Assembly: GCF_004210375.1 (NCBI RefSeq)
Contig: NC_134834.1
Coordinates: 161,467,290 to 161,531,289 of the forward strand
Direction of reading: 5' to 3'
DNA length: 64,000 nucleotides
Source: Tachypleus tridentatus
Taxonomy: Eukaryota > Arthropoda > Merostomata > Xiphosura > Limulidae
Shown: positions 1 to 64,000 of the stretch, piece after piece
How the letters are laid out: the number at the start of each line of letters is the position of its first letter
Position numbering within the stretch: position 1 is the stretch's first letter
Notes under the pieces: generated by a model
What the model was told of the DNA's origin: nothing
The model's input: only the letters and a program-made list of their open reading frames with translations
The model's database searches: none
Position numbers and translations under genes: made by a program

Positions 1-286
1 GTAATATAAATAAAACAAGTCTGAAGAAAGACACATTAAAAACACAATAATGAAAGATACAGCAAAACAACAGCTTTGCAAATAAGCAAAAACTTTGAAG
101 ACTTGCATTTATCACTTTAACTACATGAAATCTTGTAACCAAACACAAAATGTTAGTTTAGTTAAATTTTAATTTCTTACAATTTTATGTTTCATACATT
201 ATTTTCTTATGTAAAACAAACACCTAAACCATCTATTAACAATTCATCATGAAATAACAGATATATAATAAAAAAACAACATTTAC

Positions 287-2590
287 TTGATGAACATGTT
301 CCAGTTCCAACCCTTCATCTTCCAGATTTGCCTCAAAAAGTTGTCTAATGTTTTCATGAGGACCGCTGTCTTTCTCTGATGATGGCTTGTAAACTAACAC
401 AAAGTCAGTTCGACGGTATCCATCGTCAAACAAAGAAGGTTCCTAGTTAATACAATTCCAAAATTTTGTAATTCTAACTAGGTTTTTATTTCATCTAAAC
501 AAAAATCATTATTGGTTTGTCTAAATGTTTTGTTTAGATGAAATAAAACCTAGTTAGAATTACAAATTTTGGAATTGTATTATTGGTTTGTCTAAATGTT
601 CTGTTTCTTGTTCATAACAAAAATAGTTCAATATATACATATACACTTGATCTTTTTTTCATCTATCAAAAGTGAATCTGTATTTATAAAAAAAATATTA
701 ATAGGCTTCTAAAGAGTATATGAACACATTTACTGAAATATCCTAGTGGCAGCTTGTAATTTCTGTACATGTAAAGCTCACAAGTTGCATAAATGAATAA
801 GTATTCTTACCACAGAACATGGGGAAACTTCCCCTAAAGTAACCTCACCCAAGAAAAAATTATTTCCAAATTTAAGGGTTTTATTTCTAAATGATAACTT
901 TTGTAATAAAAAGTAAGGGGCCCTTAAAACAGGGCCATTTTAAACATACTTGTACAAAAGATCTTTAGATATAAAACTAGACAATGTTTATAGACATAGT
1001 GTGTCTTTAGCACATGAATGTTCTGCTCCACAGAATTCACCAAATACAATTCTTCCCCTCAAGAAAATAATTCTGAAAGAAAATTTTCTTTAAATATTAC
1101 AGAATAGTTAATGATTTTGAAAAAAAAGCATTTAATTTCAGTGATTGGTATAAAAAAATTATATCATGTACATTAAACCTGTCATATTAATTCCCTTGAT
1201 AAAAAACCAGACATATTATATACACAAAGGGGCACAGTAAATATTTATATTATTAATAACTATACAAAATATAATCATATCAAAATTACACTAGTGTTCT
1301 ATATATATATATATATATATATGTATATAAAATGCTGGAAAGAATCAAGCCAACTTAAGGTGTATATAAGACACATTTATTCCACCATTCAATACCTCAA
1401 TTATTGAACTACTTAATTCACATGACAGTTGTACATTAAAAACTGTTTGTAAGATTTGATTTTTTTACATACACCATTAGAACTTTAAAATACAAGAAAT
1501 TTGAATATCTGTTGATGTTTTTAAGTAAAAAAGTTAGCAACTATTTTGTAATGATAAAACAGGAGAAGTGCTAATAAACATGCATCATGTAATAAATAAT
1601 AAACAGAATCATAAACTCTTTTTAACTATTGAACAATGTAATAATACCTCTGTGGATTCCTCAATCTGAATATCAATTTCACTTGATATTGATCTGATAT
1701 CTTTAGCACTTTCATTAGTGCTCGACTCAGACTCTGAATCTGACAGAAATAATAATAATTAAAACAATGAAAGAATACACAGAAATGGTAATTTTTAATG
1801 TTGTTCACTGTTGAAATTAAAAAGTAAATTGTACGGAAAATCTGGTTTTCTTATGTCCAAATTTTTCTTACTTTTCAAATGTTAATCCTTAAAATAAATA
1901 AACAAACACTACCTACACTAACCAGTCTTTTATATCTGCCAGGTGACGTTTTCAATGAGATAATGACAAACTATAATTAGTGACCAATCAATCATAAAAT
2001 TGGCTCTAAATTAACTGTTTGTTGAATACAATCTCCTATTAGCTGTAAATCTTTTTAGATATTTTAAAAAACATTCAGTCTCAAAACAATTATAAATGTC
2101 ATTTAACTACAGTGTCTCTTCAAAGATTTGATTTACCATTCGTCACTTGAGTTATACCAGTTTCAGAGAATTTCACCACTCATGATTTAGCCTCGACAGG
2201 GGCAAATTGAGGGGTGAAATTCCCTAAAACTGGTATAATATTTCAACAAGTGATAAATGAAATGAGAGATCTTGTTTCACATTTATTATTTTAAATGCCT
2301 CTGCTAAATAATTCAAAGAATAAATTAAGAACATTAAGCATATTTTATACACATACAAAACATTTTGTGGAACAGACAAAAGCACATTTTTCTTTAGAAA
2401 CAGTTTAAATGATGATATTAAATCAAAATTATTAAATACATACATAAAACGACAAGAAAAACTTATACCATTACAACATGAAAAACATCTTTCTGTTTCA
2501 ATGTTTGTCCTGAAGTATTTATATTCTTATTCGGTACTTACCTGCTAAAATTCTTTGGCCTGTTTCCACATCAGGCTCTTCCCCACTCAT
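287..2590 (-). CDS. Anoctamin (TMEM16 family), exons 1-3, left copy, partial
   Basis: This is the N-terminal part of a TMEM16 protein, a family of calcium-activated chloride channels and phospholipid scramblases. Exon 1 is 2,542-2,590 and starts with ATG (MSGEEPDVETG). Exon 2 is 1,648-1,739 and encodes an acidic Ser-rich stretch. Exon 3 is 287-442 and carries the family's N-terminal dimerisation-domain signature FDDGYRRTDFVLVYK. Splice signals fit: GT donors after each exon and AG acceptors before exons 2 and 3. Phases agree (1, then 0, then 0), so this copy reads without a break to EHVHQ at the end of exon 3. The channel domain would lie left of position 1. It runs head-to-head with the Ig receptor gene at 5,800, with a Tigger remnant between them. 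Which of the anoctamin subtypes it is cannot be told from this part. The right copy at 53,009 has the same exons 1 and 2 but two single-base losses in exon 3. Confidence 0.85.
448..590. repeat. Near-perfect hairpin next to anoctamin exon 3 acceptor (left)
   Basis: Two inverted half-sites of about 52 bases (core AATACAATTCCAAAATTTTG and its complement) flank a loop of about 30 bases. The 5' end of the hairpin, in gene orientation, faces intron 2 and its 3' half ends within about 6 bases of the exon 3 acceptor at 443. It is likely a small foldback element. The counterpart in the right arm is 54,978-55,110. Confidence 0.75.
1301..1324. repeat. (AT)n microsatellite
   Basis: A run of about 12 AT units lies in anoctamin intron 2. 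The right arm at about 54,250 has only a few units, so the tract has changed length since duplication. Confidence 0.85.
2151..2239. repeat. Short inverted repeat, MITE-like (left)
   Basis: Half-sites of about 27 bases beginning TTATACCAGTTT face each other across a loop of about 38 bases, in anoctamin intron 1. The right-arm counterpart is 53,362-53,448. No transposase or clear target-site duplication is visible, so the class is open. Confidence 0.55.
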
Positions 2591-2838
2591 TTTCTTAATA
2601 TTGAACAGCTAATCTAGATAACCAAATGTGACATTTACAGAAACTTGAAAACACACTACACTTGCTAAATATAATCATATATTATTCAACCAAATTACAT
2701 AGTTATTTGAGAATTATTTGATGTTTTAAAGACACGAAACTAGCACTGTAGATGACAAATATTATCCAGCTATTGAATCAATATCAACATGTACGATCAC
2801 AGATTGCAACAATGATTTGCTTTTAACTTTATAAAACC

Positions 2839-4160
2839 ATGTCAACTATCTTTACATAAAAAGCACTTAACGCTCGTCTGGCATTAATGCAGTGCTCTAT
2901 GTCTGGATCATGATTCATAATTAAGTCTGAAGCAGTTTCCATTGCTATAAACATTTTGTGAAGTTTATGTAAGGGAAATTATTTTTCCCGCTCTTCACTG
3001 GCACCTTCGTTACACTCTGGACTTTTTTTCTTCCTGATGTGCCCGATCTTGGTATAAATTAAGGACCGTATCATTATCGAGAGCTTGAGAATGTGTGTAA
3101 GTACACTCTCGAATATTAGCCACTTCCAAAGACTCAAATCCAAGACTGTGTCCAATTTTGACGACGTCTTCAGAAACATCCCTAATTTAGGACTTAAAGC
3201 CGCAGGAATCGCTTGCACAATTAGGCAGAACGTGCTTCCATATTGCTCTCATGTTACTCTCGATTGCACTTCTGATGATGTAATTTTTCCAGAATTTAGT
3301 CGAAGATAGTGCAGCTTCTGTAGTTGTAGTCTTTATTGCTTGAGAAAAAGTTCGCTTCAAATAATAAGCTTTAAACGTCACAATGACAATATGATTCATT
3401 AATTGCAGTAGAAATTTTCATTAAAGTCACAAAGTCCCGTTGGATGGCTTTAAAGTCCAGGTTGTTTTCTTTTGCAGTAATGTTCAACTGCAGGACAAAA
3501 ATAACTTTTTAACCAGTCTTGAAACAAAGGTTTCGTGACCCATTTTTTTTTATTTGTTCGCCAACCAACTGGGAGAGTCTTCTTTGCACAGCTGATAAAT
3601 GTTCGGGAGGTCTCTGCACGATACACAAGCATAGATTTTAATTTAAAGTCGCCAGATCCATCTCTTCCTAACAAGTGTCAAACGATCTTTTAGCGCTTGT
3701 AACGTGGCTGAGTTTTTTTCATTTTCTGATAGGAAAGTTCTAGAAGGCATATTTTTCCCAAAATAAACCCGTTTCATCAACATTAATATTTGGTTATCTT
3801 TGTACCGTACTTTTTAATAATTTCTATAAATTCATTAGGAAATTTTTCAGCAGCATCTTTGTCTACACTTGAACTTTCGCCTGCAATACGAATATTATGC
3901 ATACCAGAGTGTTTTCTTTGGCTCGGTATCATCACACATTCTTTTTCTCACGCATAATAAAAGGATCTCTGTAAAAAGTATATACCCCCCCTTAACATGA
4001 AAAAACTGAACTGTCGCTGACAGCAAGTGATGCTCAGATTTATACTGTACAGCATATAAATGTGCATGCGCATTGTATAGGCTTCCAGAAAGATCTAGAA
4101 TAAGCGAATGACACAAATTTGTAGACATCTTTTTAGAAATATTTATTAAAATGTCAACCA
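2839..4160 (-). mobile_element. Tigger (pogo, Tc1/mariner superfamily) transposase remnant, left copy
   Basis: On the minus strand, pieces of a DDE_1 transposase appear in order: a DETGLFW-type motif near 3,770, KDRLTL, SGDFKLKSMLVY, WRTNKKKWVTKPLFQDW and YFCPAVEHYCKRK (3,450-3,720), then FKAYYLKRTFSQAI (near 3,350) and a C-terminal stretch with MNHDPDIEHCINARRALSAFY (to about 2,839). The order and spacing match Tigger/TIGD proteins. The frame is interrupted several times, and a block of about 36 bases with the LLPPNTS motif, present in the right copy, is missing here near 3,412. No CENP-B-type HTH or terminal inverted repeats are recognised. It sits between the two divergent host genes and predates the duplication. 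Inactive. Confidence 0.88.
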
Positions 4161-4161
4161 T

Positions 4162-4507
4162 AATAAAAAGGGCCCAAAGACTTATACGTGAAGTCCCACT
4201 ATAGTGAATCCCATACTGTTAAGCTGCACTGTGGACCTCCATTAATATCCAAGAACACACTTCAAAGACAAAGAGAAATATGTCACAAGATATTTATGAA
4301 ATTGAACATTTATAGAAATATAAATCTACGTTTCAAAAATCGAAGTGTCACAGTAACAAAAATTACATTTAGCAAAGAATTTCATTCATGTACTACCTTG
4401 TAATTGATTTACACGTTAATTTTGCATGCTATTCTTCAGTTTAACTGAGAAATGAACAACTTAAAAATCTAGAAGTAAGTATATTTTAACGTCAACAAAG
4501 AGATAGG
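4162..4507. other. Left-arm-only stretch without a recognised gene
   Basis: This belongs to the roughly 986 bp (4,062-5,047) that the right arm lacks. An open frame at 4,188-4,403 is present, but it has no recognisable motif and no partner in the other arm. Confidence 0.4.
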
Positions 4508-4742
4508 TTTGTTTGTTTTTGAATCTCGCGTAAAGCTACACGAGAACTATCTGTGATATCCGTCCCTAATTTAGCAATGTAAAACTAAAGGGCTGGCAGC
4601 TATTCATCACCACTTACCGCCAACTTTTGGGTTACTCTTTCACCAATGAATAGTAGGATCGACCGTCACATTATAACGGGAATTTGAAGCCGCGACTTTC
4701 GTATGATGAGTTAAGTATTTTAACCACTTGGCCATGCTGGGA
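4508..4742 (-). mobile_element. tRNA-derived SINE, family 1
   Basis: Read on the minus strand it has a tRNA-like head ending at 4,742 (ATGGCCAAGTGGTTAAAATA), a body with a TGACGGTC motif and GGCGGTAAGTGGTGATGA, and a 3' tail related to TTTGTGCGAAATTCAAAAAC. Present only in the left arm. Confidence 0.8.
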
Positions 4743-4920
4743 CTAAGGGAAAGTAGCATTTGCAATTTACATAATAGTTATTATAAATCTTAGGCCTATT
4801 TGATCCAGGGTATTAACTTTATTGTTACAGCACAACAAAACTATGATAGTATTTTGCCTGGCAACCATGAACAGGGTAATGAACATATTACCGTTTTTAG
4901 GACGAAAGATCTATTGAAAT

Positions 4921-5203
4921 CTTGGCCCGGCATGGCCAAGTGTGTTAAGGCGTTCGACTTGTAACCCGAGGGTCGCTGGTTTGAATCCCAGTCGCACCAG
5001 ACATGCTCGCCCTCCCAGCCGTGGGGCGTTATAATGTGACGGTCAATCCACTATTTGTTGGTAAAAGAGTAGCCCAAGGGTTGGCGGTGGGTGGTGACGA
5101 CAAGCTGCCTTCCCTCTAGTCTTACACTGCTAAATTAGAGACGACTAGCACAAATATCGCACTAGCTTTGTGCGAAATTCAAAAACAAACTATTGAAATC
5201 TTA
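4921..5203 (+). mobile_element. tRNA-derived SINE, family 1, nearly complete
   Basis: It begins GGCCCGGCATGGCCAAGTGT, with an A box-like GGCCAAGTG..TTAAGGCG, a B box-like GGTTTGAATCC, the shared body (TGACGGTCAATC, GGCGGTGGGTGGTGACGA, CTAGTCTTACACTGCTAAAT) and the tail GCGAAATTCAAAAACAAACT. The right arm keeps only the second half (51,358-51,498) because its deletion ends inside this element. Confidence 0.88.
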
Positions 5204-5799
5204 TTAGTTTTAATAACAGAATATTTGATATAGCTAATTGTAGTTATTAATCCCTATATAGCACCATGGAATGCAGTATTTGTCACATAAGTTATATATG
5301 TGAATATTCTTTAACTGATTTTTTAAAATTTAAATATGGTTACAATGTTTATACATTTATAACTACTCAATTATAATTTATATGTATCATGAGACATCTG
5401 TTAGCAGTCTTATTGTGGTTGAAATCATAAATACCGACAAGACTTGTATTGTCAAAAGAAATTGCAAAGCAAAACTTCGTATAAATTTTATTTGCTTCAA
5501 CTAAATTTCAAGTTGAAATCTCAGGAAAGTGTTGTTATTGTTTGTTAAATCTAAATTACTTGAGTTGGTACTGCATAACATAAACATGATTATAATATCT
5601 CAGTTCAACCAATAACAGAAAACAATAAACTTTGCAATCAGCAATCATAATTGTTAGTAAAATTTTTCCACCAAACGATATTACTTGAGTTCATGACGTC
5701 ATTCAAACAAGAATACTTTGTAAGCATAGTAACACTGATATTTCACTTAGAAACAATACAGAAAGTGACTTACAAAGCGTACAGTGCAGAGAGATTTCA
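5204..5799. other. Upstream region of the left Ig receptor gene
   Basis: AT-rich sequence without a recognised gene, conserved in the right arm at 50,744-51,350. It should hold the receptor promoter, but I see no convincing TATA box or initiator. Confidence 0.4.
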
Positions 5800-8700
5800 A
5801 TGGCTAATTACACTCAATTATTTTATATTTTCGGTAGTTTCCTGCTTGTTTCAGGTTTTAAATTCGTCTACGAAACTGAACGTGGTTCTACTCTTACATT
5901 AATATGTTCAAACCAAGCTTATAAAAGAGGGAGAAAAGAAATAGTTATTTGGTACTCAAATCGCAATGAACTAGTTATTAATAATGAGAGAACGCAAATA
6001 AAATACGGTGGCAAATTAGTGCTAACCGACGTGGAATTTGAAGACGCGGGAATTTACACATGCAAAAATCGTGAAGGTGATTACAAACATGATGTCAGAG
6101 GTAAATTCAAAGTTTTTTTTGTAGACCATATTTTTATTTATTAAACGATAGTAATTTAACAGAAATAACATCTAAATCTGAATCGTCCATCTTGCTTTTA
6201 AATTTCTTTCAGCCATAACCTTTTCGTTTGATATTTCACCATGTGTATTGATTATAAAAATAATTGCCTGTGTATATGTAAGATTACACTATGTAACAAA
6301 ATTTTTTACTTTTTCTTGTTCTTGGGGACAAAATGTTATTTCCTAATTGCTTATGCCTAAAGTAAATGGTAAAGGCCTATTGTCTTCAAACTTTGCTTTT
6401 GTGACTTGGGAGCGTGTACAACGAAAACATGATGGGGGGAATATATTTGGGGGCTGATACTTGAAAGGGATTTATATATTTCAGTCACAAATCTCGAAAA
6501 AGTACTTCTAAACATCTTTGTATAACTTTAGTATAAATACATGTAAATCTTGATTCATATGTTGTTTTATTCAGACATTATGTAAATACGCCCGTTTCTA
6601 CACGTGTATTGACTACAAAATTATTTATATTGCCCATGTATACATAAGATTATGATGACAATAGTATCACTTTTAACTTAATTATTTCACAATAAAAATT
6701 TCATATTATGTGTTACTTATTTGTAAACAACCAAGCGGAATGTTCATGCGAAGAAAAAAGAAAATTAATTCTGTCATTAATTATCGTTTGTAAAGCATTT
6801 GAAATTAGTTTAATTGTCATTAAAAATTCGATAACCAATATTTTATCAATCTTACTATATGTTTGTGATATTTATTTGTATTCATTGGTTAGAGCTATGG
6901 AATTCCCTGATTTTTCTCTTACAGAGCTTGGTAGTTAACGAAGCTAAAAGTAAACAAGATACTCTCTGACAAATCAACCTTAGGAATTCAAAGATTTGGT
7001 TAAAATTTTGTAACTGTAAAGATATCCGACTGATCACTACACTTTCAATCTATTTAAAGTTTCTCTATAGTAGTTTCAAACTGTTAATACCACCGCCGTT
7101 CGATTCTCTTTCTTTTTTTTGCTAGCTAAGCTCTGCCCCCCACTAGTACAGAGGTAAGTCTACGGATTTACAACGCTAAAATCACAGGTTCGAATTCCTT
7201 CGGTGAGCTCAGCAGATAGCCCGACGTGGCTTTGCTAAAAGAAGTTTGTTTTTTGAAATTCGCACAAAGCTACTCGAGGGCTATCTGTGCTAGCCGTCCC
7301 TAATTTAGCAGTGTAAGACTAGAGGGAAGGCAGCTAGTCATCACCACCCACCGCCAATTCTTGGGCTACCAACGAATAGTGGGATTGACCGTCACATTAT
7401 AACGCCCCACGGTTGAAAAGACGAGCATGCTGGCCCTACTAAAGGAAAAAAAACACACAAACATAAACAACTTAGCTCTACATTTATTTTTACGTATACA
7501 AATTAAATATTTTCGTTCTTACCGTGAACGGATGTTTCTTTAATAGTAAAAAGTTTTGATGGAGAGTGCAGATGTTAGTGAATCCTAATAATTATGTTTA
7601 ATGCCACATTTGCTCGCAAATATTTCTGCCTCATTTTTCTCAATTTGCTCATTACTGATTTTAAGTCAGTGGTGTGCGAAAATCTCGTTTTAGATGATTA
7701 CTTTAATGCTAGAACCCGTTAGTAGGTCTCATTTATAGCGATCAAAAATATTTTTTCTTTATGCGTTGTAAAATATGTACAGGATGGGTAGAAAATGTTT
7801 AAGTTGGCGAAGCAATGATATTACACGATGATTTAATGTTTAAACTGGAATAAATGTGACTGAATAATTTCTTTGGTTAAAGGAATTTTAATTGAACTTC
7901 ATTTATTAAAACTGGTGTTTTATTTTAAATTGATTCTCTTTTTCTTGCAGTTCAATATTTTCAAATGACTCGCAAATACGTTGTTTTTCATATTCTTTAT
8001 GAATAGATTTAAATCCAAGTCGTATAAGTATGTCTTTAGTTTAAGTAGAGTGCATATTTACAGAGAAAAATAGAAACAAAAACTCACAGCTTTAAAATGT
8101 GTAATATAATCTATTGTACCATTTAATCATTAATTAAAAAACGTTACGATTATAGTCTTATAATCGAACTGATAAGCAACCAGTTTTGGACTGACAACAG
8201 ATAAAATCAGTTAACACTTAACATTAAATAACTATGTTCATGGAGTTATTCTTTTAATGAAATAGTCTCCCGATGGAACAGCGGTAAGTCTATGGATTTA
8301 CAACGCTAAGATCAGGAGTTCGATTGCCCTCTAACAACTCAGCTCTTGTTTTATATATTTCATTTTGTTTTTTTTTCTGATTTGTATTGGTATATTAGTG
8401 ATACTTACCAATGATCTGAATACTTTTCCAATCATGGTTTTCAGTTGGTTGAGTCAAATAATTCATATTATTCGTTTGTTCACCTAAAGAGTAAATAATT
8501 TCTTTATGGATTTGTCTCTACTGATCAAAGTGTTGTTACTGCACCGGATAGGAATTTTAAAATACTCTCATCTACGTTAATTAAACTGTGTTTTTATCGA
8601 TTTCGTTCATAAAATGATACGTTATATTTTATATCATTTAATTATAATGAAAATTGAACTGTCTTATTTTCATATGATAGTTTTTAACAACCTTCGTGTA

Positions 8701-11700
8701 ATTTCCTATTAATACTATCTGCATTACTCTTAGTACTCTCAGAATATTTTGTAAATTATAAAATATTGTAAATTAAAAGTATCATCTTCAAATTATAATA
8801 CATCGAACAAGATTTACTGAAGTTTATTAATATAGATATAAAAGTGTTTCTTTATGTTGATTTAACGTGTGTTTGTTCTTGTATTACAAGAAATTATTTG
8901 GTTTATCGTCTAATGATGTTGGATCCTCTGTTTCGCATTTAAATGTTACCTATAGTATATTTATTTGAGTTGCAGTGTTAAATTAAAAAACGCGAGATTC
9001 TATTTTTTGTGTTTTTGGCTTGTTTCTCCGACGTAAAATACGTGGAAGTTGCCATAAAATATTTTATAAATGACATTAGTATTGTATTTCCTTTCTTTTC
9101 TTAATAAGTATCAAGTATTTTGTTTATTGTATTTAGGGTTATTGGCTGGGTGAGTATCGTGTTGCTGACTGAGGTTTCTCTGTGTCACCGTTATCTCAAA
9201 TCTCCTTCCTAATCGCTTTATAACCTAGAAACATCGAATTATATATGAATTCTGTAATAAAAAGTTTTAAATTACCCATTGTAGAATGTCTGCAATATTT
9301 ATTAGCTTCAAGTGGGTTCCTCAGAAATATAAATGCATAAAACAGATTATTACAACATTGTTAAAAGTACTTACAAGGAATTATTACTTTAGAGATAACA
9401 TGAAATCAGTTTTCTTAATTTTAATGAGAGGAAATGTCGATGTTGAAGTGTGGTATGAATAAGTATTGGTAAACATATCCACATATAATTACTTTAAATG
9501 TTACCATCAATACTACACTCTTTGTTCGTCCATATACTGATCCATCTAATCAGGACTCCAGTAAGGGGTGATATTGCCCAACTCCAAGGTGCTAAGTGGG
9601 TCGGCAGATTATTTGAAGATGTTGATATTGACAGCTATAATATACTTATGAAAGATGCATCACATTCCATCAGTTGATGTTAAAGATGCCCTGAAAAGAG
9701 CTATTTCAGGGCAGTGATAAAGACGAACCCGTAATCTTATCGGTACTCCTGAAATAAACATGCAGTATTAGTCAGAGTCTGCCACTAATGTTCACAGCAA
9801 TAATACTTTATAGTTTATAGGGATTAGTAAGCCATGCCAAAACAGTTTTGAATATGCAACCTGGCATATAATGTGACTCAATCTGATATAAAGTCACGAT
9901 AGAACAGAATTTATCAGAACAACTTTGTGACATTGCTTAACATTTCGTAAATGGTGTGATGTAATCGAAAATTGGTTACTTTTGGGAAAGGTTTGTAACA
10001 GACCTTTCCAATGTAAATTTTTATATACCCATATATGAAAATATATTCAAATGAGAATTTAAATTTTTCGAAACAAAGATATTTATTGTATTTAAGAGCA
10101 TCGAAAAAATAATTTTGGTTCATAAAACAATTTATGAACAATTCATAAAAGACGTGCAACAAGTCGTACGAACACAAATGTCAGGATAAAACGCTGAAGT
10201 GTCCCAGGCGACAGTACGTAAAAAATATCTCAGTCTTCTAACCGCTGAGTAATTAGATAGATATGCATGTTATTGTACACACACACACTTACCAGTCACG
10301 TCACTGATGTAGTAATTATAGATTTCTATGTGGTCAGAGACCAGATGGATTATGGTAAACCTGTAGAGAGAAGTGATGAGGCTCCAAAGTTATTTTGATA
10401 TAATGAACTCAACTTGTGGATGTTGAAGCAAAATCTTGTGAACTGTAAAGACACAAATTATATCTACGAAGTTTTTTAGAACGTATTTTGAATAAACAAT
10501 ACTTTAAATTTACAGTGAAAGGTGTTAGATCGCAATATTATTTATCTTGATAAATCCACAAAAAAATTAAGTATTTGCTTTTGTATTAACTTCAAATGAA
10601 AAATTTTCTCGGAATGCATTTCATGCAACTTCTGCATTATAAGGATATTATTTGATATTTTGTTGTTTGCAAGACACAATCATATACTGATACATTTTAC
10701 CAACGTAATATTCCCAAAAGAACCTGTATTTACAATACTGATATTAACATAAACAGTGACAACAGTTTAACGTTTAACTGTGACAAATAAGAATTTTACA
10801 AGGGAAACACCAACAGCAATCAAATATACCAATAAAAAAAAATCGTGTGTAATTTCATAAACTTCCAAGTTTGTGTGATTAGTTTCATAAGTTAACTCCA
10901 TTAGGAAGTACATAAAGAAACAAAAGTCTACTGTTAAGAAACTGTTTTGACACGTTTTATTTTTCTTATGAAAAGTAACATTAATGTTGTTATTTTACAG
11001 AGTGAGTCATACTTAATATTATAACTAGTGCGTCGTGCTCATTGTGAAAAACCTTAAAATTCCAACGGTGACACAAAACGTGCTAACAAAAATATTAACT
11101 CTCTGTTGTTTTCCCCAGTGTATGTTCCAGCCGAGAATCTCAACTGTACTCGGGGATACCGAAGAGATGCTGACAGGTGTTGTAAGTATACATGACACTC
11201 AATTACTTTAAACTGTTCACATTAAACACAAATAGATGAAAGACTTTTAAAAAATATGGAATTTTAGTTAAACAAATACGTTTTTTGACACTAAAGACGT
11301 TGTTAGAACAATAAAAATTAACACTGGGTAAATAAATGTTTAGCTATGTACTTTTAACGCTTTTAGATCCATGTCCTCCTGGACACTATGATAACGGATC
11401 CCAAACTCACTGCCTGCCGTGTCCAGGAGGGACTTACATGACATCTTTTGCTGCTGACGCCTGTGTAGCTTGTCCTGAAGACGAAATTACTGATGAAGAA
11501 GGAGCTGATAATAAAGATCTTTGTAGAAGTAATGGAACAAAAGGGTTTTAAAGTTTTCTTTTATTGTTTCCTTAACATTTTAAAAATGTTTATTTTTGTT
11601 CATGCAGATTGTTATAATACGATACTTCTTCATAACTTTCATGGTTTTTAATGCATTAAAAAGCTTTGCTTTAACTGGGAAATGCTATTATTCGTTTTTA

Positions 11701-13843
11701 AAGATGGGCTCAAACATTTACGACAAATAGTATTGAATAGCTGTCTTACCACCAGTATATCATTTAAAAATTAGGAACGGCTAACGCTGAAAGCCCTCGT
11801 TCAGCTATCCGCGAAATTGAAAAACAAACAAATATTACGGTGTCTCGATAGCACATCTGTATGCGTCACATTATTACCAAAAAGACGTAAAGATATTTAA
11901 CTAAAACAGTGTATGTCCCAAAACTTAACTTAAATCTATGTTTAATATGTTTATTTTGTGTACATAATGTTGTTTTTGTAATAAAATACAGTAATTTGTC
12001 CAAATACAAAACAAATGTTTTAATATAAGTTTATAATACCATTGGATTATCAAAACGTTAGTAGTGTCTCATGAGTACTCAATAAAACTATTAGAAAGAA
12101 TTGTTACCAAGTAAACGAAAAACTTCATGAGGAGTGACGTACGACGTTCAGTGTTTGTGGTCAAAATGGTATCGTTATTTAGGAGAAAGGAATACTTTGG
12201 TTCGAAATTCAATTAAGTTCTTATTCATCTTACGTAATAATTAATATTTGATGCAAGTAAATTCACATTTTTACAGTTAAAAAAAAGATACGTTCAGAGA
12301 ATCTTTAATGTTCAGAGTCGTTTGATTGCATGCAATTTTTTTTCTCCAAAATAGACTTATACATGTTCGATACCATTGAGGTCTAATAAGTCTATATCCT
12401 AGTTAAATTGATGAATCACCTCTTCTTCAATCTTAGTACATGTTGGAAGACAATTACCATCCATTAAACTGAAGCCAGAGCCAATCGTAACAATATATGA
12501 TTGTGTAAGAAGTTCGCATTACCTTTACTGATGTCCATTGCATTAATAACATCTGGAAAACATAAAGATCAGAATGCCCTTTCGTAATTTTTCATTCACA
12601 TACATACTACCACTACTGATAATAAAAGCGAATTATTTTATACACTAGTGGCACCATAATATATCACTTCCGCTCATATTGCTCACTTTATTTCGTTTTT
12701 TAACTGTATGTACAATGAAATGACGTCATGTTGGAGCTTTGAACATCTGATTCAGATATTATCAGGTTACACATAATCGGTATATAACGGCAACCTGCTT
12801 TAAAGGTGGATTGGGACCTTATTAGCTAAGTACCAGTGTATTTGTGCCATTTTGTTGCAAGTGGTTCAACTATATCTTGTTGATGACGCTTTCAGACATT
12901 TTACAACAGTTTTTTTTTCTTTTTTGACTGTCAGCCAACTTTCATTGGTCTGAAAGACATTTAGTGAAATATCCAGTTCTCTTCTTTTGGACTTTACTAA
13001 GATTATTGATTGTTTTAAAACGCTATAAGGTGCGTGATTTATTCCAAAGTTGCAAAAAAATAAGACAGTTTGAAAACTGTTTCTCTCTGTAACACCAGTC
13101 GTTTGAAGTTCAGATCACATAACTTTTGATGTTTAATTTATATAACAACAAATTGAGTAGAACACTTAACATTTAATTATAGCCGCACTTTCATTTTGTC
13201 TAGTTATATAACAATAAATTGAGTAGAACACTTGACATTTAATTATAACCGCACTTTCATTTTGTCTAGTTATATAACAATAAATTGAGTAGAACACTTA
13301 ACATTTAATTATAACCGCACTTTCATTTTGTCTAGTTATATAACAATAAATTGAGTAGAACACTTGACATTTAATTGTAACCGTACTTTTCTCTTGTCTA
13401 GACAATAATATAAACAATCTAGTTATCCTTTGTGAACGTGTAAAATATAAATGGAAAACAGTATTTAAGCTATTGTCTGCTGTATATCATTCTTTATTCA
13501 CTGCGTTAAGCAATGTTTGAAATAGTTTTTCTAGTTTCCAGAAAACATTTATGAGATAACTGAAACCAATTTCATAATTTATAATTTTTATAGAAACATT
13601 TATTTGGTTTTATGCATGTTATAGTAAAATTATTGCTCAAATTTTGAGTGTTGCACCACTAAACATAACTATATTCTACATCTTCAGACAGAAACACCAG
13701 CGTCAAAACAAGGAAAAGCTATTAAAGAATATATCCAGCGACCTCTGTTTCCTAGAAATGTGAACAATTACGATGAACTTATTATCGTTAAACCAAATAG
13801 TAAACAAGGACATCGAAAAAAAAAAGGTTGTTATTCTCATTGA
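5800..13843 (+). CDS. Ig plus GCC2/GCC3 Cys-rich protein, left copy, lacking the transmembrane exon
   Basis: Exon 1 (5,800-6,100) encodes a signal peptide (MANYTQLFYIFGSFLLVSGF) and one Ig domain: Cys36, Trp51 and the DAGIYTC motif with Cys88. Exon 2 (11,119-11,181) encodes NCTRGYRRDADRCC. Exon 3 (11,367-11,528) encodes a GCC2/GCC3 or ephrin-receptor-like domain (CPPGHYDNGSQTHCLPCPGG, CVACPEDE). All three join in phase 1 with good GT/AG signals. The transmembrane and most of the tail exon found in the right copy are deleted here (scar at about 12,178). The last exon begins at 13,688; the alternative acceptor four bases downstream (13,692) is in phase 1 and would join exon 3 in frame, giving a secreted protein of about 225 residues. 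A run of 10 A here, against 9 in the right copy, moves the end to a stop at 13,841-13,843. No named family recognised; such domains are extracellular and protein-binding. Confidence 0.75.
7133..7245 (+). mobile_element. tRNA-derived SINE, family 2
   Basis: Head with GGTAAGTCTACGGATTTACA, then ACGCTAAAATCACAGGTTCG (B box-like) and tail AGCCCGACGTGGCTTTGCTA. It abuts a family 1 SINE in the opposite orientation. The pair is kept in the right arm. It lies in intron 1 of the receptor gene. Confidence 0.8.
7246..7433 (-). mobile_element. tRNA-derived SINE, family 1, partial
   Basis: Minus-strand copy with the tail TTTGAAATTCGCACAAAGCT, the body CCACCCACCGCCAATTCTTG and GACCGTCACATTATAACGCC. The tRNA head is missing. 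Right-arm counterpart 49,137-49,335. Confidence 0.8.
8262..8326 (+). mobile_element. tRNA-derived SINE, family 2, cut short by a deletion
   Basis: Only the head (GGTAAGTCTATGGATTTACA to GTTCGATTGCCCTC) is present. The right-arm counterpart (48,180-48,312) continues into the normal SINE body, so the left arm lost about 563 bp starting inside this element. Confidence 0.75.
8775..10240 (-). mobile_element. Degenerate repeat with a Penelope-like GIY-YIG trace, left copy
   Basis: A block of about 1.47 kb occurs three times in the window: here, inverted at 45,745-47,245 in the right arm, and as a clearly older copy at 28,905-30,385. On the minus strand near 9,000-9,060 it reads HCGNFHVFYVGETGQKHKT in the right-arm version, which is like the GIY-YIG endonuclease of Penelope-like retroelements (YVGETG). 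A second conserved frame segment (CYKPFPK.TNFRLHHTIYEM) lies at 9,920-10,020. The assignment to Penelope rests on that short motif only. Confidence 0.5.
11700..11838 (+). mobile_element. tRNA-derived SINE, family 1, 3' half, diverged
   Basis: The tail reads AAATTAGGAACGGCTAACGC to CCGCGAAATTGAAAAACAAA. Right-arm counterpart 44,148-44,285. Located in the receptor intron after exon 3. Confidence 0.6.
12170..12190 (+). other. Deletion scar removing the transmembrane exon
   Basis: Here GTATCGTTATTTA runs directly into GGAGAAAGGAATACTTTGG. In the right arm (reverse complement) those two flanks are separated by about 1.28 kb (42,513-43,796) containing the transmembrane exon and most of the tail exon. 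The two bases TA are shared by both flanks, a microhomology typical of end joining. Because the right arm has intact exon structure across the block, deletion here is likelier than insertion there. Confidence 0.85.
13139..13400. repeat. 66-bp tandem repeat, about 4 units (left)
   Basis: Units contain TTGAGTAGAACACTTAACAT and CGCACTTTCATTTTGTCTAG. The same array is present inverted at 41,278-41,545 with a similar number of units, so it predates the duplication. Confidence 0.85.
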
Positions 13844-13905
13844 AAATTCTGACAGCCAAGATACGTTTATCATTGGAAAAGTTCGGAAACAAACCTGATT
13901 TTTCT

Positions 13906-15016
13906 TCAAAACTGAGAAATAGAATTAATAAACGAATTTATAAAACAGCCATTGTTAATATGTTCACTCAAGAGTTAAGAGAAATCAAGATGGCTTTTAT
14001 CTCCGCACTATACAGTTACACTAATGGGATTGATACTCACAAAATTTTTAAATTCACCATCATTGATATTATTGGTTTAGCAGAAACTTACATAGTAATT
14101 TAGCTATTTACATTTATGTACAAGCAAATTAAATATAAACTCTGAAAACTTAGTCTTAACATTTTATCGGAACATTCATAACTATTCTTGAAATTTAAGA
14201 GACTGTGGCTTTAGTTCAACAAATCACAAGCGTTTTTTTCATGTTTTTTATTATTTCCTTCTTTGCAGCATTTACTTATTACAATATATAATGTTAAAAC
14301 TTGTTTATAATATTAAATCAAAAGTAACGAAATGTTTGTATACATATTTTTCGCCCATTTAAATGTAATAGCTATTATACATTAAATGCTCATTTCGGTA
14401 ATAATTGTGTTTGTTTATATTGTTTGTAATATAGCTCTAAGTAAATTTACTGTCATAATATAGTCCAGCAATTCACAGTTGTTACACTGAGATTTACATG
14501 CAACATTTTTTACTGAAATGTATGATCTACATGAACTTCTTCAATTTCTACGTTTAATGTGTTTGACATAGTTGATTACTTCGCTTAAGCCACGTATTGA
14601 TTCTTCAATTATTACACATTGATAATTTTCTTGTGCTTTGTCTACATGTTGGATTACGTATTAATTATACAACATTTTCAGTAGAATTGTTGTGATATGC
14701 CTATGACATATTCTGTTCTTATCTTACAGTTTATATTTATCGTTTTCAAATGGTACTCAGTGATTAACGTGTAACACTGTTAAGATATAATTTACATGCA
14801 CCATTTTCGGTTATTAAAGTATCATTGACATGTGTCATCTTTCAGAGTGACGTGTAGCTGTTAGAGGTTGCGTCACACTGATTGTTACAGTTTATGCCTG
14901 AGATCAATAAACTAAAAGTTGAAATACATTTTTACTTTGTGTCTATCAGATGTGCTAGAACTCTAAATAAAGATAGCTTAACTGACTCTCGACCATAGGT
15001 AACTAGTTCACGTGTT
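13906..15016. other. Unique AT-rich sequence downstream of the left receptor gene
   Basis: This begins at the inner breakpoint of the left arm. It probably holds the native 3' UTR of the receptor gene. An AATAAA lies near 14,905. No exon or repeat recognised. Confidence 0.5.
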
Positions 15017-15205
15017 TCACGTGCATGTATAGCGTGTCCTCTGCATAAGGAACAAGACTCTTTCCATCATCTGATAATGAATGAATGAATGTCGTCGGTG
15101 TTTGGGTACATACCCTGGAGGGTCAGGTTCTCTAAGACTTCTTCCTCCAACATCTGATAACATGGAGACATATTTTGTTTTTTGAAAAGGACGCCAGTCT
15201 CCCAT
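15017..15205 (-). other. Possible orphan exon or open frame, unassigned
   Basis: A 62-codon frame with balanced composition (MGDWRPFQKTKYVSMLSDVG, then SLREPDPPG) is followed by a GTATGT donor-like site at about 15,110. Its composition is less AT-biased than its surroundings. No family recognised and no partner exon seen. Weak. Confidence 0.2.
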
Positions 15206-15957
15206 TGGAAGGTCGTGTTTTCAAAATCAAAGTTTCCGTTAGATTATTGTTGATTTGGCGCATCTTAAAAGTCCATCAAAATGTAAACAGGCAACTATGC
15301 TTTCAATCTGTTTTACAACTGAGCAACATTCTTGGAGTGTAAGTTAATAATCAACTAGAATTTTCTTATCATCAGTTTTACTATCATCAAATTCAATACA
15401 CGTGCTCTGCCTGTAACTTTGTTGTTGCTCTAGTGGCTGGAGTCGAAGATATTTTAATTTCGTGGTTGTTTGATCTTAATTAATTCGTCCTGACAGAAAA
15501 TGTCGGACAAAAACTTAATACAATTCATCACACGATAAAACGAATATTTTATTAGTTTAAGAAAGAAATGTTAAAACTAAACCGTCCTTTCACTTTTAAA
15601 TCCGATGTAGAATATCCACAATCAGGAAAACTTCAGATTTTTACTCTCTCATGAGCTACATTTTTCAGGAAAACAATTTTCAACTAATAGCAGTACTGAT
15701 ACATAGTGCAGAATAATTCTAATATTTTAACTACCAAAAACTGCCATCATGCTATTAAACATAGGAGGATAGATTCAGAAAATCAGATGCTTCATTATAA
15801 AGTGGTTATTTCTAATAATTTTCATATTTGATTAAATATTAATTTCACTATTTTTAAGAGAATTGTCAGGAATATTGGACAAATCTAATAACTGCAAAAG
15901 AGGGAGCTTCTATTTTATTGATCAACTGCCTGATCAGAAAATGTCAGTTGATAAATA
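15206..15957. other. No recognised feature
   Basis: AT-rich sequence. Nothing coding or repetitive is apparent within the window. Confidence 0.5.
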
Positions 15958-16150
15958 ATTTTTGTTTGAATTTCGCGCTTAGCTATACGAGGGCTATTTC
16001 CGCTAGCCGTCCTTAATATAGCAGTTAAAGACCCACCGACGATTGTAGGACTACTATTTTAAAAATAAATAGTGGTATTTAACATGACTTTATAACTTCC
16101 CCTACCGACGAAAGGGCGAGTATGTGTGACGTCGATTCGACCATGTGACC
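15958..16150 (-). mobile_element. tRNA-derived SINE, family 1, diverged
   Basis: Tail GTTTGAATTTCGCGCTTAGC, body CGCTAGCCGTCCTTAATATA, and a remnant of the tRNA-like part near 16,120-16,150. Many substitutions indicate an old copy. Confidence 0.65.
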
Positions 16151-16195
16151 CTTTCTCAGATCATGGGACGAGCGTCCGAACCACCTAGCCAATTA

Positions 16196-17639
16196 ATAAA
16201 TTATGAAAATTTTGAAAAATGTCGTCCAATTTGATAATACAAAAAATATATTATTATATTTACAATAAAATTAAGTAATCCACTTTCGTAAAAACGTTTA
16301 TCATTTATACTTAAATAATTAGGTTGCTCCCTTACCTTCAGTCAAAACATAATAATATTCAAATATGAACCTTGAACAAAATTATCTTCCTATTATGCTT
16401 CAAAATTTGAATTGTATTTTATTTATTGTATTTTTGACTTGTACAGTTATCAAAATTAAATTCAATAAAGCTTCTTTGTTTTGTATTTCATATGATTATT
16501 TTTCTTTTATATTTTATTTTGCACGTCTAGTTATATCAAAGACTATTGACGAAGAATAACGTTAATAAGTTTCAGATATTTAAAGTACTAATTTATGCTA
16601 ACACTCGAGTCATCATTCAAAAGTATCATCTAAACTATTAAGTACAGGTTATAAATACATCTAGGTATTTATGTACACTATACAATATATTGTAGAAAAA
16701 TATCATTTTTCATAATGAAAATAACAAATCAAACAAGTAAATCTTAGAAATGAAGTATTCTCTCATTTTATTTTTCTTTATCTTAGGTACATTTTCTCAT
16801 TTCTCCACAAATGTATAATTCACAGTAGACAAACAAATCAAGGTTAACAGAATGTTCTCGCGCTTTCGTAAAGTACATTTTTTTAGTTGATTAACACAAA
16901 ATCGGAGTTCGATTATTTAATTTATCGTTTCTTTATTCACTGAGAGAGCACGTCCTGGTGTTAGCGTACCTGGAGGGTTTATTATTCGCATCCCGCTGTT
17001 AAAAAATTTCTCTCACACTTTAGGAAAATGGATTCGCTACAAGAGGGACAGTAAAATTCCAATATTTGTAAAACAGTTGACAATGAATACCTTTTTGTAG
17101 CTGTCTTTTCTCTAGTTCAAAATACAAAACTGCTGAGCTCACAAAGTACTTGCTCAGCTTTACGCTAAAATTATGAAACAAACAAAAATACCTTCACTTC
17201 GTTTTTATGAGCCTAAAAACACACATCTAAGATTATTTATTATACTTTTCGTGATGACACCTTTGTATTTTATGTTTCATCAATCACTTCAAAAAGAAAC
17301 ATTCGAGGTTATTTCACCTGATTTATAAAAGAGCTTCTCTTTTCATTAAGGACATTTTTCATAAACTAAATTATGACGGCGATATAATTTAGTAGTGTCT
17401 TTGAGATCTTATGAACATGATAATCCATGTTAAAAACTGTGTCTAACAATCGATTCTGCACATTAAGCTCTAATCTAACTGTAATTAATATACTCACAAA
17501 CGTAAATAACAATAAATATCTATTTTCCTTAACTTCTTCAGCACCTTTATTTTGTACATTGTGTAAGCAAAGTTAATCGTTTTTTTATCATCTTAATGAC
17601 GAGAAAAACCACATGTAGATAAAATATATACGCTGCTAG
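16196..17639. other. No recognised feature
   Basis: About 1.4 kb of AT-rich sequence with no exon, repeat or element that I can support. Confidence 0.5.
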
Positions 17640-19064
17640 CCAAAATCTTAAGGCCAATGAACATAAAGAAAAAATATGCATTTTGCGTTGTTAGACTCAA
17701 CCACTTATTTGAGTAGAGCTTCGAAAGATGGAAATAAGAAAAGGAAAAAAAACAACATTTTTAGCATTTAATAGGGAAAATGTGAACACTATGAAATAAG
17801 CCTAAATACTAGCTGGTCAAATGTTTAAGACCATACCAAAAAGAAGTCCTAAACAGGATAGGAAATGCCCAACAAGAGGTCTCAGTAGTGAATTGCACGG
17901 CTGTCATTGCGAATAACTTCAAACATTCGCTTTGGCATGATTGACAGAAACGTTTGCAGAAGGCTGACTGGAATGTTATTCCAAGTGGTGAAGATGACTT
18001 TACGAAAATCATGCACTGTTTGAAATTGACGTTCATTTCTATAGACTTCCTTTGCCATCCACCCCAAACATTTTCATTGGGGTTCAGTTTGGACGAACAC
18101 GCTGAATGGTCCAAAAGAAACGCGTTATTCGCCATGAAAAAATCCTTTGTCCTGCGGGTATTGTGGATTTCAACGTTGTCCTGCTGAAAGATCCAGTCAT
18201 TTTTACACAAGCGAGGGTATTCAGTCAATAATGATGACTGCCAATATCGCCAGCTGCTGTTTGACGCCCTTGTATAACCTGAAGCTCCATTGTTTCATGG
18301 AAGAAGAAAGAACCCCAGATCATGATGGAAGCTCCTTCACTGTGTCGTGTAGAAAATGTCTTCGGTGAGATATCCTTGTCGTGCCAATAACGTTTGAAGC
18401 CATCTGGACCACCCAGGTTAAATTTTTTTCTCATTAGAGAACAAAACATTTGTCCACTTTTCTACGTCCCATGTTTGGTGCTTCTCAGCAAAGTTTAAAA
18501 GAGCTGTTTTGTGGTGTGGAAGGAGGCGTGGCCTTTGAACACGTTTACGTTTTCTAAAGCCTTTCTCTTGTAAATGCCGTCTTATTGTTTTTGAGCTGCA
18601 TTCTGCGTCCGATAGGGCCTTAATCTGGTTCTACGATTGGCTGGTGTTGTCTTGCCGGATAAACCGTCGAATCCCAGTGCTCAACGTAAGCGAAATTTTT
18701 TTGGTCGACCACTTGAAATTCTCGTTCCGGTCAAGGTCTTTTAAGATATTTGCAACAGTAGTTTTACTACGTTCAATCACACCAGCAATGGCACGTTGAG
18801 AGAGACCTTGCTTTAGCAGCTTGACAATTCTGCCACTTTCACACTATGTCAAGTTTTCAGCCTTTGCCATATATTTTCCTCAATGTAACACAGGAGATGT
18901 CAGTGGGAGATGTTGAGAACGCTAATGCTTGAACACAAATGATTAAATTTCGTTACGTGTTCACCTATTAACGCTTCGTTTGAGTATGGTAATAAAGTTG
19001 TTTTTTATTTTCCCTTTTATTATTTTCATCTTTCGAAGCTCTTCTCAAATGAGTGGTTGAGTCT
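17640..19064 (-). mobile_element. Tc1-like DNA transposon, degraded
   Basis: The transposase is read on the minus strand from about 18,868 (MAKAENLT) to 17,880. Visible parts in order: HTH region with GRIVKLLKQGLSQRAIAGVI; central GPDGFKRYWHDKDISPKTFS; SIMIWGSFFFHETMELQVIQ; the catalytic-block motif WIFQQDN.EIHN.RRTKDFF; then LDHSACSSKLNPNENVW and ending IPVSLLQTF.S.MPKRMFEVI. The first catalytic Asp block (FSDE-type) is altered and the frame is broken in several places. Inverted ends of about 65 bases (GACTCAACCACTTATTTGAG) lie at 17,690-17,757 and 18,998-19,064; the left side continues out to CTAGCCAAAATCTTAAGGCC, so the right end is probably clipped. Non-functional. Confidence 0.9.
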
Positions 19065-19420
19065 AAAAACAGAACACAAAAAATCACCTTCACACGTTTT
19101 CGAACACTTCAAATCAAATAGAAACAATATAACCATAAAAAATACCCAATTACTATATAAAGAAATCAACATAAACAAACTCAAAATCAAAGAAGCATTA
19201 CTTATACAGCAACTCAAGCCTAAAATAAACATCAAACATCTAAGCACGCCCTCTACATTCCTTCTCTCAATTACACAACTCTCTTCACACATGTGGTCAG
19301 CTATCAGTCTCTTTATTTCTTTGTGAGCTTGACGACGATCGAAGAAGGTCGAAACGTTGTTCGCTTCTCTTATTATAAGTTTTCTTAACACATACAAGCA
19401 GTTTTTAAATATATACATTT
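19065..19420 (+). mobile_element. Penelope-like element 3' end (GIY-YIG C-terminus and tail)
   Basis: A frame at 19,057-19,250 reads HVFEHFKSNRNNITIKNTQL and KLKIKEALLIQQLKPKINIK, which resembles the C-terminal end of the GIY-YIG endonuclease domain in Penelope-like retroelements (IKEALxI...KPxIN). It is followed by a noncoding tail with CGAAGAAGGTCGAAACGTTG at 19,340-19,360, a sequence style I recall from the ends of such elements. It abuts the clipped end of the Tc1 element. Confidence 0.6.
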
Positions 19421-21289
19421 GTGTATCAGATCTCTGGATTCTATCAGAACATGACGTGTATAAAATTTAACTTGGTACTATTATTCTTTATCCTTGACGA
19501 GTCTCTTCTTTATTACGTTACTTATTTTACGTATTACTGATTCAAATCAGTACAAATATGAATTTGAAAATAGAAGATAAATAAATGTTAATACGTATTA
19601 AATTTATGATATTTTGTAACAAGTTTGAAAGAAACAATGTTCTTTTTTAAGACAAATAAATTTTAATACAAAAATTATAACTTATGAAAACCGTTATCAC
19701 TAAGAGTTATTACAAATGCTGGATTATATACAACAGTTTTATAAACTTGTAGACGTTAATAGTGCTACTCCTCGTTTAAGCTATTTAGTTTGATAGGCTG
19801 CACATCCTTACAAGCTGAATTTTTCCGCCGAATATATTTAACATTTTCGAAGTAATAATAATGTAAAAGTTGATTAACTGAAGTTAAACTGTTTGTAATG
19901 TTAAAAATCTATAAATGCTGCTAGCCAAATTGTGTAGTTTTCCGATTAGTTAGGGCTAATCACAGTTCTAATATTGCATTCTGATGGTAAGTGACTAACA
20001 ACATTCTTCACGTAATACTGTCTCTCGGTTTTTATATGAATCAAGCGCGTCGTTCGAAGTTTCAAGAATGTTCTAGTGCGATTTCGTAAAAGAAATTTTG
20101 TGTACTACTCTCAAGAAATTTCTACAAATTTCTGGGAAAGGCTGATTTAAAGAAAAATACAAATACCAATCAAATTAAAGTATTTTTGCTTTTAAATTTC
20201 TTCTTTCCCACTATTTTATGATTGGTTATGTTAAAATAGTTTTAAAATATAGATGAAGTTTCTATTTTTGCTACAATTACGACCAAAATAAATAAGATCA
20301 TAGATGTTTTTTTTAAGAATGACTCCACTGACACAGTTTTATGAACATATAATTTTATGTGTATCTTTTTGTTCTATCTAATACAAAGTTAGTTTTCAGC
20401 TATAAGTGAAATGTGGGTGTACTGTTAGAATTCCATTACCATTTGACCTTCCTTCAAGCCTTCTTTTGTTAATCATTTCATCTGTGATTATTAAAAACTT
20501 TAGTAACAATTATTTGGTGCTTGTTAAAAACAAAACAGATCTGATTATCCGTTACACAGATATTTGTGTGTTCAACGTGTTTTATATGTTTTTACAGCAG
20601 TTTCTTAACTTTATATTTGTGATTAAGATTAGAAAAAAAGGATTGGTACAGTTTTCCATGATGATAATCGCTTCCTGTAGGCGAACTGTTGGTGTGACGT
20701 TTAAACTTAACAACATTTACGAGTTTAAAAACACCTGATAGCAACAAATATTTTTAAATCTTCCATATTAAAAAAAGTTGTATCCATCTTAATACAAAAA
20801 AAAAAAACTGTTTTCCTTCCTTGTTATAACCACGGCAGCCTGAGTCACCTAGCAGGAAACATACAGAGCAATGGACTAATAAAATGGACAATTTTGTCAA
20901 AGAGTTGACATTGATGGTGTCTGTTTGCAATATAACACATTCACACAGCTAAACAGAGCAGATATCCATTGGCATCTAATGGGTTTATCTTTACTCTTTT
21001 CGAAAGAGCTGATATCCTACAAAGCTATGTATAGCAAGAGATGTAAGACCTGTGGGCATCAAATAATATTACTGTTTCCGGAGGTGTTCAGATTCGTATG
21101 CTGGAGTCATGTATATATTTGTATGGCTCTTATAATTGTGGTAAACTTTATATCCACAACTCATAAAACCCCCCACATATAAAGTATTTATACATCTTTG
21201 TAAGACAGATACGATCCGTCAGACACCTAGAGACTTTTGGAAGAAAACAGTAGCGTATTTTGGAAAGCACTAAATTTTCTGTTGATTTT
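19421..21289. other. Intergenic, includes the source of filler segment B
   Basis: No gene is supported. Positions 19,588-19,941 reappear inverted at 40,076-40,430. A hydrophobic frame at 20,406-20,738 has no recognisable motif. Confidence 0.5.
19588..19941. repeat. Donor copy of filler segment B
   Basis: Its reverse complement occupies 40,076-40,430 with essentially no differences seen by eye. Ends: TTAATACGTATTAAATTTAT on the left and CAAATTGTGTAGTTTT on the right. Confidence 0.92.
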
Positions 21290-21590
21290 TTTTTTAATTT
21301 CGCTCAAAACTACTTAATTGTTATCTGCGATAGATGTTCCTAATTTTGCAGTGTAAGACTAGAAGGAAGGCAGCTAGTCATCACCACTCGCCGCCAACTC
21401 TTGGGTTACTCTTTTACCAACATTTTACCAAGATTGACCGTCATATTATAACGGTGGTACGGCTGAAAGGTTGAGCATGTTTGGTGTAACCGGGATTCGA
21501 ACCTCAGATTACGAGTCGAACACCTTATCCCACCTGGCCATGCTGGACCTTGAGTCGAACACCTTAACCCTCCTGGCCATGCCGGACATT
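21290..21590 (-). mobile_element. tRNA-derived SINE, family 1, with duplicated head
   Basis: Nearly full-length minus-strand copy. The tRNA-like start appears twice in tandem (ACCTGGCCATGCTGGAC and CCTGGCCATGCCGGAC), with TTGAGTCGAACACCTTAACC repeated. Confidence 0.85.
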
Positions 21591-23297
21591 TTCTATTGAA
21601 AATACTAATGACTACTTTAAAAATTTAGTGGAGCTTTTACGTTACTTTGTGTTTTCAGCCTTTTACAGGTTTTCTTTCATTTTCTTCAATAGTGTGATTA
21701 AGTTTTCTCTTACATATATCGTCTAGTTAAATTTAAATCAATTTTTATCGTTACTAACTTTAATTGTCCTGTGGTCTTTATTTTTATAACTTTAATCACC
21801 AAAGTATAAATTTCTATAATTATATCTCTTCTTGCTGTAGTGTACATTAGAATTTTGTCTCTATAATCTCACTGGCAAGGACTCGAATGCACTTTTATCT
21901 TTTCACCAAAAAACACTAACATCTGTACAGTTTATCAAAGTACATGTTTTGTCTTTATTGATGGTAAAAACATTGCATATATTCACTTCTTTATTGATGA
22001 ATTACTGTTTCTTACTTCTCATCCGACTTGTATTCCTGATGATAAAAAAATAATGGTAATGATTTTCAAAACCAAGTGTAGATGTTTCTCAAGACCGTTA
22101 ATAGTGTAGTGTCACATATTTTACTGTACACATTATTAACAACACATTGACTATATATATAGTTTGATTCGAGTTTTAGCATAAAAGGCAACTGTATTTT
22201 TATCTGCACATTTTGTTTTTCGTATTTTAACTGTCTGAAAGAAGGAACGTGCCAGTAGTTACATCGTAAAACTGAGCTTTGTTTGTGTGGAATTTTACCC
22301 GTTTAGGTTGTGGTGACCTTCGATTTTGGTTTTTAAACGTTGTAGTTGTTACTGTGTGTTTTCTTTGTTAAGTGGATTATTTTCATTTTTCTATAATCGA
22401 TATCGCGGGAAACAGATGCAGATTTGGTTTGTTTTGTGTTACACAGTTGCCATGACAACTTTAGACGAAACGTTAACAATTCTGATGTCTGTCATACCTC
22501 TTCTTCTCGCATGCTGAATACCGCAGTATATTTAGAATCTGAGAACGTAGAGAATCAAAGTAATTTTATTTATTAAATAAGTTATTTACACGCGTGCAGA
22601 ATTAAACATTGAACAGCTCTGTATATATTATGCTTTAATTAAGATAATTTTGAATCTGCCAAGGATTGTTGTGTGAAAGTACAGTGGGATGTCTTGATCC
22701 AAAGACCAAATCACTCTTAACTTAAATACCCTTGGTTGATTTTTGTGTAGACTAAGAATAAGGACAAGTTTCATGTGAAGTTGATCTCCCAATAATATCT
22801 ACAAATAAGGAAAACATAATTTAGATTTTATCATGAGAAAACTGTTTGGATTAGCTTAAAATTAACCGAGAACTTGGAAAAAAATATAATTTGTATTTTG
22901 TAAAAGACAGTATTATAAATAATGTACATTCATTTGTTAGTAAGACGATGGTGACTGTTAACTTTATTAATTAATTTAATTAAGATCGAAATATTGGAAC
23001 AATCAACAGATGTTCATGAAAACACATAACTATGATTAATGTGTTAAATATATTACAAGTAGAAATAAGTAATTCGTCTTAGAGCGAGAAGATGAAGTTT
23101 ATTAATCATACCGACTAATTTATTTTATATTTATTGTTTTTATAACGTCAAACCTTGGATATTTTTAGAAATAATGAAACCAATTTAGAAGAGGACTTTA
23201 TTGACTGTGAAGAATTTTGTAGAGTTTGTGTTGTTGTTTTTTTTTTTTAACATTGTCTGGAGAAGTACTCTGATCTATATATTATGTTTGTAATTAA
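21591..23297. other. No recognised feature
   Basis: About 1.7 kb of AT-rich sequence. Short frames are present, none with a motif I recognise. Confidence 0.5.
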
Positions 23298-23405
23298 TCG
23301 CAAAGCTACAAAATTCGGTATTTGTTCTCAGCCCATCATGGATATCAAACCCTGCTCACTATAGTTGTAAATCCCGAATGCATACCGTTGTGTCACAGAG
23401 GGGTC
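23298..23405 (-). mobile_element. tRNA-derived SINE, family 2, diverged
   Basis: The minus-strand copy has CGCAAAGCTACAAAATTCGG, CAGCCCATCATGGATATCAA and ATACCGTTGTGTCACAGAGG. Confidence 0.65.
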
Positions 23406-24984
23406 TACTCGAGTTACCCAATTTGTATCACTTATTTATTTAATCTTGAACTTAAGTTAAACTTTAAAAAAATTCAAAACCACAAGTGCAGTGGCATGTT
23501 GTCAACTGCACATTAGTTCTTTAAGTCATGTGTTGTTTGAATTTCAATTTTTAAAAGAATATTTTAAATTATTAAACATATAAATTTATAAATTACTAAG
23601 TAATATTAGCGTGGCAATATGTATTTATAACAACTCACATTTTCCCTTAGTCTGCAATATTAAAAGTAAATACTAAATTGAAATACTGTTTTGATCTTCT
23701 GCAATAGTGGTGACGAAAGCCCTTTTAATTGTGAAAACTACTTTCGAATAATAAAACCAGTTATATTATTGTAATGTAGTCTAGTAAGGTGTATCCTTAG
23801 GAAAACCGAGCTGAAACCCTTTTACATACTATATAGCTATAGTTATTACATAGCAAAATACTTATGTTATATAACTGAGAGAGATCTTGTGAAACTAACT
23901 GTGTCTAGGTGATTAATTTAATTAGTAGAGTGTGTTGTTAAAGCTAGTAAATAGGAGTTAAAGATATCAGCTGGTTTGCTTCTGTATTGTTTATAAAGAT
24001 TTGTATAGGTTGAATTAACTAGTTTCATTCTTGTTTTATAGTTTCAAAAGGTGAGTAACGATCTTTTAAAGTAAGTTTGGGATTAAATAAAACTTAATTT
24101 ACTTAAGTGGAATAAGTCAGATTTTATACTTTATTATCAATATCTAATATAAAAATGCAAGAAATGTCGTACTTATTTAATTAACATTTTTACGATGTTA
24201 AATCAAGATATCGTTAGGTTTAAAGAATTACACATTTTTCTGTTATTAATAACTGATATTTTCATTTTCTCTCGGTTTCATGTAATCGATACAGTACGTA
24301 AATCGGTTTTAAATACGACTCTCTCTCTTAAGGTTCAACTGAAGTGGTTCTTAAGCGCCATTTCTCTGGGCTTCAAAACCTGAAGCTGTGAGATATCCTT
24401 GGTGGACGGTAAAGCTAGCTCTTATTTCGATGTTTTATTGCTCTGTGGAAAGATACATGTTATGTTTCAGTTATTGATATTTAAAGTATCTGGAACAGGA
24501 ATTAATCATTTTATCATACAGTTGTGGGGGGAGTATCTGACCTCAATACCGACTATCTTTTAATTGAATAGCAGGGTTAGGTGTTCAATTGTATCTCTCC
24601 CACATTTCAAAATGTCAAGTATGCTCAATGCTTTTTTTGGGAAGTTCAAATGTCAGTACGTTTAATTAACCTTACGAATGAAACCAAACAAGATTATCAG
24701 TTATAGCTAGCACTACCTACCGACATTCTATATAATGATTAAACATGTTTTTCCTCACAGTAACTATTATTTACTAAATTTTTGTGTGAAGATTTATCAA
24801 GTATTTATCGTAAGTGAATAAAATGATAAAAAATACATTGCTTTAGATTTAATATACAAGAAACTGAAAGAAAAACACACTTTTTTGTTTCTCATTTTAT
24901 TGAACGACAGTGTTATTTATATTACTTACCTAAATGCTTCATTAAAGTTTGGTTTGTGTGCCCAAACTGCTGTTAGAAATATCT
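23406..24984. other. Intergenic, includes the source of filler segment A
   Basis: No gene is supported. Positions 23,723-23,835 reappear inverted at 39,961-40,072. Confidence 0.5.
23723..23835. repeat. Donor copy of filler segment A
   Basis: Its reverse complement is found at 39,961-40,072 (for example GGTGTATCCTTAGGAAAACC against its complement). No differences seen by eye. Confidence 0.92.
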
Positions 24985-25145
24985 TCCTTCATGTGAGATA
25001 CTATAGTCATGTACCTTCTTTCATACGAGATATTATGTTGATACATCTGATTTCAGGCTAGGTATTAATTGAAGACCTTCGACTATTTATGAGGTACTAT
25101 TTTGATATATCCGCCTTCATATGAGATACTATATTTGATGGTGTG
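24985..25145. repeat. Degenerate tandem repeat of about 33-bp units
   Basis: Variants of CTTCATATGAGATACTAT followed by TTGATACAT-like sequence recur four to five times with substitutions. Confidence 0.6.
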
Positions 25146-25509
25146 AAATAATGAAATATTATGACTGAATACATTTGGCTAAGGAATAGAGGCAATTATT
25201 TATTGCTTAAGCATGAGAGTACTGTTAAACTTATATCTGTAGGTAGATTCAGTTTAAATAAATAAAGGCGCAACCCAATATCTCTAGCTTATGTAATAAC
25301 GTGAGAGAAAGACCTCAACAGAGAATAAAGAGAGAAACTTATTTCCTGTTAAAGGAAAAATGTTAGGCTCGGTGTGATTTAATGATTAGGATGTTATATT
25401 TTGTATCAGAGGGTCTATGTTGGTATCTGATGACAAACAAGCAAACAATTTATTACACATCGCATTTAAGAGCTACAAGTGTATTATTGTGTGTGATTCT
25501 TTTTCCCTT

Positions 25510-25760
25510 TTTTTTTTAATTTCGCGTAAAAGTACATGGGGACTATCTGTGCTAGTCGTCCCAAATTTAGTAGTATACGACTACAGGGAAGGCAGTTACT
25601 CATCACCTCCCACCGCCAACACTTGTGCCAACGAATAGTTGGCCACATATTATAACGCTTCAAGATTGAAAGGGTAAGTATGTTTGGTGGGACGGGGATT
25701 CGAACCCGCGATACCTAGATTACGAGTCGATCGCCTTAACCACCTAGTCAGGCCAGGACC
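25510..25760 (-). mobile_element. tRNA-derived SINE, family 1
   Basis: Near full-length minus-strand copy: tail TTTAATTTCGCGTAAAAGTA, body CATCACCTCCCACCGCCAAC, tRNA-like head GGGATTCGAACCCGCGATAC and CTAGTCAGGCCAGGACC. Confidence 0.85.
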
Positions 25761-25977
25761 ACTTGGGATACCACAATTCATAGTGGAGGAAGCTATATAC
25801 TGACTGTCTGCTTTCCCTCGTGGAAAGTTTTAGTTTTAAGATAACGTAAATTAAACACTAATTCCTGCAATCTAATTTTTATTGATATATATATTTGACT
25901 CTTAAACTACTCTTGTTTGACTGTCACTCTTATAGCATGCCAACACAGCACCAAAGTGAAGGGCATTATTTCGTTTA

Positions 25978-26007
25978 GTAGTAGTAGTTGTTGTTGTTGT
26001 TGTTTTA
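25978..26007. repeat. GTA/GTT trinucleotide microsatellite
   Basis: The run GTAGTAGTAGTTGTTGTTGT abuts the 3' end of a minus-strand family 2 SINE and is probably its variable tail. Confidence 0.8.
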
Positions 26008-26120
26008 ATTAAGCACAAAGCTACACAATGGGCTATCTGTGCTCTGCCCACCACGGGTATCGAAACCCGGATTTTAGCGTGTAAGTCCGCAGACATACCG
26101 CTGAGCCACTGGGGGGCCCG
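26008..26120 (-). mobile_element. tRNA-derived SINE, family 2, well preserved
   Basis: TAAGCACAAAGCTACACAAT, CTCTGCCCACCACGGGTATC, GAAACCCGGATTTTAGCGTG and CGCTGAGCCACTGGGGGGCC give the complete tRNA-like head on the minus strand. Confidence 0.88.
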
Positions 26121-26524
26121 TTTAGTAGTAACTGGACTTAACCAAGAACCCTCAGTCTCATAGTCTGGATTACTGGTAGTTCGCTTAAAGAAGTGAGCAA
26201 TAGGCCGCAAATGCTTTTATTGTTTAAGCCCGTATTCCTCGCATTCGTGGGTTACGTTTGTTGTTTTTCTGCATAATTCTCACTGTTTTCGTATGAATGA
26301 CACACAGGTTGGTTCTTCGAAGAGTCCCACCAAAATGGCCTCACTATCCTGTTGAAAGCTATGACGTGAAGCTTTGGAATCGCAGGTCAGTCTTGAAGTC
26401 CTGAGCTATGGGTACTTCACTCCCTAGGTTTTCTTGTATTTTGTTTTATACAGTATGACGTCTTCGGTATGACGGGTCTGTAAGGAACCGATATAATCCA
26501 TATCGGGTAGTAAGACCTCAGAGA

Positions 26525-26650
26525 TTGATTGGTTGTTTTTAATTTAGCGATGACTATCTGTGTCACCAGTCCCTGACTTTGAAGTGATAGAGTAGAGGGA
26601 AAACAACTAATCAACACCAAACTTCACCAACATTTGGGCTATTCGAAACG
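26525..26650 (-). mobile_element. tRNA-derived SINE, family 1, diverged fragment
   Basis: Resembles the family body: TTTAATTTAGCGATGACTAT, CACCAGTCCCTGACTTTGAA and CACCAACATTTGGGCTATTC. Confidence 0.55.
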
Positions 26651-27119
26651 AACAAAATGTTAGATTCTCACGTTCTTATGATCATGTTCTTATTTAATTT
26701 GGGTCTTGTGTTTGATAAGTGGAACTACTAACCATGCTTCGTTCTTTCAGCTGTATGTGCGTCATAATAGTAACAGTCAATCCCACTTTTTCTTTAAGAA
26801 AAACTCTTCAGACGGTAAATGGTGTGGACTGATTACCTTACCAATGTTTTTTGGTTCAAAATTACGGTCTGTTAAGCCTAAATCACTGGGTATCTCCGAC
26901 ATCGCAACTTATCGCATTATGCGCATAATATATCAATTAATTGTACAAAGAAACTTATAATACGTGTATTGTTTTAATAATAATTTCATTGATACTGTAT
27001 ATGACAATTTTTAATTGAGTTAAACAATCAACTCCTGTAACCACTACAAACTTTACATGAGCAACGTCTTGACCCTACTGTTGTTACTGGCAACAGACAG
27101 TGATATTAATTATTGCGTT
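26651..27119. other. No recognised feature
   Basis: A short frame at 26,706-26,960 has no recognisable motif. Confidence 0.5.
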
Positions 27120-27395
27120 TTTAGGGCCTTGCATAGCCTGGGAATCAGTACATTTGACTCGTAATCTGTGGATCGCGGGTTTGGATCCACATCACCGAAC
27201 ATGATTACCCTTTTGGTCATGGAAGCTTTATAATATACGGCCAATTCAACAGTTCTTTTGTAAACGAGAAACCCCAAATTTGTCAGTGGATAATATTGAC
27301 TAGCTCCTTTCCAGTAATATATCACTGCTATATTAAGGATGTCTAGAAGAGATAGCTCTGTACTATCTTTGCGCGAATTTCGAATCACACACAAT
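27120..27395 (+). mobile_element. tRNA-derived SINE, family 1, diverged
   Basis: Head GGGCCTTGCATAGCCTGGGA, ACTCGTAATCTGTGGATCGC and GGGTTTGGATCCACATCACC, with the tail TTTGCGCGAATTTCGAATCA. Confidence 0.75.
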
Positions 27396-28256
27396 TTTAG
27401 GTTTTGGGGTAAATTGCATGATTCTAACGTCGTGTTTGCTCAAATAACAATATGAATTCAATAATTAAAAGTATATACACTCAGCTTTATTGTTATGACA
27501 AAATTTACAGCAATTTAAAGTCCAATCTCAAATTCTCTGGTACAACTTATCAGAGTGATGTTTTTTGTTGAATGAAATGATCGACAGGTTCGACAAACGG
27601 TAAAGCACAAAAAGAAGTCTGAAAACAGGGAATGTCAAAACCTTAGTGATGTCTAAATATCATGAATTTATGGAAGGTGAAAGTACTAGTAACTTTGCAA
27701 TCCACAGCTATTATTACATACTAACATATTAACATTAAATAGTATCAGTAAGATTAAAACACTAGTGTAATTAACAGCAATAAGAACTTTTTTTATATTA
27801 ACAAATCGCATCAACTGCTATATACCAATAATAATGAGAGACAAAATATTTCCCAAAACGCCATTTGTATGTCCAGCCTGATGCTATATGCAGTTTACAT
27901 GATTTTTATCATAAAATATATATAGCATGGGTATTAATGCAGAGGTTAGTGAAGCAAAGAAGGTTTTCCGATAATAAAAGAGTTGAAGAACCACTTCAAG
28001 CGAAGATATCCTTTGCCCTTATTCCTCTCTAAATGATTTTACACTTCTTATGATTTAGTGTCTGAATTGGACTAAATACGACAAAAAACCGGTAGTTAAA
28101 AGGTGTTTGAATTAAAACTTTTAATTATAATTTCATTTATAAAAACAACACATGATCGACCATATTATTACAGACGAGGCCTATCGTTATCACTAGAGAT
28201 CGTAAAGACAACAAGATTCGTAATGTTGTTTATGAATACAGATAACTACATAAAGC
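27396..28256. other. No recognised feature
   Basis: AT-rich sequence without a gene or element that I can name. Confidence 0.5.
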
Positions 28257-28276
28257 TATATATATATATATATATA
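28257..28276. repeat. (TA)n microsatellite
   Basis: About ten TA units immediately before a SINE head. Confidence 0.9.
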
Positions 28277-28277
28277 C

Positions 28278-28500
28278 GAGTAATGGCCAGGTGGGTTAAG
28301 GCGTTCGATTCATAATCCGAGGGTCGCGGGTTTGAATCCCCGTCGCACTAAACATTTTTTCCCTTTCAGCCGTGTGGTCGTTATAATATGACGGTCAATT
28401 CCACTATTCGTTGGTAAAAGAGTAGCCCAAAAGTTGGCGGTGGGTGGTGATGGCTAGCTTCCTTCCCTCTAGTCTTACACTGCTAAATTAGGAACTGCTA
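28278..28500 (+). mobile_element. tRNA-derived SINE, family 1
   Basis: Head ATGGCCAGGTGGGTTAAGGC, CATAATCCGAGGGTCGCGGG, GTTTGAATCCCCGTCGCAC, and body GGTGGGTGGTGATGGCTAGC. It stops at AAATTAGGAACTGCTA, where an inverted SINE fragment begins. Confidence 0.88.
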
Positions 28501-28595
28501 CCGAGCTGAAAGGGTTAGTATGTTTGGTGCTACATGGATTCGAACCCACGAATTGCGGGTCGAACGTCTTAACCCACCTGGCCATTCCGGGCCTA
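28501..28595 (-). mobile_element. tRNA-derived SINE, family 1, head fragment
   Basis: Minus-strand head: GATTCGAACCCACGAATTGC and TTAACCCACCTGGCCATTCC. Joined tail to body with the preceding plus-strand copy, making a palindromic SINE dimer. Confidence 0.8.
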
Positions 28596-28669
28596 CTAGC
28601 TTCTAATATTCATGATTTGGGATATATATTGTATACAAATTATACAGAGTATTGCATTCTTTCGCTGAA

Positions 28670-28775
28670 TACAGTGGTAAGTCTACGGATTTACAACTCA
28701 AAAATCAGGGGCTCGATTCCTCTCCGTGTATTCAGCATATAACCCGACGCAGCTTTCATATAAGAGAAAAAAAAC
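28670..28775 (+). mobile_element. tRNA-derived SINE, family 2
   Basis: GTGGTAAGTCTACGGATTTA, CAGGGGCTCGATTCCTCTCC and AACCCGACGCAGCTTTCATA, ending in an A-rich tail. Confidence 0.78.
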
Positions 28776-28804
28776 ACACTCATAAGGTACAGTGAAAAAG
28801 TGGT

Positions 28805-28905
28805 CGATTTATTGTTGAGAATTAAGCAGAAAGCCACACAATGTGATATCTGTGTTATCCCTACCATGAGTATTGAAACGCGATTAATGATTTACATGTT
28901 ACAAT
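28805..28905 (-). mobile_element. tRNA-derived SINE, family 2, diverged
   Basis: TTAAGCAGAAAGCCACACAA, ATCCCTACCATGAGTATTGA and ATGATTTACATG form a minus-strand copy. Confidence 0.65.
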
Positions 28906-30385
28906 TTAAGAGTCCCATCTTCAAGTTGTAATACACACAACAATATTTAATAAAAGTTTTAAGTATAGGTATAAAAGTGTTTTACTTTGCATAGGTTTAG
29001 AGTGGTTTTACCTTTGTATTAGAAGGAATTATTAGGTTTATTGTTTTATGATGTTGAATTTCCTCTTTGGTAAGTAAATGTTACGAATGATATACTTACC
29101 TGAGGTGCAATTTTAAAAAAAACGTGAGATTTTGTGTTGAGTCATATGAATTTTTTTCAGAGTTATGGTGTTGCTTCCCCGACTTAAAATACATGAGACT
29201 TACCATCATGTAATTTATATACGACATTAGTATTGTGTTTGCTTTCTATTTTTTACCAGAATGAAAGTATTTTGTTGTTAATTCTTTTTTTTGGATTAGG
29301 GTTATTCACAGGGTGATTATCGCGTTGTTGACTGAGGTTTCTCCCTTTACTAGTTACTTCAAATATCCTTCCCAGTCGCTCTATAACCTAAAAATGTTGA
29401 ATATTATTTGAATCTCGTAATAAAAAGTTTTAAGTAACTCATTTCAGAATGTTTCCTAAACTAATTATCTTCAAGTGCGTTTCTCAACAAAATAAATGCA
29501 CGAAATAGACTGCTTGCAATGGTTTTAAAAATACTCACAATATAAATCCACGTGAGCAGTATCATTTTTATATAACATTGAGGCTTCATTTCCAAATAAT
29601 CTAAAGTGAACAATTTATTACTTTCGAAAGAACATGAAATCAGATTCTCATAATTTTTATGGGAGGACTTGTCCATGTGGAAATATGATTGGTAAACATA
29701 TCTACCTCTAATTCCTATGAATATTACCATAAATCCCACACATTCTAAAGACAAACCATTGGAACATTTGTACGTCTATACACTGATCCAATTAATCACG
29801 ACTCTAGTCTTATAAGTGATATCGCCAAATTCAACATGCCAAGTAGATCGACACAATCTTTGAATATGTTTATAGTAACACCAATAGGATACTCTTGGAA
29901 CATTAATCTTATTCCATTAATTGGTACTAAAGATGAGCTGCAAGGGATATTTCAGGGAAATGATGAAGAAGAACTCGTGATATTATTGGTACTGTATCAG
30001 TGCCAGGCTGCCTTTGAAATTTAGAGTTATCATACTCTTCAGTTTATAGGAATGAATAAACCACACCAAAACCGTTTTGAATATGCAAACTGGCAACTAA
30101 TGTGACAATCAATGAGATATGAAGTCGTAGTACAACAGAATTTATCAGAACTTCTTTATGACATAGCTTAGCGTTTCGTAGATATCTTGATGTAACCAAA
30201 GATTGCTCGCTTTTGGAAAAGGTATATAATAGGCCTTTGCAATGTAAATGTTTATATGCTCAAATATTAATTTAAATTTTCTAAACAAACTTGGTTCGCT
30301 GGAACAATTCGGAAAACGTTCTGCAACATTTCGTAGAAACACAAATGTCAGAGACGCTGAAGCAACGAAAAATATCTGGAAACTT
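28905..30385 (-). mobile_element. Older diverged copy of the 1.47-kb arm repeat
   Basis: Colinear with 8,775-10,240 at perhaps 75-80% identity by eye. Shared landmarks: GTGATTATCGCGTTGTTGAC, ACTGAGGTTTCTC, AATAAAAAGTTTTAAGTAAC, CACTGATCCAATTAATCACG and a conserved minus-strand frame end (YYIPFPKASNLWLHQDIYET). Its much greater divergence means it arose before the arm duplication, either as an interspersed repeat copy or an earlier segmental duplication. Confidence 0.7.
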
Positions 30386-30429
30386 GGTCAACCTGGTGTG
30401 GATTACTTATTTATTATTTATTTCTGACT

Positions 30430-31010
30430 TGGTAGTAGTTTAGGTTTTAAAGTCCTTAAAGGAGACCCTTAAGGCAAACCTGGGGCGCTCAGAAACTTTT
30501 ATTTCTCTTCAGCCCCACACGCGTATAAGGTAAGATGTGTCGTGAGGAGAAAGGTAGAAAAAAACGAATTGAATGATGTATTACGGAAAATAACGATAAT
30601 ATAGGAAAGTTGAGGAGCGGGAGAGCTGGACTGGTACACTTTGGACGGAAATCATCATGATCACGAGCAGGGAGACCAAGCTGCAGCAGGTCACAAATGT
30701 TTAAAGGAACCAGTGACATAAGGAGGGATAGAGAAAGGGAGAGAGAGAGAAAGAAAGAGAATAAAATATGGAGAGAGAGATAGGAAAGAGGATAGTGTGG
30801 AGAGTGAGAGGAAGAGAGACAGAAGGTCCTTTCAGAGCTAGGGTGCGGGGGATCTATAAATCAAATGGCAAGAAATTGAATGTGGGGGAAACCGGAGTAC
30901 CCGGAGAAAACCACTTTCACTGGGTGGGCGCGGAAAAACAATACCAACCCAGTGCCCAACCTGGAATGTAAAAACCTTAATGACATATAAATGGGTAACA
31001 CAGCATTGTC
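30430..31010. repeat. GC- and purine-rich block with a CCGGAGTACCCGGAGAAAAC motif
   Basis: Composition differs sharply from the surroundings. It has a GA-rich run (30,725-30,830), then GTGGGGGAAACCGGAGTACC followed by CGGAGAAAACCACTTTCACT. I recall this motif from dispersed repeats in many animals, possibly a conserved central SINE domain, but cannot confirm it. It lies directly beyond the 3' side of the minus-strand Jockey remnant. Confidence 0.5.
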
Positions 31011-31046
31011 TGTTTTATCGGTAATGGTTAGTACTGGTCCCTGTGG

Positions 31047-31741
31047 TTAGTAGTCCAGTTTAATGGTGAAGTATACTTTGTCCAGGCTTGAGGTGTGTCT
31101 GCCAGTCGGAATAATTGGCGAGTTTGGGAGTTTTTTGTTAGAAGCTTTAGTGTAGTATCGTTTGGTAAGTTTGATGAATCGATCCTTAATTGGTAATAGT
31201 TGAGTTAGGAAGTTGAGGTATGTTGCGGGAGTATAGTTGGGGAGGCGGTAAGCGGTTTTAATGGTGCGGTTTTGCAGGTTTTGTAACACTGAGTATTGTC
31301 TTTCAGTCATGTTACATGTGGCTGCACTACCATATTCGAAAAGGGGTCTAATGAATGCTTTGTATATTGCGAGAATAATTTTGGGAGAACAGCCTTTGTT
31401 GGGGCCACTAGTACGTTTAAGAAAGAAAATTCTATTACTTGCTCGGGTGGCGATTTTCTGAAAGTGTCGTGTCCAAGATAGGTTATGAGTCATTGTAAGG
31501 CCTAGAAAAGTGGTAGACTTTGTGAAGATGATGTTAGTTTTATTGAGGTTAAGTTTAATGTTTTTGATTTTTTTTTCTGAAAAGTTATGTCATTAATATA
31601 TATATTATAAAGTACTGGGCTGAGTACAGACCCTTGGGGCACGCCTGCATTTAAACTGAATGGGTGTGTGACCGACGTATTTATCTTAACACTTGCCTTA
31701 CGAATGGTAAGTGTATGGATGAAACAATATAAGACTTTCAT
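31047..31741 (-). mobile_element. Jockey-type LINE, reverse transcriptase 3' part
   Basis: The minus strand encodes a reverse transcriptase block with AGVPQGSVLSPVLYNIYIND (31,590-31,665), then, after a frame break and loss of the YADD region, the thumb-like C-terminal part (31,047-31,493): TRASNRIFFLKRTSG, IYKAFIRPLFEYGSAA, LQNLQNRTIKTAYRLPNYTP, and FIKLTKRYYTKASNKK. The order and motifs match Jockey-clade non-LTR elements. ORF1 and the endonuclease are absent, as expected for 5' truncation. Confidence 0.9.
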
Positions 31742-32282
31742 TTATATCTTATACTCAGCAAGCAACTGATAAATTCCATGTAATCTTGAAAGACTAGACT
31801 GTTGCCTGCAGTAGTTTTTACATTATAGCTTGTATCCTGGGATCTTTTCATTTAGTGCAGCGTTTTTTATTTTGTTTGTTATTTTTATAATTTATTTTTG
31901 TTTTTGGCTTGTTTTTAGGCGAAAACAAACTAATATAATTAGTCAAAGATTTGGATTTGCTGTTTTCAACGCAATTATTCCTTGTAATTTTGTTTACTTA
32001 ACTTTATCAATATTAATTTTCTCTACATTGCACCAAACTAGCGTTACTAGCAAATGATGGGAATCATGCAAAATAAATTGTTAAGGCATTCACAATGCTT
32101 TTCATAAAGAAGATATGATTACTAAAAATGTTCACATAATTAGGATAAAATATCGTTAACTTCACAAACATAAACATATATTAATAAATTAAAGTGTTTT
32201 AACTCATACATGTATTGCCTTTTTTCTGTTTTTCGAGGTGATAAAACTGTCCATAATTCTTTGCTATATTTTCTTTTATTTT
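31742..32282. other. No recognised feature
   Basis: AT-rich sequence. No motif recognised. Confidence 0.5.
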
Positions 32283-32392
32283 GTCCCTCTGGTGGGTCGG
32301 CTTCAATCTTACTGACTTTCAACGCTAAAATCCAAGGTTTGATTCCCGGTGGTAGATACAACAGATATCCTAAATTGGCTTTGCTCTAAACA
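32283..32392 (+). mobile_element. tRNA-derived SINE, family 2, diverged
   Basis: CTCTGGTGGGTCGGCTTCAA, ACGCTAAAATCCAAGGTTTG, ATTCCCGGTGGTAGATACAA and TTGGCTTTGCTCTAAAC. Confidence 0.7.
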
Positions 32393-32929
32393 TTACCAAG
32401 CAAACAAAACTTCCACACAAAGGTAAAAGGTTATTTCTGTCAGAATACCGTAAATAATTTGATGATTTAATGTACACGTCACACTGTCAGTCAAGATCGC
32501 CTAAGTAATATGATTATATAATGTTGAATATCATATCATTCTATTACATTACTGCCACCATGGGCATATTATTCTGAAATAAAGTTATATCTTCTTTTAT
32601 CTTAGCAATCACATGAGACAGTTTAGGTCTCATAATGCTTTCGATTACATTTCTCTAATATAATTTAGAAATACGAGTAAAACCTTCTTATATTATTTCT
32701 TTCATTCGCACCTTGGGAATCTCTTACCAGAATTAATTTGTTCTTAGACGATTCTTAATGTAATACACCTATTTCATTGCAATGATAACTTGTGAAACTG
32801 CACGGTGAATTTCGAATTGGATAGAAATTAACAAGTAAACCTTTAACATTATGGATTCGTGCCTACTGGTTGTATGGAAATACTAAAGGATAACATATTA
32901 AGCCTTATAAATCTGCTCATAATCCAGTG
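32393..32929. other. No recognised feature
   Basis: AT-rich sequence before the minisatellite cluster. Confidence 0.5.
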
Positions 32930-33830
32930 TTGTAACCACATTCTACACTCCATCACCTAACACTATGTATTAACTTTATTCTACGCTCTCTTACCTAGGA
33001 TTGTGTATTAACTTCATTCTACACTATCTTATCTAGTATTGTGTCCTAAGTTCATTCTACACCCCCTTACCATACTTCGTTCTATACATCCCTTTACCTA
33101 GTATTGTGTATCAACTTCATTCTATACATCTCTTTACCTCGTATTGTGTATCAACTTCATTCTATACATCTCTTTACTTGGTATTGTGTATTAACTTCGT
33201 TCTATGCATCTCTTTACCTGTCATTGTGTATTAACTTCGTTCTATACATCTCTTTACCTAGTATTGTGTATCAACTTCATTCTATACATCCCTTTACTTG
33301 GTATTGTGTATTAACTTCTGTTCTATGCATCTCTTTACCTGTCATTGTGTATTAACTCTGTTCTATACATCTCTTTACCTAGTATTGTGTATTAACTTCG
33401 TTCTATACATCCCTTTACTTGGTATTGTGTATTAACTTCGTTCTATGCATCTCTTTACCTGTCATTGTGTATTAACTTCGTTCTATACATCTCTTTACCT
33501 AGTATTGTGTATCAACTTCATTCTATACATCCCTTTACTTGGTATTGTGTATTAACTTCGTTCTATGCATCTCTTTACCTGTCATTGTGTATTAACTTCG
33601 TTCTATACATCTCTTTACCTAGTATTGTGTATTAACTTCGTTCTATACATCCCTTTACTTGGTATTGTGTATTAACTTCGTTCTATGCATCTCTTTACCT
33701 GCCATTGTGTATTAACTTCGTTCTATACATCACTTTACCTAGTATTGTGTATTAACTTCGTTCGAAACATCTCTTTACCTAGTATTGTGTATTAACTTCG
33801 TTCGAAACATCCCTTTGCCTAGCATTGTGC
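32930..33830. repeat. 40-bp minisatellite with a 120-bp higher-order period
   Basis: The unit is of the type ACTTCGTTCTATACATCTCT followed by TTACCTAGTATTGTGTATTA. About 22 units are present. From about 33,180 three variants (TTACTTGG, TTACCTGTC, TTACCTAG) repeat in fixed order every 120 bases. The first units (32,930-33,080) are more diverged, the later ones near-identical. Confidence 0.92.
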
Positions 33831-34384
33831 ATTTGCTTGCTTAAAAGAAGACGTTGTAGATATTGGCCAAGAATAATGAAGTCATGATGTGCACATGGTT
33901 TTTCAAACAATACGTTTTTAAAGGTCCTGTTACTTAGGGCTTTCATGCTATGTTTTAAACAATATCGCAAAGAATCGTGTATTTGTATTACTGAACAGTT
34001 CCCGGATGATAAAACGTGAATATGTATAGGTAACATAGCTGAATCACAACATAACTCCCTGTAGTGTAACTACATTTAACAGAATATTTACAATTCACAT
34101 TAGATTTCACAACACTTGAACTATAGTTATATGGCTATAATTTAGAATAAAATGAAATATATTTTGTGATTGGAATTCTTAAACCAATTGATGAATCGTC
34201 TCTACAAACAAACATCAATGATTTACTGTAACCAATGTAAATATTCAGTTAAGGTCTGCGAACATTTTATCATTTTGTTTCTCTTGCGTGTTACGAGAGG
34301 ATATAAACTCAAGGAATATTGTACACTATATTTAAACAGTTTCTGTCTACTTATTAGAGATCAATCGATCGATTTAGAGGTTAC
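33831..34384. other. No recognised feature
   Basis: AT-rich sequence between repeat arrays. Confidence 0.5.
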
Positions 34385-34470
34385 ACGTGGAACAGCAAAA
34401 GTCTAAACTGATATACGAGGTTCGATTCTCCACATATATCCCAACGTAGTTTTCTCTGAAAAAACAACAT
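34385..34470 (+). mobile_element. tRNA-derived SINE, family 2, heavily degraded
   Basis: GTGGAACAGCAAAAGTCTAA, ACGAGGTTCGATTCTCCACA and CCCAACGTAGTTTTCTCTG resemble the family in order. Confidence 0.45.
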
Positions 34471-34721
34471 GAGTTACGGTTGAATGTTTTTTATAACTCT
34501 AATTATAATGAAACATTTTAAATCGAATATTCCACAACTGAAATAAAACGTATAAAAATATATATTCACTAAATCTTGTTTATTGTTATATTTTATCTGT
34601 TTCAGCGACATCTCAGAAAGTGTCTTTAACAAATAGTGTTAAATTTCAGAACCAAATCGATTGAGAATGTTAACAAATTAAACTTTACTGGATGTTCAAG
34701 ATTTGTGCACTCGTACTGCTG

Positions 34722-34942
34722 ACTTTTATACCAGTTTTACCATCATGTATTTCATTTATTCATCATGTGCCACTATACCTGTCTCACACTTTAAACAATA
34801 TATTTTATACCAGTTTTATCATCATGTATTTCATTTCTTCATCATGTGTCACTATACCTGTCTCACACTTTAAACAATATATTTTATACCAGTTTTATCA
34901 TCATGTATTTCATTTCTTCATCATGTGTCACTATATCTTAAT
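34722..34942. repeat. 79-bp tandem repeat, 2.7 units
   Basis: TTTTATACCAGTTTTATCAT, CATGTATTTCATTTCTTCAT and CTGTCTCACACTTTAAACAA recur with few changes. Confidence 0.9.
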
Positions 34943-35159
34943 GATTATCTTTGCATCCAAACATCTTATATCTGTCAAGGTTTACTGTATCTACTCTTTC
35001 TCTGTGTATCGTCTTCAATATTTTTCCGTTAATTTCCATGTTCTCTATTTTGAAAAACAGTTTTTTTTCTGCCTGTAAAATCAAATGGTGGCTAACAGTA
35101 ACAACTTGTTTTTCAAGGCATTCGAAACAAACATATTATTCCTTGTTTCATATATAATC

Positions 35160-35540
35160 TACATGATTGTCTGTAATGTTATATGATTGTTTGTAATGCT
35201 ATATGATTGTCTGTAATGTTACATGATTGTCTGTAATGTTATATGATTGTTTGTAATGCTATATGATTGTCTGTAATGTTACATGATTGTCTGTAATGTT
35301 ACATGATTGTCTGTAATGTTATATGATTGTTTGTAATGCTATATGATTGTCTGTAATGTTACATGATTGTCTGTAATGTTATATGATTGACTGTAATGTT
35401 ACATGATTGTCTGTAATGTTATATGATTGACTGTAATGTTACATGATTGTCTGTAATGTTGCATGATTGTCTGTAATGCTATATGATTGTTTGTAATGCA
35501 ATATGATTGTTTGTAATGCAATATGATTGTTTGTAATGTT
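35160..35540. repeat. 20-bp tandem repeat, about 19 units
   Basis: Unit ATGATTGTCTGTAATGTTAT with variants (TTGTAATGCT, GACTGTAATG). Units alternate in short blocks, as in a minisatellite evolving by unequal exchange. Confidence 0.95.
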
Positions 35541-35582
35541 CTCTTATTTTTAAAGCTATATTCTTAGAATTTCACCCCTCAG

Positions 35583-35690
35583 TAAAACTGCAGAATGTCT
35601 ACGGACTTATAGCGCTAGAAACCGAATTTTGATACCCGTAGTGAACAGGTTGCAGAAAGCTTTATCTCAAACAAAGAAAGAAAGAAAGCT
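35583..35690 (+). mobile_element. tRNA-derived SINE, family 2, diverged
   Basis: GTCTACGGACTTATAGCGCT, AATTTTGATACCCGTAGTGA, with an A/G-rich tail (AAAGAAAGAAAG). Confidence 0.6.
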
Positions 35691-35744
35691 TAATTTTTCA
35701 CCCATTATACGTCTTTCACTTACATCCAATATGTTCACTACATT

Positions 35745-36385
35745 ATTTATATATGTGATTTTAAATTTACATCCAATGTGTTCACTACGTTATTTATTTA
35801 TAATATTTTAAACATACATCAATGTATTCACTACGTTATTTATATATAATATTTTAAACTTATATCCAATATGTTCACTACGTTATTTATTTATAATATT
35901 TTAAACTTACATCCAATGTATTCACTACGTTATTTATATACAATATTTTAAACTTACATCCAATGTATTCACTACGTTATTTATATACAATATTTTAAAC
36001 TTACATCCAATGTATTCACCACGTTATTCATATATTATATTTTGGACTTACATCCAACAAGTTCACTAAGGCTATTTATATATAATATTTTAGCCTTACG
36101 TCCAATGTGTTCACTAAGGCTGTTTATTTATATTATTTTGGACTTTCATCCAATGAGTTCACTAATGCTATTTATGTATAATATTTTACACTAACATCCA
36201 ATGTGTTCACTAAGGTTATTTATTTATATTATTTTAAACTTACATCCAATGTATTCACTACGTTATTTATATATAATATTTTGGACTTACATCCAACGAG
36301 TTCACTAAGGCTATTTATATATAATATTTTACACTAACATCCAATATGTTCACTAGGGCTATTTATTTATGTTATTTTAGACTTA
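35745..36385. repeat. 47-bp minisatellite, about 13 units
   Basis: Unit of the type ACATCCAATGTATTCACTAC followed by GTTATTTATATACAATATTT and TAAACTT. Part of this array (35,838-36,166) is copied directly at 40,478-40,757. Confidence 0.92.
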
Positions 36386-36839
36386 CATCCATACCAGCAT
36401 CGTGTAGCATTGCGCGAAATTCCGAACAAACCAAAAATCCTTAGATGGCCATTTTTTGATAAATCCTATAATATATCGTAACATTTCAAAACAAAATTCT
36501 GCTTTTCATCAGCGACCATGTAGGATATTTTCTCTTAAATACATTAAATTTTCTATCCTTTTGTAGTAGTATAACAATAGGTGATCATTGCTTAAAATTC
36601 TTGTTGGTTTTCTATAGATAGAAATAACAGTTCTTGTTTTGCTTTAGCTGTAAACATGTCTAAATATAGCGACAAGGTACTGGTTCACTTTTAAAGTTAA
36701 TATAATACTATGCTTTACTAATCTTTTGAAAAGACATAAAAATCATTTCTGAATTCAAGTTGAATAAAATACATGAACGTGTCCAAACTTATTTCATATA
36801 AACATCTAGTTACATAGTAGAGACTTTAACTTCAGCCCC
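36386..36839. other. No recognised feature
   Basis: AT-rich sequence. Confidence 0.5.
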
Positions 36840-37022
36840 TCACTCCCTGGTACAGCGGTAAGTCTACGGATTTACAACGCTTAAATCAGGAGTTCAATTC
36901 CTCTCAGATGGCTTAATAGATATTTCGATGTGACTTTGTTAAAAGAAAACAGGTATCCCGATGTGGCTTTGTTTAAACAAAACGGATATCCTGATGTGGC
37001 TTTGTTAAAACAAAACACACAC
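36840..37022 (+). mobile_element. tRNA-derived SINE, family 2, with a triplicated tail
   Basis: Head GGTACAGCGGTAAGTCTACG and AGGAGTTCAATTCCTCTC. The tail module (ATCCCGATGTGGCTTTGTTA) occurs three times in tandem, each about 37 bp. Confidence 0.8.
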
Positions 37023-38534
37023 ACTTTAACTTCACATTATTACTCAGTCTTGACTTTATTGTAATTTGTTCTTTTTGTATTCTGCCTCCATTTTATCAGT
37101 TTCAAAAACTAATTATTTTCGTTCGTTACTTTAAAAAAAATATGTTTATAACTTCTTCTTGTAGCCGTGGCTACACTAAGTGTGACAGTCATATACATCA
37201 ACAGGTCACTCAAGAGTAGCCAAAGAGTTAGGGACGAGTTCTGTTAGCTTACTGCCTTTTTAATGTTCTTTAATGTTCTGAGCGAAATGAACTTTCTGAA
37301 AAGACAAGGGTTTTGTTTTTCATTGAGGTTCAACTTTATTTATAATTTATCAATAGTATATATGTATGTAAAACATTTAACAGATTCTGATATGTTATTA
37401 CACTTGTTTACTTCACATATTGCTCATGTTTTGTATTGTTTCTTGATGTACTTCCTCAAGTTATTATGAATGAATTATTCTAAAAATAACACACATTTTG
37501 TATAGACACATGTACTTACCACATTTAACCATCAATGTGTTAGTTAATCCATTATGTATCAGTGTAATAGGGTTTGAGTAAAATGGTTGAGATACTTTTT
37601 AACTTACGGACGATCACAACATGTACGGTGTGAAGGTCTGTTAATTGTGTTAATATAGCCCTCGCAGTTAGCCCTCGAGTAGCTTTGCGTGAAATTCAAA
37701 AACAACAAAAAAAACAATTGAACCTAACATTACCTTCACCAGTCTTTAGAAGAATTTTATAACTTCTGAGTCATTACACTTGAAAGCAAGTAGAAAAACT
37801 GTTGATCAAACAACTTGAAACATTGTTTACTCTAGAATTAAATCTGGTCTCATAACATTTTGAAAAGTCGATAATGTTGTATAATTACTGTGAGATAGCA
37901 GATTGTAGTTTTATTTTGTGACGTTTCGGTTACCATTAAGTTTGTACATTTTCGATCGTTTAGTTAAACTATGAATTTTTAATTATGTTAAAGTGCTAAC
38001 TCACTTTCCAGATACAGCACGTTAATTTTGAGTTCTCATGTATTATGAAACCGAGACAAGTTTCCCCTAGCGGTGACGTACAGATATTAATGTTGTGAAA
38101 GATTATGTAGATTTATAGTAATAACTAGTCACATGAGATGCAATCTCGTGGTCTAATCAGTAGATAAAGATGGCTAAACGAGTTAGTTAAAAAGAATTAT
38201 TGCTAAATATTGTTACTGACATAAGAAATGGTTCATTTTTGAAGCATTGTGTTATTCTCTGGTTCTTTCTTCTTTTGTTTGATATTTGTTGATATTCATC
38301 TAAGTGACATTTATTTTGTATTATTTATTAATATATATATACCTAGTCCTGGCCAGATACTGGCTTACTAACTGTTGTTTTGCACACAATAAAACTCGGA
38401 TGCTAGTTGTTTTGGTTATCTGTTGTTATTTTACACTTCTTGAGCGGCGTTTTGATTAATTACACTTTGAATTGATTCTATGACTAAATTATTACGAGAA
38501 AGATGGGTTTCAACAGAAGATGGTAAATAATTAA
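37023..38534. other. Mostly unremarkable; one SINE tail fragment
   Basis: Only a family 1 SINE tail (37,655-37,715: CCCTCGAGTAGCTTTGCGTG, AAATTCAAAAACAAC) is recognised. No gene seen. Confidence 0.5.
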
Positions 38535-38690
38535 ACTCACAAACCCAATGAATAGGTAGGAACTAGAGCGCGTGACTGAGTCTACCAATGATAGGTAAGA
38601 ACTAGAGCGCGTAACTGAGTCTACCAATGATAGGTAAGAACTAGAGCACGTGACTGGGTCTACCAATGATAGATAGGAATCGCACAACAA
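38535..38690. repeat. 39-bp tandem repeat, about 3.5 units
   Basis: Unit GATAGGTAAGAACTAGAGCG followed by CGTGACTGAGTCTACCAAT. Confidence 0.9.
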
Positions 38691-39621
38691 AATGAAAGTG
38701 CTTAAAGCTAGCTCTTTACTGTCACACCTGGACAACATAGACTTCACCTGACAGATCGATGAATGAATCAACATTTATAAAAGTAATCAATTTTTTTAAA
38801 AAAACAACAACAACATTTTACTGTTTAAACTTGTGTTGAATCTATCGTTGTTTCACGTGGCTTGACGTCATTGACGCGTAAACTGCTCTACAACCTTTAA
38901 TAACGAGAAAATAGACGGTGAAACTTCCACATTCCAAATCTTATTATGTCGTGACTGACTTTAACATCTTGTATGTGTGACTGAATATTTCTGTCCTTGG
39001 TAACCCTGCAGGTTCCACGTAAGTAAACTTTTTTACTCTTTTACAGAATTACTTAAATCTTATGTTATTACATGCTTATTAACACTTAATTTTTTTTTAT
39101 TTCATGCTTTTGGAATAACACTTGGCGGTAATTTAAATATCAACACTTAACAATAAGTTTTTAATTGGGTTAAAGCAAATTAAGCGATGACGTCATTCGC
39201 TAAAATAAAGGTGCATATTAAAACGTAAATATTTTTAATAAATATAAAGTTATTTTGTACTTTTGGTACAAAAGGTAACTTCGGTCATTAGGTTCATAAA
39301 ACCAACATAATATGTAAACAATCAGACATGTGTCTAAGCTTCTGAGAAATGTACAGTCAAAGGGAATCTTTGTGGCTAACGTTTGTACTTGTGAAACAGA
39401 AAGCATGGAAGCTGTAAGTTTTGTATGTTTGTGCATAGCACGTGTAATTGTTTAAATGTCTGATAAAATTAACTTACTTTCCTTCCAACACTGATAGCAT
39501 TAACATATTAATATTCTTAGGTTTTCTTATTTGGATAAAAATACATATCTAACTGAACTTTTGTATTATGCATTTATTCAGATTTTTTTTTACTTTATGA
39601 TATTCTGTATTCTAACACGAT
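38691..39621. other. No recognised feature
   Basis: AT-rich sequence. No gene or element supported. Confidence 0.5.
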
Positions 39622-39852
39622 AAGGCCCGGCATGGCCTAGCGGGTAAGGCGTGCGACTCGTAATCCGCCCTTTCAGCCGTGGGGGGTGTATAATGTGATG
39701 GTCAATCTCACTATTCGTTGATAAAAGAGTAGCCCAAGAGTTAGTGGTGGGTGGTATGACTAGCTGCCTTCCTTGTAGTCTTACACAGCTAAATTAGGAA
39801 CGGCTAGCACAGATAGCCCTGGAGTAGCTATGTGCGAAATTCAAAAACAAAC
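39622..39852 (+). mobile_element. tRNA-derived SINE, family 1, internally shortened
   Basis: Head AAGGCCCGGCATGGCCTAGC, GGGTAAGGCGTGCGACTCGT, then a jump to CCTTTCAGCCGTGGGGGGTG (the B-box segment is missing), body and tail ATGTGCGAAATTCAAAAACA. Confidence 0.88.
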
Positions 39853-39960
39853 AACAGTATGTAGTACCTGTGCTGCCTCTGCTGGTGGAATTTTGAAATA
39901 TTCCTCGTATATCATAAAACATTTACTGTATTACAGCATTTTTGGGTGAATTAGAGGTAA

Positions 39961-40072
39961 ATATAGTATGTAAAAGGGTTTCAGCTCGGTTTTCCTAAGG
40001 ATACACCTTACTAGACTACATTACAATAATATAACTGGTTTTATTATTCGAAAGTAGTTTTCACAATTAAAA
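39961..40072. repeat. Filler segment A, inverted copy of 23,723-23,835
   Basis: ATATAGTATGTAAAAGGGTT to TTTTCACAATTAAAA is the reverse complement of the donor. It begins the patchwork leading into the right arm. Three bases (CAT) that match neither donor separate it from segment B. Confidence 0.92.
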
Positions 40073-40075
40073 CAT

Positions 40076-40430
40076 AAAACTACACAATTTGGCTAGCAGC
40101 ATTTATAGATTTTTAACATTACAAACAGTTTAACTTCAGTTAATCAACTTTTACATTATTATTACTTCGAAAATGTTAAATATATTCGGCGGAAAAATTC
40201 AGCTTGTAAGGATGTGCAGCCTATCAAACTAAATAGCTTAAACGAGGAATAGCACTATTAACGTCTACAAGTTTATAAAACTGTTGTATATAATCCAGCA
40301 TTTGTAATAACTCTTAGTGATAACGGTTTTCATAAGTTATAATTTTTGTATTAAAATTTATTTGTCTTAAAAAAGAACATTGTTTCTTTCAAACTTGTTA
40401 CAAAATATCATAAATTTAATACGTATTAAC
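40076..40430. repeat. Filler segment B, inverted copy of 19,588-19,941
   Basis: AAAACTACACAATTTGGCTA to TTTAATACGTATTAAC is the reverse complement of the donor. About 47 bases of unassigned sequence (40,431-40,477) follow. Confidence 0.92.
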
Positions 40431-40477
40431 GTTAATGTTTTGGTGTTAACAGTTTAATACGTTTTAATAAACGTATT

Positions 40478-40757
40478 TATATATAATATTTTAAACTTAT
40501 ATCCAATATGTTCACTACGTTATTTATTTATATTTTAAACTTACATCCAATGTATTCACTACGTTATTTATATACAATATTTTAAACTTACATCCAATGT
40601 ATTCACCACGTTATTCATATATTATATTTTGGACTTACATCCAACAAGTTCACTAAGGCTATTTATATATAATATTTTAGCCTTACGTCCAATGTGTTCA
40701 CTAAGGCTGTTTATTTATATTATTTTGGACTTTCATCCAATGAGTTCACTGATGCTT
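40478..40757. repeat. Filler segment C, direct copy of part of the 47-bp minisatellite
   Basis: Matches 35,838-36,166 in the same orientation and unit order, including the diagnostic variants ATGTATTCACCACGTTATTC and TTTTAGCCTTACGTCCAATG, but with about one unit fewer. About 17 bases of unassigned sequence separate it from the right arm. Confidence 0.9.
40710..40715 (-). promoter_or_regulatory. Candidate poly(A) signal for the right receptor copy, supplied by filler C
   Basis: AATAAA on the minus strand, 68 bases after the receptor stop codon, within the copied minisatellite. The native 3' UTR was not carried into this arm, so this is the first such signal available. Function is inferred. 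Confidence 0.35.
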
Positions 40758-40782
40758 TTAAAATTATATCCTATAAGAAAAA

Positions 40783-43700
40783 TCAGGTTTGTTTCCGAAC
40801 TTTTCCAATGATAAACGTATCTTGGCTGTCAGAATTTTCAATGAGAATAACAACCTTTTTTTTTCGATGTCCTTGTTTACTATTTGGTTTAACGATAATA
40901 AGTTCATCGTAATTGTTCACATTTCTAGGAAACAGAGGTCGCTGGATGTATTCTTTAATAGCTTTTCCTTGTTTTGACGCTGGTGTGTCTCTCTGAAGAT
41001 GTAGAATATAGTTATGTTTAGTGGTGCAACACTCAAAATTTGAGCAATAATTTTACTATAACATGCATAAAACCAAATAAATGTTTCTATAAAAATTATA
41101 AATTATGAAATTGGTTTCAGTTATCTCATAAATGTTTTCTGGAAACTAGAAAAACTATTTCAAACATTGTTTCACGCAGTGAATAAAGAATGATATACAG
41201 CAGACAATAGCTTAAATACTGTTTTCCATTTATATTTTACACGTTCACAAAGGATAACTAGATTGTTTATATTATTGTCTAGACAAGATGAAAGTACGGT
41301 TACAATTAAATATCAAGTGTTCCACTCAATTTATTGTTATATAACTAGACAAAATGAAAGTGCGGTTGTAATTAAATGTCAAGTGTTCTACTCAATTTAT
41401 TGTTATATAACTAGACAAAATGAAAGTGCGGTTATAATTAAATGTCAAGTGTTCTACTCAATTTATTGTTATATAACTAGACAAGATGAAAGTACGTTTA
41501 TAATTAAATGTTAAGTGTTCTACTCAATTTGTTGTTATATAAATTAAACATCAAAAGTTATGTGATCTGAACTTCAAACGACTGGTTATTTACCTTATGT
41601 TACAGAAAGAAACAGTTTTCAAACTGTCTTATTTTTTTGCAACTTTGGAATAAATCACGCACCTTATAGCGTTTAAAACAATCAATAATCTTAGTAAAGT
41701 CCAAAAGAAGAGAACTGGATATTTCACTAAATGTCTTTCAGACCAATGAAAGTTGGCTGACAGTCAAAAGAAGAAAAAAAACTGTTGTAAAATGTCTGAA
41801 AGCGTCATCAACAAGATATAGTTGAACCACTTGCAACAAAATGGCACAAATACACTGGTACTTGGCTAAGAAGGTCCCAATCCTCCTTTAAAGCAGGTTG
41901 CCATTATATACCGATTATGTGTAACCTGATAATATCTGAATCAGATGTTCAAAGCTCTAACATGACGTCATTTCATTGTACATACAGTTAAAAAACGAAA
42001 TAAAGTGAGCAATATGAGCGGAAGTGATATATTATGGTGCCACTAGTGTATAAAATAATTCGCTTTTATTATCAGTAGTGGTAGTATGTATGTGAATGAA
42101 AAATTACGAAAGGGCATTCTGATCTTTATGTTTTCCAGATGTTATTAATGCAATGGACATCAGTAAAGGTAATGCGAACTTCTTACACAATCATATATCG
42201 TTACGATTGGCTCTGGCTTCAGTTTAATGGATGGTAATTGTCTTCCAACATGTACTAAGATTGAAGAAGAGGTGCTTCATCAATTTAACTAGCATATAGA
42301 CTTATTAGACCTCAATGGTATCGAACATGTATAAGTCTATTTTGGAGAAAAAAAAATTGCATGCAATCAAACGACTCTGAACATTAAAGATTCTCTGAAC
42401 GCATCTTTTTTTTAACTGTAAAAATCTGAATTTACTTGCATCAAATATTAATTATTACGTAAGATGAATAAGAACTTAATTGAATTTCGAACCAAAGTAT
42501 TCCTTTCTCCTAGGTCGTTTTCATATATCGTCTCCAGGGTTGTTCGTTTGGTCACTTTTTGCTTTCTTGGAATATTAGTTTTTGTCTTCTTAACATTCTT
42601 TGCAGAGACCTTCTTCTCACATTCATGGATCAGTGGCATAGCCTCCAATATATCCAATTCATCAGTGGTTATCTTTTCATCACCAGACTGTTTGTGTTCG
42701 ACACGGTTTTTCAAAACATTCCGTTCTTCCCGAGGTTTAGATTTCCAGGTGTAGAAAAAACAAAGTACGCTGCATGATCATTACAGAAAATAAATAAATA
42801 AGAATCACGTGTTTCAAGTCCATTAAAATACATATTGTAATTAAATAAGCTATGGATAATGCGTCACAGTTAAAACTTGCAGTCGTAACTTACCACAAAG
42901 CAGTAAGACACATCAAAATGAGTGCTGTTCGCCAAGCACATCTTGGAACTGTAAATTTTGAAGTCAAGTGAAGCGTTGCCTTCGAAACCACTTCAATTCG
43001 ATCTTAAGACAGAGAGTCGTATTTAAAATCAGTTTACGTACTCCACCGGTCACGTAAAACAGAAAAATAAAACTTCAAATGTAAGTTAACAATAATAGTA
43101 ATGTGTATAATTCTTTAAGTTCAACAATAATCTTCATTAACATATTAAAATTGTAATTAAATAAATATGAAATTTCTTACATTTATAATATATTTTCATA
43201 TTAAACATTGATAACAACCTTTACAATTTGCCAACTGTATATATACATTTTTTCTTTACATTTTAAACAGATAATTAGCAAAGAAAAATGACGCCTGTTA
43301 TATTATTTGAGCTCCTTACTGGTAGACAAGTAGTACAGTTATGTAATAACAACAACTATATAGTTATATAACATAAAATCAGTCAGGTTTTCCAACATAT
43401 TTACATTAATAGAAATACAACAAGGAGCCTACTGACTTTCCATTCCAAACACACATGATCAGACTATATAAGAAAAATCTAGACATTTTCTTTACGATAA
43501 TTGACATATAATACAACTCAGTATAACACAGTGAGTTAAATCAACTTCGATTCACTTAACTTGTAAGGATATGTAACACAAACAGTCATTCCATTGACTA
43601 CTTAATAAAGTCAGTTTGTTTAATGGGTATTCACTTACTGTGTTAAGTTTTATAATTAACAGCTTCACTTATTATGGTGCATAATTATATTTTACTATCA

Positions 43701-46700
43701 AATCGCATCCACTGAATGGTAGTTTCTGCGTCTTTACAACACTATTAACAACAGTAATTTTTACAAATTTCTCTTTACTCTAAATTTCCCAGATAAATAA
43801 CGATACCATTTTGACCACAAACACTGAACGTCGTACGTCACTCCTCATGAAGTTTTTCGTTTACTTGGTAACAATTCTTTCTAATAGTTTTATTGAGTAC
43901 TCATGAGACACTGCTAACGTTTTGATAATCCAATGGTATTATAAACTTATATTAAAACATTTGTTTTGCATTTGGACAAATTACTGTACTTTATTACAAA
44001 AACGACATTATGAACACAAAATAAACATATTAAACATAGATTTAAGTTATGTTTTGGGACATATACTGTTTTAGTTAAATATCTTTACGTCTTTTTAGTA
44101 ATAATGTGACGCATACAGATGTGCTATCGAGACACCGTAATATTTGTTTGTTTTTCAATGTCGCGGATAGCTGAACGAGGACTTTCAGCGCTAGCCGTTC
44201 CTAATTTTGAAATGATATACTGGAGGTAAGACAGCTATTCAATACTATTTGTCGTAAATGTTTGAGCCCATCTTTAAAAACGAGTAGTAGGATTTCCCAG
44301 TAAAAGCAAAGCTTTTTAATGCATTAAAAACCATGAAAGTTATGAAGAAGTATCGTATTATAACAATCTGCATGAACAAAAATAAACATCTTTAAAATGT
44401 TAAGGAAACAATAAAAGAAAACTTTAAAACCCTTTTGTTCCATTACTTCTGCAAAGATCTTTATTATCAGCTCCTTCTTCATCAGTAATTTCGTCTTCAG
44501 GACAAGCTACACAGGCGTCAGCAGCAAAAGACGTCATGAAAGTCCCTCCTGGACACGGCAGGCAGTGAGTTTGGGATCCGTTATCATAGTGTCCAGGAGG
44601 ACATGGATCTAAAAGCGTTAAAAGTACATAGCTAAACATTTATTTACCCAGTGTTAATTTTTATTGTTCCAACAACGTCTTTAGTGTCAAAAAACGTATT
44701 TGTTTAACTAAAATTCCATATTTTTAAAAGTCTTTCATCTATTTGTGTTTAATGTGAACAGTTTAAAGTAATTGAGTGTCCTGTATACTTACAACACCTG
44801 TCAGCATCTCTTCGGTATCCCCGAGTACAGTTGAGATTCTCGGCTGGAACATACACTGGGGAAAACAACAGAGAGTTAATATTTTTTGTTAGCACGTTTT
44901 GTGTCACCGTTGGAATTTTAAGGTTTTTCACAATGAGCACGACGCACTAGTTATAATATTAAGTATGACTCACTCTGTAAAATAACAACATTAATGTTAC
45001 TTTTCATAAGAAAAATAAAACGTGTTGAGCTTCAGTTTCTTAACAGTAGACTTTTGTTTCTTTATGTACTTCCTGATTAAGTTAACTAATGAAACTAATC
45101 ACACAAACTTGGAAGTTTATGAAATTACACACGATATTTTTTTTATTGGTATATTTGATTCCTGTTGGCGTTTCCCTTGTAAAATTCTTATTTGTCACAG
45201 TTAAACGTTAAACTGTTGTCACTGTTTATGTTAATATCAGTATTGTAAATACAGGTTCTTTTTGGGAATATTACGTTGGTAAAATGTATCAGTATATGAT
45301 TGTGTCTTGCAAACAACAAAATATCAAATAATATCCTTATAAAGCAGAAGTTGCATGAAATGCATTCCGAGAAAATTTTTCATTTGAAGTTAATACAAAA
45401 GCAAATACTTAATTTTTTTGTGGATTTATCAAGATAAATAATATTGCGATCTAACACCTTTCACTGTAAATTTAAAGTATTGTTTATTCAAAATACGTTC
45501 TCAAAAAACTTCGTAGATATAATTTGTGTCTTTACAGTTCACAAGATTTTGCTTCAACATTCACAAGTTGAGTTCATTATATCAAAATAACTTTGGAGCC
45601 ACATCACTTCTCTCTACAGGTTTACCATAATCCATCTGGTCTCTGATCACATAGAAATCTATAATTACTACATCAGTGACGTGACTGGTAAGTGTGTGTG
45701 TGTACAATAACATGCATATCTATCTAATTACTCAGCGGTTAGAAGACTGAGATATTTTTTTTTTACGTACTGTCGCCTGGGACACTTCAGCGTTTTTATC
45801 CTGACATTTGTGTTCGTACAACTTGTTGCACGTCTTTTTATGAATTGTTCATAAATTGTTTTGGCGAACCAAAATTATTTTTTCGATGCTCTTAAATACA
45901 ATAAATATCTTTGTTTCGAAAAATTTAAATTCTCATTTGAATATATTTTCATATTTAAGCATATAAAAATTTACATTGAAAAGGTCTGTTACAAACCTTT
46001 CCCAAAAGCAACCAATTTTCGGTTACATCACACCATTTACGAAATGTTAAGCAATGTCATAAAGTTGTTCTGATAAATTCTGTTCTATCGTGACTTTATA
46101 TCAGATTGAGTCACATTATATGCCAGGTTGCATATTCAAAACTGTTTTGGCATGGCTTACTAATCCCTATAAACTATAAAGTATTATTGCTGTGAACATT
46201 AGTGGCAGACTCTGACTAATACTGCATGTTTATTTCAGGAGTACCGATAAGATTACGGGTTCGTCTTTATCCCTGCCCTGAAATAGCTCTTTTCAGGGCA
46301 TCTTTAACATCAACTGATGGAATGTGATGCATCTTTCATAAGTATATTATAGCTGTCAATATCAACATCTTCAAATAATCTGCCGACCCACTTAGCACCT
46401 TGGAGTTGGGCAATATCACCCCTTACTGGAGTCCTGATTAGATGGATCAGTATATGGACGAACAAAGAGTGTAGTATTGATGGTAACATTTAAAGTAATT
46501 ATATGTGGATATGTTTACCAATACTTATTCATACCACACTTCAACATCGACATTTTCTCTCATTAAAATTAAGAAAAACTGATTTCATGTTATCTCTAAA
46601 GTAATAATTCCTTGTAAGTACTTTTAACAATGTTGTAATAATCTGTTTTATGCATTTATATTTCTGAGGAACCCACTTGAAGCTAATAAATATTGCAGAC

Positions 46701-49700
46701 ATTCTACAATGGGTAATTTAAAACTTTTTATTAGATAATTCATATATAATTCGATGTTTCTAGATTATAAAGCGATTAGGAAGGAGATTTGAGATAACGG
46801 TGACACAGAGAAACCTCAGTCAGCAACACGATACTCACCCAGCCAATAACCCTAAATACAATAAGCAAAATACCTTGATACTTATTAAGAAAAGAAAGGA
46901 AATACAATACTAATGTCATTTATAAAATACATTGTGGCAACTTCCACGTATTTTACGTCGGAGAAACAGGCCAAAAACACAAAACAACTTTCATGTAACA
47001 CAAAAAATAGAATCTCACGTTTTTAAATTTAACACTGCAACTCAAATATATATACTACAGGTAACATTTAAATGCGAAACAGAGAATCCAACATCACTAG
47101 ACGATAAACCAAATAATTCCTTGTAATACAAGAGCAAACACACGTTAAATCAACATAAAGAAACACTTTTATATCTATATTAATAAACTTCAATAAATCT
47201 TGTTCGATGTATTATAATTTGAAGATGATACTTTTAATTTACAATATTTTATAATTTACAAAATATTCTGAGAGTACTAAGAGTAATGCAGATAGTATTA
47301 ATAGGAAATTACACGAAGGTTGTTAAAAACTATCGTATGAAAATAAGACAGTTCAATTTTCATTACAATTAAATGATATAAAAGATAACGTATCGTTTTA
47401 TGAACGAAATCTATAAAAACACAGTTTAATTAACGTAGATGAGAGTATTTTAAAATTCCTATCTGGTGCAGTAACAACACTTTGATCAGCAGAGACAAAT
47501 CCATAAAGAAATTATTTACTCTTTAGGTGAACAAACGAATAATATGAATTATTTGACTCAACCAACTGAAAACCATGATTGGAAAAGTATTCAGATCATT
47601 GGTAAGTATCACTAATATACCAATACATATCAGAAAAAAAACAAAATGAAATATATAAAACAAGAGCTGAGTTGTTAGTTTTCAATGACAAAATTCAGAA
47701 TAACTGACAGTAGTTCGCTTTCACAGTGGAAAACAGTAGATCGGAGTTAGCTCAGTTAGTACAAGCACTGAATGTGACCGCAAATAGAAAGTTAAGTTCT
47801 TGCTTTCTACTCCAAGTAAGCTATCAAATCTATTAAACAAAAGCGAAAGATCACCTCACACTTGCAGTTTGTGGTCCCTACACATAGTTATCAGATTTTC
47901 ATTTATTACATGTGAACTGACACTAATACAGCTACAATTAGAGATACCTTGAAAATGTTTAGACAAGTTACATAGAAATGTACTTATTGTAGCTGTATTA
48001 ATATCATAATATCAGTCCACGTGTAATACATGAAAATCTGACAACTATATATGGGGACCACAAACTGTAAGTATGAGGTAATCTTTCACTTTCGTCTAAT
48101 ATATTTGATAGCTAACTTGGAGTAGAAAACAAGAACTTTACTTTCTAATTAACTGTATAGAATGAAAAGCTTTTCGAATGATTAAGCACACATAGTTTTT
48201 CTTATAACAAAACCACATCAGGCTATTTACTGTGTCCACCGAGGGCAATCGAACTCCTGATCTTAGCGTTGTAAATCCATAGACTTACCGCTGTTCCATC
48301 GGGAGACTATTTCATTAAAACAATAACTCCATGAACGTAGTTATTTAATGTTAAGTGTTAACTGATTTTATCTGTTGTCAGTCCAAAACTGGTTGCTTAT
48401 CAGTTCGATTATAAGACTATAATCGAAACGTTTTTTAATTAATGATTAAATGGTACAATAGATTATATTACACATTTTAAAGCTGTGAGTTTTTGTTTCT
48501 ATTTTTCTCTGTAAATATGAACTCTACTTAAACTAAAGACATACTTATACGACTTGGATTTAAATCTATTCATAAAGAATATGAAAAAACAACGTATTTG
48601 CGAGTCACTTGAAAATATTGAACTGCAAGAAAAAGAGAATCAATTTAAAATAAAACACCAGTTTTAATAAATGAAGTTCAATTAAAATTCCTTTTAACCA
48701 AAGAAATTATTCAGTCACATTTATTCCAGTTTAAACATTAAATCATCGTGTAATATCATTGCTTCGCCAACTTAAACATTTTCTACCCATTCTGTACATA
48801 TTTTACAACGCATAAGGAAAAAATATTTTTTGATCGCTATAAATGAGACCTACTAACGGGTTCTAGCATTAAAGTAATCATCTAAAACGAGATTTTCGCA
48901 CACCACTGACTTAAAATCAGTAATGAGCATATTGAGAAAAATGAGGCAGAAATATTTGCGAGCAAATGTGGCATTAAACATAATTATTAGGATTCACTAA
49001 CATCTGCACTCTCCATCAAAACTTTTTACTATTAAAGAAACATCCGTTCACGGTAAGAACGAAAATATTTAATTTGTATACGTAAAAATAAATGTAGAGC
49101 TAAGTTGTTTATGTTTGTGTGTTTTTTTCCTTTAGTAGGGCCAGCATGCTCGTCTTTTCAACCGTGGGGGCGTTATAATGTGACGGTCAATCCCACTATT
49201 CGTTGGTAGCCCAAGAATAGGCGGTGGGTGGTGATGACTAGCTGCCTTCCCTCTAGTCTTACACTGCTAAATTAGGGACGGTTAGCACAGATATCCCTCG
49301 AGGAACTTTGTGCGAATTTTAACAAACAAACTTCTTTTAGCAAAGCCACGTCGGGCTATCTGCTGAGCTCACCGAAGGAATTCGAACCTGTGATTTTAGC
49401 GTTGTAAATCCGTAGACTTACCTCTGTACTAGTGGGGGGCAGAGCTTAGCTAGCAAAAAAAGAAAGAGAATCGAACGGCGGTGGTATTAACAGTTTGAAA
49501 CTACTATAGAGAAACTTTAAATAGATTGAAAGTGTAGTGATCAGTAGGATATCTTTACAGTTACAAAATTTTAACCAAATCTTTGAATTCCTAAGGTTGA
49601 TTTGTCAGAGAGTATCTTGTTTACTTTTAGCTTCGTTAACTACCAAGCTCTGTAAGAGAAAAATCAGGAATTCCATAGCTTTAACCAATGAATACAAATA

Positions 49701-50743
49701 AATATCACAAACATATAGTAAGATTGATAAAATATTGGTTATCGAATTTTTAATGACAATTAAACTAATTTCAAATGCTTTACAAACGATAATTAATGAC
49801 AGAATTAATTTTCTTTTTTTCTTCGCATGAACATTCCGCTTGGTTGTTTACAAATAAGTAACACATAATATGAAATTTTTATTGTGAAATAATTAAGTTA
49901 AAAGTGATACTATTGTCATCATAATCTTATGTATACATGGGCAATATAAATAATTTTGTAGTCAATACACGTGTAGAAACGGGCATATTTACATAATGTC
50001 TGAATAAAACAACATATGAATCAAGATTTACATGTATTTATACTAACGTTATACAAAGATGTTTAGAAGTACTTTTTCGAGATTTGCGACTGAAATATAT
50101 AAATCCCTTTCAAGAATCAGCCCCCAAATATATTCCCCCCATCATGTTTTCGTTGCACACGCTCCCAAGTCACAAAAGCAAAGTTTGAAGACAATAGGCC
50201 TTTACCATTTACTTTAGGCATAAGCAATTAGGAAATAACATTTTGTCCATAGTGTAATCTTACATATACACAGGCAATTATTTTTATAATCAATACACAT
50301 GGTGAGTGAAATATCAAACGAAAAGGTTATGGCTGAAAGAAATTTAAAAGCAAGATGGACGATTCAGATTTAGATGTTATTTCTGTTAAATTACTATCGT
50401 TTAATAAATAAAAATATGGTCTACAAAAAAAACTTTGAATTTACCTCTGACATCATGTTTGTAATCACCTTCACGATTTTGCATGTGTAAATTCCGCGTC
50501 TTCAAATTCCACGTCGGTTAGCACTAATTTGCCACCGTATTTTATTTGTGTTCTCTCATTATTAATAACTAGTTCATTGCGATTTGAGTACCAAATAACT
50601 ATTTCTTTTCTCCCTCTTTTATAAGCTTGGTTTGAACATATTAATGTAAGAGTAGAACCACGTTCAGTTTCGTAGACGAATTTAAAACCTGAAACAAGCA
50701 GGAAACTACCGAAAATATAAAATAATTGAGTGTAATTAGCCAT
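40783..50743 (-). CDS. Ig plus GCC2/GCC3 type I membrane receptor-like protein, right copy
   Basis: Minus-strand exons: 1 (50,445-50,743) signal peptide and Ig domain; 2 (44,793-44,855); 3 (44,447-44,608) GCC2/GCC3 Cys-rich domain; 4 (42,894-42,948); 5 (42,769 to 42,459 or 42,493); 6 (from about 40,992 to the stop at 40,783). Exon 4 joins 3 in phase 1 and 5 in phase 2, and the join of 4 and 5 makes one hydrophobic helix, TALILMCLTALCVLCFFY, followed by a stop-transfer KSKPREER. This cross-exon match strongly supports the model. The tail is Lys-rich with acidic patches and ends GKVRKQT. The Ig exon lacks two single bases relative to the left copy (GGG to GG, AAAAA to AAAA) after the Ig Trp, which breaks the frame before the second Ig Cys. 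The 3' arm breakpoint lies 8 bases past the stop. Family not recognised. Confidence 0.75.
41278..41545. repeat. 66-bp tandem repeat, about 4 units (right)
   Basis: Inverted counterpart of 13,139-13,400. The unit is a multiple of three and happens to stay open in one frame. Confidence 0.85.
42513..43796. other. Right-arm-only block holding transmembrane and tail exons
   Basis: This block has no counterpart in the left arm. It contains receptor exon 4 (42,894-42,948) and most of exon 5, plus about 800 bp of AT-rich intron without a recognised element. Lack of any transposon ends at its borders and the presence of proper exons argue that it is ancestral. Confidence 0.85.
44148..44285 (-). mobile_element. 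tRNA-derived SINE, family 1, 3' half (right arm)
   Basis: Inverted counterpart of 11,700-11,838, with similar divergence from the family. Confidence 0.6.
45745..47245 (+). mobile_element. Degenerate repeat with a Penelope-like GIY-YIG trace, right copy
   Basis: Inverted counterpart of 8,775-10,240. The plus strand at 46,930-46,992 reads HCGNFHVFYVGETGQKHKT, close to the GIY-YIG core of Penelope-like elements. A frame segment at 45,861-46,073 (CYKPFPKATNFRLHHTIYEM) is conserved with the older copy at 28,905-30,385. Confidence 0.5.
47744..47815 (+). mobile_element. tRNA-like head of a third SINE type (tentative)
   Basis: GGAGTTAGCTCAGTTAGTAC followed by AAGCACTGAATGTGACC resembles a tRNA A-box arm, and CTACTCC could pair with the first bases. 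The B box is poor, so this is not a functional tRNA gene. Confidence 0.35.
47787..48150. repeat. Foldback element with about 160-bp inverted arms
   Basis: Arms carry GTTCTTGCTTTCTACTCCAA, GCAGTTTGTGGTCCCTACAC and CAGATTTTCATTTATTACAT on the left and diverged complements on the right, around a 45-base centre near 47,965. No transposase. Arms differ at perhaps 15% of positions. Confidence 0.8.
48180..48312 (-). mobile_element. tRNA-derived SINE, family 2, fuller copy (right arm)
   Basis: GATTAAGCACACATAGTTTT, GTCCACCGAGGGCAATCGAA, CTCCTGATCTTAGCGTTGTA and GACTTACCGCTGTTCCATCG. The left arm keeps only the head portion. Confidence 0.8.
49137..49335 (+). mobile_element. tRNA-derived SINE, family 1, partial (right arm)
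   Basis: Inverted counterpart of 7,246-7,433, in receptor intron 1. Confidence 0.8.
49336..49443 (-). mobile_element. tRNA-derived SINE, family 2 (right arm)
   Basis: Inverted counterpart of 7,133-7,245. Confidence 0.8.
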
Positions 50744-51357
50744 TGAAATCTCTCTGCACTGTACGCTTTGTAAGTCACTTTCTGTATTGTTTCTAAGTGA
50801 AATATCAGTGTTACTATGCTTACAAAGTATTCTTGTTTGAATGACGTCATGAACTCAAGTAATATCGTTTGGTGGAAAAATTTACTAACAATTATGATTG
50901 CTGATTGCAAAGTTTACTGTTTTCTGTTATTGCTTGAACTGAGATATTATAATCATGTTTATGTTATGCAGTACCAACTCAAGTAATTTAGTTTTAACAA
51001 ACAATAACAACACTTTCCTGAGATTTCAACTTGAAATTTAGTTAAAGCAAATAAAATTTATACGAAGTTTTGCTTTGCAATTTCTTTTGACAATAGAAGT
51101 CTTGTCGGTATTTATGATTTCAACCACAATAAGACTGCTAACAGATGTCTCATGATTCATATAAATTATAATTGAGTAGTTATAAATGTATAAACATTGT
51201 AACCATATTTAAATTTAAAAAAAAATCAGTTAAAGAATATTCACATATATAACTTATGTGACAAATACTGCATTCCATGGTGCCATATAGGGATTAATAA
51301 CTACAATTAGCTATATCAGATATTCTGTTATTAAAACTAATAAGATTTCAATAGTTT
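50744..51357. other. Upstream region of the right Ig receptor copy
   Basis: Inverted counterpart of the left upstream region, with scattered single-base changes. No firm promoter element seen. Confidence 0.4.
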
Positions 51358-51506
51358 GTTTTTGTTTTTGAATTTCGCACAAAGCTAGTGCGATATTTGT
51401 GCTAGTCGTCTCTAATTTAGCAGTGTAAGATTAGAGGGAAGGCAGCTTGTCGTCACCACCCACCGCCAACCCTTGGGCTACTCTTTTACCAACAAATAGT
51501 GGATTT
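51358..51506 (-). mobile_element. tRNA-derived SINE, family 1, truncated by a deletion (right arm)
   Basis: Only the 3' half of the left arm's 4,921-5,203 SINE remains. At AACAAATAGTGGATT it runs directly into the Tigger flank (TTATATGCTGTAC). The bases ATT are shared by both sides of the join. Confidence 0.85.
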
Positions 51507-52768
51507 ATATGCTGTACAGTATAAATCTGAGCATCACTTGCTGTCAGCGACAGTTCAGTTTTTTCATGTTAAGGGGGGGGGGGTATATACTTTTTACAGA
51601 GATCCTTTTATTATGCGTGAGAAAAAGAATGTGTGATGATACCGAGCCAAAGAAAACACTCTGGTACGCATAATATTCGTATTGCAAGCGAAAGTTCAAG
51701 TGTAGACAAAGATGCTGCTGAAAAATTTCCTAATGAATTTATAGAAATTATTAAAAAGTACGGTACAAAGATAACCAAATATTAATGTTGATGAAACGGG
51801 TTTATTTTGGGAAAAATATGCCTTCTAGAACTTTCCTATCAGAAAATGAAAAAAACTCAGCCACGTTACAAGCGCTAAAAGATCGTTTGACACTTGTTAG
51901 GAAGAGATGGATCTGGCGACTTTAAATTAAAATCTATGCTTGTGTATCGTGCAGAGACCTCCCGAACATTTATCAGCTGTGCAAAGAAGACTCTCCCAGT
52001 TGGTTGGCGAACAAATAAAAAAAAATGGGTCACGAAACCTTTGTTTCAAGACTGGTTAAAAAGTTATTTTTGTCCTGCAGTTGAACATTACTGCAAAAGA
52101 AAACAACCTGGACTTTAAAGCCATCCAACGGGACTTTGTGACTTTAATGAAAATGTCAAAATTCATCTTCTTCCACCCAATACATCTCTACTGCAATTAA
52201 TGAATCACATTGTCATTGTGACGTTTAAAGCTTATTATTTGAAGCGAACTTTTTCTCAAGCAATAAAGACTACAACTACAGAAGCTGCACTATCTTCGAC
52301 TAAATTCCGGAAAAATTACATCATCAGAAGTGCAATCGAGAGTAACATGAGAGCAATATGGAAGTACGTTCTGCCTAATTGTGCAAGCGATTCCTGCGGC
52401 TTTAAGTTCAAAATTAGGGATGTTTCTGAAGACGTCGTCAAAATTGGACACAGTCTTGGATTTGAGTCTTTGGAAGTGGCTAATATTCGAGAGTGTACTT
52501 ACACACATTCTCAAGCTCTCGATAATGATACGGTCCTTAATTTATACCAAGATCGGGCACATCAGGAAGAAAAAAAGTCCAGAGTGTAACGAAGGTGCCA
52601 GTGAAGAGCGGGAAAAATAATTTCCCTTACATAAACTTCACAAAATGTTTATAGCAATGGAAACTGCTTCAGACTTAATTATGAATCATGATCCAGACAT
52701 AGAGCACTGCATTAATGCCAGACGAGCGTTAAGTGCTTTTTATGTAAAGATAGTTGACATGGTTTTAT
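51507..52768 (+). mobile_element. Tigger (pogo) transposase remnant, right copy
   Basis: Plus-strand counterpart of 2,839-4,160. It shows the DETGLFW-type block near 51,790, KDRLTL, SGDFKLKSMLVYRAETSRTF, WRTNKKKWVTKPLFQDW, then HLLPPNTSLLQLM (about 52,158-52,200, lost in the left copy), TFKAYYLKRTFSQAI and the C-terminal NHDPDIEHCINARRALSAFY ending near 52,768. The frame is interrupted and the N-terminal DNA-binding part is not seen. A G run near 51,573 is 11 long here against 7 in the left copy. Confidence 0.88.
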
Positions 52769-53008
52769 AAAGTTAAAAGCAAATCATTGTTGCAATCTGT
52801 GATCGTACATGTTGATATTGATTCAATAGCTGGATAATATTTGTCATCTACAGTGCTACTTTTGTGTCTTTAAAACATCTAATAATTCTCAAATAACTAT
52901 GTAATTTGGTTGAATAATATATGATTATATTTAGCAAGTGTAGTGTGTTTTCAAGTTTCTGTAAATGTCACATTTGGTTATCTAGATTAGCTGTTCAATA
53001 TTAAGAAA

Positions 53009-56000
53009 ATGAGTGGGGAAGAGCCTGATGTGGAAACAGGCCAAAGAATTTTAGCAGGTAAGTACCGAATAAGAATATAAATACTTCAGGACAAATATTG
53101 AAAAAGAAACATGTTTCTCATGTTGTAATGGTATAAGTTTTTCTTGTCGTTTTATGTATGTATTTAATAATTTTGATTTAATATCATCATTTAAACTGTT
53201 TCTAAAGAAAAATGTGCTTTTGTCTGTTCCACAAAATGTTTTGTATGTGTATAAAATATGCTTAATGTTCTTAATTTATTCTTTGAATTATTTAGCAGAG
53301 GCATTTAAAATAATAAATGTGAAACAAGATCTCTCATTTCATTTATCACTTGTTGAAATATTATACCAGTTTTAGGGAATTTCACCCCTCAATTTGCCCC
53401 TGTCGAGGCTAAATCATGAGTGGTGAAATTCTCTGAAACTGGTATAACTCAAGTGACGAATGGTAAATCAAATCTTTGAAGAGACACTGTAGTTAAATGA
53501 CATTTATAATTGTTTTGAGACTGAATGTTTTTTAAAATATCTAAAAAGATTTACAGCTAACAGGAGATTGTATTCAACAAACAGTTAATTTAGAGCCAAT
53601 TTTATGATTGATTGGTCACTAATTATATCACCTGGCAGATATAAAAGACTGGTTAGTGTAGGTAGTGTTTGTTTATTTATTTTAAGGATTAACATTTGAA
53701 AAGTAAGAAAAATTTGGACATAAGAAAACCAGATTTTCTGTACAATTTACTTTTTAATTTCAACAGTGAACAACATTAAAAATTACCATTTCTGTGTATT
53801 CCTTCATTGTTTTAATTATTATTATTTCTGTCAGATTCAGAGTCTGATTCGAGCACTAATGAAAGTGCTAAAGATATCAGATCAATATCAAGTGAAATTG
53901 ATATTCAGATTGAGGAATCCACAGAGGTATTATTACATTGTTCAATAGTTAAAAAGAGTTTATGATTCTGTTTATTATTTATTACATGATGCATGTTTAT
54001 TAGCACTTCTCCTGTTTTATCATTACAAAATAGTTACGTTGCTAACTTTTTTTACTTAAAAACATCAACAGATATTCAAATTTCTTGTATTTTAAAGTTC
54101 TAATGGTGTATGTAAAAAAATCAAATCTTACAAACAGTTTTTAATGTACAACTGTCATGTGAATTAAGTTGTTCAATAATTGAGGTATTGAATGGTGGAA
54201 TAAATGTGTCTTATATACACCTTAAGTTGGCTTGATTCTTTCCAGCATTTTATATACATATATAGAACACTTGTGTAATTTTGATATGATTATATTTTGT
54301 ATATTTATTAATAATACAAATATTTACTGTGCCCCTTTGTATATATAACATGTCTTGTTTTTTATCAAGGGAATTAATATGACAGGTTTAATGTACATGA
54401 TATAATTTTTTTATACCAATCACTGAAATTAAATGCTTTTTTTTCAAAATCATTAACTATTCTGTAATATTTAAAGAAAATTTTCTTTCAGAATTATTTT
54501 CTTGAGGGGAAGAATTGTATTTGGTGAATTCTGTGGAGCAGAACATTCATGTGCTGAAGACACACTATGTCTATAAACATTGTCTAGTTTTATATCTAAA
54601 GATCTATATCTTATGTTTAAAATGGCCCTGTTTTAAGGGCCCCTTACTTTTTATTACAAAAGTTATCATTTAGAAATAAAACCCTTAAATTTGGAAATAA
54701 TTTTTTCTTGGGTGAGGTTACTTTAGGGAAGTTTCCCATGTTCTGTGGTAAGAATACTTATTCATTTATGCAACTTGTGAGCTTTACATGTACAGAAATT
54801 ACAAGCTGCCACTAGGATATTTCAGTAAATGTGTTCATATACTCTTTAGAAGCCTATTAATATTTTTTTTATAAATACAGATTCACTTTTGATAGATGAA
54901 AAAAAGATCAAGTCTATATGTATATATTGAACTATTTTTGTTATGAACAAGAAACAGAACATTTAGACAAACCAATAATACAATTCCAAATTTTTGTAAT
55001 TCTAACTAGGTTTTATTTCATCTAAACAAAACATTTAGACAAACCAATAATGATTTTTGTTTAGATGAAATAAAACCTAGTTAGAATTACAAAATTTTGG
55101 AATTGTATTAACTAGAACCTTCTTTGTTTGACGATGGATACCGTCGAACTGACTTTGTGTTAGTTTACAAGCCATCATCAGAGAAAGACAGCGGTCCTCA
55201 TGAAAACATTAGACAACTTTTGAGGCAAATCTGGAAGATGAAGGGTTGGAACTGGAACATGTTCATCAAGTAAATGTTTTTTTATTATATATCTGTTATT
55301 TCATGATGAATTGTTAATAGATGGTTTAGGTGTTTGTTTTACATAAGAAAATAATGTATGAAACATAAAATTGTAAGAAATTAAAATTTAACTAAACTAA
55401 CATTTTGTGTTTGGTTACAAGATTTCATGTAGTTAAAGTGATAAATGCAAGTCTTCAAAGTTTTGCTTATTTGCAAAGCTGTTGTTTTGCTGTATCTTTC
55501 ATTATTGTGTTTTAATGTGTCTTTCTTCAGACTTGTTTTTATTTATATTACAAAAATATTCCTGTTCTGTAGCTGTTAACTCTGAATAGTTTATTATATA
55601 TTTAACAAACAACTTGTACTAAGGAAAAAAAAAAGGTATTTATTTCAAGCATTAAGTCATATGAAATGTTTAAAGCTAGTGGTATAATTATTAGTATAAC
55701 ATTTATTTTTATTAATTACTTGAGGTAAAAGATAGCTTTGTGCATAGATCAACAAATTATGTAACTAACTTGATACACTGGTCTATCTAATGGAATACTG
55801 TATCACAGAAATAATTACAATAATTATATGAAGAGTTGGGTAACCTGTTTTTATTAATAATTTTACTTATAATCCTAGTAATATTTTATGAGGTTTATAA
55901 GGCTTAGAAGTTGTATATACTCTGTTTGATGTGGAAATGAATTTTTACCCCAAAATGGGTTTTAACTTAATAATATTTGACAAAAGTATATTAAGGAAAT

Positions 56001-59000
56001 TGCATATCGCTCATTCTTGCTTTTGTTCCCCTGGTGAGATAGTGATAGGTTTAGTGATAACACTAAGATCCAGGGTTGGATTCCCTATGGTGGATACAGC
56101 AGATAGCTCAATGTGGCTTTGCTCTAAAACAAACAAACATTGTACTCATAACAAAAATATGATGTAGAAACCACACTAGAAACATCTTTTACTGTGTGAA
56201 CCATGATATTCCTATTTTATTTAATCAATTGCTTTATGTATTAAAATATAGAACCAGAACTGACTTTGAATAATAAAGTAATTACATGATGTGATTAGTG
56301 CATTTAACTTTTCTCCCCACGGTGTGGATTTCTGTACATGGTGAGGGGACCTCCCAGTGAAGGTTCTGTTTTTTCTGGTTACCTTCTCTGGGATCTAAAC
56401 ATCCACACACGTGGTGACCCATGAAGGAGAGGAGAGGATCCTGGTGTTTGAGGGGTCCAACCCTAACACATCACTTTGGCCTTGAATTCCTGTAGATGGG
56501 CAGCCTTTGGGTGGCCCCCTTGGGTCAATCGGCTGGTCCACTTGGGTTAGAGTCAACCAAATACCAGTGTTGGAAGTTCTCAATGGGTGTTTTGGACATT
56601 GTGTCTGATGCTGGTGTTTGGGTATAGTGCTCACGAAACCATGGCATTGCTGCAGTGTCCTTGCTTGACATTGTAGTGCGTTCCCTCAGAGGGCTCCATG
56701 GTAGGTGGGGTCAGTGGGAACCGAAATTTTCTTGTTTTCCTATGGATCCTCTTACTGAAAATTTAAGTAAAATAGTAAAAAAACAGTCAATAGGTAAATG
56801 ACCACGTCTTGAAGACTCTGAGCAGCAATCTTCAACATGTGTAACACCTGTACCTCATTTTCTTATATTACATTCTCTTTCAGAAACACTTTAGGCAAAT
56901 GTCCCCTTTTTTTTATTCAGGATGGATTAGAGGGACTCGCTGGCTCTCCAAAGTCAGTAAAGAAGCTTCGATCTGGAGACATATTGGTTGAAACATCCAC
57001 ATCCCAACACAGTGAACTCCTCTTGAATTCAAAGGCAATTGGGGATGTACCCATTGAGGTTACCCCTCATGCTACCTTGAATTCATTACGAGAGTTATTG
57101 TTGAGAAGGATTTGAAGAACGCCTTGAGTCAGAGATTCTCGCTGGTTTATCCACTTGCAAAGATGGAGTTACACTGCTGACAAATATCCTCGTTTTGACA
57201 CTTACATCACTATGTGCACCTGTCACCATCAAGGCAGGTTATCTAAATTACAAAGTACGGCTGTACATTCCAAACCCTTTCTGATGTTTTCAATGTCAGA
57301 GGTTCGGCCACTCAAAGACGTCATGTCGTGGTTCCCTCACATGTGCATGTTGTGGTGGCAAGGACCACGAAGCCTATGAGTGTGACTCAGACCCACATTG
57401 TGTCAACTGCAATGGTTCTCACCCTTCCTACTTTTGTTCTTGCCCAAAATGGTTGGAGGAAAAAGAGATGCAGCGTTTGAAAACGACTCATAACATTAGT
57501 TATCCTGAGGCTTGGAAATTGCTGTCCGCCACTTCATCTTTGAGATATGCTGCTGCACTTCATTCCACAACTACAGTGGGAGTGCAGACAGATCTCGCTG
57601 TGCCTCCAAGAGAATTGTTTTCAAAACAAATGAAAAGCATCAGACCTTGATGCTCTCGTTGAACAGTTGCCGTCTCCCTTTCTAATCCTGGGGTACTTTA
57701 ATGGACATCTCCCTCTCTGGGGAAGTGCTGTTATTGATTGGAGGGGTCGCTCTGTAGAGTGTATGCTGTCTGATCACAATCTTTCTCTTTTCACTACTGG
57801 TTCTTCCACTTATTTCCATGCACCTAGTCAGTTCTTTACTGTGATGATCTCTGAATTTGCTCCCCTTTACTATTCTCCCAAATCCACTAGACAGTGATCA
57901 TTTTCCTATACTTTTGAGAGAAACTGGCCGTGGTCGATGTCACCTGACCCGCGTGCCCCAGTGGAAGCTAGATCAGACAGACTGGTCCACTTTCACTGCT
58001 CTCGCAGAACTTGATCCTGCCATCATAAGTCAGCCAATAATAGACGACTGTGTGGCAGTGGTAACTGACTGTATTATACAAGCAGGTGCTCAGTGTATTC
58101 CAAAAACATTAACACATTTTCCACGATATTCTCATCCGTGGTGGAATCCTGTCTGTCACATGGCACGAAAGGCTCAAACACGGACCCGGGATACTTTCCT
58201 TAGATATCCCACATTTTTAAACCGAATCGCTTTTCAACAGGCCCGTGCACATGCTAGGTGGATAAGACGTCAAGGACAGAAGGAATCTTGGATTAAGTTC
58301 ACAAATAGCATATCTTCTACCACCAGTTCCAAGGTCATATGGAATCGGATTTGAAAGGTCATTGGGCACTACAATTCTGTCCTCTTCTCAATCTTACTCT
58401 CTGATGGCCAAGAGGTAGCTGATGTCCTGAGCATCGCCAATACTCTAGGTGAAAGCTTTTGCCGAGTATCTAGCACTTCTGCTTGTTCCTCCAACTTCAT
58501 GGCCATCAAGACTCTTTCCTTCCGAACTGACTGTCTCTTCGACTATAATCGTCCCTTTACACTGGTGGAACTGAAAATACCCCTTTATCAGTCTGCCAGT
58601 ACACCTGTTGAACCTGATAATGTACACTATGACATTCTGCGCTATCTCTCTCCTGCTTCTCTTGATAGAGTGGTGTTATGTTTGTGTAACACTCAAATCA
58701 CTGTAAGAAACATTTTACTTTCTTGCCATCGTTACGATTCTCAATGACGGCACTATTTTAAACATGTTTTTTCCCAGGGATAATCTGTAACATTGGACAG
58801 TGTTATTGGTGATGGTAACACTGTCCACCTTGATAAAGTTTTAGTTTTTTAATGGCCATTAATCTTTTATAATCTCATTTAAGTGTTGGATATTTATTCA
58901 TTACACCTTTTTAATTGTGGCTCCCTTTTAAGAGTCTCAATCTCTCTAGTTCAATTTTAAATTGGAAAATGGCCATAACATTAAATAACTCGACACCAGC

Positions 59001-61451
59001 ACTGGAAAGGCCAACTTCAGGTGACTAACGCTGCTGTTTGAACTACCCATTAGTCATCCTGGTGACTTGTTTTTACAATTTTGCTGCATGTCTTTTAACA
59101 CTTTTATTACTTTACCCTTTGGTACTGGCCATAATGACAAATAACCAGAAACCAGGACTGAAAAGACCAACTTCAGGTGACTGGTGGTGGTTCTTGTACT
59201 TACCTGTTAGTCTTCCTGACAGGCAATGATTATTACCATTATGCTAGAGAAAGTCCTTTACAACTTCTTATACTCTGCCTTCTATCTTAACATTGTAGAC
59301 TAGGTGTCAACATTGGTTTTATGCTTTTTCTGTTTTTCAATGATATTTTGTTTAATCTTCATTTCCTTTTATGTATTTTACTACATTTAATTTATTTTTA
59401 CCTTTTTACTGGATGTTTGATGCAGATAGCGTAGCTGCTTTGTGCCAAAAAACACTAAATCAACCAACCAACTTTTCTCCTTTTGAGACCTTTTATGGGC
59501 TGTTTCAAAATGAGTTAAAAATAAATGAAATGCAGCAGGTGGTAATTTAGTTATTCCTTATGCTGAGGATAGGTCATAAGGCTTATGTTACATTTTCAGT
59601 TATATTTAAAGTGTAACTATCTCACTTTAATATCATTGTACATGAATAAACGTGACATCAAAACATGTTTAATAATTAAAATATTAATATTACATAAGTT
59701 TTAAATTCTTAATTTTATAAGGAAATACTTTAAAAAATCCTCAAACTCCCATAGTGTGAAATTGTGTAATTTACCCTCTAGTTTTTGTCTCTTCTCTTAT
59801 TTATTTTTTCTCCTAAAAGTAGATGTGGTAGAAATTATTTGTTGTAACATAGTTATTGCTCAAGCAAAGCCTTCTATACAATTAGTTTACAGAGTAATAA
59901 ATGAGAAAATCAGACCCACTTACCACACCTGCCTCTCACATTCTATCTTTCACAAATTACCAGTAGTTCTTTCTGATGTCATAAACTATATTTATTTATA
60001 TGCAATAAAAAGTCAAAGATTTAATCTAACAAATTATATATTACATCATTTTTTTCTACAAAGAATTGTTTATTTTCTCTCCAGTTCAAACATTATTTCT
60101 GTGTGAAATATTTTGATGCTTTAGCTGAAGTTTTATCTCAGAGGTAGAAAGCCAGAGAAATTGTGATAGTTGTAGGACATTGTTTGTTTTCCATGTTTTA
60201 TTATGTTGTGTATGTAAGTGCATTAATTAAACAAATCAAAAATTTTTAATCTGTTTATACCTCTAATACAAAACACTAGGCTTAAATTTTGTTGAAAACA
60301 AAAAAATTGAAGATCTAGTGAAGTACTGTAATTTCTTGTTTTTCATATCTATTTTTTATTCATTAAAATGAAAGTAAATAAAATGTAAAAAAGTAGAAAC
60401 TTGTTAAATTGAAGAAGGTTTAATTAGATAAGATACCAATAATACTACAAATGCTTCACAAGGTATGCTTGTGAGTAGTTCATGAGTTACATTATTTGAT
60501 CATGTAATATATGATACACTTTGTCATGGGATTTTCAACTTTTGTGGTGGAATTATTAGTTAGACACAGTTCAAAGAGCAATAAAACAAAAATATTTCAG
60601 TAGAAATTATATTATCACAATATTTAAGCTACTTTTGATAAAATCATAGTTTCCTGTTACAATTTGCAGTCATTATGGAAAGAACATAATGGTAATTTTG
60701 ATTTGTTTCATTTATTTTTATCATGGTGGTTATGAGGAGTGTCAAACTGAAAAAAATGCATGGAGAATTAGGATAGAGAAAATAGAAGATAGAATATGAA
60801 GTTTTATTGAGAAAAACTTGATATTTATTCAAGAAGTTTTGGAGATTACACAAATGAAATTTGATAATTTTCAGATGAAGGAAATTATTTTTTATTCTCA
60901 TAAGCACCATGATAAAAAAAAAGGAAACAAATCAAAATTACCATATGTTCTTTCCATAATGTAAGAACTACTTTACACTTAGAGCAGTCAATATTTTGAT
61001 TTCTTTCTGGTGTTTGTATGCAAAAATCTGGTAATGTTTACTGAAAGCTTGTGAAATTTCAAAGATACACAAAAACATTAAGTCACAGTATGAAAAGTAA
61101 AGGTCAGTTTGGGGTCACAAAGTTGATTTGACTGAGCTTGTGGTAAGAGTGCTAAAGTATGAAAAAAAGTTATTTATATTACTGAGAAACATATTTTTTG
61201 ATTATTATCTTAAAATTTTCAAACTTTTTGAATTGTGTGAAATATGTTTTAAATCATATATTTATTTATATTTTTACTCACAATACCATTTGTATTGAGA
61301 ATAGATAATAAGAAAACCTCTGTAAGGTTACATCTTATTTTTTATGTTTCAATAGAGCACAGTTGGTGTAAACTTTGTGAAAATTCATGCCCCATGGGAA
61401 GTTTTAACCCGATATGCTGAAATAATAAAGATGAAAATGCTGATGAAAGAG
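53009..61451 (+). CDS. Anoctamin (TMEM16 family), exons 1-4, right copy, partial
   Basis: Exon 1 53,009-53,057 (MSGEEPDVETGQRILA), exon 2 53,835-53,926, exon 3 55,116-55,269 (FDDGYRRTDFVLVYK), exon 4 61,356-61,451 (VNFVKIHAPWEVLTRYAEII). Exon 4 is the classic anoctamin block after the dimerisation domain (xxFVKIHAPWxVLxxYAE), is in phase 0 on both sides and lies outside the duplicated segment visible here. Exon 3 has two single-base losses against the left copy: one G at the acceptor (CTAGGAACC to CTAGAACC) and one T in a T5 run, so as written its frame does not hold. Further exons should lie beyond position 64,000. Product: membrane protein of the calcium-activated channel/scramblase family. 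Head-to-head with the receptor copy on the minus strand, with Tigger between. Confidence 0.85.
53362..53448. repeat. Short inverted repeat, MITE-like (right)
   Basis: Inverted counterpart of 2,151-2,239, in anoctamin intron 1. Confidence 0.55.
54978..55110. repeat. Near-perfect hairpin next to anoctamin exon 3 acceptor (right)
   Basis: Same hairpin as 448-590. The 3' half ends at about 55,110, so the branch-point and pyrimidine-tract region of intron 2 falls inside or against the stem. Confidence 0.75.
55552..56027. other. Anoctamin intron 3, first part
   Basis: AT-rich intron sequence just beyond the visible arm match. No element recognised. Confidence 0.5.
56028..56145 (+). mobile_element. 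tRNA-derived SINE, family 2
   Basis: TCCCCTGGTGAGATAGTGAT, AACACTAAGATCCAGGGTTG, GATTCCCTATGGTGGATACA and GTGGCTTTGCTCTAAAACAA. Confidence 0.75.
56310..59475 (+). mobile_element. Jockey-type LINE, 5' end and 3' end present, reverse transcriptase missing
   Basis: A GC-richer 5' UTR (from about 56,310, CCCACGGTGTGGATTTCTGT) is followed by ORF1 traces: GSPKSVKKLRSGDILVETST (56,940-57,000), VTPHATLNS, then zinc knuckles CACCGGKDHEAYEC and CVNCNGSHPSYFCSCPKW (57,340-57,455). ORF2 begins inside the endonuclease: FLILGYFNGHLPLWGS and STYFHAPSQ (57,670-57,840), SDHFPILLRETGRG, PWWNPVCHMARKAQTRTRDT, and IAFQQARAHARWIRRQGQKE up to 58,354, then a pre-RT linker to 58,747. The palm motifs never appear; the sequence passes into the 3' UTR and ends near 59,475 with AAATCAACCAACCAAC. 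The frame is broken in several places. It sits in intron 3 of the anoctamin gene in the same orientation. Confidence 0.9.
59476..60673. other. Anoctamin intron 3, middle part
   Basis: AT-rich intron. A frame at 59,756-60,106 carries no recognisable motif. Confidence 0.5.
60674..60961. mobile_element. MITE with about 65-bp terminal inverted repeats
   Basis: Ends CATTATGGAAAGAACATAAT and its complement ATATGTTCTTTCCATAATG are matched by further inner inverted sequence (GGTAATTTTGATTTGTTTC; TTTTTATCATGGTG) for about 65 bases with a few differences. Length 288 bp, no coding capacity. The superfamily is not clear because the target-site duplication is not evident. Confidence 0.82.
60962..61355. 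other. Anoctamin intron 3, last part
   Basis: AT-rich, ending in TTATGTTTCAATAG, a usable acceptor for exon 4. Confidence 0.6.
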
Positions 61452-64000
61452 GTAAGATGATTTAATGATAGCTTGTTATACAGTTTACAATGAGTATTTG
61501 CTCCTTGATTTGTAAAGATATGTAAGCTTTTTATGAGACTGACGAAAATGTGATGGAAGTTTTACCAGTGTTTAGAATTGTGTTGAAAACTTGTACTGTA
61601 TTAATTATAACCAAATATTTATGTAATTATTCTTTTTCAACTTTGTATATTTTACTTCAAATTGTCTTCAACTATATGCAAGTTTGAACAAAAAAATATT
61701 AAATAAATTAATTAATTTACACAAGTTAAGTATATTTATGATGTGAATAAAAAAGTATCTTCATTAATGGCTTGTTATAGTTTGTACCTCCCAAACAAAA
61801 CACTGCATCACTGATATTATTAATCACAGATGAAGTTATTATACTATTACTGTATTTAGTTGTAATACATTTATTGTTTTGTATATTCATGGATTTCCCT
61901 TTTTGTCTGGTGGAATGTGTTAAGTTTGTTTCCTTTGCATGACCATAAAACACAGTATGATGTTCTTTCTTAAACGATGTTCAGCAGCTGTGTTATTAAT
62001 CCACCACTGGAAGTAGTTCTTTAATTTGATTTTGTTATTACACTGAAAGGCTGCTAAGGGTGTTAAGAAGAGAACAGTTTCGATTTTCTCATTTTTGGAT
62101 ATAGTAAAGTAAAATGCAAATAAATTCTGAGCATTTACAGTCATTTATGAAGATGTAATTTTAAAGTAACATATCAAGGGAGCTGAAATCACTTATGTCT
62201 TAAATGTTGCATTTTGCAGAAAACAAATATTACATATTTGGATAGGTTTTTTTTGTCTACCATCACATCCATCCTAGTTGATAAATCCTTGTGTTGAAAA
62301 AATGTTTGTGTTGGCACAGAAATGTTACACAAAAAAGATGGATTTAAAATCCTGTTTTTACATACTTTTAATTTGGAATCTAAAATAAACTAATTAAGAA
62401 AAATTTACAGTTTAATGTGACATGAAAAATTTCTTCATGAAATTCCACATTGTGGTTATATTCCCATTCTTTGCTGCTCCTGAGATATCTTAATGTTTAA
62501 TGTATGTGTAATGAAGAGGTCAATGGAACAGTACTAACTTATGAATTGTAAAAGATATATCACAGCTTTTATAGTTTGCTAATTTTTTTCATATACATTA
62601 CAGGATCAATTACTTTTATGAAATATTAACGAGTTTTATTTGTTCCACAATTTTTTTGCACACAGTTGTCAGCTGTAAAACTTAACTACTGATCGTATAA
62701 CAACTATAGCAGTGACAGTTTCAAATAATTTTCAAAATGTTTGGCAAAATTTGTGCATTTTTGTTTGGATTAAAATGATAATTATAACATTCTTGTATTA
62801 TTTTGAAAATGATCATGTTGTTATAGTATTCCTTTGATATTTTGTGTGCATCAATACTGAAATAATACGCATCAGAAAGGACATAAAATGCTAAGATACA
62901 TGAATTCTGATGAATCATAAGTTAGAAAAAGTGTTCTTTCTTGCTCTCTTTACATTTTAGAAATTAATCTAACTTTTGGAAGCAAAATTTAAAGGTCAGT
63001 GCCTATAAATGTCTTCCTGAGAACAAGAATGTATAAAAATAAATATATTTATATTAATATATTTGAGAAGTGTTTCAAATAATTGAAATATTGTCAGTTC
63101 TTTCTTTAGAGTTATGACAACACTTTATACAATCTTTATAATAATGAATCAACTATTACTTGCCACCTAAGTGATGTAAAACACTATAAAGCTGTGGTTT
63201 AAGATATGGATAGATTTGAGATTTAAACTCTTAATGTAGCATCTATGTTAAGTTTGTTTGTATATAATTTATTTTTGACAAGTAGAAAGCTTTTATTAAT
63301 AACAGATGAATCTGTGGACATTGGCTTTTAAAAACTTAGTTTATGGTGATTATTGGTTCTGAAGTAAAGGACATAATGGGTATGTTATTGAATGGAATTC
63401 CTTTAATTCTAGCATTACTTCATCTTTTGCATGTAATTAGACATTGATTTTGTGGTATGGCTGAATGCCATATCCTTGTTTATTATCTTTAGAGTAGAAG
63501 GGTACATTTTCCTAAGCCAAATTTTTAAGTTTGCTCTGCACTTGTTTGAGATGTGGTTTTGAAGCTTATTACTGTTTTTGAATATATTCTTGGAAATTCT
63601 TTCATGGCTCTTTAAATTGTTTTCAATTGTTTTGCTCTTCTCAATATTCTTATAAACATCTTTCCTCACAGAGGACTGTGATGTATTTCTTGAGTGTATT
63701 CAGTAAATCCTTTCACAGCTGTATTGCACTGTCAAATTATTTAAACTGTGTTGTCGTTATAAACATTCCGTATTAATATTCTTCTTCATAAAGGGGTTTG
63801 ACAAACATTCTGAGTCTATTCTGTAAGTATATTCATGACATTTAATATTGTCAAAGGACCATAGATTTGCCATAAACCGAATGTACACAAGTTAATCATT
63901 TTACGTACAGTGCTGTAACTCAAATTTATCACATCATACTAGAGCATTAACATGCCGGACCTTTCTTTTAAAGTGTGATTAACCATCTGTATTAGTGATA
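61452..64000. other. Anoctamin intron 4, no further exon recognised
   Basis: Starts with the donor GTAAGA. About 2.5 kb of AT-rich sequence follows in which I find neither the next anoctamin exon nor a recognisable repeat. Confidence 0.5.

Follow-up and report, generated by a model that had tools for sequence, protein, structure and literature searches.

The DNA analysed here is a single window of 64,000 nucleotides from Tachypleus tridentatus (NCBI RefSeq assembly GCF_004210375.1, contig NC_134834.1, positions 161,467,290 to 161,531,289). It contains a large inverted duplication whose arms flank a spacer, and an 814-bp patch (39961-40774), assembled from three local donor loci in the orientations reverse, reverse and forward, exactly fills the interval between spacer and right arm. 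The features are as follows.

1-13906, forward strand: left arm of the inverted duplication, whose outer end lies beyond the window
13907-39960, forward strand: spacer of about 26 kb, containing the donors of patch pieces A, B and C
19587-19941, forward strand: donor of B, matching the reverse complement of 40076-40430 at 354/355 positions
23723-23834, forward strand: donor of A, matching the reverse complement of 39961-40072 at 112/112 positions
35718-36391, forward strand: tandem array with a period of 47 bp and 14.2 copies (Tandem Repeats Finder), donor of C
39961-40072, reverse strand: patch piece A, inverted copy of 23723-23834 (112/112)
40073-40075, no strand: filler of 3 nt between A and B, which do not overlap
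40076-40430, reverse strand: patch piece B, inverted copy of 19587-19941 (354/355)
40431-40473, no strand: filler of 43 nt between B and C, without a convincing donor
40474-40774, forward strand: patch piece C, composed of three stretches copied in direct orientation from the 47-bp array
40775-55551, reverse strand: right arm, inverted copy of 13906-1

The inverted duplication and its surroundings

Both arms were delimited by a blastn self comparison together with a global alignment. In the self comparison, the first base of the right arm (40775) pairs with left-arm base 13906, and the pairing runs to base 1 of the window. Because the alignment reaches base 1, the outer ends and the outer breakpoint fall beyond the window, and the right arm may extend beyond 55551, since its partner leaves the window there. 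The global alignment, cut at 13906 for the divergence figures, contains 178 substitutions (109 transitions and 69 transversions) in 12,822 aligned columns (1.39%) and 51 gap events. This divergence is unevenly distributed: the inner segment (8331-13906) carries 104 substitutions in 5572 columns (1.87%), whereas the outer segment carries 74 in 7250 (1.02%; Fisher P = 7e-5), and runs of 444, 449 and 468 bp are free of any difference. Taken together, the unevenness and the difference-free runs form a pattern that gene conversion could leave.

Among the larger indels, 986 bp are absent from the right arm, with AAT common to both ends, and segments of 563 bp and 1283 bp are found in the right arm only. 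One right-arm-only stretch of about 1.28 kb (42513-43793) has TA at each end without clear inverted ends, and it represents either an insertion into the right arm or a deletion from the left arm. Of 32 single-base indels, the left arm lacks the base in 17 and the right arm in 15. They are one-sided by block: nine consecutive ones are missing from the left copy (9114-11087), and five consecutive ones are missing from the right copy at left-arm coordinates 37-482. Many of the single-base indels sit in homopolymers, and their block-wise one-sidedness may reflect residual consensus error.

The window is AT-rich (GC content of 26-43% in 2-kb blocks), harbors tandem arrays detected by Tandem Repeats Finder and has only short open frames, 13 of which reach at least 120 codons (longest, 180 codons). 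Rfam gave no match at the gathering score for the window, and ARAGORN, run with the bacterial code, predicted no tRNA gene in it. The window also contains repeats that we take to be copies of a tRNA-like SINE; searches for the SINE-core pattern in the genome-contig and viral-contig collections yielded 0 stretches. Pfam matches were obtained for two of the seven frames tested, an immunoglobulin domain and a fragment of a DDE_1 transposase. The frame with the immunoglobulin domain is present in both arms (5689-6144 and 50471-50854; Pfam Ig_3, E = 7.7e-8 for the left copy); its right copy comprises 127 codons and its left copy 151, and a single base near position 6047 of the left copy has no counterpart in the right. 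The open frame that spans the inner end of the left arm at 13906 (13804-14100) matched no Pfam family at E up to 1 and is therefore of no help in deciding the polarity of the rearrangement. Near the donor of B lies a 1.4-kb element (17687-19070) with 69-bp inverted ends (88%); its frame resembles, by eye, a Tc1/mariner transposase and has no Pfam match. As in a fold-back inverted duplication, the spacer is single-copy within the window: A and B are its sole inverted near-identical copies longer than 28 bp.

Composition of the patch at the inner boundary

We masked 39861-40774 and decomposed the patch by aligning 39900-40830, as a gap-free mosaic, to the window and its reverse complement. The result was identical at jump costs of 8 and 10; at a jump cost of 12, B extends by six bases with two more mismatches. 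The first-pass annotation had described three templated insertions with donors in the adjacent spacer, and the mosaic alignment and the blastn self comparison agree with it in donors, orientations and coordinates to within a few bases, the donor loci of A, B and C (the last taken as the whole 47-bp array) all lying inside 13907-39960. They are located about 4-21 kb from the patch on the same molecule. The pieces themselves are separated by gaps of 0-43 nt.

Piece C has the most intricate structure. Its first stretch (40474-40529) equals 35837-35892 at 56/56 positions and its second (40530-40755) equals 35943-36168 at 225/226, 281/282 for the two together; between them 50 bp of the array, about one repeat unit, are skipped. 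The third stretch (40756-40774) is the weakest piece of the patch and corresponds to 35852-35870 at 17/19 positions, a jump back within the array. For comparison we drew 19-mers from other parts of the window, 1500 of them AT-matched and a further 1500, and none in either set fitted the array equally well. Judged from these matches, 40756-40774 is better read as a further slipped bit of the 47-bp array than as unassigned. The patch is hence an insert built from identifiable templates: A (112/112), B (354/355) and C (281/282 plus 17/19). Of the 3, about 47 and about 17 unassigned bases counted initially, the first figure stands, the second becomes 43, and the third gives way to the slipped piece of the array.

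For the 43-nt filler, the search for donors returned matches of 10-17 bp only, no better than those obtained for ordinary sequence to the left of the patch. We also considered a hairpin in this filler and rejected it: the filler alone folds with a z-score of -0.81 relative to shuffles (41/200 shuffles as good), and together with its flanks (40414-40480) with a z-score of -2.27 (3/200).

Chance similarity between the patch and its donors can be rejected as well. A first self-comparison of the window (at least 95% identity over at least 24 bp, leaving out the arm pairing and skipping same-strand pairs less than 900 bp apart) returned six pairs; A, B and C account for three of these, and the other three measure 27-28 bp. 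In a second self-comparison there was no distance skip, and both the arm pairing and pairs inside listed arrays were left out, so that C drops from the comparison; A and B are then two of seven pairs, the remaining five again measuring 27-28 bp. A, B and C are thus the sole long near-identical self-matches of the window outside the arm pairing and the tandem arrays, and further copies of A or B at 95% identity or more were not found within it. Nor are comparable copies present at the left inner boundary. The placement of the patch on the right-arm side is borne out by this, as local copies from three places occur on that side of the spacer only.

The two inner junctions fit the FoSTeS/MMBIR mechanism invoked in the first-pass annotation, a term that implies replication primed by microhomology, less well than does the multi-template, local make-up of the patch. 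Alignment of the joins fixed the boundaries of the pieces. The A/B and B/C joins carry filler of 3 and 43 nt, respectively, whereas scoring the two outer joins for microhomology would take the ancestral sequence. At the A/B join the three bases are added with zero overlap, at the spacer/A join the base preceding A mismatches the flank of A's donor, and the C/arm join is blunt if the weak 17/19 stretch is accepted. Published template-switch junctions have microhomology often, not always. In the cited part of a study on germline templated insertions in two people, at least 1 bp of microhomology was present at 138/155 and 135/148 resolvable junctions (PMC8421209), and replicative junctions are reported to include blunt ends and, at some joins, small insertions (PMC5120786).

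One of the ends involved lies at a 14-bp perfect palindrome (19588-19601), with B ending one base beyond it. Of seven ends tested, belonging to pieces, donors and arm, three have a small inverted repeat (arms of at least 5, loop of up to 6) no more than 3 nt away, vs. 17% of spacer positions. By our own reckoning this excess is not significant, and we rejected the idea that the switch points lie at such repeats.

Origin and timing of the patch

We consider it probable that the patch is a repair scar left by local copying from several templates, whether it arose together with the right arm or afterwards. Extension would have started from a DNA end where the spacer stops on the right (39960) and used short local templates in succession: A and then B would be copied on the reverse strand and the 47-bp array next on the forward strand, where synthesis slipped from one repeat unit to another, until it ended at the right arm (40775, the partner of 13906). 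Either a polymerase switched templates in the manner of FoSTeS/MMBIR, or several rounds of local synthesis were completed by end joining. To bring sequences from three loci to one place would take a single receiving site, while the reverse direction would call for three separate exports. We infer from this arrangement a copying mechanism, a single event for all pieces, and an origin at the inner breakpoint that coincided with the formation of the right arm or followed it. It is plausible that the patch is the founding junction of the right arm, and plausible, too, that it was made by FoSTeS/MMBIR in the strict sense. If the patch marks the new junction, then the left arm plus spacer would be the older arrangement, as the first-pass annotation had proposed, and this also we regard as plausible.

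The donors, the receiving site and the arms lie in one window, so that the scar provides an internal clock for comparison with the arms. A single event drawing on one molecule should have left patch and arms equally diverged. Leaving aside the fillers and the 17/19 tail of C, the patch differs from its donors at 2 positions in 749 bp, as compared with 1.39% between the arms; in 749 bp one would expect 10.4 differences from the whole arms, 14.0 from their inner and 7.6 from their outer part. In random arm windows of the same size, two or fewer differences occurred with frequencies of 0.021 (whole), 0.0013 (inner) and 0.057 (outer). When the 17/19 tail is counted, the figures become 4 differences in 768 bp and frequencies of 0.078 (whole), 0.012 (inner) and 0.18 (outer); in a first cut, with C taken as 277 bp, they were 1 in 744 bp and 0.0066 (whole), 4e-5 (inner) and 0.022 (outer).

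The patch may post-date the arms, given that it resembles its donors more closely than the arms resemble each other. The contrast is suggestive of a later repair of the inner boundary, although it depends on the comparator chosen and is not strong; it could mean later repair, a right arm derived from the homologous chromosome, or uneven mutation or conversion. We tentatively entertain, as a less probable outcome than its opposite, that the patch is either younger than the inverted duplication or of the same age with a right arm copied from the other homologue. Within this joint, tentative option, a younger patch would mean that multi-template repair made a palindrome-like repeat asymmetric near its centre and thereby fixed the present spacer; copying from the homologue, if true, would mean that arm divergence records heterozygosity and that the patch records the true age.

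Later repair taken by itself is a variant in timing of local copying that we regard as rather unlikely: the arms would have come first, and local copies would have closed a later break at the inner boundary. The low divergence of the patch relative to whole and inner arms speaks for it, and in the cited part of PMC10766186 it is proposed that NHEJ, MMEJ or MMBIR can secondarily erode palindromic junctions. Against it stand the weaker contrasts obtained with the tail included or with the outer arms alone, the uneven divergence of the arms with their long difference-free runs, and the consideration that a right arm copied from the homologous chromosome would give the same contrast in one event. 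What the locus could show is whether the age read from such an inner boundary is that of the old inverted duplication or that of a later repair.

A, B and the right arm are collinear on one strand (23834 to 23723, 19941 to 19587 and 13906 to 1), so that A and B could also be what is left of a longer inverted copy after losses of 3.8 and 5.7 kb. The inverted duplication may, in other words, once have reached at least to 23834, and the sequences corresponding to 19942-23722 (3.8 kb) and to 13907-19586 (5.7 kb) may subsequently have been deleted from the right copy, a history that we think unlikely. Donor order and orientation as kept by A, B and the arm would arise in about 1 in 24 cases for random pieces, a value that we derive from two orientations and the order of three, and indels of considerable size do exist between the arms (986 bp with AAT ends missing from the right, 563 and 1283 bp in the right only). 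The same order would, however, be given by a backward-copying polymerase that skips forward. A and B together show 1 difference in 467 bp, against an expectation of 6.5 (whole arms), 8.7 (inner) or 4.8 (outer); so few were seen with frequencies of 0.058, 0.012 and 0.109, respectively, in random arm windows, which is weak evidence against deletion. Moreover, deletion leaves C, a direct copy, unexplained, and C and the filler would have to be inserted at the second deletion, an addition that we likewise think unlikely. C alone clearly requires copying from elsewhere, and, as a direct copy, it does so under template switching and deletion alike. A transposon insertion in the left copy, as a different source of the 3.8- and 5.7-kb intervals, was rejected, because there is no target-site duplication and the right copy has filler, not overlap, at these intervals.

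That the structure is an artefact of assembly or library preparation, in which a chimeric molecule, produced for instance by whole-genome amplification, caused an allelic haplotype to be attached in inverted orientation, seems to us decidedly unlikely. Differences such as those between the arms (1.39% substitutions, many 1-bp indels in homopolymers, few large indels) are possible between two alleles. More than 85% of MDA chimeras are inverted with intervening deletions, and more than 70% of their junctions are primed at 2-21 complementary nt, according to the cited part of PMC1855051; palindromic reads have been reported in amplified tardigrade DNA (PMC13265396, cited in part). Fillers of 3 and 43 nt are unlike such primed junctions, however, and the diverged arms, as well as the 50-bp repeat skip and the few base differences between patch and donors, speak against an artefact.

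We regard as very improbable an inversion of the spacer through staggered breaks, which would leave inverted duplicates on both sides and reduce the patch to filler at one new junction. The geometry of arm, spacer and inverted arm is the same as that of a staggered-break product, and staggered breaks are one model for the inverted duplications at the ends of Drosophila inversions in the cited part of PMC7584159. To produce arms of 13.9 kb or more, the stagger would have to be very long, whereas the Drosophila overhangs discussed there measure 58 and 534 nt and repair is proposed there as an alternative to staggering for the Drosophila case; a staggered break by itself also predicts no three templated pieces. 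A processed (spliced) retrocopy was dismissed, as neither GT nor AG is present at the donor boundaries of A and B on either strand.

Relation to known systems

The systems compared here are taken from cited parts of the respective studies. MDA inverted chimeras (PMC1855051) share with the Tachypleus locus the switching between nearby inverted templates and differ from it in that the patch joins carry filler and the arms are diverged. In the ODIRA model (PMC10766186), erosion of a palindrome by a secondary join leaves an inverted duplication with a copy-neutral spacer; ODIRA involves an inverted triplication and a replication origin, and the likeness drawn here concerns the join and the spacer only. 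For the O7 inversion of Drosophila subobscura, it has been proposed that inverted duplications arose when synthesis switched templates and copied backwards, in part along the homologous chromosome (PMC7584159). That case, like ours, is an evolutionary one in an animal, and its older inverted repeat had its spacer altered later; the O7 inverted repeats are about 1.1 kb long and the cited text describes no multi-donor patch, whereas here the arms extend over at least 13.9 kb and the patch has three donors.

Similar in architecture are human fold-back inverted duplications with a disomic spacer (PMC3907307), which likewise consist of a non-inverted arm, a single-copy spacer and an inverted arm, and which can carry insertions of local sequence where the spacer meets the inverted arm. 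In that report, 13/21 such joins show 2-8 bp of inverted microhomology, and the insertions described include ones of 4, 16 and 70 bp (1-372 bp in work cited there), compared with 0.8 kb from three donors in the present case. The human events are large and modelled from a terminal deletion; at the locus described here, the outer end lies beyond the window.

With regard to the patch itself, the nearest counterparts are human complex insertions (PMC5120786) and MMB-TIs (PMC8421209), in which a rearrangement junction carries copies from one or several templates that can reach hundreds of bp and beyond; junctions ascribed to iterative template switching are reported to carry templated insertions of hundreds to thousands of bp (PMC5120786). 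What sets the patch apart is that it has no microhomology at the A/B join and carries filler of 3 and 43 nt. Ours is also an evolutionary case and not a de novo one, and its status as a founding junction we infer. Its usefulness lies in the case that it provides, not in a new mechanism: the patch is a well-preserved example of a scar of known kind.
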